DNA of 42,454 nucleotides from Cohnella thermotolerans DSM 17683 (GTDB lineage Bacteria > Bacillota > Bacilli > Paenibacillales > Paenibacillaceae), in contig NZ_AUCP01000060.1 in assembly GCF_000429825.1 (NCBI RefSeq), forward strand, positions 1 to 42,454. Reading direction: 5' to 3'. Numbering within the stretch: position 1 is the first letter of the stretch; each line of letters begins with the position of its first letter. Below are positions 1-42,454 of the stretch, piece after piece. A model generated the notes under the pieces. The model did not search any database. It was not told the DNA's origin and saw only the letters and a program-made list of their open reading frames with translations. Made by a program: the position numbers and the translations under genes.

Positions 1-337
1 AGCCAGACAAATTCAGTTGAATGGTTCCTATCGTCATTTGCAAAAGTTGCGCGCTCGTTGTGAGCATGTGTTTGCCGAAAGCAAAGTCGTACATGGCTTG
101 GATCGAGCTCGGAGCCGTGGGTTGGACTGCATGCAGGAACAGGCGATACTTACGGCAACGGTTCAGAATCTGAAAAAACTATGCCGGTTTAAGAAAAAAC
201 GACCTCAAACCGGTATTTCGGCATGCGAAAAACCGAAATCCGTGATAACGGAGGTAGTGTCAGGCCTGCTAGTTCCAGCGCTCGCTGGGTTGTTCTTCTC
301 ATTTTGCACGCCGGTTAGACGGCAAGAACTGACTTAA
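1..337 (+). pseudogene. C-terminal end of an IS1182-type transposase (5' part outside window)
   Basis: The reading frame is open from the left edge to a stop at 335-337. The segment around residues H-V-F-A-E-S-K-V-V-H-G-L-D-R-A-R-S-R-G-L matches the C-terminal motif of IS1182-family DDE transposases (F-A-E-x-K-x-x-H-G-L-x-R-x-R-x-R-G), which carries the last acidic residue of the catalytic triad. It is followed by the usual N-x-K-K-L tail. Only about 100 residues are inside the window, so I cannot tell whether the whole element is intact. No matching terminal inverted repeat could be assigned. The neighbouring DNA is made of other transposon scraps, so this could itself be a remnant. Confidence 0.65.
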
Positions 338-384
338 TTCACCGGACTTCTAAACCAACGAATTTTGTGGTAAACTGCATTACT

Positions 385-471
385 GACAGCTCCTTTTGCT
401 TTGTAGCTCTGAAATGGTGGGTTTCCTACTTTCCATTTTAACCTACGATTCGAAGCAAATACGGAGCTGTC
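385..471. repeat. 87-bp imperfect inverted repeat with nested hairpin
   Basis: The outer arms are GACAGCTCC (385-393) and GGAGCTGTC (463-471). Partial pairing continues inward through TTTTGCTTTG and CGAAGCAAAT. A second small hairpin (AAATGG against CCATTT) sits inside. The element lies between two transposase remnants and abuts the truncated IS701-type fragment, so it may be a small non-autonomous element or the fused ends of a deleted insertion sequence. It has no long T tract, so a simple terminator is less likely. Confidence 0.4.
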
Positions 472-487
472 TTACGTTCATCATAAC

Positions 488-630
488 TTACTTCCCGAGC
501 GTTCCCGAGTACTGACGGGCAACGCCAACTGACCCGCTTCCCTTTTTCGGAATGCCCGTGTCATCGAAGATGAGATAGCCTAGCTCATGTCCAATACGCT
601 GCAGAAACAACTCCAGTCGCTTGGAATTGA
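488..630 (-). pseudogene. IS701-family transposase fragment
   Basis: Read on the minus strand, this stretch encodes residues ending in the motif F-D-D-T-G-I-P-K-K-G, then S-V-G-V-A-R-Q-Y-S-G-T-L-G-K. This is the well-conserved first catalytic-Asp region of IS701-type DDE transposases (D-D-T-G-x-x-K-K-G-x-x-S-V-G-V-A-R-Q-Y). It stops directly after the motif, so nearly all of the transposase is missing. Upstream it runs into an ISNCY-type fragment near base 625-645, making a chimeric remnant of two unrelated elements. Confidence 0.6.
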
Positions 631-1155
631 CCGATTGTTTTGATTGTGATTTTGAATCAGTTTCGTCAACGCCCGATTGGCCTCTTCCAGCGTACGCACA
701 CATAACCGCAGTTCAAAGACCAGCCGTTCTTGCAAGGTGCCCCACAGTCGTTCAATGCGTCCTTTGGCTTGGGGAGTCAAGGCTTTGATGTGAGTGATCC
801 CGAGTTCGGCCATCGCTTTGCCGAAATGCGACAACGGCTTTGGTTCTCCAACCCATTCCTGCTCCAATGTCCAGGTTTCTTTGGGCGAACGGAAGATGGT
901 GTGGCGGTCGCTGTAAAGACCGAGGGGCAGCCGTATTGCTCAATAGTCTGCTGCATGACAGAGAAATGCCTTCCCGTTTTTCCGTCGGGTAAAAGACGGT
1001 GCCACCGACGGTCCCGGTGGCGTCATCGAGCGCGCCATGCAGCGTGAGTTCAAGGCGTAAGGGCTGGCGTCGATCTGCCACAGGATTCCCGCTTGCGGCT
1101 TGCGACAGCGGGTTTGATGAATGTTGCTCCGCCGCCGCTGTTGGGCTTGCTTCAA
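630..1155 (-). pseudogene. ISNCY-type integrase-core transposase remnant, frameshifted
   Basis: Two or more reading frames must be joined to follow the protein. The upstream frame holds G-I-L-W-Q-I-D-A-S-P-Y. The next frame continues with L-T-L-H-G-A-L-D-D-A-T-G-T-V-G-G. The third holds G-I-T-H-I-K-A-L-T-P-Q-A-K-G-R-I-E-R-L-W-G-T-L-Q, followed by L-V-x-E-L-R-L and T-L-E-E-A-N. These are the signature blocks of ISNCY-type (rve domain) transposases, including the Asp and Glu of the DDE triad. The order is collinear but the frame is broken, so no functional transposase is made. The 5' part is missing: the fragment begins right next to the cwlJ stop codon. Confidence 0.65.
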
Positions 1156-1157
1156 GA

Positions 1158-1586
1158 TTAAAATGTATTATAAACGTTTTCGCAAGTTTCCGGTGTTGGT
1201 TGATAAAAGCAATGAAGCTTATATCGTCCTGCGAGAGGCTGATCGTACCACGTCGGAGGACAGTCGCCTTCCGGCCGAAAATACCACAAACTGAATTTTG
1301 CGGGCCAGTGCCTTTCTCCGTTAATGCACCTGCGTGCCAGGCGTTTTTCCTGTTCCCTCGCACTTTGATAAAAATAACCATGTAAAACGGCTTCAAAAGC
1401 ATGCGGCTGAAATATCATTTGTGGAATGGTGCGTATTCCTATAAAATCAAGACAATTCGCTCTTACCCGGTTAATGCCCACATTGCCGACGAGCAGCATA
1501 CCATACTCTCCTTCACCCTCCGCCTCGGCCCGAAGCAGCCTGGCCAAAAGTGCAACATCGCTTTCTCTGGCTTTCACAACAGCCAT
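1158..1586 (-). CDS. cwlJ: Spore cortex-lytic cell wall hydrolase CwlJ
   Basis: The protein degrades the spore cortex during germination by cutting muramic-delta-lactam-containing peptidoglycan; in Bacillus it sits in the inner coat. The 142-residue product spans the whole SleB/CwlJ hydrolase domain. It carries the motif R-A-E-A-E-G-E near residues 19-25 with the probable catalytic Glu21, then G-N-V-x-x-N-R, and ends in C-E-N-V-Y-N-T-F, the end I recall for B. subtilis CwlJ. The start at 1586 gives M-A-V-V-K-A and the 142-residue family length. It has a GAGGTGA site upstream; an ATG one codon earlier (1589) is equally readable. There is no signal peptide, as expected for CwlJ rather than SleB. 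No gerQ partner is visible nearby. The gene is intact although the next DNA downstream is transposon debris. Confidence 0.9.
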   Translation of the reverse strand: MAVVKARESDVALLARLLRAEAEGEGEYGMLLVGNVGINRVRANCLDFIGIRTIPQMIFQPHAFEAVLHGYFYQSAREQEKRLARRCINGERHWPAKFSLWYFRPEGDCPPTWYDQPLAGRYKLHCFYQPTPETCENVYNTF

Positions 1587-1793
1587 CATCTTCACCTCTT
1601 CCATGTGTTATAACCATAAAGTATGGTGAATAGGAACATTGGGTGCCTGCCCATGGATGTCAATCTTTATCCACAGTTTATGCAACGATCTTCAAGCTGA
1701 ATAATCCAAATATACAATGGGAATCTTACCTAATTGATAACACCTGTGGGACAAAACCAGGGTGCAATAAATTACAGGGGGTTCGAATACATC

Positions 1794-3113
1794 GTGAGAT
1801 TTCGTGCCAAAACGCCATTTCTGATGCTGTTTGCGATGCTTTGCGCGTACATCGGCAATCCATACGCCGCGACCGCTCATCCCGTCAATCAGCAGGCTTC
1901 AGGTGCACTTCAATGGGAAAATCAGGGAACCTTCGTTCAAAAAAAGGAACAATCCATGCCTACCCAAATAGGTCGATATCAAATGGTGTACCATTGGAAC
2001 CGTTTGGACTGGAATTTTCCGGACGCAAAGATGAAGCAGCAATTTGAGGCCAATCAATATTGGAAAAAGGCTATGCCTGCCGGGGTCAAGGTCGATCAAC
2101 AAGGCAACTATTACGTTTCGGTTCCCCGTTGGGCCCAGGGCATTCCCGCCACCATGAATCGGATTGTCATCAGAAACGGAAAACCGCTGTTGGAAGCTTT
2201 TCCAAGCTGGGAATGGAACCAGGCGGGAAACCCTAAATTTCTCCAATCCGTCCTGGGATATGAAATCGACGAACGGAACCGGATGTGGCTGCTGGACCAG
2301 GGAAAAATCGCTTACTCTCCCTCTCCGGAAGGCTCGCAGAAGCTGGTAATATGGGATTTGAACACCAATAAATTGATCGACTCGATTCCCATTCCGAACG
2401 AGATCGCATCCTATCGAACTTCCTTTTTAAATGACCTGGTTGTGGACAATAAACACGGTTTTGTCTATATCACCGATTCCGGAAATGGCGAGGGTTGGAC
2501 AGGCCGCGTGGTCGGCGGAATCATTGTCTACAATATGAAGACGAAAACCTTCAGACGCGTGCTCGACCGTCATGACAGCACGCAGGATTTTCCCGGGTTT
2601 GTTTTCTCCATTATGGGAAAACCGGTGTTTAAGGACAGGCCTCTCAAAATAGGCGCCGATGGCATTGCCTTGTCCGCAGACCGCTCAACCTTGTACTACT
2701 GCCCGGTGACCGGCCGTAATTTATATGCGATCGATACGGCGCTGCTAAGAAATTTTAATACGCCGTTGGAAAAGATTAATGGCGCCGTTCAGGCGATCGG
2801 CAGCAAGGGGACAAACACCGACGGGATGCACGCGGACAATAAAGGAAATGTTTTCTACACCATGTTGGAAGGGCAGGGAGTCGGCATCTATAGTCCTGTG
2901 AGCAATCAATTCCGCCGTTTCGTGGCGGACGACCGGATGTTGTGGGTAGACGGGGTGGCATTCGATCAAAAGGGGTACATTATTTTTAACAACAATCGGC
3001 TTCACGAGATGTTTGCACCCGAGGACGAAATCAATTGGGACTATCCGTACAACATGGTCATTTGGAAAGCCTTTGTCGGGAAAGACGTCAAATCGTATCT
3101 TTACGCGAATTAG
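1794..3113 (+). CDS. Secreted major royal jelly protein/Yellow-family protein
   Basis: The product of about 439 residues begins with a signal peptide (hydrophobic F-L-M-L-F-A-M-L-C-A-Y-I, probable cleavage after A-A-T-A). The body looks like a six-bladed beta-propeller of the Yellow/MRJP type: P-R-W-A-x-G-I-P-A-T in the first blade, Y-I-T-D-S-G in a middle blade, G-A-D-G-I-A-L-S near the centre, and S-K-G-T-N-T-D-G-M and W-V-D-G-V-A-F-D near the end. The GTG at 1794 is chosen because it has an AGGGGG site about 12 bases upstream and gives a clean signal peptide. An in-frame upstream start at 1734 would add 20 residues that spoil it. Bacterial members have no settled function; ligand binding or lactonase-like activity are possibilities only. 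It appears to be monocistronic. Confidence 0.8.
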   Translation: MRFRAKTPFLMLFAMLCAYIGNPYAATAHPVNQQASGALQWENQGTFVQKKEQSMPTQIGRYQMVYHWNRLDWNFPDAKMKQQFEANQYWKKAMPAGVKVDQQGNYYVSVPRWAQGIPATMNRIVIRNGKPLLEAFPSWEWNQAGNPKFLQSVLGYEIDERNRMWLLDQGKIAYSPSPEGSQKLVIWDLNTNKLIDSIPIPNEIASYRTSFLNDLVVDNKHGFVYITDSGNGEGWTGRVVGGIIVYNMKTKTFRRVLDRHDSTQDFPGFVFSIMGKPVFKDRPLKIGADGIALSADRSTLYYCPVTGRNLYAIDTALLRNFNTPLEKINGAVQAIGSKGTNTDGMHADNKGNVFYTMLEGQGVGIYSPVSNQFRRFVADDRMLWVDGVAFDQKGYIIFNNNRLHEMFAPEDEINWDYPYNMVIWKAFVGKDVKSYLYAN

Positions 3114-3162
3114 GCCCCGAAAAAGAGGGTGAACCCTTAACTTCATTAAGGAGAAATTTTCT

Positions 3163-3411
3163 TGACCACTTATCACCGCGGTTATGCTGCAGACGGATAC
3201 GCCCGGGTGAAAGGTGTCGGGGCATTTATTACAACCTTCGGTGTCGGCGAAACGCGGTCATTCTGGCGGACTTGAAGACGCTCCGATGGCAAAGCATCGG
3301 CTACGCGACTCCAGCCGCATTCGCTTCTGTTGCGGCGGCGATGCTTTTACTGCGGACGAGGCGATCAACCGGGCACTGACACAGAATTCGAATAAACTGT
3401 GCATAACTTGA
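3163..3411 (+). pseudogene. Remnant of an indolepyruvate/alpha-keto acid decarboxylase (ThDP enzyme)
   Basis: One frame from 3163 reads [24 protein letters not shown]. This is the N-terminal ThDP-binding block of the pyruvate/indolepyruvate decarboxylase family, normally at about residues 50-75. After a jump and frame change, bases near 3255-3330 encode V-I-L-A-D followed by W-Q-S-I-G-Y-A-T-P-A-A-F, which matches the C-terminal block (I-I-L-A-D...L-W-G-S-I-G-Y-T-x-x-A-A-F). A last piece, A-I-N-R-A-L-T-Q-N-S-N-K-L-C, resembles the C-terminal end. More than 400 internal residues and the first 50 are missing. An AAGGAG-like site with a TTG start precedes it, so a peptide of some 35 residues might still be made, without any function I can propose. 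Confidence 0.6.
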
Positions 3412-3503
3412 AATGATGGTAAGCGATCCGGAATCCTCTTGTTTGCGGGAACCTCAATAAGGGCAACATAACGATATCCATTCAAACAAGGAGTGAAACA
3501 GCT

Positions 3504-4031
3504 ATGAAGAAAGTTGCTTTTCTGCTGGCCAACGACTTTGAAGATTCGGAAATGCAAAAACCTTACGATGCAATCAAAGCGGCCGGCCACCAAACGGTCA
3601 TTATCGGGCTGAAAAAAGGTGAAAAACTGACAGGCAAGAACAAGCAGGCAACGTATACGACCGATGCTTCCATTGACGAAGTGAAGGCGGACCAGTTTGA
3701 CGCGGTCGTCATTCCGGGCGGATCGTCACCGGAAAATCTGCGTCTCAACAAGCAGATCTTAAAGTTCGTCAAAGACATGGACAGTCAGGGCAAACTGATT
3801 TCGGCGATTTGTCACGGGCCTCAGATCCTGATCAGCGCGGGTCTTGCCAAAGGCAAGACCCTGACGTGTTACCCCCCGCTGAAGGATGATCTGATCAATG
3901 CGGGCGCCAACTACGTCGATCAGGAAGTGGTCGTCGACCGCAACTACGTTTCGTCGCGGATGCCGGCCGACGAACCGGCGTTCATCCGCGAAACGTTGAA
4001 CAAACTGCTTACGCCCGTCCCTCAGTCTTGA
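3504..4031 (+). CDS. DJ-1/PfpI family protein (class I glutamine amidotransferase fold)
   Basis: The 175-residue cytoplasmic protein covers the full DJ-1/PfpI domain. It starts K-K-V-A-F-L-L-A-N-D-F-E-D-S-E, the family N-terminus with the Glu that pairs with the nucleophile. The nucleophile elbow A-I-C-H-G-P-Q has Cys103. The family includes the PfpI-type intracellular proteases, YraA/YfkM stress proteins of Bacillus and deglycase-like enzymes, so protection against protein damage is the likeliest role. The exact reaction cannot be fixed from sequence. The ATG has a good AAGGAG site eight bases upstream. The gene stands alone between two decayed genes and is closed by a strong terminator. Confidence 0.88.
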   Translation: MKKVAFLLANDFEDSEMQKPYDAIKAAGHQTVIIGLKKGEKLTGKNKQATYTTDASIDEVKADQFDAVVIPGGSSPENLRLNKQILKFVKDMDSQGKLISAICHGPQILISAGLAKGKTLTCYPPLKDDLINAGANYVDQEVVVDRNYVSSRMPADEPAFIRETLNKLLTPVPQS

Positions 4032-4050
4032 CGCTAACCGCCAAGTATTT

Positions 4051-4080
4051 GCAAAAGCCCCGGATTGCCGGGGCTTTTGC
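4051..4080 (+). terminator. Rho-independent terminator after the PfpI-family gene
   Basis: A perfect 13-bp stem (GCAAAAGCCCCGG, loop ATTG, then its complement) lies 20 bases past the stop codon. Its lower stem is A-rich on one side and T-rich on the other, so it could work in both directions. Confidence 0.85.
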
Positions 4081-4266
4081 ATGAAAAAAGATTTTCGGAT
4101 TCGATCCGAAAAGGAAAACCGCGCAAACGCCGCGTTTATCATGCGCCAAAGGCGGAAGATTGTGGTCGAAGCACTGCGGACTTCCTTCAGGCAAAGAGAC
4201 TTTCGTTGATTTCCTAAAGCGCGGGAGAGCTCGGCGGCGCTTGTTTACTATCCAAACAACCAGTCG

Positions 4267-4659
4267 GTGTTTACGACCTTGGGCTGTCTTTATGAGAGTG
4301 TTCTCCTGGCCCCATGGAATAGACCTACGGTCGCCGAGGTGTTAGCCGCCAACGAACTGGCAATTCTCAGCCTTACAAACTACGACGCGATGAACGCCAT
4401 TCTCCAATCGGCTTCGGGGAGCTTGAACGGCAAGGTTCTCGTCAACCTTAGTTCGGATACCCCGGAGAAAGTCCATGAGGCCGCGAAGTGGCCGACCGAC
4501 CGCGGAGCGCGTCTTCTTACCGGAGGGGGGCAGGTTCCTCCTTCCGGTATCGGCAGACCCGAGTCTTCCACCTATGATACGGGTTTGCCGGACATCGTCT
4601 TGGACTCTTCAGGCGAGGCACTGACCAAGGCCGTGTCGGCGACAGCTTCACGAGCCTGA
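4267..4659 (+). pseudogene. Remnant of an imine reductase/beta-hydroxyacid dehydrogenase-type gene
   Basis: This frame encodes L-A-I-L-S-L-T-N-Y-D-A-M-N-A-I-L, then G-K-V-L-V-N-L-S-S-D-T-P-E-K, then R-L-L-T-G-G-G-Q-V-P-P-S-G-I-G-R-P-E-S-S-T-Y. These are consecutive conserved blocks of the NAD(P)-binding domain of imine-reductase-like members of the 6-phosphogluconate dehydrogenase superfamily. The G-x-G-x-x-G nucleotide-binding start is lost; only P-W-N-R-P-T-V-A-E-V is left of the segment that follows it. The whole C-terminal helical dimerisation domain is missing. The family normally runs to about 290 residues and only about 110 recognisable ones survive, so it is a dead fragment. Confidence 0.6.
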
Positions 4660-4961
4660 TTGAGGTCTTCAGAAGCCGATAAATACGAACAAGACTGGAA
4701 GGCAAGCGGCCTGCCGGTCTTGTTCCATCGCCGGAATCCGCTGGCAGAACTTCGGGTTCACATAAGCGGATTTCGCTTCCCATTTATGCCCCTTCCCCTC
4801 GAATGCACTTCAAGACCGTATTTTCACATCCAATTTATTCCTATCCCCCGTTTAACTCCGATTTTACAAGAATATGAATACAGCGTTAACGTTCGAAAAA
4901 CAAACCAGTACTATGATGAATTTGTCTTTATTACCGTTCATTAGAAGGGGTAGGGATTTGG
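4660..4961. other. Intergenic region with candidate phoX promoter
   Basis: No coding segment is recognised between the dead reductase fragment and the phosphatase. The part next to the phosphatase is A+T-rich and holds the promoter-like sequence listed separately. Confidence 0.5.
4863..4914 (+). promoter_or_regulatory. Candidate promoter and PhoP-box-like repeats of the PhoX-type gene
   Basis: TTAACG (4886-4891) and TACTAT (4909-4914) are separated by 17 bases, a passable sigma-A promoter. TTTACA at 4863 and TTAACG at 4886, with a poorer copy (ATGAAT) between them, are spaced 11 and 12 bases apart. This resembles the TT(A/T)ACA repeats bound by PhoP in Bacillus. It fits a phosphatase gene but the match is partial. 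Confidence 0.35.
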
Positions 4962-7130
4962 ATGACACGCAAACGGATCAAAACTTGGGCAGCTCCGGTG
5001 CTCGGACTGGCGCTCGCGCTTCCCGCAGCAATGCCGGCACAGGCGGCCCCCGCTCATGCCACTGTAAAATCGATCGAATTCGTCGGCATGTCTGCTCCGG
5101 TGAACGCCCAGCAGATGGCGCAAGTCTACACCGGCGCTTCTGTCAAGGTCACGTACAGCGACAACACCGTCAAGACTTTTCCGCTCACGTACAAGCAGCT
5201 GTTCAAATCGACCGACTCGGTCGGCGGCACGATCGCCGGCGTATCCGTCGACGCCAAGGGCAACCCGATCATGGACACGAGCGTTCCGAACAGCCCCGTG
5301 CCGTTCGTCTCCGATTCGCCGGACTCCAACAGCCTGTTCCAGGTGCCGGGCATGAGCCCGACGTCGCTGGGCGGCAATCCGTTGTCGCTCGTTACGCATT
5401 ACGAATATATTACCTCTAACAACGCAGGCAAGTCCGCCTACGGACTCGTGCCGGCGAGCATGAGTCTGACGAAGATCGACCAGAACAAGACCACGGGCGA
5501 ACTGACTCCCGTAGAACTCCAGAAGATCGACTTCTCCGGGGTGGACGGACTGTGGATTCCTTGCAACGGCTCGCTGACTCCGTGGAACACGCACCTCGGC
5601 AGCGAAGAATACGAAGCGGACGCTAGGGCTTATGAAGCAGATCCGACGCAAACGTACGTAGGTCCGTTCGTTCAAAGCTATTATCAAGATACGACGAAGA
5701 AAGGCAACCCCTACGATTACAACTACATCGTTGAAGTATCGGTGGACAAGAACAACAAGGCCAGCGTAGCGAAGCATTACAGCCTGGGCCGCTTCTCCCA
5801 CGAGCTGGCGAAGGTCGCTCCGGACGCCAAGACCGTCTACTTCGGCGACGATGGCGGCAATACGATGCTGTTCATGTATGTAGCCGACAAGGCGCAGGAT
5901 CTGTCGTCCGGTACGCTGTATGCGGCGAAGTGGATTCAGACGAGTGCGGAGAACGGCGGTTCGGCGAACCTGCAGTGGATCAAGCTCGGCCACGCTACGG
6001 ACAGCGAAGTGCGCAGCGAGATCGACAAAGGCTTGAAGTTCAGCGACATCTTCGAGAAGTCGGAGAAGCCGGCCGAAGGCTTCACGGCAATCAAGACGTA
6101 TCCCAGCGGCAACGTCGAATATTTGAAGCTGAAGCCCGGCATGGAGAAGGCGGCCGCATTCCTGGAGTCCCGCCGCTACGCCGCGATGCTCGGCGCGACT
6201 TCGGAGTTCAACAAGATGGAAGGCGTTACGGTGAACGCCAAGGACAAGAAAGCGTACATCGCGATGTCCTACGTCGAGAAAGCGATGCTCAAGGACGACA
6301 AGGGCACCGATCCGGTCGACGACATTCAGGTGAACAAAATTTCCGCCGGCGTGACGTACGAACTGGCGCTTGTCGGCGGCCAGAAGGATAAGGCCGGAGA
6401 AGCGATCGCGAGCGACTATGTGCCGCAGACGATGAAGGGACTTGTGTGGGGCGAAGACCTGTCCACGCCGGACGCCAAAGGCAATAAGGCTGCGGACGAC
6501 AAGGTTGCGAACCCGGACAACCTAAGTTACTCCGAGCAGTTGCGCACCCTGTTCATCGGCGAGGACAGCGGTCTTCACGCCAACAACTACGTGTGGGCAT
6601 ACAACATCGACACGCATAAGCTCTCCCGGATTCTGAGCACGCCGTCCGGCGCGGAAGCGACGGGCCTGCAGGTGGTCGACGATCTCAACGGCTTCAGCTA
6701 CGTCATGAGCAACTTGCAGCATCCGGGCGACGAGATGATCGTTCCGGACCCACTCAAGACCGAAGTGCTGAACAACATTAACTTGAACTTTAACAACCGC
6801 AAATCGGGTGTCGTCGGCTACATCTCCGGCATTCCGAGCCAAGAGCAGCTTGCGGCCGACGCTCCGGTAACCGTCGGCGGACAGATGTCCGCCGACGCAT
6901 CGGTGATCTCGCTGCGTACGACGGCGGAAGCCAGCGGAGCTAAAGTCGATTGGCACGGGAAAAACAAAGAAGTGGTCGTCACCCGGGGCTCGCACACGCT
7001 CACCCTGCGCGTCGGCGAGCAGACCGCCACGATCGACGGAACCGGCGTCAGCCTTCCGGTCGCCACTCGCTTCGAGAAGGGCAAAGTGATGTTCTCGGCC
7101 AGCGTCTGGAATCAATTCGTGCAACTGTAA
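4962..7130 (+). CDS. phoX: Secreted PhoX-type phosphatase with C-terminal copper-amine-oxidase-like domain
   Basis: The 722-residue protein has a clear signal peptide (K-R-I-K...L-G-L-A-L-A-L-P-A-A-M-P-A-Q-A). The central 600 residues match the PhoX/DUF839 phosphatase family: P-C-N-G-S-L-T-P-W-N-T-H-L-G-S-E-E-Y near residues 200-215, the block G-R-F-S-H-E-L-A, F-G-D-D-G-G-N-T, a late E-D-S-G-L-H-A-N-N, and the segment M-S-N-L-Q-H-P-G. PhoX enzymes are calcium/iron-dependent alkaline phosphatases that release phosphate from organic esters outside the cell. The last 90 residues (V-T-V-G-G-Q-M onward) form a copper-amine-oxidase N-domain-like segment, an add-on common in secreted Paenibacillus proteins and likely an adhesion or wall module. 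The ATG at 4962 has an AAGGGG site. The substrate is inferred only from the family. Confidence 0.85.
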   Translation: MTRKRIKTWAAPVLGLALALPAAMPAQAAPAHATVKSIEFVGMSAPVNAQQMAQVYTGASVKVTYSDNTVKTFPLTYKQLFKSTDSVGGTIAGVSVDAKGNPIMDTSVPNSPVPFVSDSPDSNSLFQVPGMSPTSLGGNPLSLVTHYEYITSNNAGKSAYGLVPASMSLTKIDQNKTTGELTPVELQKIDFSGVDGLWIPCNGSLTPWNTHLGSEEYEADARAYEADPTQTYVGPFVQSYYQDTTKKGNPYDYNYIVEVSVDKNNKASVAKHYSLGRFSHELAKVAPDAKTVYFGDDGGNTMLFMYVADKAQDLSSGTLYAAKWIQTSAENGGSANLQWIKLGHATDSEVRSEIDKGLKFSDIFEKSEKPAEGFTAIKTYPSGNVEYLKLKPGMEKAAAFLESRRYAAMLGATSEFNKMEGVTVNAKDKKAYIAMSYVEKAMLKDDKGTDPVDDIQVNKISAGVTYELALVGGQKDKAGEAIASDYVPQTMKGLVWGEDLSTPDAKGNKAADDKVANPDNLSYSEQLRTLFIGEDSGLHANNYVWAYNIDTHKLSRILSTPSGAEATGLQVVDDLNGFSYVMSNLQHPGDEMIVPDPLKTEVLNNINLNFNNRKSGVVGYISGIPSQEQLAADAPVTVGGQMSADASVISLRTTAEASGAKVDWHGKNKEVVVTRGSHTLTLRVGEQTATIDGTGVSLPVATRFEKGKVMFSASVWNQFVQL

Positions 7131-7182
7131 GACCGTAGGGATCCCGAAGCGGGTCCCCTTTAGAAACCCATTGAACGCAGCC

Positions 7183-7214
7183 GAGAGGCCGCCCGGTTCG
7201 CCGGGCGGTCTCTC
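7183..7214 (+). terminator. Strong hairpin between phoX and the multicopper oxidase gene
   Basis: A 14-bp stem (GAGAGGCCGCCCGG, loop TTCG, then a near-perfect complement) sits 50 bases past the phoX stop and 20 bases before the next start codon. The T tract is short. It could end the phoX transcript or only weaken read-through into the oxidase gene. Confidence 0.65.
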
Positions 7215-7234
7215 TTCAAGGAGAGGATTGAAGG

Positions 7235-8668
7235 ATGAACGGCAAGAGTCGGAGGAAATGGAAGGTGGCGCTGTTCGGCGCGCTGCTCGCCTCTGCGACG
7301 GCAGAATTGGTACACGCACAGGCGATGACGATGGATGCTTCCGGCGATGCCGGCGAGGCGGGTGAAGACGCGGGACTGCAGGTAACGGTGGACGGCCGGC
7401 TGCTGCCGAACCCGGGGATCGAGAGCAGCGATCTGAGCGAGCTGCGCGTCCAGGTCCGCGATGTCGCCGAAGCATTGAACCTGCCGGTCAAGTGGGACGC
7501 CCGGCATCACGCGGTCATCGTCGGGGACGGCCTCTACCCGTCCATGGACAGCATGTACGACGATGCCATGGGAACCGCCGTCGTCTGGAACGGGAAGCTG
7601 CTGCCCGCCGATGTGGATCCGATGACGATGAACCGGGCCGTGACAGTCGTCGCGAACTCCCTGGCGAAGGCAGTCGATCTGTCGTACCGCTTCGACGCCG
7701 GCCTTCACCGCATCGAGTTCCTGACCGCCGAAGCGAAAGAGCAGTTCGCGGCGGAGCGCACGCAAGTGGAGAATGTGCTGAACGGCAAGGGCATGACGCC
7801 GACGATCGCGGCAGACGGGACGAAGGAATTCACGCTGACCGCCGAGTTGCACAATTGGGCGCCGGTGGAGGGCGTGATGACCACCGCCTGGACGTTCAAC
7901 GGCCAAGTTCCGGGGCCTACGATCCGGGTGAAGGAAGGCGATCGTGTGCGCATCCACTTCGTTAACAAGCTGCCGGAGCCGGCGACCATCCATTGGCACG
8001 GCATCTTGGTTCCGAACGTGATGGACGGGGTTCCGGGACTTACGCAGCAAGCGGTTCAGCCCGGCGGTACGTTCGACTACGAATTTACAGCCAGCCACGC
8101 GGGGACGTTCATGTATCATTCGCATTATGACGATATGACGCAGGTGGGCAACGGCATGTACGGCGCCTTTATCATCGATCCCGCGGCGCCTCTCGTCCCG
8201 GCGTCGGATTCGGGCGACCTAACGGCCCAGACCGCCTACGATCACGACTACACGATGCTGCTCTCGGGCTTCCATGTGAACACGACGGCGGAGGAAGAGG
8301 AAGATTACTTCACGATGAACGGGGTCAGCTACCCGGATACGCCGCCGATGAACGTCAAGAAGGGCGAGACAGTCCGGATTCGGCTCATCAACATCGATAC
8401 GATGGAAGTGCATACGATGCATCTGCACGGCATGGACTTCCAGTCGATCGCGCGCAACGGCAGTCCGCTTCGGTCGGTGGAGACGATGAACACCGTGCTC
8501 ATCGGGCCCGGGGAGACGGCGGATATCGCCTTGCGGGCGGATGCCGTCGGCCAGTGGATGTTCCATTGCCATATTCTCGACCACACGATGAACGGCGGCG
8601 ATATGAACATGGGCGGCCCGATGGGCGAGATGGGCGGTCTCATTACGATTCTGAATGTGACGGAGTAA
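7235..8668 (+). CDS. Secreted two-domain multicopper oxidase with N-terminal copper-amine-oxidase-like repeats
   Basis: The 477-residue protein has a short export signal. Residues about 47-165 hold two copies of a copper-amine-oxidase-N-like unit: D-G-R-L-L-P...A-V-I-V and N-G-K-L-L-P...I-E-F-L. Two cupredoxin domains follow. Copper ligands are seen as H253-W-H255, H295-S-H297, H393-T-M-H396-L-H398 and H444-C445-H446-I-L-D-H450, the full trinuclear and type-1 set. The usual axial position five residues after H450 is Gly. The loop there is Met-rich (M-N-G-G-D-M-N-M-G-G-P-M), so either the axial ligand comes from a later Met or the site is three-coordinate. Oxidation of metal ions or phenols is likely but the substrate cannot be chosen. 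The ATG has an AAGGAGAGG site. Confidence 0.85.
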   Translation: MNGKSRRKWKVALFGALLASATAELVHAQAMTMDASGDAGEAGEDAGLQVTVDGRLLPNPGIESSDLSELRVQVRDVAEALNLPVKWDARHHAVIVGDGLYPSMDSMYDDAMGTAVVWNGKLLPADVDPMTMNRAVTVVANSLAKAVDLSYRFDAGLHRIEFLTAEAKEQFAAERTQVENVLNGKGMTPTIAADGTKEFTLTAELHNWAPVEGVMTTAWTFNGQVPGPTIRVKEGDRVRIHFVNKLPEPATIHWHGILVPNVMDGVPGLTQQAVQPGGTFDYEFTASHAGTFMYHSHYDDMTQVGNGMYGAFIIDPAAPLVPASDSGDLTAQTAYDHDYTMLLSGFHVNTTAEEEEDYFTMNGVSYPDTPPMNVKKGETVRIRLINIDTMEVHTMHLHGMDFQSIARNGSPLRSVETMNTVLIGPGETADIALRADAVGQWMFHCHILDHTMNGGDMNMGGPMGEMGGLITILNVTE

Positions 8669-8691
8669 GGCGGTCTCGCAAGCGTAGGGAT

Positions 8692-8716
8692 GGGCATCCG
8701 CAAAGGTGCCCTTTTT
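8692..8716 (+). terminator. Terminator after the multicopper oxidase gene
   Basis: GGGCATC and GGTGCCC pair around a six-base loop and are followed by a run of five T residues. It begins 23 bases after the stop codon. Confidence 0.75.
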
Positions 8717-8741
8717 ATTGGGGACGGTCTTCGCGAAAATT

Positions 8742-8772
8742 AAACATCCAGCCCCGCTAAAGGGCCGGATGT
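8742..8772. repeat. Inverted repeat in the intergenic region before the gluconate-type locus
   Basis: ACATCC and GGATGT flank a GC-rich inner stem (roughly GCCC with GGGC). There is no T tract. The 8,717-9,042 stretch around it has no gene I can support. Confidence 0.4.
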
Positions 8773-9042
8773 CCAATTCAGGCTGATTCTTCCTCGTGTC
8801 CCGCTTTGTCTCTGATCTACTTCTCGAGGCTTGCTTCGCGGCGCTCGTTCTTCTCTTCGATCCGTTCCCGTTCCGTGCTGCCAGGTCGCCCGGTTCTACA
8901 CCCGCCTGCCGGAGGACCGCTTCCCCCGCATGATCCGTCGCTCCTTACATCGCGAGTCCGGATTGGGATCGGGGGTTCCAATTCGGATTGAAAGTGCTGA
9001 TCGACGGATTCACAGCCAGGCTGCAATGGGGAAAATGAGAAC

Positions 9043-9070
9043 GGCAGCCCGTGGGGTTCCTCGGGCTGCC
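9043..9070 (-). terminator. Terminator of the sugar-acid operon
   Basis: GGCAGCCCG and CGGGCTGCC form a 9-bp stem just past the permease stop codon. Read on the minus strand it is followed by a pyrimidine-rich, T-containing stretch. Confidence 0.7.
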
Positions 9071-9079
9071 GGAATGCGG

Positions 9080-10441
9080 TTACAAGACGAAGCTTAAGCC
9101 AAGCGTGAGGACGAAGGCCGAGAGGGACAGGATGGTCTCCAGCACCGTCCATGACCTCAGGGTCTGAGGGACGGACATGTTCAGGAACTCCTTCACCAGC
9201 CAGAAGCCCGCATCGTTCACGTGAGACAGGATAAGCGAGCCCGCGCCTGTCGCCAGGACGACCAGCTCAACGTTGGCTCCCGGCGTCTGGGCGAGCACCG
9301 GGGTGACAATGCCTGCGGCCGTCGTCATCGCAACGCTGGACGAGCCGGTGGCAACGCGAATGAGAGCGGCGACCAGGAATGCGAACACGACGAGATTCAA
9401 GTTGGCGTTCGTGGCGATCGAAGCGATGGCCTTGCCGACGCCGCTGTCGATCAGTACGCCTTTGAAGGCGCCTCCGCCGCCGATAATGAGGATGATTGAG
9501 GCGGTCGGTGCAAGGCATTCCATCGTGAAGCGGGAGACCGCCTCTTTGCTGAAACCCCTTGCAAAACCGAGCGAGAAGAAAGCGAAGACGGCTGCGATGA
9601 GCAAGGCGATAATTTCGTTGCCGATAAATTTGCAGAACAAAGTGAAGCCGTTCGTCCCTTCCGGGTTGACGATGCTTGCGGCAGAGCCGATGAGCATGAG
9701 TATGACAGGCATCAGAATCGTCAGGATGGTGATGCCGAATCCGGGAAGCTTCTTGACGTCCTTGGTGGCGAATTGCTCGACCAGATCGGCGGGCGGCTCT
9801 ACCTGAATGCGCTTACTAATGAACTTGGCGAAAACGGGCCCTGCGAGAATGGCGCTTGGAATCCCGACCAGCAAGGAGTACAGAATCGTCTTCCCGATAT
9901 CCGCATGATACGCTTCGATGGCGATCATCGGCGCCGGATGGGGAGGGATCAGACCGTGCGCGACCGACAGTCCGGTGACAAGCGGGATGCCGATGGCGAG
10001 CATCGGTTTATTCGTTTTCCGAACGAGCGTGTACAGGATCGGAATGAGCAGGATGACGCCGACTTCGAAGAAGACCGGAATCCCGATAATGATGGCGACG
10101 AACAGGATCGAGAAGGCAATGCGCTTCTCGCCGAATTTGTCAATGATCGTGTTGGCGATCTGCTCGGCTCCTCCCGATTCGGCCATCATCTTGCCGAGCA
10201 TCGTGCCGAGTCCGATGACGATGGCGATCGTTCCGAGCGTGCCGCCGAAGCCGTTCTGAACGGACTTGACGACGTCGTTGGGCTTCATTCCGACAATCAA
10301 GCCCAGGAAGACGGACGTCAGCAGCAGGACGACGAACGGATTCCACTTGAATTTGGCGATAAAAACGATGAGCAGCACGATGGCGACGAGCGCCCAGATT
10401 AACAGTGTGACATTGTGGCTAAGCCCGAATAGGGTTGTCAT
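9080..10441 (-). CDS. GntP-family sugar-acid (gluconate-type) proton symporter
   Basis: The 453-residue product is almost wholly hydrophobic, with about 12-14 predicted membrane segments. It carries the GntP-family blocks G-L-G-T-M-L-G-K-M-M-A-E-S-G-G-A, I-G-I-P-V-F-F-E-V-G, H-G-L-I-P-P-H-P-A-P, R-V-A-T-G-S-S-S-V-A-M-T-T-A-A-G and S-H-V-N-D-A-G-F-W. The family imports gluconate, L-idonate, ketogluconates and related acids with protons. The ATG at 10441 is preferred: it has a GGGTGGGTG site, while the GTG four codons upstream would lie inside it. It is the last gene of a three-gene operon whose two dehydrogenases point to a hexonate such as L-idonate or 5-ketogluconate as cargo. The precise substrate is inferred from context only. 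Confidence 0.9.
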   Translation of the reverse strand: MTTLFGLSHNVTLLIWALVAIVLLIVFIAKFKWNPFVVLLLTSVFLGLIVGMKPNDVVKSVQNGFGGTLGTIAIVIGLGTMLGKMMAESGGAEQIANTIIDKFGEKRIAFSILFVAIIIGIPVFFEVGVILLIPILYTLVRKTNKPMLAIGIPLVTGLSVAHGLIPPHPAPMIAIEAYHADIGKTILYSLLVGIPSAILAGPVFAKFISKRIQVEPPADLVEQFATKDVKKLPGFGITILTILMPVILMLIGSAASIVNPEGTNGFTLFCKFIGNEIIALLIAAVFAFFSLGFARGFSKEAVSRFTMECLAPTASIILIIGGGGAFKGVLIDSGVGKAIASIATNANLNLVVFAFLVAALIRVATGSSSVAMTTAAGIVTPVLAQTPGANVELVVLATGAGSLILSHVNDAGFWLVKEFLNMSVPQTLRSWTVLETILSLSAFVLTLGLSFVL

Positions 10442-10492
10442 TGCTACACCCACCCTTTATTTTTGGTTGTTTAAATTTGCCCTTTGAACCGC

Positions 10493-11254
10493 TTAGCGGC
10501 CGAGCCAGCCGCCGTCCACCGCCAGCAAGTGACCGTGAATATAGTTCGACGCGTCCGAAGCCAGGAAGACGACGGTGCCTTTGAAGTCTTCCGGGTTGCC
10601 CCAGCGGCCGGCCGGAATCCGGTCGAGGATCTGCTTGCTGCGGACCGGGTCTTCCATCAAGGCCGTGTTCATATCCGTGGCGATGTAGCCCGGTACGATG
10701 GCGTTCACGTTCACACGATGCCGGGCCCACTCGTTGGATAACGCTTTCGTCAGCTGCGCTACGCCACCCTTGGCCGCGGCATAGGCGGGAACCGTGATCC
10801 CCCCTTGGTAGGAGAGCAGCGAAGCGGTATTGATGATCTTGCCCCGGCCCCTCGGTACCATGAAGCGCCCCGCTTGCTGGCACAGGACCCATACGGTTTT
10901 CAAATTCACTTGAATGACTTCGTCCCAGTCGTCTTCGGGAAAATCGACGGAAGGGGAGCGGCGCTGAATGCCCGCGTTGTTCACCAGAATGTCGATGGCC
11001 CCGAACCGGGAGACGACGGTCGGAACCGCGGCCTTGACCTGCTCCATGTCGTTCATGTCGCAAGGAATGACGGCGCACTTTCTCCCTAGCTTTTCGATCT
11101 GCTTCTTGACCTCCGTCTGCGCGGCCGAGCGCTGGAGAAGGGCGACATCCGCCCCGGCTTCGGCCAGCGCCAGCGCCATTTCGCGGCCGATCCCGCGAGT
11201 GGCGCCCGATATGGCGGCGATTTTGCCTTCCAGGCTAAAAGATTGTAAAACCAT
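10493..11254 (-). CDS. kduD: KduD/IdnO-like short-chain dehydrogenase (ketogluconate/2-keto-3-deoxygluconate type)
   Basis: The 253-residue SDR protein has the nucleotide-binding motif S-G-A-T-R-G-I-G (residues 16-23), N-N-A-G at 92-95 and the catalytic set S145, Y158, K162. The blocks F-S-L-E-G-K at the start, Q-G-G-I-T-V-P-A-Y, D-R-I-P-A-G-R-W-G and the end D-G-G-W-L-G-R resemble KduD (2-dehydro-3-deoxy-D-gluconate 5-dehydrogenase) more than E. coli IdnO as I recall both. Next to a zinc polyol-type dehydrogenase and a GntP permease, an IdnO-like role (5-ketogluconate to gluconate) is equally plausible. The start has an AGGAGGT site. It lies 29 bases after the upstream dehydrogenase and 51 bases before the permease ATG, so the three are co-transcribed. 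Confidence 0.88.
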   Translation of the reverse strand: MVLQSFSLEGKIAAISGATRGIGREMALALAEAGADVALLQRSAAQTEVKKQIEKLGRKCAVIPCDMNDMEQVKAAVPTVVSRFGAIDILVNNAGIQRRSPSVDFPEDDWDEVIQVNLKTVWVLCQQAGRFMVPRGRGKIINTASLLSYQGGITVPAYAAAKGGVAQLTKALSNEWARHRVNVNAIVPGYIATDMNTALMEDPVRSKQILDRIPAGRWGNPEDFKGTVVFLASDASNYIHGHLLAVDGGWLGR

Positions 11255-11283
11255 GAATCGTCTACCTCCTGTTGGATTAAGAA

Positions 11284-12309
11284 TTAAGGATGGAACAAAA
11301 CCTTCAGCGACGCTTCCGGATTGTGCATCAATTCGAAACCTTCGGCGATCTTCTCCAGCGGAAGCTCATGCGAGATCAGGCTGGAGACATCCAGGCTGCC
11401 GCTCTCCATCATCCGGATCGCTTTGGCGAAGTCGCCCGAGGAGTAGCATCGGGTCGTCGTCAGCGAAATTTCGCGGAAATGCATGGCTGCCAAGTCGACG
11501 GCGGGCGCTTGCTTGTAGACGCTGACCACGACGATTTGCCCTTGAATTTTGATCGTCTCGATCATCTGCTTCGCCGTGATCTGGTTGCCTGCGACTTCGA
11601 ATACCACGTCCGCACCGACGCCGCCGGTAAGCCGAAGCACTTCTTCGGTGACGTTCACGGTCTTGGCGTCCAGCACGGTGAAGCCGAACTGCGCCGCTTT
11701 CCCCAACCGATAAGGGCTGATGTCCGAGATGATGATCCGCCCGGCACCCGCTTGCTTCGCCACCATGCCGATGAGCAACCCGATCGGACCGGCACCTAGA
11801 ATGACGACATCGTCCCCGACTTTCAGATTGGAACGGCGAACGGTGTGAACGGCTACGGCGACCGGCTCCGTCAAGGCGGCGTGAGCGTCCGACAAGGCGT
11901 CCGGAACGCGGTGCAGCCGGTGCAGCGGAACGGCGACGTATTCGGCGAAGCCTCCGTGCTTGTCGATTCCGATCAGCTTCAACGTCCGGCATACGTGATA
12001 TTCGCCGGCGCGGCAGGCCTCGCATTCGCCGCAGCTCAACGTCGGCTCGACGACGACCCGGTCGCCGGCCGAGAAGGATTCCGAGCGGTCGTTAATCTCC
12101 TCGATCACCCCGCTGAATTCGTGGCCCATGGCCAGAGGCGCTTTGGCTCGCGGATGTTTGCCCGCGTAGATCATCATGTCTGTGCCGCATATGCCGGCGA
12201 ACGACACTTTAATGAGCGCTTCTCCCGGCTGCGGGGCCGGTTTGTCAATTCGGTCCATCTTCACCTGTTCGGCTTCGAGATATAAGCCTGCACGCATCAT
12301 AGTTGTCAT
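11284..12309 (-). CDS. Zinc-dependent medium-chain dehydrogenase (L-idonate/polyol 5-dehydrogenase-like)
   Basis: The 341-residue protein has the medium-chain alcohol dehydrogenase layout. Catalytic zinc residues C41, H63 and E64 are in C-G-T-D and G-H-E-F-S-G. The structural-zinc loop has C93, C96, C99 and C107. A Rossmann motif G-A-G-P-I-G-L follows near residue 175. It belongs with the sorbitol/threonine/L-idonate dehydrogenase branch. As first gene of an operon with a KduD/IdnO-like reductase and a GntP permease, it most likely oxidises the 5-hydroxyl of a hexonate, as IdnD does in E. coli. No gluconate kinase is present here, so the product would be passed to enzymes encoded elsewhere. 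The start has an AGGGGG site. An operator-like palindrome lies 39 bases upstream. Confidence 0.85.
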   Translation of the reverse strand: MTTMMRAGLYLEAEQVKMDRIDKPAPQPGEALIKVSFAGICGTDMMIYAGKHPRAKAPLAMGHEFSGVIEEINDRSESFSAGDRVVVEPTLSCGECEACRAGEYHVCRTLKLIGIDKHGGFAEYVAVPLHRLHRVPDALSDAHAALTEPVAVAVHTVRRSNLKVGDDVVILGAGPIGLLIGMVAKQAGAGRIIISDISPYRLGKAAQFGFTVLDAKTVNVTEEVLRLTGGVGADVVFEVAGNQITAKQMIETIKIQGQIVVVSVYKQAPAVDLAAMHFREISLTTTRCYSSGDFAKAIRMMESGSLDVSSLISHELPLEKIAEGFELMHNPEASLKVLFHP

Positions 12310-12347
12310 ACCCTTTTCCCCCTAATAAGTGTTGTTTGATGGATTCA

Positions 12348-12368
12348 TGTTGACTTGTCGACAACATA
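12348..12368 (-). promoter_or_regulatory. Operator-like palindrome upstream of the sugar-acid operon
   Basis: The core TTGTCGACAA is a perfect 10-bp palindrome. The full 21 positions match the second copy in front of the regulator gene (13122-13142, opposite strand) at 18 of 21. It lies 39 bases before the dehydrogenase start codon. It is a strong candidate site for the neighbouring FadR-type GntR protein, whose family binds short palindromes of this shape. Confidence 0.65.
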
Positions 12369-12426
12369 GATGAAAAAAAGACGCCTTCCGCTTCGCCTTC
12401 AGCGGGCCCGCTCATAGGGGCAGCGC

Positions 12427-13104
12427 TTATTGCGGTTTAAGGCTGGATTGGACGGTTTGGCGGGTATCGTCGAAATGCTCCCGAATGACCTTCTCGATAT
12501 AGTCCCGGTCTTTGCTCTCCAGAGCGGCGATCAATAAACGGTGCTTCTCGATCAGCTGCGGAACTTCATGCTTGCGATGGGCGAAGCGCTGTTCCGTAGC
12601 GACCAGCAGCGCCGTCAGGACGAGGCTGCGGATGCTGTTCCACAGATGGAGAATCCGGGTATGGTCCGCTTCCGCAATGATCGTCTCGTGAAAGACCAGG
12701 TCTTGATAAGCGAATTCGACGGCGTCGTTGTGCTTATCGGCCATCGCCATCTTGTCGACGATTTTATGAAGCGTCTCCGTCAGACGGGCATTGTCCGACT
12801 CGGCCAGACATTGCAAAGTGTAATTCTCGATCAGAAAGCGGATGTCGTACAGCTCCTTGAAGTCCTTGGCCGTGAGGCCCAGCACGAAGGCTCCCTTCCG
12901 GTCCAACCGAATGAGGCCCTCCTGCGACAACGCTTTCATTCCGTCCCTGACGGGCGCCCTGCTTGTACCGAATTCCGCCGCCAGTTGATTCTCGGACAGG
13001 GTCGATCCGGGTTTGATCTGGCCGCGGATAATGCGAAGTCTGATCTCGGAAGCGATCTTCTCCCCGAGAGAGTCGTCCCGCAACCACGAGGAGGGAAAAT
13101 CCAT
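12427..13104 (-). CDS. FadR-subfamily GntR transcriptional regulator
   Basis: The 225-residue protein has an N-terminal winged helix (E-I-R-L-R-I-I-R-G-Q-I-K-P-G-S-T-L-S-E, then R-A-P-V-R-D and L-S-Q-E-G-L-I, roughly residues 13-75). A C-terminal all-helical FCD effector domain (about 85-215) holds the expected metal-binding-type residues in Y-D-I-R-F-L-I-E, H-E-T-I-I and E-K-H-R-L-L-I. FCD regulators usually sense sugar acids and other carboxylates. The ATG at 13104 is chosen because AGGAAGG lies 11 bases upstream; a TTG 13 codons further up would fall in the operator. It precedes the sugar-acid operon in the same direction. The paired operators suggest it represses both itself and the operon. 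Confidence 0.88.
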   Translation of the reverse strand: MDFPSSWLRDDSLGEKIASEIRLRIIRGQIKPGSTLSENQLAAEFGTSRAPVRDGMKALSQEGLIRLDRKGAFVLGLTAKDFKELYDIRFLIENYTLQCLAESDNARLTETLHKIVDKMAMADKHNDAVEFAYQDLVFHETIIAEADHTRILHLWNSIRSLVLTALLVATEQRFAHRKHEVPQLIEKHRLLIAALESKDRDYIEKVIREHFDDTRQTVQSSLKPQ

Positions 13105-13121
13105 TAAACTCAAATCCTTCC

Positions 13122-13142
13122 TGTGTTGTCGACATGTCAGCA
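13122..13142 (+). promoter_or_regulatory. Operator-like palindrome in the regulator's own promoter
   Basis: It holds the core TTGTCGACAT and matches the upstream-of-operon copy at 18 of 21 positions in reverse orientation. It begins 12 bases downstream of the -10 box, so bound protein would block transcription start or elongation. This fits autorepression. Confidence 0.65.
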
Positions 13143-13154
13143 AATTATGGGTTT

Positions 13155-13183
13155 ACTATAACTCATCTTTCCCTATTTGTAAA
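13155..13183 (-). promoter_or_regulatory. Sigma-A promoter of the GntR-family gene
   Basis: On the minus strand, TTTACA (13178-13183) and TATAGT (13155-13160) are separated by exactly 17 bases. The start point would fall near 13148, just before the operator. Confidence 0.7.
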
Positions 13184-13192
13184 CGGTTTTAT
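13177..13192 (+). promoter_or_regulatory. cre-like catabolite repression site overlapping the -35 box
   Basis: TTGTAAACGGTTTTAT matches the CcpA cre pattern (WTGNAANCGNWNNCAW) at all fixed positions except the right-hand C. Its overlap with the -35 of the regulator promoter would let CcpA repress this transcript. Confidence 0.45.
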
Positions 13193-13217
13193 GAATGGAA
13201 ATCTGGCCGCATCGATC

Positions 13218-13535
13218 TTACGTGAACGTCATGTAGTGAACCCCGTTGTCAAGACACTTTTTTCGAAAAGTTAAGCTACAGTACCTCCCTCTATTTTGGA
13301 ATTTTTGCAGCTTGAAGTTGACCGGCGGTATCGACGTCGTTTCAATCATCCGAAGCGCATGCTTCATTCGCTTGGGGCCCTTGCCTAGGATGACGAACAT
13401 ATCGCGCACAATGGCAGATCCTTGTGGCTCGTCGAACGCTTCGATTTCTTCTACGAACGCGTTGTCTTTGAGCCTCGATATGAAGTGGATGCCCCGTTCG
13501 CAGAAGTCGTCGTACTTGCCGTATCGAATTAGGGA
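13218..13535 (-). pseudogene. IS4-family transposase fragment
   Basis: The minus-strand frame reads Y-D-D-F-C-E-R-G-I-H-F-I-S-R-L-K-D-N-A-F, followed by L-G-K-G-P-K-R-M-K-H-A-L-R-M-I-E-T-T. These are successive blocks of the catalytic core of IS4-type transposases (F-V-x-R-x-K-x-N and the strand after it). Both ends are missing. After I-E-T-T the frame runs into sequence unlike the family. It is a scrap of roughly 65 recognisable residues. Confidence 0.55.
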
Positions 13536-13539
13536 TCCT

Positions 13540-13600
13540 GTTTACTGAAAAGGTTGACACCAAAGCAACTTTACAACAAGCCTTGGAAGAATATCAATAA
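13540..13600 (+). pseudogene. Possible tail of an ABC solute-binding protein
   Basis: The frame G-I-L-F-T-E-K-V-D-T-K-A-T-L-Q-Q-A-L-E-E-Y-Q-stop resembles the last helix of sugar-binding lipoproteins. Only about 20 residues are present and nothing upstream continues them, so this is a weak call. Confidence 0.25.
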
Positions 13601-13696
13601 ACTCGAGCTTCGGCAGTAAAGGTTGTCATCGACGAATTGGCTTCGGCAGCAAATTTAGTCAGGAATCGGATGCTGTAAATATCGTACCCGCAGTCA

Positions 13697-13744
13697 TAAG
13701 GGGCCGCCTCAGAAGCCGAATGATGGCTTTTTGAGACGGCTCCT
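13697..13744 (+). terminator. Long imperfect hairpin before the aldehyde dehydrogenase gene
   Basis: AGGGGCCGCCTCAGAAGCC pairs imperfectly with GGCTTTTTGAGACGGCTCCT around a short loop. There is no clear T tract on the plus strand. It could be a terminator for the lost upstream gene or part of a repeat. Confidence 0.4.
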
Positions 13745-13842
13745 TCTGTCCATGTTCCTGGCATGAAAGCCGGTCCGGGGCCATATTTATGGAACTGACA
13801 AAGACTACTGGCACTATTTTAAGAAACGAAGGAGGCATTCTC

Positions 13843-15324
13843 ATGGTGTACGCGTCACCAGGTCAACCGGGATCGAAAGTCGTATTTAAACACCGGTATG
13901 AGAACTATATTGGAGGAAGGTGGGTTCCGCCGATTGACGGGGAATATTTCGAAAACGCTTCCCCGGTGAACAACAGGGTGTTCTGCGAAATTCCCCGTTC
14001 CAATGCGAAAGACATCGAGTTTGCGCTTGATGCCGCGCATGAAGCCAAAGATGCCTGGGGCCGCACGTCTCCGGCCGAGCGCGCCAATATTTTGAACAAG
14101 ATCGCCGACCGCATTGAAGCCAATCTGGAATTGCTGGCCGTCGCCGAGACGTGGGAGAACGGCAAGCCGATCCGCGAGACGCTGAACGCCGATCTGCCGC
14201 TCGCGATTGACCATTTCCGCTATTTCGCCGGGGCGGTGCGGGCGCAAGAAGGATCGCTCAGCATTATAGACGAGGATACGGTTGCGTACCATTTCCATGA
14301 GCCGCTCGGCGTTGTGGGACAAATTATCCCGTGGAATTTTCCGCTCTTGATGGCTACCTGGAAGCTGGCGCCGGCGCTCGCCGCCGGAAACTGCGTCGTT
14401 TTGAAGCCGGCGGAGCAGACGCCGTCCACCATTCTGGTGTTAATGGAGCTGATCGAAGACTTGCTGCCGCCCGGCGTGGTCAACATCGTGAACGGATTCG
14501 GGCTCGAGGCCGGCAAGCCGCTCGCTTCCAACAGCCGGATCGCGAAGATTGCCTTTACCGGCGAGACGACCACGGGCCGCTTGATCATGCAGTATGCTTC
14601 GCAAAATTTGATCCCGGTGACCCTGGAACTGGGCGGCAAATCGCCGAACCTGTTCTTTGAAGATGTGCTTCGCGAAGATGACGCTTTCCTGGACAAAGCG
14701 ATTGAGGGCTTCGTGTTGTTCGCGCTGAACCAGGGCGAAGTGTGTACGTGTCCGTCCCGGGCGCTCATCCAGGAATCGATTTACGATGAGTTCATCGAAC
14801 GTGCGCTGAAACGCGTTGCCGCTATTAAACAAGGCAATCCGCTTGACCCGTCGACGATGATCGGCGCGCAAGTGTCGACCGAACAGATGGAAAAAATCCT
14901 TAGCTACATCGACATCGGCAAGCAGGAAGGCGCGCAAGTGCTGGCTGGCGGAGCCAAAGCCGAACTGGGCGGCGATCTCTCCGAAGGGTATTACATTCAA
15001 CCGACGGTACTTCTCGGCAACAACAAAATGCGCGTCTTTCAGGAAGAAATTTTTGGTCCGGTCGTAGCTGTCACCACGTTCAAGACACAGGAAGAAGCGC
15101 TGGCCATTGCGAACGATACGCTCTATGGTCTTGGAGCCGGCGTGTGGACGCGCGATACGAATACAGCTTATCGTGTAGGTCGGCAAATCCAGGCCGGACG
15201 CGTCTGGACGAACTGTTATCACGCCTATCCTGCGCATGCTGCGTTTGGCGGCTACAAAATGTCCGGCGTCGGACGCGAAAATCATAAATGTAACCGTCAA
15301 GCCCTTTTGAACAATTATTGCTAA
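13843..15324 (+). pseudogene. Aldehyde dehydrogenase of the ExaC/AldB type, truncated by an IS21-family insertion
   Basis: The frame starts at an ATG with an AAGGAGG site seven bases upstream. It carries the full NAD-dependent aldehyde dehydrogenase core: the P-W-N-F-P block, general base E262 in L-E-L-G-G-K-S-P-N and catalytic Cys301 in [11 protein letters not shown]. That motif is typical of the acetaldehyde-type ExaC/AldB/AcoD branch. At 15289 the coding sequence meets the insertion element, so the last 24 normal residues are replaced by a short foreign tail ([11 protein letters not shown]) and the open frame gives 493 residues. The missing end is found at 17770-17844. Joining the halves with one target copy gives exactly 506 codons plus stop, the family length. 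The lost C-terminal strand helps oligomer contacts, so the product is probably inactive. Confidence 0.9.
15283..15288. repeat. Left target-site duplication (CATAAA)
   Basis: CATAAA directly precedes the left end TGTAACCG of the IS21-type element. It is repeated directly after the right end at 17764-17769. Confidence 0.85.
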
Positions 15325-15340
15325 GTAATATTGAACAGTT

Positions 15341-16093
15341 TTAGCTTGCGAAAATAGTCTGCCGGTACTTCAGACGATAGCTGTCGCCACTTAATTGGAT
15401 GACCTCGCTCTTATGCAAGATCCGATCCAGGATCGCAGTGGTGATCGCCTGATCTCCCAACAGTTCACCCCAATCCTCCGGCCCTTTGTTTGAGGTGAGG
15501 ATGATTGAAGTTTGACCGTACAGCTTATTCACAAACTGAAAAAACAAATTTGCTTCATTCCGGTCCATGGCCATGAACATCAAGTCATCCAATATGACCA
15601 GATCAGAGTTATGAATACGCCGGAGCTTATGCTGGGACGATCGGGAAATCTCTTGTGTCTTCAGTAAGTGAATTAAGCCATCCATCGGCACGAAGCTCAC
15701 TTTGCAGCCGTTATGTAATGCCTCTACGCCCAATCCGATGGCGATGTGCGTTTTCCCTACCCCGGGAGGCCCGAGCAAGATGAGATTGTAATTCTGCTCA
15801 AGCCATAGAAGTTCCCGTAGTTGCTGAAATTGGCGTTTGCTTATGGATGGTTGTTCTTCCAAACGAAACTCATCCAGCGTCTTCACTTCAGGGAAGGACG
15901 CCCATTTATAACGTCTGGCGAGTTGCTTTTCTTCTCGTCGGACTAATTCATAACGGAGCAGCCGTTGCAAAAACTCACTGCATGTCCATTGGTGTTCTTC
16001 AGCCTCCATTAAGCTTTCATCAATGATCTGGGCCGCTTCCGTGAGGTTGAGTGTTTTTAAGCTTTGTTTCAGGTGTGTTATGGTCTCGTTCAT
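15341..16093 (-). CDS. istB: IS21-family helper ATPase IstB
   Basis: The 250-residue AAA+ protein resembles DnaC. It has a Walker A motif G-P-P-G-V-G-K-T-H near residues 105-113 and a Walker B-like D-L-V-I-L-D-D-L near 160. An N-terminal helical region probably contacts DNA or the transposase. IstB assembles on target DNA and stimulates the IstA transposase. It starts two bases after the istA stop, so the two are translationally coupled. The length is normal for the family and no frameshift is seen. Confidence 0.92.
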   Translation of the reverse strand: MNETITHLKQSLKTLNLTEAAQIIDESLMEAEEHQWTCSEFLQRLLRYELVRREEKQLARRYKWASFPEVKTLDEFRLEEQPSISKRQFQQLRELLWLEQNYNLILLGPPGVGKTHIAIGLGVEALHNGCKVSFVPMDGLIHLLKTQEISRSSQHKLRRIHNSDLVILDDLMFMAMDRNEANLFFQFVNKLYGQTSIILTSNKGPEDWGELLGDQAITTAILDRILHKSEVIQLSGDSYRLKYRQTIFAS

Positions 16094-16095
16094 GT

Positions 16096-17661
16096 TTAGC
16101 CTCCTCTCAAAATGCGCCGGTAGATCTCCACATCACGAATTTGAGGCTTGGCTTTCCATTTGGCCGGATCCACTCCGCTCAGCTGTGTAACATGGCTTCG
16201 ATCCGATGACGTTTTTTCGCAAGAATTTGAGAAGTGGTTCACGGCATCAGCAAAATCCACGGCTCTGTATAATCGGTTGGCCACACAGTAACGGAGAGCC
16301 TGATCCACGGATTCTTGAAATGCCTGATCCAGCGTTTTTTGAATGAGTTGGAGCTGATCACGGGTATACCGCGGATGCAGCCGGCGAATCTCTTCCAGAT
16401 AAGATGAAGCCAGATCAGGATCAGGAAACTGTCTCCTCACACTTTCAAAGTAAGCAGCAATGCCCTTCTGGCGATCTCGCCGGTGATTCGTGTTCTGGAT
16501 GAGCTGGCCCCGCCTCTGTGAGCGTTCATGTTCAGCGATGATTTCACCGGTATCCACATCGTGGATTTGAAGCGTGGACTCATTGACCCGGATCCCAACT
16601 TCTTTCGAGGTGCCATCATACGTCCCGAGGGGAACGGAATACCGACTCCCTTCATACCAAATGGTGTTGTCCTTCCGCACAGTCCTTGTTATACTCGTAC
16701 TAGGAGTTTGCATTTTTTCTGGGACCGGGCGAAGATGTTGCTTCTCAAGGGCGAACACTTCGGCTGGTATTTTTTTGGTCGTATGATGGATCAGCGCATT
16801 CCCTGTCCGGTCTAACCAAGCCAAGCAGTCCTCATTCAACTTATCCACGCTGATGAAGATCCGATGGCGTGCAAAATTTCGTTTGACGTATTTCACGACA
16901 TTTTCGATGCGACCTTTGCTCTCGGGGTCTTGTTTTCGGCACATGTGGACATGAAAGCCTCGATGACGCACATAGACCGCAAATTCGTGGGTCAGGATTA
17001 GATTCCCGTAATTTTCACTGACGAGCAGCAGATGATCCTGATCATAAACGATTTCTTTCGTCATTCCGCCATAATATGCAAAAGCTAATTCATGAGCATC
17101 GATCACATCCTTCGTTACAAATGGCCGATCTTGCCAATGAACGAATTTCTGCCTGGAATGGGAGAGAACGAACGTCATGAACCAGCACTTGACTAGATTC
17201 CCTTGAAGGTTCTTCATTTTCGTCTCCCCGAAGTCCACCTGCATTTGTTCACCCATTGGAGGATCGGGAATGGCTTCATACTGCCTTTGCTGTACCCTCT
17301 TTGGGATCCCGTACATCTTCCGCATCATCCGGACATAGCTTCTCACGGTACTTTCCCCAACTTCAATGTCTGGATGGTGCTCTTTTAGCCAATCCCATAT
17401 TTGAGCGGCAGAGAGGTCGGGGTACTCCCTCAACCACTGAATGATTCGCTGCTCATAGGGGTCTAATTTCTTTTTCCTGGTCTCCATACCTTCCATGAAT
17501 TGTTTGAATTCATCTGGATTCATGCTCAAGTACTTATACACCGTGTTCCTCGAAACATTTAGTTTTCTAGCAATTTGTGAGATCCTTAATCCTTTCTCTT
17601 TCATCTGATGAATGGAGAAAAACATATGCCACCTTTCTAAGCGCTTCATACTCTTCCTCAC
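16096..17661 (-). CDS. istA: IS21-family transposase IstA
   Basis: The 521-residue protein has an N-terminal helix-turn-helix (G-L-R-I-S-Q-I-A-R-K-L-N-V-S-R-N-T-V, residues 24-41) and then a second DNA-binding helical region. The retroviral-integrase core carries D143 (M-Q-V-D-F-G-E), D207 or D209 (V-Y-D-Q-D) and E253 (S-K-G-R-I-E-N). A C-terminal beta-barrel-like segment follows. The DDE triad is complete. It cuts the element ends and joins them to target DNA with IstB. The start codon lies about 100 bases inside the right end. Its frame is intact. Confidence 0.92.
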   Translation of the reverse strand: MRKSMKRLERWHMFFSIHQMKEKGLRISQIARKLNVSRNTVYKYLSMNPDEFKQFMEGMETRKKKLDPYEQRIIQWLREYPDLSAAQIWDWLKEHHPDIEVGESTVRSYVRMMRKMYGIPKRVQQRQYEAIPDPPMGEQMQVDFGETKMKNLQGNLVKCWFMTFVLSHSRQKFVHWQDRPFVTKDVIDAHELAFAYYGGMTKEIVYDQDHLLLVSENYGNLILTHEFAVYVRHRGFHVHMCRKQDPESKGRIENVVKYVKRNFARHRIFISVDKLNEDCLAWLDRTGNALIHHTTKKIPAEVFALEKQHLRPVPEKMQTPSTSITRTVRKDNTIWYEGSRYSVPLGTYDGTSKEVGIRVNESTLQIHDVDTGEIIAEHERSQRRGQLIQNTNHRRDRQKGIAAYFESVRRQFPDPDLASSYLEEIRRLHPRYTRDQLQLIQKTLDQAFQESVDQALRYCVANRLYRAVDFADAVNHFSNSCEKTSSDRSHVTQLSGVDPAKWKAKPQIRDVEIYRRILRGG

Positions 17662-17763
17662 CCATGATGATTATTCTAAGATGAATGATAGTTAGGGGAG
17701 GAAGGAGCGTAAAGTGTTCATTATTATCTAGCGATTTCTGATGTCTATATTCTAGCGGTTACA

Positions 17764-17769
17764 CATAAA
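17764..17769. repeat. Right target-site duplication (CATAAA)
   Basis: This is an exact copy of 15283-15288 and directly follows the right IS end. The dehydrogenase coding sequence resumes in the correct frame after it. Confidence 0.85.
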
Positions 17770-17844
17770 ATGATGCTGGCCCATTATCAGCAAACGAAAA
17801 ACTTGCTGGTCAGCTACAGTCAGAACGCGCTTGGCTTCTTCTAA
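17764..17844 (+). pseudogene. Displaced 3' end of the aldehyde dehydrogenase gene
   Basis: The frame [18 protein letters not shown] then [12 protein letters not shown] is the classic C-terminus of ExaC/AldB-type aldehyde dehydrogenases. It was cut from its gene by the IS21-family element. It has no start codon of its own. Confidence 0.88.
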
Positions 17845-17856
17845 GGTGCGGGGAGC

Positions 17857-18240
17857 ATGAGCACGCGAGAGAAGGATCCTGCCGTGCCCAGGGTGGTGGC
17901 GACCGACGCCGCGCTGGAGCTCATCCTCACAGTGCGAGCGAAGCATGGCCCGGTCATGTTCCATCAATCCGGGGGCTGTTGCGACGGCAGTTCGCCGATG
18001 TGTTATCCGCTCGGCGAATTTCTGGTGGGAGACAGCGACGTACTGATGGGTGAGATTGGCGGTGCGCCGTTTTATATGAGCAAGGCGCAATACGAGTACT
18101 GGAAATATACCCAGCTTATTATTGATGTTGTGCCCGGCAGAGGCGGAATGTTCTCGCTCGAGGGGCCCGAGGGTAAACGGTTTCTGACCCGTTCGCGAGT
18201 GTTCACGCAGGAGGAGATGCAAGCGCTCGGACTGATGTAG
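17857..18240 (+). CDS. DUF779 family protein, partner of the acetaldehyde-type dehydrogenase
   Basis: The 127-residue protein fits DUF779. It contains H-Q-S-G-G-C-C-D-G-S-S-P-M-C-Y with a Cys-rich cluster, L-G-E-F-L-V-G-D-S-D-V, and F-Y-M-S-K-A-Q-Y-E-Y-W-K-Y-T. Genes of this family commonly sit directly behind ExaC/AcoD-type aldehyde dehydrogenases. Here the spacing to the interrupted gene's stop is 12 bases. The biochemical role is not known to me; the conserved Cys residues suggest metal or thiol chemistry. A GGGGAG site precedes the ATG. The upstream IS21 element should separate it from its original promoter, so expression now depends on any outward promoter or is lost. Confidence 0.85.
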   Translation: MSTREKDPAVPRVVATDAALELILTVRAKHGPVMFHQSGGCCDGSSPMCYPLGEFLVGDSDVLMGEIGGAPFYMSKAQYEYWKYTQLIIDVVPGRGGMFSLEGPEGKRFLTRSRVFTQEEMQALGLM

Positions 18241-18335
18241 CAGCCCAACGCCCGGCATTCGGGGAATGAGCTGCAATATCTGAGCGGGCAGCAGCCAACG
18301 GAGATCGAATAGATTTATTTTCGCCTCCACTATGA

Positions 18336-18365
18336 ACAAAGCCAGCCGAATGAGGCTGGCTTTGT
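18336..18365 (+). terminator. Terminator downstream of the DUF779 gene
   Basis: ACAAAGCCAGCC and GGCTGGCTTTGT form a perfect 12-bp stem with a GAATGA loop. Confidence 0.8.
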
Positions 18366-18615
18366 TGCATGAAAGGAGGGGTCGAACCCTGTTCCAAGGA
18401 GGTCAGAGGGTTCGATTGCGCGCAGGTTGCGGAGCAGATCGAGCACGCAATCCCCGATTTTACCGCTGTCGCAACAAGAATACGTCATGCAGGCTTTAGA
18501 ATTCATACGCAGCTGCCAAAGCCGGGAATTGTGACCATTGATGCATGACATGATCGTTAACCCGGATCTTATTGCCGGACAATTGAATCCGCGTAATCCC
18601 ATGAATTAAGGACAG
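18366..18615. other. Intergenic region without a supported gene
   Basis: Short frames exist on both strands but none has a recognisable motif plus a ribosome binding site. The stretch lies between two convergent terminator hairpins. Confidence 0.5.
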
Positions 18616-18643
18616 CAAAGCCGTCCTCAACGGAACGGCTTTG
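18616..18643 (-). terminator. Terminator of the DUF2085 transcription unit
   Basis: CAAAGCCGT and ACGGCTTTG make a 9-bp stem around a 10-base loop, 13 bases past the minus-strand stop codon. Confidence 0.65.
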
Positions 18644-18656
18644 TGGAATGCGGTCA

Positions 18657-19157
18657 TTAGTTTGTCTGTCTTTGGGCTTGATATTCGTCAATAAAGGTCT
18701 CATAAGGAAGCAAATAATCATCGATGGAGCCCTTCTTAGCAAGTAGGGAGAGCAATGTTCCTGCTATAAACACAATGCATTGATACATACTATAAAGAAG
18801 GAAGTGAGAATCCCAAATATAAATATGCTTGAAGACGATCGCAAGCCAAACTCCGAATAGTCCTCCAGTAAGCAACCGGATTAACGTTGTCGATTCACGC
18901 CATCGCAAGGTTTGTGTGAGCCAATCCAGTGTAGCTGGTAATGGGAGAAGACATGCAAGCCAAAAAGGCTCTTTAAATGGAAAATAGATGCTTATGAATA
19001 AATAAACAAACATCATGCTGTATTGACCTGTACAGCGTGTGCATAAAACTATCTTTTTTTTAAAGATAGTTATTTGAAGAGTTCGATTCAATTGGCAATA
19101 TGGATGATGCGAGAATATGATAAACCAAATGCTCGGAACGAGTTGCTTATCTGCCAT
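18657..19157 (-). CDS. DUF2085 family membrane protein
   Basis: The 166-residue protein has four likely membrane segments. The family signature is visible: S-H-H-P-Y-C-Q-L-N-R-T near the start, I-V-L-C-T-R-C-T-G-Q-Y (C-x-R-C-x-G) near residues 37-47, L-P-L-P-A-T-L-D-W-L-T-Q and R-E-S-T-T-L-I-R-L-L-T-G-G-L-F-G. The invariant His/Cys pairs look like a metal site close to the membrane. The function is unknown. It starts six bases after the stop of the upstream zinc-ribbon gene and lacks a good ribosome site, so translation is probably coupled. Its A+T-rich composition differs from its neighbours. Confidence 0.75.
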   Translation of the reverse strand: MADKQLVPSIWFIIFSHHPYCQLNRTLQITIFKKKIVLCTRCTGQYSMMFVYLFISIYFPFKEPFWLACLLPLPATLDWLTQTLRWRESTTLIRLLTGGLFGVWLAIVFKHIYIWDSHFLLYSMYQCIVFIAGTLLSLLAKKGSIDDYLLPYETFIDEYQAQRQTN

Positions 19158-19163
19158 ATTCGT

Positions 19164-19346
19164 TTAGTACTGCAAAGGTCGAGGGGCAGACAGGCGAGTA
19201 GTACCGCAAATGGGGCATCTTTTTGATTTGAACGGATAATAAAGCAAGTAGAAGAGACCACACAAGAAAATGAAAACAAGCCAGTTGAATTTTTTAGTTG
19301 GTTCCACGTTACGGTTGCATAGCTCACAGTACCTGATATCAGCCAT
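19164..19346 (-). CDS. Small zinc-ribbon membrane protein
   Basis: This 60-residue protein has two Cys pairs, C7-x-x-C10 and C44-x-x-C47, flanking a single membrane segment (residues about 22-38, F-N-W-L-V-F-I-F-L-C-G-L-F). The pairs could together form a zinc ribbon at the membrane surface. AAGGGG lies nine bases before the ATG. It forms a tight two-gene unit with the DUF2085 protein, which also has paired Cys residues, so the two may act together on metal or in the same complex. No named family is recognised. Confidence 0.6.
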   Translation of the reverse strand: MADIRYCELCNRNVEPTKKFNWLVFIFLCGLFYLLYYPFKSKRCPICGTTRLSAPRPLQY

Positions 19347-19618
19347 AACTTAATTCCCCTTCTAGTAAAGTTTATAAAATACATTCGAAATATAACTCCA
19401 AAATCCTCCTATAAACGACACGTTCTCATTATTTTTTTAGGTAATTCATACTGGGTAGATAGCCAAATGAACTAGTCCACTTTTTATTATTGATAGGGAC
19501 AATAATCTATGAAATTGCATACATATAGGAGTTTTTTACCAAGACATGTCGAATCGTTTCATCGTTTCACAGACACTTAAACGGACTATCTATCCGCTGG
19601 CGAATCCATCCCGAAGGA
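19347..19618. other. A+T-rich intergenic region
   Basis: It lies upstream of the zinc-ribbon gene and at the 3' end of the AraC-type gene. No gene, strong hairpin or convincing promoter pair was found. Confidence 0.4.
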
Positions 19619-20434
19619 TCAAACCCGATGTGTCTTACGATAGCGGGAAGGGCTGACGTGATACGTCTCGGAGAAAACTCTGCTCAGGTAAAAGCCGTTG
19701 TCAAATCCGCACTGGCTTGCGATCTCCTCCAAGGTCTGGTCGGTGCCCGTCAGCAAGCTAAGGGCTTTTCTCAATCTGATGGATTTCAGATAGTCCGAAG
19801 GCTTGATTTGAAAAGCCTGCCGAAATCGGCGGGTGAATTGAACCGGACTCAGCCCGCAATCGGAGGCGATCTGCCGTAGGGAAAGCTTGGTGAAGGCCAA
19901 GTCGTAAATGCGTCTGGCGGCTTCGTTCATCATTCGATCATCGCCAATCAGCAGAGTAGCGTCATCCGTCAGCCGGCTGCGTTCGCTGCACAATTGAAAC
20001 CACAAATCCTGCAGCAGATGGGAGCGCCATGCGAAGCTGTGCGGCGAGACATTCTCGGCCGCTCTGCGCATACAGGCATACGTATTGGACAGACGTTTGA
20101 CGTCGTTGAAGACCAATGCCCCCCAGGGAATATCGGTTTCGGGCGATCCGTCGTGATCCGGCCCCGTGTGTATAAAGGCAAACTGAACAAAGTGAAACGA
20201 GAGGGGGGACAGGGTTTCGCGAATAAAAGGGGTTCCCGGCGGACACAGGATCAGCTGACCGAATTGGCCGATGCCTTCTTGTTCACCGATCCGATAGTGA
20301 AAGCTTCCTTCTTCCACGCCGAAGGCCACCCATTGATCGTAAAGATCTTCGGCCAGAAGAAATTGCTCCTTGCGCGTCCAGACATGATGATGAATCAATT
20401 GCGGACGATAGTGCCACAGCACCTCTTCCTCCAT
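19619..20434 (-). CDS. AraC-family transcriptional regulator with cupin-like sensor domain
   Basis: The 271-residue protein has an N-terminal cupin-like beta domain (about 10-110; F-G-V-E-E-G-S-F-H-Y and I-L-C-P-P-G-T-P-F) that normally binds a sugar. Two C-terminal helix-turn-helix motifs follow at about 170-268 (T-K-L-S-L-R-Q-I-A-S-D-C-G-L-S-P-V-Q-F-T-R-R-F, and L-E-E-I-A-S-Q-C-G-F-D-N-G-F-Y-L-S-R-V-F). The ATG at 20434 has a GAGGGAGAGG site, better than the GTG two codons earlier. It is divergent from the FAD oxidoreductase gene, so it probably controls that gene and perhaps the whole glycan locus. Confidence 0.9.
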   Translation of the reverse strand: MEEEVLWHYRPQLIHHHVWTRKEQFLLAEDLYDQWVAFGVEEGSFHYRIGEQEGIGQFGQLILCPPGTPFIRETLSPLSFHFVQFAFIHTGPDHDGSPETDIPWGALVFNDVKRLSNTYACMRRAAENVSPHSFAWRSHLLQDLWFQLCSERSRLTDDATLLIGDDRMMNEAARRIYDLAFTKLSLRQIASDCGLSPVQFTRRFRQAFQIKPSDYLKSIRLRKALSLLTGTDQTLEEIASQCGFDNGFYLSRVFSETYHVSPSRYRKTHRV

Positions 20435-20487
20435 GGCCACGCCTCTCCCTCTGAATGAAATAAAATATATGTATTATGATAATTCGC

Positions 20488-20540
20488 TGCATGTAAAAAG
20501 AAAAGAAGAAGGTATACGATGAAATTATCTGCATATAAAA
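20488..20540. promoter_or_regulatory. Divergent control region with two direct repeats
   Basis: TGCATGTAAAA (20488-20498) and TGCATATAAAA (20530-20540) are direct repeats matching at 10 of 11 positions. They lie 42 bases apart, about four helical turns, between the AraC-type gene and the oxidoreductase gene. The arrangement fits AraC-type binding half-sites. Confidence 0.4.
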
Positions 20541-20552
20541 GGTGGGAGAGGC

Positions 20553-22799
20553 ATGAAGTACGAAGAGGTGCTGACGGATATCACCGTCATCGGCGGAGGT
20601 CTTGCCGGCGTTTGCGCGGCGGTCGCCGCCGCGAGGCAGGGGCGCACGGTCGCTCTGATCAACAATCGGCCCGTCCTCGGGGGCAATTCCAGCAGCGAGG
20701 TTCGGGTATGGGTGTGCGGCGCAACCGGCCATGGCGTTAATCGCTATGCCAGAGAGACCGGGATTATGGGGGAAATGTTCCTGGAGAATCAGTACCGCAA
20801 TAAAGAAGGCAATCCTTATTTGTGGGACCTGATCGTGCTTGAGACGGTGAAGGCCGAACCGAACATCCGGCTGTTCCTCAATACCGATGTTCATGAAGTA
20901 GAGGCCTATGGAGATGAGGAGGAGCGGAAGATCCGTTCGGTGACCGGATGGATGATGGGGTCCGAGCGGAAGATCCGCTTCGAGAGCACGATGTTTATCG
21001 ACTGCACAGGCGACGGGTTGATCGGCTTTCTGGCCGGGGCCAAGTACAGGCTGGGCCGTGAGGCCCGGCATGAATTCGGGGAAGCGTGGGCCCCCGAAGA
21101 AGCGGACAACATCACGCTGGGAAGCACGATCCTGTTCTATACCAAGGACGCCGGGCACCCCGTCCGATATGTTCCCCCGAGCTTCGCCAAAGATATTACG
21201 CAGACGTCCATTCCCGTGAAGCGGGTGATCCGCAGCGGGGATTCCGGGTGCCATTACTGGTGGATCGAATGGGGCGGGGAATTGGACACGGTCCATGAGA
21301 ATGAACGGATTCGGGATGAGCTCTGGTCGGTCATTTACGGCATATGGGATTTCATCAAAAATTCGGGACGGTTCGACGCCGACAACATGACGCTGGAATG
21401 GGTGGGGGCGCTGCCGGGCAAGCGGGAATATCGCCGGTTCATCGGAGATTATGTGTTGAACCAGAACGACCTCGTCGCTCAGAAGCCGTTTCACGATCGA
21501 ATCGCCTTCGGCGGCTGGTCCATCGATCTGCATCCGCCGCAAGGGATGTACGCAACGGAGAGCGGATCCAAGCATTATCATATGGACGGCATTTACCATA
21601 TCCCGTTCCGCTCCCTGTATTCCGTCAATGTGAGCAATCTGTTGTTCGCGGGACGCGATATCAGTGCGACCCATGTCGCCTTCGGCACTACACGGGTGAT
21701 GGCGACGTGCGCCGTCATGGGGGAAGCGGCCGGGACCGGTGCGGCATTGGCCGTTGACAAAGCGGTAACTCCCCGGGTCATTGCGGCCGAATATATGGAG
21801 GAGCTCCAGCAGCTCCTGCTGAAGCAGGATGCGTCCATCATCGGCATAGCTAACGCGGATTCCGCGGATCTGGCCAGACAAGCTCACGTTACGGCTTCGA
21901 GCGCGATGAGGGTTTTATCCGTAGAGCAATCCGATCGGGTCTATCGCTTGGAGCGCGATGCCGGACTGCTGTTCCCCGTCGATCCGAAGCTGGAGCGGTT
22001 GGAGCTCTTGGTGGACGCGGATGAAGCGACGACGCTGCAGGTTGAACTGTGGGATACGGGGAGAAAAGAAAATTACGTTCCGGCGAATCGGCTTGCGGCG
22101 GTCACGCAGCGCGTGCCGCAAGGAAGCCGCCAATGGATAAGCTTGCCGCTGCCATGGGCCCCGGCGGAAGCACAGAATGCATTCGTGATTGTTCGCGCCA
22201 ATTCGCACGTATCGCTTCACCTCTCCGCCCGGCCGGTCACCGGCGTGCTTTCGTTTCAATATGCGCCGCCGGCCGCAGGCAATCGGGATTTTTCCTCGCT
22301 TAAAGAGGACCAGCCGGTCATCGCCTGGAGCATGAAAGGACTTGAACGGCAAACGTTCTGTTTTCGGATTTCGCCCGAAACGGAAGCGTTCTCTCCCGAT
22401 AAAGCGGTTGACGGGTACGCAAGGCCGTATGGCGGGCCGCATCTATGGGTATCGGAACCGTTAAGGCCGGACGGCGAGGAATGGATTCAATTGGCGTGGG
22501 AGGCCGAGCCGTTCATACGGGAAGTTCATATCACGTTCAATGACGACGTGAATGAGGATCTCATCAATCTGCACCATCATTTCACCCCGTTCGAGGTGAT
22601 TCCGGAGCTGGTGAAGCAATACCGATTGGAAGCTCATGTAGGCGGCGAATGGCAAGTGCTTGTGCATCATCGGAACAATCGCAGACGCAAACAGATTCAC
22701 CGGTTGGACCGGCCGGTTGCGGCCGACCGTCTGCGATTGGTGGTGGAGGAAACGAATGGAAGCCGTTGCGTGGAAGTGATTGAACTGCGCGTTTATTAA
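20553..22799 (+). CDS. FAD-dependent oxidoreductase with C-terminal discoidin-like domain
   Basis: The 748-residue cytoplasmic protein has an N-terminal FAD-binding Rossmann motif G-G-G-L-A-G (residues 14-19), the E/D-type loop, G-G-N-S-S-S-E, D-C-T-G-D-G near residue 153 and the late motif L-L-F-A-G-R-D-I-S-A-T-H. These are hallmarks of the FAD_oxidored group. After about residue 460 come two beta-rich segments. The last (D-K-A-V-D-G-Y-A-R-P-Y-G-G-P-H-L-W-V-S to the end) looks like an F5/8-C/discoidin carbohydrate-binding fold. No signal peptide is present. Its position beside sugar transporters and glycosidases suggests oxidation of a sugar or sugar derivative, but the substrate is unknown. 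An AGGTGGGAGAGG site precedes the ATG. Confidence 0.85.
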   Translation: MKYEEVLTDITVIGGGLAGVCAAVAAARQGRTVALINNRPVLGGNSSSEVRVWVCGATGHGVNRYARETGIMGEMFLENQYRNKEGNPYLWDLIVLETVKAEPNIRLFLNTDVHEVEAYGDEEERKIRSVTGWMMGSERKIRFESTMFIDCTGDGLIGFLAGAKYRLGREARHEFGEAWAPEEADNITLGSTILFYTKDAGHPVRYVPPSFAKDITQTSIPVKRVIRSGDSGCHYWWIEWGGELDTVHENERIRDELWSVIYGIWDFIKNSGRFDADNMTLEWVGALPGKREYRRFIGDYVLNQNDLVAQKPFHDRIAFGGWSIDLHPPQGMYATESGSKHYHMDGIYHIPFRSLYSVNVSNLLFAGRDISATHVAFGTTRVMATCAVMGEAAGTGAALAVDKAVTPRVIAAEYMEELQQLLLKQDASIIGIANADSADLARQAHVTASSAMRVLSVEQSDRVYRLERDAGLLFPVDPKLERLELLVDADEATTLQVELWDTGRKENYVPANRLAAVTQRVPQGSRQWISLPLPWAPAEAQNAFVIVRANSHVSLHLSARPVTGVLSFQYAPPAAGNRDFSSLKEDQPVIAWSMKGLERQTFCFRISPETEAFSPDKAVDGYARPYGGPHLWVSEPLRPDGEEWIQLAWEAEPFIREVHITFNDDVNEDLINLHHHFTPFEVIPELVKQYRLEAHVGGEWQVLVHHRNNRRRKQIHRLDRPVAADRLRLVVEETNGSRCVEVIELRVY

Positions 22800-22820
22800 T
22801 ATCGACGGATGGATTCACTT

Positions 22821-22849
22821 GAGAGGGGTATGCCTAGCATACCCCTCTC
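22821..22849 (+). terminator. Perfect 13-bp hairpin after the FAD oxidoreductase gene
   Basis: GAGAGGGGTATGC and GCATACCCCTCTC pair around a CTA loop, 21 bases after the stop. No T tract follows, so it may be a processing or attenuation hairpin rather than a full terminator. Confidence 0.6.
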
Positions 22850-23056
22850 GCCTGTTGTACGCCCAAAAGGAGGCGGAAAACAAAAAAATCATCCGATCAC
22901 AAAAAAAGCGTGGCGCCTTTTCCGAACAAGGGAGTGGCCTCGCAAAAAGTGCGGATTTGCTTGCGGAACCGCATCTGCTATTTTCGATTCACCGGCACAT
23001 TAGCGGCATGATCATGCAGCGCAGAATGGGCACAGAACACGGAAAGGAGAACGTTC
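22850..23056. other. Leader region before the first permease gene
   Basis: About 200 bases with A-rich runs and no supported coding frame. It probably holds the promoter of the transport operon, but no confident -10/-35 pair was found. Confidence 0.4.
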
Positions 23057-24025
23057 ATGGAATCTTCAGCCGGGCATCGCGCCAGCATTCCGATCGGAGC
23101 GGCAGGGCTGGACGCCCAGAAGCCGCTGTGGCGCAGGCGTTGGAGCAGGGATAAATATTTGTACCTGATGCTGGTTCCCGTCGCGATTTATTTCATCTTG
23201 TTCAAGTACGCGCCGCTGTTCGGCGAAGTGATGGCCTTCAAAAATTATCGGTTGTCCGAGGGGATTTGGGGAAGTCCCTGGGTCGGATTGGAGCAATTCC
23301 GGAAGCTGTTCACCAGTCCCGATTTCGTTCAAATTCTCAGAAATACGCTCCTGTTGAACCTGTACAATCTGTTGTTTGCGTTTCCCGTTCCGATCGTTCT
23401 GGCGCTGATGCTGAACGAGCTTCGTTCGGAAGTATACAAGCGAGTTTTGCAAAATCTCTTGTATATTCCGCACTTTATGTCTTGGATCGTGCTTGGCAGC
23501 ATCGTTATCGCGGTTCTGTCTCCCAGCACGGGCATCGTGAATGCGGTCCTGAAATTTTTCGGAGTGGAGCCTATCTATTTTATGGCCAGTACGTTCTGGT
23601 GGCCGATCTCCTTTGTCGGATCGAGCATCTGGCGGGATGCGGGATTCGGAACGATTCTGTACTTGGCCGCGATGGCGTCCGTGAATCCGCAGTTGTACGA
23701 AGCCGCAGCGATCGACGGAGCGAGCAGATGGCGGCAAATCTGGCATGTGACGCTCCCAGGCATTCGCAGCACGATCGCCATTTTGCTTGTTCTGCAGATG
23801 GGCCATATGATGGATGTCGGTTTCGAACAAGTGTATACGCTGCAAAATTCGGCTGTCGGCAGCGTGTCCGAAGTTATCAGCACGTATGTCTATAAACGGG
23901 GGATCGTCGGGCTGCAATACAGCTACACGACAGCGCTCGGCTTGTTTCAATCGGTCGTATCCCTGATCTTGGTCGTGGCGGTCAACCGATTCATACGGGC
24001 GATGGGGGAACGGGGGTTATGGTGA
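23057..24025 (+). CDS. lplB: ABC sugar transporter permease, LplB type
   Basis: The 322-residue protein has six predicted membrane segments after a charged N-terminus. It shows the LplB-type opening L-M-L-V-P-V-A-I-Y-F-I-L-F-K-Y-A-P-L-F-G and the permease-ATPase contact loop E-A-A-A-I-D-G-A-S-R-W-R-Q-I-W-H-V-T-L-P-G near residues 215-235. It forms half of the channel of a carbohydrate importer. LplB-type systems in this group usually take up uronic-acid-containing or plant-derived oligosaccharides and share a general ATPase (MsmX type) encoded elsewhere, which matches the lack of an ATPase gene here. GGAAAGGAG precedes the ATG. The next permease starts one base after its stop. Confidence 0.92.
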   Translation: MESSAGHRASIPIGAAGLDAQKPLWRRRWSRDKYLYLMLVPVAIYFILFKYAPLFGEVMAFKNYRLSEGIWGSPWVGLEQFRKLFTSPDFVQILRNTLLLNLYNLLFAFPVPIVLALMLNELRSEVYKRVLQNLLYIPHFMSWIVLGSIVIAVLSPSTGIVNAVLKFFGVEPIYFMASTFWWPISFVGSSIWRDAGFGTILYLAAMASVNPQLYEAAAIDGASRWRQIWHVTLPGIRSTIAILLVLQMGHMMDVGFEQVYTLQNSAVGSVSEVISTYVYKRGIVGLQYSYTTALGLFQSVVSLILVVAVNRFIRAMGERGLW

Positions 24026-24026
24026 G

Positions 24027-24899
24027 ATGATGCAGGCATCCGGATGGTTCCGTTGGTTGAACACTTTTTTGTTGGGATGTTTCGCGTGCGCCGCGTTGTT
24101 TCCGTTCATTAACATCTTGGCGGTGTCCTTCAGCAGCAGCCGCGCCATCAATGCGGGGGAAGTGTCGCTATGGCCGATCGAATTCAATCTGGACGCCTAC
24201 CGCAATTTGATTGCGGACGGGCAACTGCTGGTGGCAATGAGAAATTCGCTGGTAATCACCTTGGTCGGCACGGCCTTCAACATGCTGTTTACCGTGCTGG
24301 CCGCGTATCCGTTGTCGAAGCGGCGGCTTCAAGGAAGAAATGTCATGCTGATGGGTATTTTGTTTACGATGCTGTTCGGCGGCGGGCTCATTCCGAACTT
24401 TCTGCTGATCAGTTCGCTCGGTCTGGTCAATTCGTACTGGGGGCTTTGGCTGCCGGCGCTTATCAGCGCTTACAACATGTTTGTCATGAAATCGTTCTTC
24501 GAGGGGCTGCCGGAAGAGCTGGAGGAATCCGCAGCCATCGACGGCGCCAAGGATTGGATGATCCTGTGGAGAATCATTCTGCCGATCTCCATGCCCGTCA
24601 TTGCGGCTTTGACCCTCTTCTACGCCGTGGGATGGTGGAACAATTATTTTAATGTTCTGATCTACATCAAAAGCACCGACAAGCTGTCCCTTACGGTCAA
24701 GCTGTACCAAATGCTGCAGAACGTAAGCTCGGAGCTGCTCCGGACGACGAATGGGGAAGGCGCCTTGCAAACGACGATCACACCGGAAGGGATTCGTGCC
24801 GCATCGATCGTGATCGCAGTTTTGCCGATTCTGTGCGTGTATCCGTTCTTGCAGAAGCATTTTGTCAAAGGAGTCCTGATGGGCTCGGTGAAGGGTTGA
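24027..24899 (+). CDS. ABC sugar transporter permease, YtcP/LplC type
   Basis: The 290-residue protein has six membrane segments and the EAA loop E-E-L-E-E-S-A-A-I-D-G-A-K-D-W-M-I-L-W-R-I-I-L-P near residues 170-193. It ends with L-M-G-S-V-K-G, typical of the YtcP/LplC half of these importers. It pairs with the preceding LplB-type permease; the tight spacing (one base) suggests coupled translation. Either of two adjacent ATG codons could be the start. The next gene is the binding lipoprotein of the same system. Confidence 0.92.
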   Translation: MMQASGWFRWLNTFLLGCFACAALFPFINILAVSFSSSRAINAGEVSLWPIEFNLDAYRNLIADGQLLVAMRNSLVITLVGTAFNMLFTVLAAYPLSKRRLQGRNVMLMGILFTMLFGGGLIPNFLLISSLGLVNSYWGLWLPALISAYNMFVMKSFFEGLPEELEESAAIDGAKDWMILWRIILPISMPVIAALTLFYAVGWWNNYFNVLIYIKSTDKLSLTVKLYQMLQNVSSELLRTTNGEGALQTTITPEGIRAASIVIAVLPILCVYPFLQKHFVKGVLMGSVKG

Positions 24900-24970
24900 T
24901 GTCATAAGAGCCTCGCGGCCTTGTGATAGATTGCCAGATGATTTAAGGTAAAAAAATGAGGAGGAGTCAA

Positions 24971-26584
24971 ATGAACAGGAATTTCAAAAAATGGACAGCT
25001 GCGCTTGTGCCTTTGAGTCTGTCCGCAGCCCTATTGTTCTCCGGGTGCTCAAAAGGAAGCACGTCGGCTAACGGCGGCGCGGCTACGGACAGCGGAAGCC
25101 CTGCAGCGACGGCAGCCGGCAGCCAGGACAAGTACGACAGCTTGCCCAAAGATGTAAGCATTTCCATGTTCGACCGGGGGCAAGTGTCGAGCGATGAGGG
25201 AACGTACGAGGATAACCGTTGGGTGAAGTGGATTCGCGAGCAGTCCGGCATCAATCTAACCGTTGTGCCCGTGCCGCGCAACCAGGCGCAGGATAAGCTG
25301 AACGTGCTGATCGCATCCAATCAGGCTCCCGACTTGATCTGGGAATACGACCGCAATTACATCGGAAACCTGGTGTCGCAGGGCGTTATTCAGCCGTTGG
25401 ACGACTACATCGATAAATACAGCACGACTTACAAAAAATACCTGCAGGAAAACCCGGATTTGAAGCCGTATATTACATTCGACGGCAAGATCTATGCAAT
25501 GACGACACGCCGGACCATCAGCAGCATCGCCAATCATGGCATCTGGATCCGGCAGGACTGGCTCGACAAGCTGAAGCTGAAGACGCCGACGACCATCGAG
25601 GAATTAATCGCGGTCGCCCAGGCGTTCAAGGACGGGGATCCGGACGGCAACGGGAAAGCGGATACCGTGCCCATTGTCGGCTATACGACGAACGATGTGT
25701 ATGCCGCGCTGTTCGGCACCGACTATTACGATTGGTATCTGCAAGACGGCCAAATGAAATTCGGCCCCACGCTGGACAACTTCGGCGATGCGCTGGCTGC
25801 CGAGAAAACGATCTATGAGCAGGGATTGGCCGACAAAGAATATTTTACGGACAACGACAATTCCCGCGCAAAGCAGCTTTGGACCACGGGCAAGGCCGGC
25901 ATCCTGCTCGGCCAATGGGGAAATATGACGACCAGCCTGAACCGGGATTTGCTGACGAACGATCCGAATGCGAAGCCCGTACCGCTTGAGCCGGTAGCGA
26001 CGAAATACGGGAAGTTCGGCCTGTATCAGGAAACTCCCGCTTACATTTATGTAACCTTCAACAAAGATATGAAGAATCCGAAAGCCGCCATGGAATATTT
26101 GGACTGGTTGATGGATAAAGGCTGGTTTACGCTGACCAACGGCCAGGAGGGTGTTCATTATAAACTGGTGAACGGCGTGCCGCAGCAACTGGATGCGGAT
26201 AAATTCGCGAAAGAAGTGAAATACGCGAACGAATACGCGGTGCTCAAACCGGCGGAGGAAAAACCGGAAGACCTGATTGTCAAAGCGGCGCAGGATCCGC
26301 TGTCCCAGCAGTTGGCAAAGCTGGAGGCCGATTCGCTTCAAATCGCTTTGAAAAACAAATTCCGGCGCGATATTCCGTATCAGCCGAACATTACCGAGAT
26401 TAACGAACTGAAGTCGTCGTTCCTGAAGACCGTTCTTGATATCCGTGCGAAGACCGTTACCCGCAAGGATTATACGGCGGAAGAAGCTCTCGCGGATATC
26501 CGCAAAGAATGGAAGCGCTTAGGCGGCGACCAAGCCGAACAATTGGCGCAGGAATGGTACGAGAAGAATAAGGCGAATTTCTAA
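24971..26584 (+). CDS. Extracellular oligosaccharide-binding lipoprotein, LplA type
   Basis: The 537-residue protein has a lipoprotein signal ending in the lipobox L-F-S-G-C, so Cys is lipidated and the protein is anchored outside the membrane. A Ser/Gly/Ala-rich linker leads into a type-1 solute-binding fold with the LplA-family features R-G-Q-V...N-R-W-V-K-W-I, F-D-G-K-I-Y-A-M, W-I-R-Q-D-W-L-D-K-L and D-P-D-G-N-G-K-A-D-T, the last a calcium-loop-like stretch common in this family. It delivers the oligosaccharide to the two upstream permeases. The ATG at 24971 has a GAGGAG site; an earlier start would add five residues in front of the signal. Confidence 0.92.
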   Translation: MNRNFKKWTAALVPLSLSAALLFSGCSKGSTSANGGAATDSGSPAATAAGSQDKYDSLPKDVSISMFDRGQVSSDEGTYEDNRWVKWIREQSGINLTVVPVPRNQAQDKLNVLIASNQAPDLIWEYDRNYIGNLVSQGVIQPLDDYIDKYSTTYKKYLQENPDLKPYITFDGKIYAMTTRRTISSIANHGIWIRQDWLDKLKLKTPTTIEELIAVAQAFKDGDPDGNGKADTVPIVGYTTNDVYAALFGTDYYDWYLQDGQMKFGPTLDNFGDALAAEKTIYEQGLADKEYFTDNDNSRAKQLWTTGKAGILLGQWGNMTTSLNRDLLTNDPNAKPVPLEPVATKYGKFGLYQETPAYIYVTFNKDMKNPKAAMEYLDWLMDKGWFTLTNGQEGVHYKLVNGVPQQLDADKFAKEVKYANEYAVLKPAEEKPEDLIVKAAQDPLSQQLAKLEADSLQIALKNKFRRDIPYQPNITEINELKSSFLKTVLDIRAKTVTRKDYTAEEALADIRKEWKRLGGDQAEQLAQEWYEKNKANF

Positions 26585-26614
26585 CGAAACGGACAACGAG
26601 CGGGGGAACAGAGC

Positions 26615-28966
26615 ATGGGCATCTTGCGGAATCAATCGACAAAAAAAACCGTGATCGTGCTGTTATTGCTCCTGTTCCTCGTCGTTTCCATGATCTCCTT
26701 TTTATCGTATCGAGTGGCGACCAACCGGCTGAAATACGAGTCGACGAGCACCCATATGGCGCTGCTCAGTCAGATCGACAACAAGATGGAGCTCGTTCTT
26801 CAGGAGATCAACAAAGAGTCGATCGATATTCTCGGGAACGAGGATGTCAAGAGGTTTTTCGATGATAATTTGAACGACCAGGAGAGCCTCGACAATACCT
26901 ACCGGCTCAACAATTACTTCGCCCGCTTCGTCAACGCCGGCGAATACGTGTATTCCGTCGATTTGTATTCGTACGTCCGGAAGCGGCTCTTCTCGGGAAG
27001 CCCGTTGAACGACGGGCATATCACGGAGGATGATGATTGGATCCGTCCGTTCGAGAAGTTTGACGGTTATTCGAGTTGGCTGCCGACACGGAAGCTGTTG
27101 CTCAACGAATCGAATTTTCCGATCTACCGGAACGTTGTGACCCTCGTCCGCTCCTATCCGCTTATTCATTCGCCGGGTTACCGGCGCGGGGCGGTGGCGA
27201 TCAACATCAAGGAAGATGCGCTTTATCGTTTGCTGACGGATGCCAATAATCGAAGCCTGGGCAGTCTCTATCTCCTGGATCCGAACGGACATGTCGTATC
27301 GAGCGCGGATAAAAAGTTGGTCGGACAGGATATGCATCAATCGGACATTATGGCGAAGGTTCTGCAAGGCGAGCGTGAAGGGCATTTTCAAGCGACGTTC
27401 GAGCATGTGCCGAGTTCGGTGTTTTATGTGACATCGGCTTATACCGGCTGGAAAATCGTCAATATCGTGCCCGACGTCCAATTGGACCAGCCGCTCATCA
27501 CGGTCAGGAACGCCTTGATGGTCATTGCCGTGATTCTGTTTGCAGTAGCCGGCCTCATGACCGTATTGGTCGGCCGGTGGACGTTCAAACCGCTGAATCG
27601 GTTGATCGCCAACCTGTCCAAGAAGATGAAAGCCCATCCTCTGTATGCCTTATCCGACTGGGATACGGGCAACGAGTTTACCAATTTCGAGAACATGGTG
27701 CAGCATATTTTGTCGGACAGCGAAAGGCTGCAGATGCAGATCAAGGTAAGCAAACCGATCATGAAATGGCGGCTTCTGATGGAGCTCTTAACCGATTATC
27801 ACGCAAATAACCGGTCTGTCTCGCAGTATATGGAGATGGTCGGCGTGCAGCTGTATCGGAACCGTTTTATCGTCATGAGCGTGGAGTTCGACCGAAAATC
27901 GGAAATCGCGTCAAGCCGGGATTTGCATCTTTACGCTTACGCCTTATGCAACGTCGCGGAAGAACTGATCAATGCGGAAAGCAAAGGTGCGGCCATCGAA
28001 TGGGAGGACGGCCAATGCGCCATTATTCTCAGTTTCGAAGACGATGATTCCGGAGAGCATTCGCTGTACGCCATGGCCGTAGCCGATATGCTGAAAAATT
28101 ACATTCAGGGGCATTTCAAAAAGACGGTGACGATCGGAATCGGCCCGGAGGTTTATCGGATGGAGGACATTCATCTGTCCCACAAGCAATCGATGGAAGC
28201 GCTGAAGTATAAGCTGGTCATGGGACCCAACGCGATTATTACCGCCGACGATATTCCCGATTACAGCGCGGAAGAGTTTCATCGTTTGTTCGCGTTTACC
28301 GACAACATGATCGACTCCATCAAAGTTCTCGATGAAGAGAAGCTGCGCCAGCAGGTGCGGGAATGGTTCGATTCGCTGGCCTCCTCCAATGTGCGGCCCG
28401 ATATCATCAAGCAGCTTGTCGTGCAGCTGCTTATGAAAGCGGCTGTTGTGGCAAGCGACATCGGGGTGCCGCGAGAGGACCTGGCCCCCGCGCAGAAAGT
28501 CAATGAAACGCTGGAGCAATATGAAAGCCTGGAGCAGATCGCGGATTTTGTCACCGGTATCTTGGCCGATTTTATCGATCGAATCCGAACTCGGCGACAC
28601 AATCGGGAGAAAAACGAAGCGATCGAAAAAATCCTGCGCTATATCCAGAAAAATTACATGAGCCATGAAATGTCCCTGAGTTATCTATCATCCCAATTTC
28701 ATATCAGCGTCTCCCACCTGAGCAAAATGTTTAAAGACTACACCGGCGGCAACTTTATCGATTACCTGATGGAGATCCGGATCGGCAAAGCCAAAGAGAT
28801 GCTTGCCCGCGGCAACGGGAAAATCCGCGACATTGCCGAATCGGTAGGATACAACAACGTCAACAGCTTCACCCGCATCTTTAAAAAGATAACCGGCCTG
28901 ACCCCGAGCGAATATCGGGAGCGGGAATGGGACAAAGAGGAAGAGAGAGAGGACCGCGCACTGTAA
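26615..28966 (+). CDS. Membrane-bound AraC-family regulator with extracellular sensor (YesS-like)
   Basis: The 783-residue protein has a membrane segment at about 12-32, an extracellular Cache-like sensor region of about 260 residues and a second membrane segment near 300-322 (M-V-I-A-V-I-L-F-A-V-A-G-L-M-T-V-L-V). A HAMP-like stretch and a long cytoplasmic linker follow. The C-terminal AraC DNA-binding domain (about 683-776) has M-S-L-S-Y-L-S-S-Q-F-H-I-S-V-S-H-L-S-K and I-R-D-I-A-E-S-V-G-Y-N-N-V-N-S-F-T-R. It senses a ligand outside the cell and binds DNA from the membrane, like B. subtilis YesS. It sits 30 bases after the binding-protein gene and 30 before the hydrolase gene, so it most likely regulates this operon. 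Confidence 0.9.
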   Translation: MGILRNQSTKKTVIVLLLLLFLVVSMISFLSYRVATNRLKYESTSTHMALLSQIDNKMELVLQEINKESIDILGNEDVKRFFDDNLNDQESLDNTYRLNNYFARFVNAGEYVYSVDLYSYVRKRLFSGSPLNDGHITEDDDWIRPFEKFDGYSSWLPTRKLLLNESNFPIYRNVVTLVRSYPLIHSPGYRRGAVAINIKEDALYRLLTDANNRSLGSLYLLDPNGHVVSSADKKLVGQDMHQSDIMAKVLQGEREGHFQATFEHVPSSVFYVTSAYTGWKIVNIVPDVQLDQPLITVRNALMVIAVILFAVAGLMTVLVGRWTFKPLNRLIANLSKKMKAHPLYALSDWDTGNEFTNFENMVQHILSDSERLQMQIKVSKPIMKWRLLMELLTDYHANNRSVSQYMEMVGVQLYRNRFIVMSVEFDRKSEIASSRDLHLYAYALCNVAEELINAESKGAAIEWEDGQCAIILSFEDDDSGEHSLYAMAVADMLKNYIQGHFKKTVTIGIGPEVYRMEDIHLSHKQSMEALKYKLVMGPNAIITADDIPDYSAEEFHRLFAFTDNMIDSIKVLDEEKLRQQVREWFDSLASSNVRPDIIKQLVVQLLMKAAVVASDIGVPREDLAPAQKVNETLEQYESLEQIADFVTGILADFIDRIRTRRHNREKNEAIEKILRYIQKNYMSHEMSLSYLSSQFHISVSHLSKMFKDYTGGNFIDYLMEIRIGKAKEMLARGNGKIRDIAESVGYNNVNSFTRIFKKITGLTPSEYREREWDKEEEREDRAL

Positions 28967-28995
28967 ATCCTTAGACGGATAAGGGAGGAAAAATA

Positions 28996-31953
28996 ATGTT
29001 CTCCAATAAACCGGTCGTACGTCTGATGGTCTGGCTGCTCGTCCTGCTGCTGTCGCTTCCTTCTTTTTCAGGGGTGGTGAAAGCGGATACAAGCGAAGGG
29101 CTTGTCGATGATCTGGATAATTTCAATTCCATCTACAGTCATACCGCAAATCTCGTACTGGACTCGTCCAACGCTCAGAATATGGGGGGCGATCTGAAGC
29201 GAATCACCCGCAACAGCACGGACACGGGATCATTGGTCTATAAAACGGATTATGACATCACCTCGTTCACCGTTCCCGCTTATTTCTGGACCGGCACTCC
29301 GGTGATCGATGTCCGGTTTTACGGATCCGCGGACGGCGTCGATTATACGCCGGTGACGCCGAAGATTTATACGTCGGGCCCGTCGGTGGCAAGCTGGCAG
29401 ATGTATGTCTATGAGGCCTTCGGTCTGCCGGCGGGAACGCGGTATTTGAAAATACAGCTGTTAGGCGATGTGAAGTATTGGACCCCGCAAATATCCAAGG
29501 TCATCCTCAATCTCAACACGGCGTCTGTGGAACCCAACCCTCCGTCGGAAACGGTCATTGACGGATCGCAAACGCTTGTCTTGTCCACCGCTACGCCGGG
29601 AGCAGCCATCTATTACAAGAGAAATACGGATACCGCGTATCAATTGTACCAAGCGCCAATCATCCTTACTACGGGTGTGGCGATCGACACGTACGCGCAG
29701 AAAGAAGGTCTTTCTCCCAGCTTTGTCCAAACGCTCTACTACCCTTCCAAGTCCGATTGGCAGATCGACCGGTACGGTCAGGTCATCAAAGCGGATTTTC
29801 CCGAGAAAGTGACGGATGACGCGCAGCTGACGCAAGATGCGGCGGATGATCAGAGCTACTATGACAGCTTGCAGGTTCCAAGCGATCGTGACGCATACGG
29901 GGGCCTGAAGGACAGCGCTCAGCCGTACGGATTGACCGCTACCGGCTTCTTTAGCATACAGCAAACCAACAACGGCCGGACGGTCATGGTTACGCCGGAC
30001 GGAAATGTCTTCTACAGTCTCGGCGTGAACGGGATTACGACCAATGAGACTTATGTCCAAACCAGCGGAAGGAAGAATCAGTTCGAATGGATTCCGCCGC
30101 AGAGCGGGGAGTTTGCCTCGGCTTTCCGCGCGAGCAGTACGGATTTCTCTTACTATATTGCGAACCGTATCCGGAAATTCGGCGCCCCGTACGATGACGG
30201 GCAGTTTGTCAAGCAAGGCATGGATCGGATTCAAAAGTGGGGCTTCAATACGGTCGGGTCCTGGTCCGGCAACTACGCCGCCGAATACGGCATGCCGCAT
30301 GTGAACATGCTGCCGACCTCGAGCATGGATTGGGCCCAGGTGGACGGCATGCATTACTTCGATATTTTCGCGGACGGAGCCGAGCAGAAGATCGACGAAG
30401 CGTTCGCCGCGAAATTGCCGGCCAATCGTGACGATCCCACGCTTATCGGTTATTTTATAGACAACGAAATTCAATACCAGAACATATTGACGGTCATTCC
30501 GCAAGCGAAAGCGAGCAAGGTCGCGTCCAAGCGCAAGCTGGTCGATCTGCTGAGCGAATGGTATAACGGAGACATCTCCGCGTTCAACAGCGCTTGGGGA
30601 ACGTCGTTCGCGAGCTTCGACGAGATGTATGAGGCCGCATTGCCCGTGAAAACGCAGCAGGCGCAAGACGATCTTTACTCGTTCGTCAGCGTGTATGCGG
30701 ATACGCTGTACGGCACGATCGCAACGATTTTCCGCAAATACGATCCGAATCATCTGCTGCTGGGCGACCGCTGGTTGAAAAATACGGTTCAGAACGCCAG
30801 AATTCGCGATATTCTCTCGGAGGCCGCGGGCAAATACCTCGATGTCATCAGCTATAACTATTATTCGAAAAATCTGAGCGTCAGCCAGCTGCAGGCTATT
30901 CACGACAAATCCGGCGGAAAGCCGATTATGATTACCGAGTTCAACTACGGCACGGCGGAGCAGGGACTGAATTCCGGCGTAATCCCGGTGGAGACGCAGG
31001 ACGAGCGGCAGCTTCGCTACCGGAATTACGTGGAACTGGCCGCTTCGCTCGGATACGTGGTCGGCACGCATTGGTTCAATTACGTCGATCAGCCGGCCGC
31101 CGGACGCTGGTGGGAAGGAACGACCGGAGAACGGTACAACACCGGGCTGATCAATGTGGCCGACCGTCCTTATAAGCAGTTCCTGCAAGGCGTAAAACAG
31201 AGCAACGACGAGATATACGACGTCCTTCTCGGCAATCGCGAGCCCTTCCAATACGACTTCGGAGAAGTCGAGCGTCCGGCCAACCGCACTATCGATATCG
31301 CCTATACGTCCAGTCCGATGCTGATCGACGGCATTCGCGACGAAGGATACGATTCTTCGCATCAAGTGCGGCTAAAATATGGAGACCTGGTGGTCGGAAC
31401 CGGCGGTTCCGACATGCAAGCCGGCTATGATTTCGCTTGGGATCAGTCGAATCTGTACGTGTTCGCCGATGTGACGGATCCTACGCCCATGAAAAATCCG
31501 TTTCGCGACAGCAATGTGTGGAAGGGAGACGGGGTCGAGCTGTTCGTCGGGCCGGATCAGCTTGATGTCCGCCAGGGTCTGCTCGTCTCCGACCGGCAGT
31601 TGATCCTAAGCGCGGGAGCGGATGACGGGTCCTATTATTGGCGGTGGTTCAATACTTCCCAGCAATCTCCCATTTCTATGGTTGTTCGCAAGCATGACGA
31701 CGGCGGCGGCTATTCACTGGAAGCAAGCATTCCGTGGGAAGCCTTGAGCCTGACGCCTGAGGAAGGGAAAAGCCTGCTGTTCGACTTCGGCTTCGACGAC
31801 AGCGAGGACGGCGTAAGGCGGATCCGGCAGTGGCTGTGGAACGGGATGGACGGCAATGCCAGCAATCGCGGATACTGGGGGACGGCGACGCTGACGGGCG
31901 GTCCGGATAGGTTCATTCCGCCACAAGACCCCCTCGCCCGCGCCTTGGAATAA
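28996..31953 (+). CDS. Secreted multidomain glycoside hydrolase, clan GH-A, agarase/GH50-like
   Basis: The 985-residue protein has a signal peptide (cleavage after V-K-A near residue 31). A beta-sandwich domain at about 32-175 is followed by a chitobiase/CHB_HEX-type domain at about 178-250 (S-T-A-T-P-G-A-A-I-Y-Y). A TIM-barrel catalytic domain runs from about 310 to 735. The last domain (768-975) is CBM9/DOMON-like (I-D-G-I-R-D-E, D-V-T-D-P-T-P, W-K-G-D-G-V-E-L-F). The barrel has V-T-P-D-G-N-V-F-Y-S-L-G-V-N-G near its start, the acid/base candidate E491 in Y-F-I-D-N-E and the nucleophile candidate E648 in M-I-T-E-F-N-Y-G. This spacing and the opening block are agarase/GH50-like, suggesting exo-action on a beta-galactan-like chain, but the true substrate is open. 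AGGGAGG lies before the ATG. Confidence 0.8.
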   Translation: MFSNKPVVRLMVWLLVLLLSLPSFSGVVKADTSEGLVDDLDNFNSIYSHTANLVLDSSNAQNMGGDLKRITRNSTDTGSLVYKTDYDITSFTVPAYFWTGTPVIDVRFYGSADGVDYTPVTPKIYTSGPSVASWQMYVYEAFGLPAGTRYLKIQLLGDVKYWTPQISKVILNLNTASVEPNPPSETVIDGSQTLVLSTATPGAAIYYKRNTDTAYQLYQAPIILTTGVAIDTYAQKEGLSPSFVQTLYYPSKSDWQIDRYGQVIKADFPEKVTDDAQLTQDAADDQSYYDSLQVPSDRDAYGGLKDSAQPYGLTATGFFSIQQTNNGRTVMVTPDGNVFYSLGVNGITTNETYVQTSGRKNQFEWIPPQSGEFASAFRASSTDFSYYIANRIRKFGAPYDDGQFVKQGMDRIQKWGFNTVGSWSGNYAAEYGMPHVNMLPTSSMDWAQVDGMHYFDIFADGAEQKIDEAFAAKLPANRDDPTLIGYFIDNEIQYQNILTVIPQAKASKVASKRKLVDLLSEWYNGDISAFNSAWGTSFASFDEMYEAALPVKTQQAQDDLYSFVSVYADTLYGTIATIFRKYDPNHLLLGDRWLKNTVQNARIRDILSEAAGKYLDVISYNYYSKNLSVSQLQAIHDKSGGKPIMITEFNYGTAEQGLNSGVIPVETQDERQLRYRNYVELAASLGYVVGTHWFNYVDQPAAGRWWEGTTGERYNTGLINVADRPYKQFLQGVKQSNDEIYDVLLGNREPFQYDFGEVERPANRTIDIAYTSSPMLIDGIRDEGYDSSHQVRLKYGDLVVGTGGSDMQAGYDFAWDQSNLYVFADVTDPTPMKNPFRDSNVWKGDGVELFVGPDQLDVRQGLLVSDRQLILSAGADDGSYYWRWFNTSQQSPISMVVRKHDDGGGYSLEASIPWEALSLTPEEGKSLLFDFGFDDSEDGVRRIRQWLWNGMDGNASNRGYWGTATLTGGPDRFIPPQDPLARALE

Positions 31954-31961
31954 CTTCCCGC

Positions 31962-31983
31962 CCCGGCTCGATTTCGAGCCGGG
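31962..31983 (+). terminator. Terminator of the transporter-hydrolase operon
   Basis: CCCGGCTCG, loop ATTT, CGAGCCGGG, followed by ATTTTTAT, ten bases past the hydrolase stop. It marks the end of the 23,057-31,953 operon. Confidence 0.85.
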
Positions 31984-32151
31984 ATTTTTATGGTGGCTTC
32001 GCCGCAAAAATGGTGTGCGATCGCAAAAGATAAAGGCTGCTAGAGAATAAAAAAGGCGCAAGGGAACAAAAAGAAGCGGTTTTAACCTGCATCGGGCGGT
32101 GATAGTTTATCTGTATCTTAACGTAAAATGCATCGAAGGGAGACTGCGGAT

Positions 32152-33840
32152 TTGAACCGGATGAGCGATTCGGACATGCTGCTGCAAGCCGTACAGGCTA
32201 TGGACGGCATGTATAACCGTGAGATTCGCATGCTGGCAACGCCTTTCAAGAGTCCGGGATACCATACGACGCTCCGACAGGTCGAGACCGTGCACCCCAC
32301 CCGCGAAACCGTCCAATATGCGCTGGCACTGCTCGATACGGAGCTTCCGGAGTACGAGCGAAGAGCGTTCGACATCCTGGAGACGATCGTTTCCTTGCAG
32401 GACACGAATCCGGATCAAGCTACGTTCGGCATCTGGCCGTGGTTCTACGAGGAGCCGCTGTCGCGGATGTCGCCGCCGGATTGGAATTGGGCGGATTTCA
32501 TCGGGAAGAATCTGGTCCTGGCTGCGCTTAGGCACGGCCGCCGGTTCCCGGAAGCGCTGCGGCAGTCGGTCCGACAATCGGTATTCTGCGCTTGCGACGC
32601 CATTATGAAGCGGAATGTCGGGCCTCATTATACGAATATTGCCGTCATGGGGGCGTTCGTCACGCTCCTCGCAGGCGAACTGTACGGACGGCGCGATTAC
32701 GAGCGATACGGCCTGAACAGGCTGAACGGCATTGTCGAATTCACGAGAAAATTGGGTTCGTTCCAGGAATACAACAGTCCGACTTATACGATTGTCGCCG
32801 TATTGGAGCTGTCCAAATTAAAGACCGAAACCAGGAACGAACAAGCCAAGGCATGGTGCGACGAACTGCTCGATAGGGCATGGAAAATGATCGCGGATCA
32901 TTTCCATGCGGGAACGAAGCAGTGGGTCGGTCCGCACAGCCGCAGCTACAGCACGATGCTGTCCGATCGAACCAAAGCCTTTTTGCAGGTGGCCACCGAC
33001 GGGCAATTGCTTTATTTTCCGTGGGATCGGCTGCCGTATGAGGGAGAATGGTTCAAAAGCGGCGTCCGATGCCCGTCTTCCTACCTCCGCTGCTTTACCG
33101 GACGGATGGAAAAGTCGCTCACCCAGTGTTATTTCCGTGATGAATCAGGCGAAGAGAAGAAATGGGCGACCACGTTCATGACCTCCGATTACGCGCTGGG
33201 CACCTTCAGCAGAGAAATCATGTGGAATCAAGCGACTTGTCTGCTGGCTTATGTCCGCAACGGCGGCGGGACGACCTATATGCGCCTTCGCGCGCTGCAT
33301 GACGGCTATGATTTCTGTTCGGCTGTTTTTACCGCTGCGCAGTACAGGGAGCAGGTTCTGTTCGGCGTTTCTTTTCTGACGAACGGGGGAGATACGCATC
33401 CCGCGCTGGATCGAATCGACGGAACGGTGGAAGCGTCCGATATCCGCTTGCGGCTTGAAATCGGGGGCAATCTGAACAACGTGAACGCCGTATCGGCCGG
33501 GGACCGGGCCGCATTTGCGCTGGACGGGCTGAACGTACAGGTCGCCACTTTGTTCGCCGCATTTGACGACGGGACGGATAGAGAGCGATGGGAATGGGAG
33601 ATCGGGAGGAAGGATGAGGTTTGTTTTGCCGATCTGGTCATTTATTCCGGCGACAAGAAAACGATCGATTTCCGTTCCATGCGCGAAGCCGTCTTCCTGT
33701 TCTCGATGGCATTGGGAGAGAAGGCCTCGCGGTTCGAGGCGGTGGTCGAGCACGATTCGGAGCGGGTCAGGGCAACGGGGGATTTGGGGGAAAGGCCGCC
33801 ATTGACCCTGATCTTGCCGAGAAAGCCGCAGACTTTATAA
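32152..33840 (+). CDS. Unrecognised 562-residue protein of a glycan-utilisation locus, probable alpha/alpha-toroid enzyme
   Basis: I do not recognise the family with confidence. The N-terminal 300 residues are helical with repeated aromatic and His/Asp-rich turns (F-G-I-W-P-W-F-Y-E-E-P, P-P-D-W-N-W-A-D-F-I-G, G-P-H-Y-T-N-I-A-V-M, F-Q-E-Y-N-S-P-T-Y, W-V-G-P-H-S-R-S-Y). These resemble the inner helices of alpha/alpha-toroid lyases and hydrolases. The C-terminal 250 residues look beta-rich, as in the sandwich domain of such enzymes. No signal peptide is present, so it acts in the cytoplasm. The TTG at 32152 has an AAGGGAGA site eight bases upstream; an ATG at 32128 lacks one. It precedes the GH105 gene by 16 bases, so the two probably act in sequence on the same oligosaccharide. 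Confidence 0.75.
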   Translation: MNRMSDSDMLLQAVQAMDGMYNREIRMLATPFKSPGYHTTLRQVETVHPTRETVQYALALLDTELPEYERRAFDILETIVSLQDTNPDQATFGIWPWFYEEPLSRMSPPDWNWADFIGKNLVLAALRHGRRFPEALRQSVRQSVFCACDAIMKRNVGPHYTNIAVMGAFVTLLAGELYGRRDYERYGLNRLNGIVEFTRKLGSFQEYNSPTYTIVAVLELSKLKTETRNEQAKAWCDELLDRAWKMIADHFHAGTKQWVGPHSRSYSTMLSDRTKAFLQVATDGQLLYFPWDRLPYEGEWFKSGVRCPSSYLRCFTGRMEKSLTQCYFRDESGEEKKWATTFMTSDYALGTFSREIMWNQATCLLAYVRNGGGTTYMRLRALHDGYDFCSAVFTAAQYREQVLFGVSFLTNGGDTHPALDRIDGTVEASDIRLRLEIGGNLNNVNAVSAGDRAAFALDGLNVQVATLFAAFDDGTDRERWEWEIGRKDEVCFADLVIYSGDKKTIDFRSMREAVFLFSMALGEKASRFEAVVEHDSERVRATGDLGERPPLTLILPRKPQTL

Positions 33841-33856
33841 GAGAAGGAGAAACCGC

Positions 33857-34957
33857 ATGGCGAACGACCTGATGGAACGCAGCCGATTGGCTGAAACGGC
33901 CGATCGTGTGTATCGGCGAATGACGGATATGCCTACCAAGGATTGGGGGATGAATCTGGAGGAATGGGATTGGGTGCCCGGAGTCGGGTTAATCTCGATC
34001 CTCGCGTATACCGAGCTGGGGGAGAAGTCCTCCGCGATTGATGATTTGCGCGGATGGATCGATCGCAACAAACATAAGGCCGGAGAGTCGAAAACGATCA
34101 ATGCCATGGCGCCGTATGCCGTCTTTCCGGAGCTTTATCGTCGCACCGGCGATGCGTGGTACCTGGAGACCGCGAGAAGGATCGGCGATTGGATGGTGAA
34201 GGAGGCGCCGCGCACGCGCGAAATGGCGTTCGAGCACACGGTTACGGAAGATGTGCTGTTTCCGGAGCAGGTATGGGCGGATACGGTGTTCATGGCCGTG
34301 CTCTTTCTAGCGAGGCTTGCGAGGCTTACGGGTGACAGGAGATACGCCGAGGAAGCGGCGTTTCAACTGCGCATCCATCTGCAATTGCTGCAGGATCCGG
34401 ATACCGGACTGCTGTTCCATGGCTGGAACTGCGGCAGCGGGGATCATATGTCGTCCGCCTATTGGACGCGGGCCAACGCATGGGTCGTACTGGCCGCACC
34501 ATGGATCGCCGGAGAAATTGCCGGGATGATGGAAATTCCCGGCGACATCGTTCATCGTTATCAACGGCTGGCGGAAGCATTGCGCGGGTATCAGGGAGAG
34601 AACGGCCTGTGGCCGACGGTTGCGGATCATCCTCATTTTTATCCGGAGACATCGGGCAGCGCCGGAATTGCGGCCGGGTGGTTCGCCGGCAACGCAATCG
34701 GCTGGCTGGACGATTCCTATCTCGATGCCGCGCAAAAAACGCTGAACGGCGTGCTGGCGCAGGTCGCGCCCGACGGAACGGTAACCGGCGTGTCCGGCGG
34801 TACGCCCGTCATGCCGAGCATTGCGGCTTACAACGAGATTCCGTGCTATCCGACACTATACGGGCAAGGTTTGACGCTGATTCTGCTGTCGTATGCTTGG
34901 GCTCGTGCCGGCCAGTCGGAGAGAGGGGAGACGGGAGTCAAAAACAAGATGCAATGA
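33857..34957 (+). CDS. GH105-type unsaturated uronyl hydrolase (YteR-like)
   Basis: The 366-residue cytoplasmic protein matches the GH88/GH105 alpha/alpha-barrel family. It has W-D-W-V-P-G-V-G-L near residue 37, the catalytic Asp142 in Q-V-W-A-D-T-V-F-M (Asp143 in YteR, as I recall), S-G-D-H-M-S-S-A-Y-W-T-R-A-N-A-W, the block F-Y-P-E-T-S-G-S-A-G-I-A-A-G and the family's end Y-G-Q-G-L-T-L-I-L-L-S-Y. The enzyme hydrates the 4,5-double bond of an unsaturated galacturonyl or glucuronyl residue left by a polysaccharide lyase, releasing the neighbouring sugar. Its presence predicts that the imported oligosaccharide carries an unsaturated uronyl end, although no recognised lyase is in the window. 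AAGGAG lies eight bases before the ATG. Confidence 0.9.
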   Translation: MANDLMERSRLAETADRVYRRMTDMPTKDWGMNLEEWDWVPGVGLISILAYTELGEKSSAIDDLRGWIDRNKHKAGESKTINAMAPYAVFPELYRRTGDAWYLETARRIGDWMVKEAPRTREMAFEHTVTEDVLFPEQVWADTVFMAVLFLARLARLTGDRRYAEEAAFQLRIHLQLLQDPDTGLLFHGWNCGSGDHMSSAYWTRANAWVVLAAPWIAGEIAGMMEIPGDIVHRYQRLAEALRGYQGENGLWPTVADHPHFYPETSGSAGIAAGWFAGNAIGWLDDSYLDAAQKTLNGVLAQVAPDGTVTGVSGGTPVMPSIAAYNEIPCYPTLYGQGLTLILLSYAWARAGQSERGETGVKNKMQ

Positions 34958-34997
34958 GATACAATTGGCCAGCGGAAGATAGCTTCTTTAACAATTA

Positions 34998-35026
34998 AAG
35001 TCGACCACATAAGGTCGGCTTATTTT
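34998..35026 (+). terminator. Terminator after the GH105 gene
   Basis: AAGTCGACC and GGTCGGCTT pair (one G-T pair) around a short loop, followed by ATTTTTAT. Confidence 0.8.
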
Positions 35027-35079
35027 TATGGAGCTTTATCCCGATTCATTCCTAGCACCCAAAGAACGAGTGGTACAGA

Positions 35080-35314
35080 CTGCAAGAAGTGGTTGCGGTT
35101 CGTCTCCCGTGATCTGCGCATCATCGCCGAACTCGCCGAGACGACGGGCGGCCTGACGCAACTGCCGCGTCGCATGTACAAGGAGCTGCTGGTCATTCAA
35201 GAGCTCTATCGCCAGCAGCAAGCGATGTACGACAAGCGAACGCATAGCGTACCCGATCGGATTGTCAGTAAAGAAAGATCGTTTTTAAAGAAATGGAAAA
35301 TTAGGAAACTATAA
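35080..35314 (+). pseudogene. IS5-type transposase fragment
   Basis: The frame contains R-F-V-S-R-D-L-R-I-I-A-E-L, then L-P-R-R-M-Y-K-E-L-L-V-I-Q-E-L-Y-R-Q-Q-Q-A-M-Y-D-K-R-T-H-S and V-P-D-R-I-V-S. This is a central helical segment of IS5/ISL-type transposases (L-Y-x-Q-Q-x-x-M-Y-x-x-x-x-x-x-V-x-D-R-I-V-S). The catalytic parts on both sides are gone, and the frame runs into unrelated codons after R-I-V-S. Confidence 0.6.
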
Positions 35315-35327
35315 TATTCCAATTGCG

Positions 35328-35353
35328 AAGACACCAAGCAAGGTGTCTTTTTT
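35328..35353 (+). terminator. Terminator-like hairpin before the kinase gene
   Basis: AAGACACC, loop AAGCAA, GGTGTCTT followed by a run of T. It probably belonged to a gene removed by the transposon fragment, and it shields the kinase operon from upstream transcription. Confidence 0.75.
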
Positions 35354-35518
35354 GCTGTACCTATACGCTTATTTGCTGTGGTTAATCTTTAGCCATTTAA
35401 ACCGATTAGCGGATAAAGGAGGATGACGAGAAACGTCGAATTGTTCTGCAGGATGAAGCGGATTGCCGTTTCGAGGTCAGTTGTTGCAACGGATGAAGGA
35501 TGAAGGCGAGGCGCATGC

Positions 35519-37273
35519 ATGCTAAAGTTCACCTACCGGCCTACGTTTCGGATGCGAATCCGCATCGCTTTGATCGTGCTGATCACGGTGGCCATCTCCA
35601 TTACGGGAGCGGGATCGTATTGGATCGCCGCCGATATCGTGGAGAGAAACGCGGTGTCGTCCAATCAGATCAGCATTCATAAGTCGAAGCAGATGCTGGA
35701 CAACAATTTGAGGCAAATCACGGTATCCGTCATGACCCTGATGATCAGCGACGCCTTCAAAAATTTGATGAAAGATGTCTCCATGCACGACGATTCAAGA
35801 TATGCCGCGCACTTGTCGTCGCTGCAGCCCTTGTTCGCGCAGATCAAGCTTAGCGAGCCGATGACGCAAGCGATTCTCGTCTCTACGCCGATCGGGGAAT
35901 TTTACAACACCGGGTATGTTCGGAATGCATCCGTGCCGTTTATCGGTTCGGACATTCATCGAAGATTGAAATCCGAGAAGGGTTTGCTGTGGACCATCGG
36001 ACATCAGGACCCGTTCTTCGCCAATCATGAACGGGTGATCTCGCTTGCGATGGAACCGATCACGGATTTTCTGGTGAAGGATGTCTACATCTTGGTCAAT
36101 ATTAGCGAGGAGAGCATGAAGGAATCGTTAAATACGAATTTGACCGAGGACGGGGAAGAACTGTTGCTGCTGACGGCGGACGGTCAAGAAGTGCTTCGTT
36201 CGGATGGCGGGATATGGGGAGCGCTCCGGAACGAAGACGGATTCTGGTCGCAGTTGAACGGGGAGGAAGCCCACTTTCAATATACGCTCGACGAGGACGA
36301 CTATATCGTAAATACCGCTAAGCTCGAGAATCGATTCGGCTGGTTCGTAACGAGCATCCAGAAGAAATCGGAGCTGTTCAAACAGATGGATCGCATTCAA
36401 TGGATCGTGATTGGAGTAGCGGCGGTGTGTATCTTTATCGCGTCGATCCTCTCTAAGATGCTCATGGTTTTTCTCATGAAACCGATTAACAAATTAACGA
36501 CGCTCATGCATAAAGTTGAGGCTAACGATTTGTCCGTCCGGTTTGAAAGCGAGCATGCGGATGAGTTCAGCCGTGTGGGCATCAGGTTCAATATGATGCT
36601 GGAAGAGATCAATAATCTCATCGCAACGATTAAAGAAGCCGAGCGAGAGAAACGAACGGCGGAGGTCAAAGCGCTGCAAGCTCATATTTCCCCTCATTTT
36701 CTATACAACACGTTAAATACGATTTACTTCAAATGCGAATTGGGGCACAACGAGGATGTCGGCGAGATGGTGTTGGCGCTGTCCCGAATGTTCCAATTGG
36801 GTTTGAACGACGGGAATGCCATTACGACGCTGGAGAAAGAAATCTCCCATGTGAAGCAATATATGACGATTCAGCAGCGCTGTTACGTCGGAAAGTTTGA
36901 ATATGAGATCGAGGTGGCGGACGAATCGTTATACCGGCAACCGGTCTTGAAGGTCTTGCTGCAGCCGCTTGTGGAGAACTCTATCTTGCATGGCTTCAAG
37001 AACATTCGCCAAGGAGGCCTCATCCGCATCAGCATCTCCCAATCGGAGCAGGACATGCATCTAACCGTAACGGATAACGGCCAGGGGATGGATGCGCAAC
37101 GGGTCATGGACACCGTCGTCCGTTATCCGCCGGGCGGCAGGAGCAGCTATGCGCTTTACAACATTCACGACAGATTACGGCTTTACTACGGCGATCAAGC
37201 CGAGATGACGATCACGAGCGAACCGAATGTCCGAACGACGGTCTCGCTGCGTATTCCGTTACAGGGGGCGTAG
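35519..37273 (+). CDS. Sensor histidine kinase, YesM type
   Basis: The 584-residue protein has a membrane segment at about 14-37, an extracellular Cache-like sensor of about 250 residues, a second membrane segment near 296-318 and a HAMP linker (about 319-372). The His-kinase domain has Q-A-H-I-S-P-H-F-L-Y-N-T, with the phospho-accepting histidine at 393. The ATPase domain shows the N box Q-P-L-V-E-N-S-I-L-H-G and the G box D-N-G-Q-G-M. This LytS/YesM-type kinase senses a sugar, often through its binding protein, and phosphorylates the regulator encoded two bases downstream. The ATG at 35519 has a weak AGGCGAGG site. Confidence 0.92.
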   Translation: MLKFTYRPTFRMRIRIALIVLITVAISITGAGSYWIAADIVERNAVSSNQISIHKSKQMLDNNLRQITVSVMTLMISDAFKNLMKDVSMHDDSRYAAHLSSLQPLFAQIKLSEPMTQAILVSTPIGEFYNTGYVRNASVPFIGSDIHRRLKSEKGLLWTIGHQDPFFANHERVISLAMEPITDFLVKDVYILVNISEESMKESLNTNLTEDGEELLLLTADGQEVLRSDGGIWGALRNEDGFWSQLNGEEAHFQYTLDEDDYIVNTAKLENRFGWFVTSIQKKSELFKQMDRIQWIVIGVAAVCIFIASILSKMLMVFLMKPINKLTTLMHKVEANDLSVRFESEHADEFSRVGIRFNMMLEEINNLIATIKEAEREKRTAEVKALQAHISPHFLYNTLNTIYFKCELGHNEDVGEMVLALSRMFQLGLNDGNAITTLEKEISHVKQYMTIQQRCYVGKFEYEIEVADESLYRQPVLKVLLQPLVENSILHGFKNIRQGGLIRISISQSEQDMHLTVTDNGQGMDAQRVMDTVVRYPPGGRSSYALYNIHDRLRLYYGDQAEMTITSEPNVRTTVSLRIPLQGA

Positions 37274-37275
37274 AG

Positions 37276-38892
37276 ATGGAACAATTGACGACACTTTGCG
37301 TGATTGATGACATCGCCAGCGTGGTTGAAGGGATCGCGGCCATGACCCAGTGGCACGATCATGGCATTCGGGTGGTAGGAACCGCGTTGGATGGCGAGGA
37401 AGGTCTGAGCATGATCCGGCAGCTGCGGCCCGACATCGTGCTGACCGATATTCGCATGCCGAACATGGATGGAATCGAGATGCTTACCCAGTTGAAGCAA
37501 GAAGGTCTGACGCCCAAAGTCATCTTCTTCAGCGGATATACGGACTTTAACTATGCACAGCAAGCCGTACGACTGGGGGCGTTCGATTACTTGACGAAGC
37601 CGCATTCGATTAAGCAGATCGTGGAAATTGTGGTGAAAGCGAAGGAGAGGGTGCTCGCCGAGCGGCAGGAAGAGGCGGCGCTATCGGAGATCAGACGGAA
37701 GGTTCGGGAGAGCATGCCGATTCTGCGGCAGGAGTTTTTGAACCTGCTGCTGCATCACCCTACGGACCTCGCCAATGTTCAGAGAAGATGGGAATTTCTG
37801 CAGATCGATTTGCCGCAAAATGATTTGGCGGTGCTGGTGATCGAAATTGACCAATTCGCCAAGCAAAGTCACTCGCTGCAGATGGAAGAGGTGGAGCTGG
37901 TACGCTTCTCGCTCCAGAATATCGTGGAGGAGACGGTGGCGGCCCGCACGCAAGGTGTTGTATTCCGCGAAACGATGAGCCGGTTCGTCGCGGTCTGCCA
38001 TGCTCCTGCGGCTGTTGATGTGGGAGGGCTGGCGGAGGCGATCTGTAATCATGTCGCCCAATATACGAAGTTCACCGTGTCGATCGGACAAGGAAGAACG
38101 GCGAATGATGTGACCAAACTGCCCAACGCGTACCAAGAGGCGAGCAAAGCCTTGTCTTATCAATTCTATACCGGCGGCAATACCGTGTTAAGCTATGAGG
38201 ATGTGGCCGGCAGGGGCGGATTATTGCCGCGTTATTCCAAGGGGCTCGAGCAGGAGCTCGGGATGTCTCTGCTTTCCGGGAACAGCGCGAGAGCCGTTCA
38301 AGCGTTGGAAGCCATTTTCGAAGAGCTGTCATCTTGCGTTCCCTTGCCCGAGCCGGCCTATTTGATCAGTGTTTATAACGAAATCACGTCTTTCATCCTG
38401 CGCATTCTGCTGGAGAACGTGCCCTATGAGGAATTGCGGAATTTGGAAAATGCCTCTCTGTTTACGGGATGGGGGGCGACCGTTTCTTTAAACGCACTGC
38501 AGCAGCAGATGTTGGACATCTGCAAGCAAGGCTGCAAGCTGATCGAGAATCGCCGCCAATCGGAAACAGAGCGCGCGATCAATGAGGCCGTCCGATACAT
38601 CCGCAGCGCCCTGCACACGGATCTGACGCTTCAGGATTGCGCGCGGCATGTCCATCTGAGCCCCAACTATTTCGCGAATTTGTTCAAGAAGGTGATGGGA
38701 GTTACCTTTGTCCAATTTCTGACGCAAGAGCGATTGGAGGCGGCGAAACGAATGCTGCTCGAAGGCAGGCAGGTGCAGGAAATATCCGGGGATGTCGGCT
38801 ATGAGGATCGCCGGTATTTTAGCCAATTGTTTAAGAAGTACACCGGCATGACGCCATCCGAATTTAAATCGCAGTATGCGAAAGAACGGTAA
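37276..38892 (+). CDS. Response regulator with AraC DNA-binding domain, YesN type
   Basis: The 538-residue protein has an N-terminal receiver domain (1-125) with acidic residues D11-D12, phospho-acceptor D58 in V-L-T-D-I-R-M-P-N-M-D-G and K near 108 (Y-L-T-K-P). A long central linker follows. The C-terminal AraC domain (about 435-536) has two helix-turn-helix motifs, L-Q-D-C-A-R-H-V-H-L-S-P-N-Y-F-A-N-L-F-K-K and V-Q-E-I-S-G-D-V-G-Y-E-D-R-R-Y-F-S-Q-L-F. It is the partner of the upstream YesM-type kinase (two-base gap) and most likely activates the transporter genes that follow. Confidence 0.92.
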   Translation: MEQLTTLCVIDDIASVVEGIAAMTQWHDHGIRVVGTALDGEEGLSMIRQLRPDIVLTDIRMPNMDGIEMLTQLKQEGLTPKVIFFSGYTDFNYAQQAVRLGAFDYLTKPHSIKQIVEIVVKAKERVLAERQEEAALSEIRRKVRESMPILRQEFLNLLLHHPTDLANVQRRWEFLQIDLPQNDLAVLVIEIDQFAKQSHSLQMEEVELVRFSLQNIVEETVAARTQGVVFRETMSRFVAVCHAPAAVDVGGLAEAICNHVAQYTKFTVSIGQGRTANDVTKLPNAYQEASKALSYQFYTGGNTVLSYEDVAGRGGLLPRYSKGLEQELGMSLLSGNSARAVQALEAIFEELSSCVPLPEPAYLISVYNEITSFILRILLENVPYEELRNLENASLFTGWGATVSLNALQQQMLDICKQGCKLIENRRQSETERAINEAVRYIRSALHTDLTLQDCARHVHLSPNYFANLFKKVMGVTFVQFLTQERLEAAKRMLLEGRQVQEISGDVGYEDRRYFSQLFKKYTGMTPSEFKSQYAKER

Positions 38893-38955
38893 ATAATCCC
38901 CCTGTTGATTAGGATTGTCACTCTCTCCCCGGTTCATCTTTTCCCTACAATAACC

Positions 38956-38970
38956 TTGTAGCCGCTACAA
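38956..38970. promoter_or_regulatory. Perfect palindrome in the binding-protein promoter region
   Basis: TTGTAG-CCG-CTACAA is a perfect inverted repeat in the 107-base gap between the response regulator and the binding-protein gene. It lies next to a TACAAT -10-like box (38946-38951). It is a candidate regulator site. Confidence 0.4.
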
Positions 38971-38999
38971 ATGCGTACATTCAATAGGGAGGATTGCAA

Positions 39000-40436
39000 A
39001 TGAAGAGATCGATGGCGGTGTTATGGCTGTCTGCGCTTCTGATCTTCGTACTTTCAGCATGCTCTTCGGACAAGTCCAACGAGCAGAAAAATGAAAGCGG
39101 TTCCTCGCCCGTTTCGTCAGAAAAACAAAAGGAGAATGGCCAGGACAAGTCGGCAGCGTCATCAGGCAAAAAGACGAAGCTGACATACTGGACGTTCGAC
39201 CGCCATGACGTGGAGTTCATTCAGGAGACCGTAGATCGGTATAACGCAACCAATCAGGACAATATTCAGGTAGAAGTGAAATCGATGGCGGAGAACTACG
39301 CCCAATCGGTCGATATCGCGTTCGCGAGCGAACAGTCTCCGGACATTCTTCGCCCGAACCAGGATACGATGATTCCTTTTATGAAGAAAAACTATTTGGA
39401 GCCGCTGGACCCTTATCTAACGGATGAGATGAAGCAGAAATTCGGACCGACATTCCAAGACCAAGTCAATCGGTTTGACGGCAAGATCTACAGTTTGCCT
39501 AATTTCGGTTATACGCTGAGGCTTGTATACAATCAGGAATTGTTCGAAAAAGCGGGCATCGAAAAACCGCCGACATCGCTGGCCGAGCTTGTTGCGGACG
39601 CCAAGAAAATAACGGATGTGGGCAAAGCCAACGGACAATACGGATTCGCCTTGAATTTCAAGAGCCCGAAGAGCGCGCTGGACCGTTCCGCCCGGGAAAT
39701 CTTGCAATTAAGCGGTTACGACGGCTTCGGTTTTGACGAACGTATGGGAAAATTTGACTTCACCCCCTATAAAGCGGTCATTGAGGCGTTCAAACAAATG
39801 AAAGACGACGGAAGCATGCTTCCCGGTGTGGAATCGCTGGATATCGATCCGCTGCGCGCGCAATTCGCCGAAGGGAAAATCGGGATGTATCTGTCTTACT
39901 CCGCTGAGCCCGGCGTCTACAGCAGCCAATTCCCGGCGAAGATCAAATGGGCGGCAGCGCTCGCGCCAACGATTACGGGTGAAATTAAAGGCGCATCGGG
40001 ATTTGCGAACTCCGGTCAATGGCTGGCCATATCCAGCCAATCAAAGCACAAAGACGAAGCCTGGAAATTTCTGAGCTATATGTACAGTGACGAGACGCTT
40101 CAAGCGTACCATGAGAAAGGATTGGGGTTGTCGGCTGTTCCGGCTATCGCCGCCAAAGCGAAAAGCCCGGAATTGAACGGCGTAGAAGGATTCCTGATCT
40201 CTAAATACGACGCCCTCTGGCCGCTTCCGCCTGCCGTCACAGTCGAAGGATTGAATTATGGCGACGCCTTCTTGAAATACATTTTGAGCGGGGGCAACCT
40301 GGATGAGATTGTGAACGATCTGAACAATCGGTACAACAGCGCGCTGGAGAAGGCGATTGCGTCCGGCGAAGTCAAGGTAACGCCGGATCCGGACTTTGAT
40401 CCGATGAAATTGCAGGGTACGATGCTGGCGAAGTAA
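39000..40436 (+). CDS. Extracellular sugar-binding lipoprotein (family 1)
   Basis: The 478-residue protein has a lipoprotein signal with lipobox L-S-A-C and a Ser/Lys/Glu-rich linker. A family-1 sugar-binding fold follows (Y-W-T-F-D-R-H-D-V at the start, F-D-G-K-I-Y-S-L-P-N, Y-N-Q-E-L-F-E-K-A-G-I-E-K-P-P-T-S, F-A-E-G-K-I-G-M). It is anchored outside and hands a sugar to the two downstream permeases. The ATG at 39000 with GGGAGG is preferred over a start two codons earlier. It lies directly behind a YesM/YesN pair, a common arrangement in which the kinase monitors the sugar this protein binds. Confidence 0.92.
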   Translation: MKRSMAVLWLSALLIFVLSACSSDKSNEQKNESGSSPVSSEKQKENGQDKSAASSGKKTKLTYWTFDRHDVEFIQETVDRYNATNQDNIQVEVKSMAENYAQSVDIAFASEQSPDILRPNQDTMIPFMKKNYLEPLDPYLTDEMKQKFGPTFQDQVNRFDGKIYSLPNFGYTLRLVYNQELFEKAGIEKPPTSLAELVADAKKITDVGKANGQYGFALNFKSPKSALDRSAREILQLSGYDGFGFDERMGKFDFTPYKAVIEAFKQMKDDGSMLPGVESLDIDPLRAQFAEGKIGMYLSYSAEPGVYSSQFPAKIKWAAALAPTITGEIKGASGFANSGQWLAISSQSKHKDEAWKFLSYMYSDETLQAYHEKGLGLSAVPAIAAKAKSPELNGVEGFLISKYDALWPLPPAVTVEGLNYGDAFLKYILSGGNLDEIVNDLNNRYNSALEKAIASGEVKVTPDPDFDPMKLQGTMLAK

Positions 40437-40445
40437 TACGGAGAA

Positions 40446-40473
40446 GGGGCTGTTCAACGGCCCCGTCTTTTTT
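40446..40473 (+). terminator. Attenuating terminator between binding-protein and permease genes
   Basis: GGGGC and GCCCC close a stem over TGTTCAACG, followed by GTCTTTTTT. Sitting inside the operon, it would keep binding-protein mRNA more abundant than permease mRNA. Confidence 0.7.
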
Positions 40474-40489
40474 AAGCGGGGTGAGGATA

Positions 40490-41383
40490 TTGGGCAAGCG
40501 GAAATTTCTCGAACCTTATGCGTTCGCATTTCCCAGTTTTATTCTGACGATGGTCCTCGGAATTTATCCGATCCTCTGGGCCATCCATTACATGTTCTAT
40601 GATTATAAAGGATACGGCGAGAAGCTGTTTGTCGGCTTGGCGAATTTCGGGCGATTGTGGCGCGACGATCTATTCTGGAATGCAGTCGGGAATACGCTGA
40701 TCTACGCCGGCGGGAAAATCGCGATTACGATCCCGCTTTCCCTCGTGCTTGCCGTCATCTTGAATCGAAAGATTCCAGGACGCAACCTGCTTCGCGCCAT
40801 TTACTTCATGCCGACTGTCATCAGCACAGCGGTGATCTCCGTCGTATTTTTTATCATTTTCAATTCGTATAATGGCTTGTTGAATCAGTTCCTGCAGAAG
40901 TTCGGCCTCCTCTCTGGCAGCGTGGAATGGCTAGGGCCAAAGTACGCCATGTTGACGGTCATTATCGTGGCGATCTGGGGAGCCATCGGAAATTATATGT
41001 TGTTATTCCTGGCGGGCTTGCAAAGCATTCCGGAGGATTTGTACGAGAGCGCCTCGATCGACGGAGCGAATGCGGCGCAAAAATTCTGGTACGTGACGGT
41101 GCCGCTGCTCGGTCCGGTTATGCAAATGATTATTCTGCTTGCCATTACGGTCTCGCTCAAAGGCTATGAAAGCATCATGGTATTGACGGAAGGCGGTCCG
41201 ATCGGCAAGACGGATGTTATGTTTCTCTATGTCTATAAGCTGTTGTTCCCGGTATCGACAGGGTCGGTATTCATTCAGGAGATCGGCTATGGCAGTGCTG
41301 TAGGCTTTGCGACGGCGATCATCGTGGGGCTCATTACGTGCTTCTATTTTGTGATATCCAGGAGAATGAACAAGATTTACTAG
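40490..41383 (+). CDS. ABC sugar transporter permease, MalF/UgpA type
   Basis: The protein of about 297 residues has six membrane segments and the EAA loop Y-E-S-A-S-I-D-G-A-N-A-A-Q-K-F-W-Y-V-T-V-P-L-L near residues 185-205. It forms one half of the import channel. The start is TTG at 40490 (GGGGTGAGG just upstream) or GTG at 40481, which differs by three residues; neither has ideal spacing. It follows the attenuator hairpin. No ATPase gene is present, so a shared MsmX-type ATPase is expected. Confidence 0.9.
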   Translation: MGKRKFLEPYAFAFPSFILTMVLGIYPILWAIHYMFYDYKGYGEKLFVGLANFGRLWRDDLFWNAVGNTLIYAGGKIAITIPLSLVLAVILNRKIPGRNLLRAIYFMPTVISTAVISVVFFIIFNSYNGLLNQFLQKFGLLSGSVEWLGPKYAMLTVIIVAIWGAIGNYMLLFLAGLQSIPEDLYESASIDGANAAQKFWYVTVPLLGPVMQMIILLAITVSLKGYESIMVLTEGGPIGKTDVMFLYVYKLLFPVSTGSVFIQEIGYGSAVGFATAIIVGLITCFYFVISRRMNKIY

Positions 41384-41396
41384 GCGGTGAAAACGG

Positions 41397-42281
41397 ATGC
41401 AAAGCTCGGTTGCTTTACGAGAAGATCAAAGGCTTGCTTTCAAACGCAAATTCTATCGTTCGCTGGCCGGCTTCGTTCTTTGGTGTTTCCTGCTGGCCAT
41501 GGCGGTGTTTACGCTGTTCCCGGTTGTGATGACGGTTCTCGGCTCGTTCAAGAGCAATATGGAACTGGCTTCCGGAGCGACATTGCTGCCTCGTCAGTGG
41601 CATTTTACGAACTATGCGGAGGCTTGGAAACAAGCGAATTTCTCCGTGTATACATGGAACAGCTTGTTTGTCAGCGCCGCTTCGACTGTAGGGACCTTGC
41701 TGGTCGCTTCCATGGCAGGGTACGCGGTGGATAGAAGAAGCTTCGCGGGAAAGCGGCTGTTGGTGTTCATCCAGGCTTCGACCATGTTCATATCCATCGG
41801 CGCTGTCGTCTTGCGTCCGCAATTCGAGCTGATGGTGAAGCTGAACCTGCATACATCGCTGTGGGGTGTCGTGCTGATCTTGATAAGCGCGCATGCCTCC
41901 ACATTTTTTATCCTGCTGGGCTTCTTCAAAGCCATTCCGCGCGATCTCGATGAAGCGGCCACGATCGACGGCTGCAGCTTCGCGGGCATCTATTGGCGAA
42001 TCGTACTCCCGCTCTTAACGCCGGGACTCGGCGTCGGCGCTTTGTTTGCCTTCCGGGCGGCTTGGAATGAATATATTTTACCGCTTGTGTTTACGATGAA
42101 CAATCCGGCACAGCAAACGCTGACCGTCGGGTTGGCCAACCTGCGTTACACGAACAGCGCGGCCATGCAAACGCAACTGATGATGGCCGGTGCCTGTCTG
42201 TCGATGCTCCCGCTTCTCATCGTGTATTTGTTCGCCAACAAGACGTTTATGCAGGTTACAGCGGGCTCGGTTAAGGGGTGA
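41397..42281 (+). CDS. ABC sugar transporter permease, MalG/UgpE type
   Basis: The 294-residue protein has an N-terminal charged tail and six membrane segments. The EAA loop is D-L-D-E-A-A-T-I-D-G-C-S-F-A-G-I-Y-W-R-I-V-L-P near residues 180-203, and the protein ends in T-A-G-S-V-K-G. It is the second channel half of the importer. AGGCGGTGA lies upstream of the ATG, 13 bases after the preceding stop. A terminator follows, so it closes the operon. Confidence 0.92.
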   Translation: MQSSVALREDQRLAFKRKFYRSLAGFVLWCFLLAMAVFTLFPVVMTVLGSFKSNMELASGATLLPRQWHFTNYAEAWKQANFSVYTWNSLFVSAASTVGTLLVASMAGYAVDRRSFAGKRLLVFIQASTMFISIGAVVLRPQFELMVKLNLHTSLWGVVLILISAHASTFFILLGFFKAIPRDLDEAATIDGCSFAGIYWRIVLPLLTPGLGVGALFAFRAAWNEYILPLVFTMNNPAQQTLTVGLANLRYTNSAAMQTQLMMAGACLSMLPLLIVYLFANKTFMQVTAGSVKG

Positions 42282-42333
42282 GGCGCATCGAATGCGGCGT
42301 CGGCTCAGGCGAGGACTGTTGCGATCATCTGGA

Positions 42334-42358
42334 AGGACACCTATACGGTGTCTTTTTT
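42334..42358 (+). terminator. Terminator of the second sugar-uptake operon
   Basis: AGGACACC and GGTGTCTT pair around a short loop, followed by a T run, about 50 bases past the last permease. Confidence 0.8.
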
Positions 42359-42433
42359 GACATTATAGAATTTATAAATTTTGGGGTGGGAGCATGTCTT
42401 CCGCCTGATTTCTGTTTTTGGTAAGGTTAGGAT

Positions 42434-42454
42434 ATGGAGACGAACATTTTGAAA
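42434..42454 (+). CDS. Possible start of the next gene (partial)
   Basis: An ATG with an upstream AAGG-type site opens a frame (M-E-T-N-I-L-K) that runs off the right edge. Seven codons are too few to identify anything. Confidence 0.25.

Follow-up and report, generated by a model that had tools for sequence, protein, structure and literature searches.

Among the described systems closest to the locus analysed here is the Bacillus subtilis yesOPQR gene set for rhamnogalacturonan I pieces, which comprises a binding protein, a pair of permeases and a cytosolic GH105 enzyme that carries Asn where YteR has Asp88. We analysed a window of 42,454 nucleotides of Cohnella thermotolerans DSM 17683, in which the same gene set was found (binding protein, two permeases and a RhiN/YesR-type GH105). 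Unlike yesOPQR, the window locus adds a toroid protein, here called TOR, a membrane AraC-type regulator and a secreted GH50-like enzyme. A sequence-only reading of this DNA had taken the substrate of the locus to be unknown; importer and GH105 together resemble a system with an established substrate. The PL35 GAGases (8khv, 8khw) and heparinase III (PL12, 4fnv) are like the predicted TOR in combining a toroid with a beta-sandwich, and the spacing of their Asn/Tyr pair is close to that of the candidate pair in TOR (some 50 residues), but no sequence similarity to them was found, and TOR is likely cytoplasmic and has other partners. The GH50 beta-agarases 6xj9 and 4bq2 match the catalytic domain of the locus enzyme in full, with both glutamates kept, but the locus enzyme differs in its CBM9 architecture. 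Pt_XanPL8a of Paenibacillus taichungensis is a lyase without signal peptide, for which intracellular action was assumed by its authors. It has in common with TOR the concept of a lyase that works in the cytosol on what an ABC importer supplies, next to unsaturated-uronyl hydrolases, and differs in its family (PL8), substrate (xanthan) and partner hydrolase (GH88). Further literature drawn on comprises PMC12088678, PMC11848413, PMC4528949, PMC7267202, PMC6339884 and PMC7596534.

Every component that had been read from the sequence alone was present in the gene content of the window, which was observed directly: two AraC regulators (one soluble, one membrane-bound), an importer, a secreted GH50-like enzyme, a FAD oxidoreductase, a toroid protein and a GH105. 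The soluble AraC regulator (19619-20440, minus strand; HTH_AraC E 9.1e-21) is divergent to the FAD oxidoreductase gene (20553-22799, plus strand; PF12831 E 2.1e-93, 314.3 bits vs a cut-off of 27). The AraC gene lies mostly before position 20434, where the earlier description of the region had begun. A perfect 13-bp inverted repeat with a 3-nt loop (22821-22849) follows the FAD gene and precedes the importer, which is encoded on the plus strand by permease 1 (23057-24025; BPD_transp_1 E 8.5e-15), permease 2 (24027-24899; BPD_transp_1 E 1.5e-13) and a solute-binding lipoprotein-like protein with a Cys-containing N-terminal stretch (24956-26584; SBP_bac_1 E 4.9e-19). Importers of the Lpl type rely on a shared ATPase. 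The membrane AraC-type regulator comes next (26615-28966, plus strand), with matches to HTH_18 (E 5e-22), GGDEF_2 (E 8.6e-9) and, below its cut-off, dCache_1 (E 7.9e-9). The genes for the GH50-like enzyme (28996-31953), TOR (32128-33840) and GH105 (33857-34957) complete the series on the same strand. Terminator-like hairpins lie on the plus strand between the GH50-like gene and TOR (31962-31983; 9 pairs, 8 of them G-C, with a T-rich tail) and 3' of GH105 (34998-35021; 9 pairs, 5 G-C); the region held 16 such hairpins compared with a mean of 18.0 after shuffling, i.e. no excess. The block is probably not one operon, and the likely transcription units are FAD, importer-AraC-GH50 and TOR-GH105, the last two genes being 16 nt apart. 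Rfam gave no matches and ARAGORN no tRNAs, and PHROGs yielded nothing of use.

The secreted 985-aa enzyme matched the GH50 agarase 6xj9 (E 8.8e-44), in keeping with the agarase/GH50-like reading given to it before, and carries a CBM9 (E 1.9e-18). Its residues E491 and E648 align with glutamates of solved agarases, which we take to be the catalytic residues of GH50, so that both the catalytic-domain match and the two glutamates of this family were found. The structure 4bq4 has Gln at the first glutamate site, which supports a catalytic role. The enzyme belongs to a group of 1597 Paenibacillaceae proteins (E<=0.001), in which no characterised member was noticed; agar is not implied as its substrate. 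The GH105 was assigned by both sequence match (Glyco_hydro_88 E 1.9e-63, 215 bits vs a cut-off of 26.6; PDB 3pmm E 9.9e-48) and the presence of Asp143 in YteR numbering (D142), which was kept in 60/60 family members; W39 and N82 were each kept in 59 of the 60. A Trp/Asn residue pair is reported for RhiN and YesR in the literature, and this pair is present in the locus enzyme. An inactive GH105, with Asn for YteR Asp88, was ruled out, since RhiN and YesR have Asn there. The protein is a predicted unsaturated-uronyl hydrolase.

TOR (570 aa; its start possibly slightly downstream of the annotated one, as relatives have 562 aa) matched no Pfam family at E<=0.01, likewise nothing in NCBIfam, and no PDB chain at E<=10 with either the single sequence or a profile. 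Its AlphaFold2 model (pLDDT 93.3) consists of an (alpha/alpha) toroid and an antiparallel beta-sandwich, bearing out the toroid-like nature suggested for this unrecognised protein, and thus has, as predicted, the two-domain architecture of the PL8/12/15/17/21/33/35 group. Uronate lyases (PL35, PL12, PL17, PL15) made up 16 of the first 17 Foldseek matches in the PDB and a uronyl epimerase the remaining one, although the Foldseek and VIA match lists leave other toroid families possible; whole-length, two-domain matches were mostly lyases. TOR was not placed in any PL family of solved structure because no sequence similarity to their members was found. A sequence link to heparinase-family proteins was rejected, as hhalign comparison with four sets of them taken from related genomes gave no probability above 1.9%. 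Residue patterns, observed directly in 207 homologues, showed N170 conserved in 99.5% and Y220 in 100%; among nine distant relatives they were kept in six and five, respectively. The two residues, a candidate catalytic pair, are 50 sequence positions apart, compared with 53-57 for the catalytic Asn and Tyr of the lyase group. The third catalytic residue of these lyases is usually His, and H424 was present in 100% of the 207 homologues and in 2/9 distant relatives.

At E<=0.001 we found at least 1071 matches to TOR, and at least 158 in a search with its sister family. Weak matches (E 1e-5 to 1e-15, mostly 21-34% identity) represented sister groups and were left out of the TOR counts. Neighbourhoods were counted in the best 80 TOR loci, plus a further set of 38 loci. 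Importer homologues were present in 74 of the best 80 (close ones in 52) and GH105 in 45; in 12 others GH105 was absent and a PL22 oligogalacturonate lyase gene lay directly 3' of TOR, a direct observation of exchange. One relative has a natural GH105-TOR fusion. The recurrent core is ABC importer, TOR and GH105, while the GH50-like enzyme (5/80) is one of several alternative partners. Conservation in other genomes held for this core and failed for the full block; together with the likeness to yesOPQR, this gives a mixed outcome for the sequence-only reading. No description of TOR or such a locus was found in the titles and abstracts seen in one open-access library.

Taken together, we consider the chances about even that TOR is a cytoplasmic uronic-acid lyase feeding the adjoining GH105 in a sugar-uptake locus. 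The sequence-only reading had raised a puzzle, in that GH105 requires unsaturated ends whereas the secreted enzyme is a hydrolase; TOR, given its predicted uronate-lyase fold, is the likely source of these ends. Outside the cell, the polysaccharide would be cut by a secreted hydrolase, here the GH50-like enzyme, and uptake of the saturated oligosaccharides, with their uronate residues, would fall to the binding protein and the two permeases. TOR would then cleave these by beta-elimination via Asn170 and Tyr220, and GH105 would free the unsaturated uronate from the resulting ends. This product may pass into the KduI route, which follows the general Kdu scheme and whose genes lie in another part of the genome. 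Here the fold is predicted, and we infer catalysis, location, substrate and the order of steps.

A uronic-acid-containing target, as originally proposed, was upheld as the best inference. The substrate is probably galacturonate-containing (pectic, rhamnogalacturonan-like) oligosaccharides, as the RhiN/YesR pair in GH105 and the PL22 gene in GH105's place both point that way, and the same two observations weaken the acidic galactan or arabinogalactan first suggested. They also suit less well a glucuronate-containing polymer, such as the side chains of arabinogalactan or an exopolysaccharide resembling xanthan or gellan, on which TOR would be a glucuronate lyase and GH105 an unsaturated glucuronyl hydrolase. 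This reading is unlikely, though it is the strongest of the competing ones: most lyases with this fold act on glucuronate, iduronate or the uronates of alginate, the galactan idea suits the GH50-like enzyme, and some loci have GH3, GH38 and GH2 genes in the vicinity of TOR. Paenibacillus xanthan loci combine PL8, GH88, GH38 and GH3 activities according to PMC12827396, but no GH9 or PL8 genes were seen in the scanned part of the neighbours in relative loci.

Slightly less likely again is that TOR is a uronyl epimerase or a toroid hydrolase that prepares or trims the imported oligosaccharide, with unsaturated ends made by lyases elsewhere in the genome. The predominance of lyases among its two-domain matches argues against this, as does its constant accompaniment by GH105 or PL22, which act on unsaturated or lyase-made oligouronides; an unsystematic look also revealed no acidic pair of the kind expected in a hydrolase.

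An integral role of the FAD oxidoreductase, as the oxidative step in this pathway, is improbable: although the Cohnella laeviribosi TOR locus (L207, the same as L062) has FAD directly 3' of the GH50-like gene, locus L066 has a 65% homologue one gene away from TOR and in locus L075 another PF12831 protein adjoins TOR, an orthologue (>55%) lay near TOR in only 1/80 best and 2/38 further loci even though 131 of the 245 family genomes have a strong match (E<=1e-60), and its frequent neighbours in 19 readable FAD loci were a divergent soluble AraC (9) or a directly preceding ABC permease (7). The FAD gene and its own AraC are a separate module adjoining the locus, the FAD enzyme not being conserved within the block, and the notion of one unusual oxidative, hydrolytic and lyase pathway was not supported. 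The protein had been correctly recognised as a FAD enzyme, but its "discoidin-like end" was a sub-threshold F5_F8_type_C match only (E 0.0035, 17.9 bits vs 28.2). A second importer operon was rejected as the FAD partner: the two were side by side only in locus L119, and the closest SBP2 relative (72%) was in genome G028, which is not among the 131. A 3-keto-glycoside pathway linking FAD and GH105 was also rejected (NCBIfam beta-galactosidase BglB, E 4.2e-70 but 236 bits vs a cut-off of 420). Searches of the open-access library gave nothing on this pathway idea and no title on PF12831 function.

In our judgement TOR probably represents a lyase family that is new, within a type of locus already known, its newness resting on comparison with Pfam, NCBIfam and the PL families of solved structure. 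More tentatively, and with somewhat less than even confidence, TOR would be the founding member of a polysaccharide-lyase family to which a sister family is about 25% identical. It would act inside the cell on saturated galacturonate-containing oligosaccharides, brought in by an ABC importer dedicated to them, and would turn the products of many different secreted hydrolases into GH105 or PL22 substrates. Paenibacillaceae would thereby import pectin-like glycan pieces first and carry out elimination later, in place of the usual route by secreted lyases. If true, many proteins now labelled hypothetical or, automatically, heparinase would gain a testable function, and TOR would be an unstudied lyase for producing unsaturated oligosaccharides. 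A recurrent Paenibacillaceae locus type would become interpretable, and it would be accounted for how loci that secrete hydrolases still feed GH105.

A search of 245 Paenibacillaceae genomes for TOR, the 570-residue protein with a predicted toroid and beta-sandwich fold (32128..33840, + strand), gave matches at E ≤ 1e-5 in 92 genomes, 44 of them at E ≤ 1e-80; the remaining matches were mostly sister proteins with 21–34% identity. A named genome collection held 268 stretches encoding TOR relatives, and we analyzed the best 80 of these, whose record titles named Paenibacillus, Cohnella, Paenibacillaceae and one Bacillus sp. Within these best 80 of 268, importer homologues (in the window, permeases 23057-24025 and 24027-24899) lay near TOR in 74 loci, with a permease at least 60% identical in 52. 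The binding protein (24956-26584) had a homologue in 72, the membrane AraC regulator (26615..28966) in 69 (at least 40% identical in 20), GH105 (33857..34957, + strand) in 45, and the GH50-like secreted enzyme (28996..31953) in five. A further 38 TOR loci, partly overlapping the 80, contained GH105 in 31 (adjacent in 28) and the GH50-like enzyme in four. These counts point to a regular unit of importer, AraC regulator, TOR and end-processing enzyme, and the recurrent glycan-uptake locus around TOR is real.

The sequence-only reading had also placed the FAD-dependent oxidoreductase (PF12831, 748 aa, 20553..22799) in this pathway, a placement that was not supported: an orthologue was found near TOR in one of the best 80 of 268 loci and in two of the 38. 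Matches at E ≤ 1e-60 were present in 131 of the 245 genomes, mostly with 61–71% identity among the matches listed. Among 19 readable FAD neighbourhoods (20 fetched), a soluble AraC gene lay opposite in nine, the window's own arrangement, and the FAD gene was directly 3' of an ABC permease gene in seven. It is a general sugar-locus module; its position adjoining TOR loci has arisen more than once but is rare.

ORF and Pfam analysis recovered each gene named in that reading for the block. The source genome comprises 5.05 Mb in 138 contigs. The block is probably not a single operon, because a 13-bp inverted repeat lies 3' of the FAD gene and terminator-like hairpins lie 3' of the GH50-like gene and GH105; the scan returned 16 such hairpins where shuffled sequences averaged 18.0, and they are hence suggestive only. 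The closest named relative at the locus was Cohnella zeiphila (protein identity 100% for permease 2, 97% for AraC, 94% for the GH50-like enzyme and 80% for TOR). Across window positions 24300-35200, DNA identity to C. zeiphila was 95–99% until about 31200, then fell to about 83% within the 3' portion of the GH50-like gene and across TOR and GH105; this step looks like a recombination boundary. In C. zeiphila, TOR is also set about 1.5 kb further from the GH50-like gene than in the window, and GH105 there reads as two pieces. Elsewhere in the window we observed a second, separate import operon (35519-42281: sensor kinase, AraC-domain response regulator, binding protein, two permeases), an IS21-type pair (15341-17661: IstB-like ATPase plus a transposase carrying rve and Mu C-terminal domains), and a PhoX-type phosphatase with a multicopper oxidase (4962-8668), each with a copper-amine-oxidase N-terminal type domain, the second below cut-off.

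The end-processing enzyme beside TOR varied. A PL22 oligogalacturonate lyase (one member: 3c5m, E 2.4e-79; PF14583, E 4.9e-82) lay immediately downstream of TOR in 12 of the best 80 of 268 loci, and GH105 occurred in none of these 12; the chance of this exclusion is 1.4e-5 if loci are independent, which these are not. Eight more of the 80 carried a diverged PL22-like propeller (one member: PF14583, E 1.4e-10), five of them together with GH105. At least one of these three genes was present in 60 of the 80 loci; the other 20 had none within reach, some being truncated at a contig end. GH105 is fused to TOR in one homologue (P0075, 948 aa).

YteR numbering was transferred to GH105 through the YteR-like protein of the same genome (E 5.7e-139 to 1nc5). 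YteR Asp143 corresponds to D142 (Asp in 60/60 family members), Tyr41 to W39 and Asp88 to N82 (59/60 each). RhiN and YesR, which act on unsaturated rhamnogalacturonan, have Trp and Asn at the latter two positions according to the accessible text of PMC4528949, which prints Tyr40 at that place and Tyr41 elsewhere. The Paenibacillus amylolyticus GH105 named YesR is described, in the available portions of PMC7267202 (see also PMC6339884), as raised on rhamnogalacturonan I only and inactive on homogalacturonan products. Both the type of GH105 and its exchange for PL22 lead us to favour galacturonate-containing, pectic oligosaccharides as the putative target. A glucuronate exopolysaccharide is a possible substrate, in line with the GH3, GH38 and GH2 neighbours of TOR in some loci. 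Plain rhamnogalacturonan I is weakened as a target because, apart from this locus, the source genome encodes a PL11 lyase along with three GH78 and two additional strong GH105. GH78 lies near TOR in two loci (L075 and L171), and the source genome contained neither a PL1-type pectate lyase nor PL22.

The secreted enzyme of TOR loci varied, being GH50-like, c0-type, or c2 plus c1 (neighbour-protein clusters). In the best 80 of 268, c0, which combines CBM9 and a GH39/PslG-like domain (a relative matched PDB 5jvk at E 1.4e-33), occurred in 25 loci. The third alternative pairs a large c2 protein carrying CBM6 and a PL4-type CBM-like domain (14 loci) with a GH3 (c1, 16 loci); in the 14 c2 loci the importer differs (permeases ≤36% identical to the window's). 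Relatives of the GH50-like enzyme form a large Paenibacillaceae group, far commoner than TOR loci, named agarase or beta-galactosidase and many with S-layer or CBM96 domains. In Paenibacillus sedimenti, a secreted-type protein downstream of TOR (L199:12237-15881) has a PF05426 alginate-lyase domain (E 2.5e-8) with AbfB and CBM domains.

Across 207 distinct TOR homologues, gaps excluded, Asn170 was conserved at 99.5%, and His46, His136, Arg162, Tyr220, His260, His270, Arg272, Asp395 and His424 at 100%. Lyases sharing this fold rely on an Asn, a Tyr and, in most cases, a His, as far as the accessible parts of PMC12088678 and PMC11848413 describe: Asn192/Tyr246/His401 in GAGase II and Asn240/Tyr294/His424 in heparinase III (PMC12088678), and Asn238/Tyr291/His444 in PL33 (PMC11848413). 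The Asn-Tyr spacing of 50 in TOR is close to their 53–57. Speaking against the assignment, nine distant relatives kept Asn170 in six, Tyr220 in five and His424 in two; Arg272 was kept in all nine. We assigned putative catalytic roles to Asn170 and Tyr220 only. Three distant relatives of a third branch (L079, L083, L085) have His for Asn170 and Trp for Tyr220, and no adjacent importer homologue; some Paenibacillus homologues (P0115, P0122) carry long repetitive Glu/Gln/Asn/Lys-rich insertions inside or after the TOR sequence.

No signal peptide was seen in TOR on inspection of its sequence by eye. Both aligned GH50 glutamates (E491, E648) are retained in the GH50-like enzyme, which would thus release saturated oligosaccharides. 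On the simplest reading, these would be imported and undergo elimination by TOR, GH105 would take off the unsaturated residue, and this would pass to KduI, which the source genome encodes. Such an order would resolve the contradiction, noticed earlier, of a GH105 paired with a secreted hydrolase. Pt_XanPL8a offers a precedent, a lyase without signal peptide whose intracellular action its authors assume in the available text of PMC12827396; the closest known locus, from what is accessible of PMC7596534, is yesOPQR. That TOR founds a new PL family acting intracellularly on imported saturated galacturonate oligosaccharides, feeding GH105 or PL22, we propose tentatively and with rather more doubt than belief. 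TOR probably represents a new lyase family, and the interest of the locus lies in this unrecognised toroid protein, not in the oxidoreductase.
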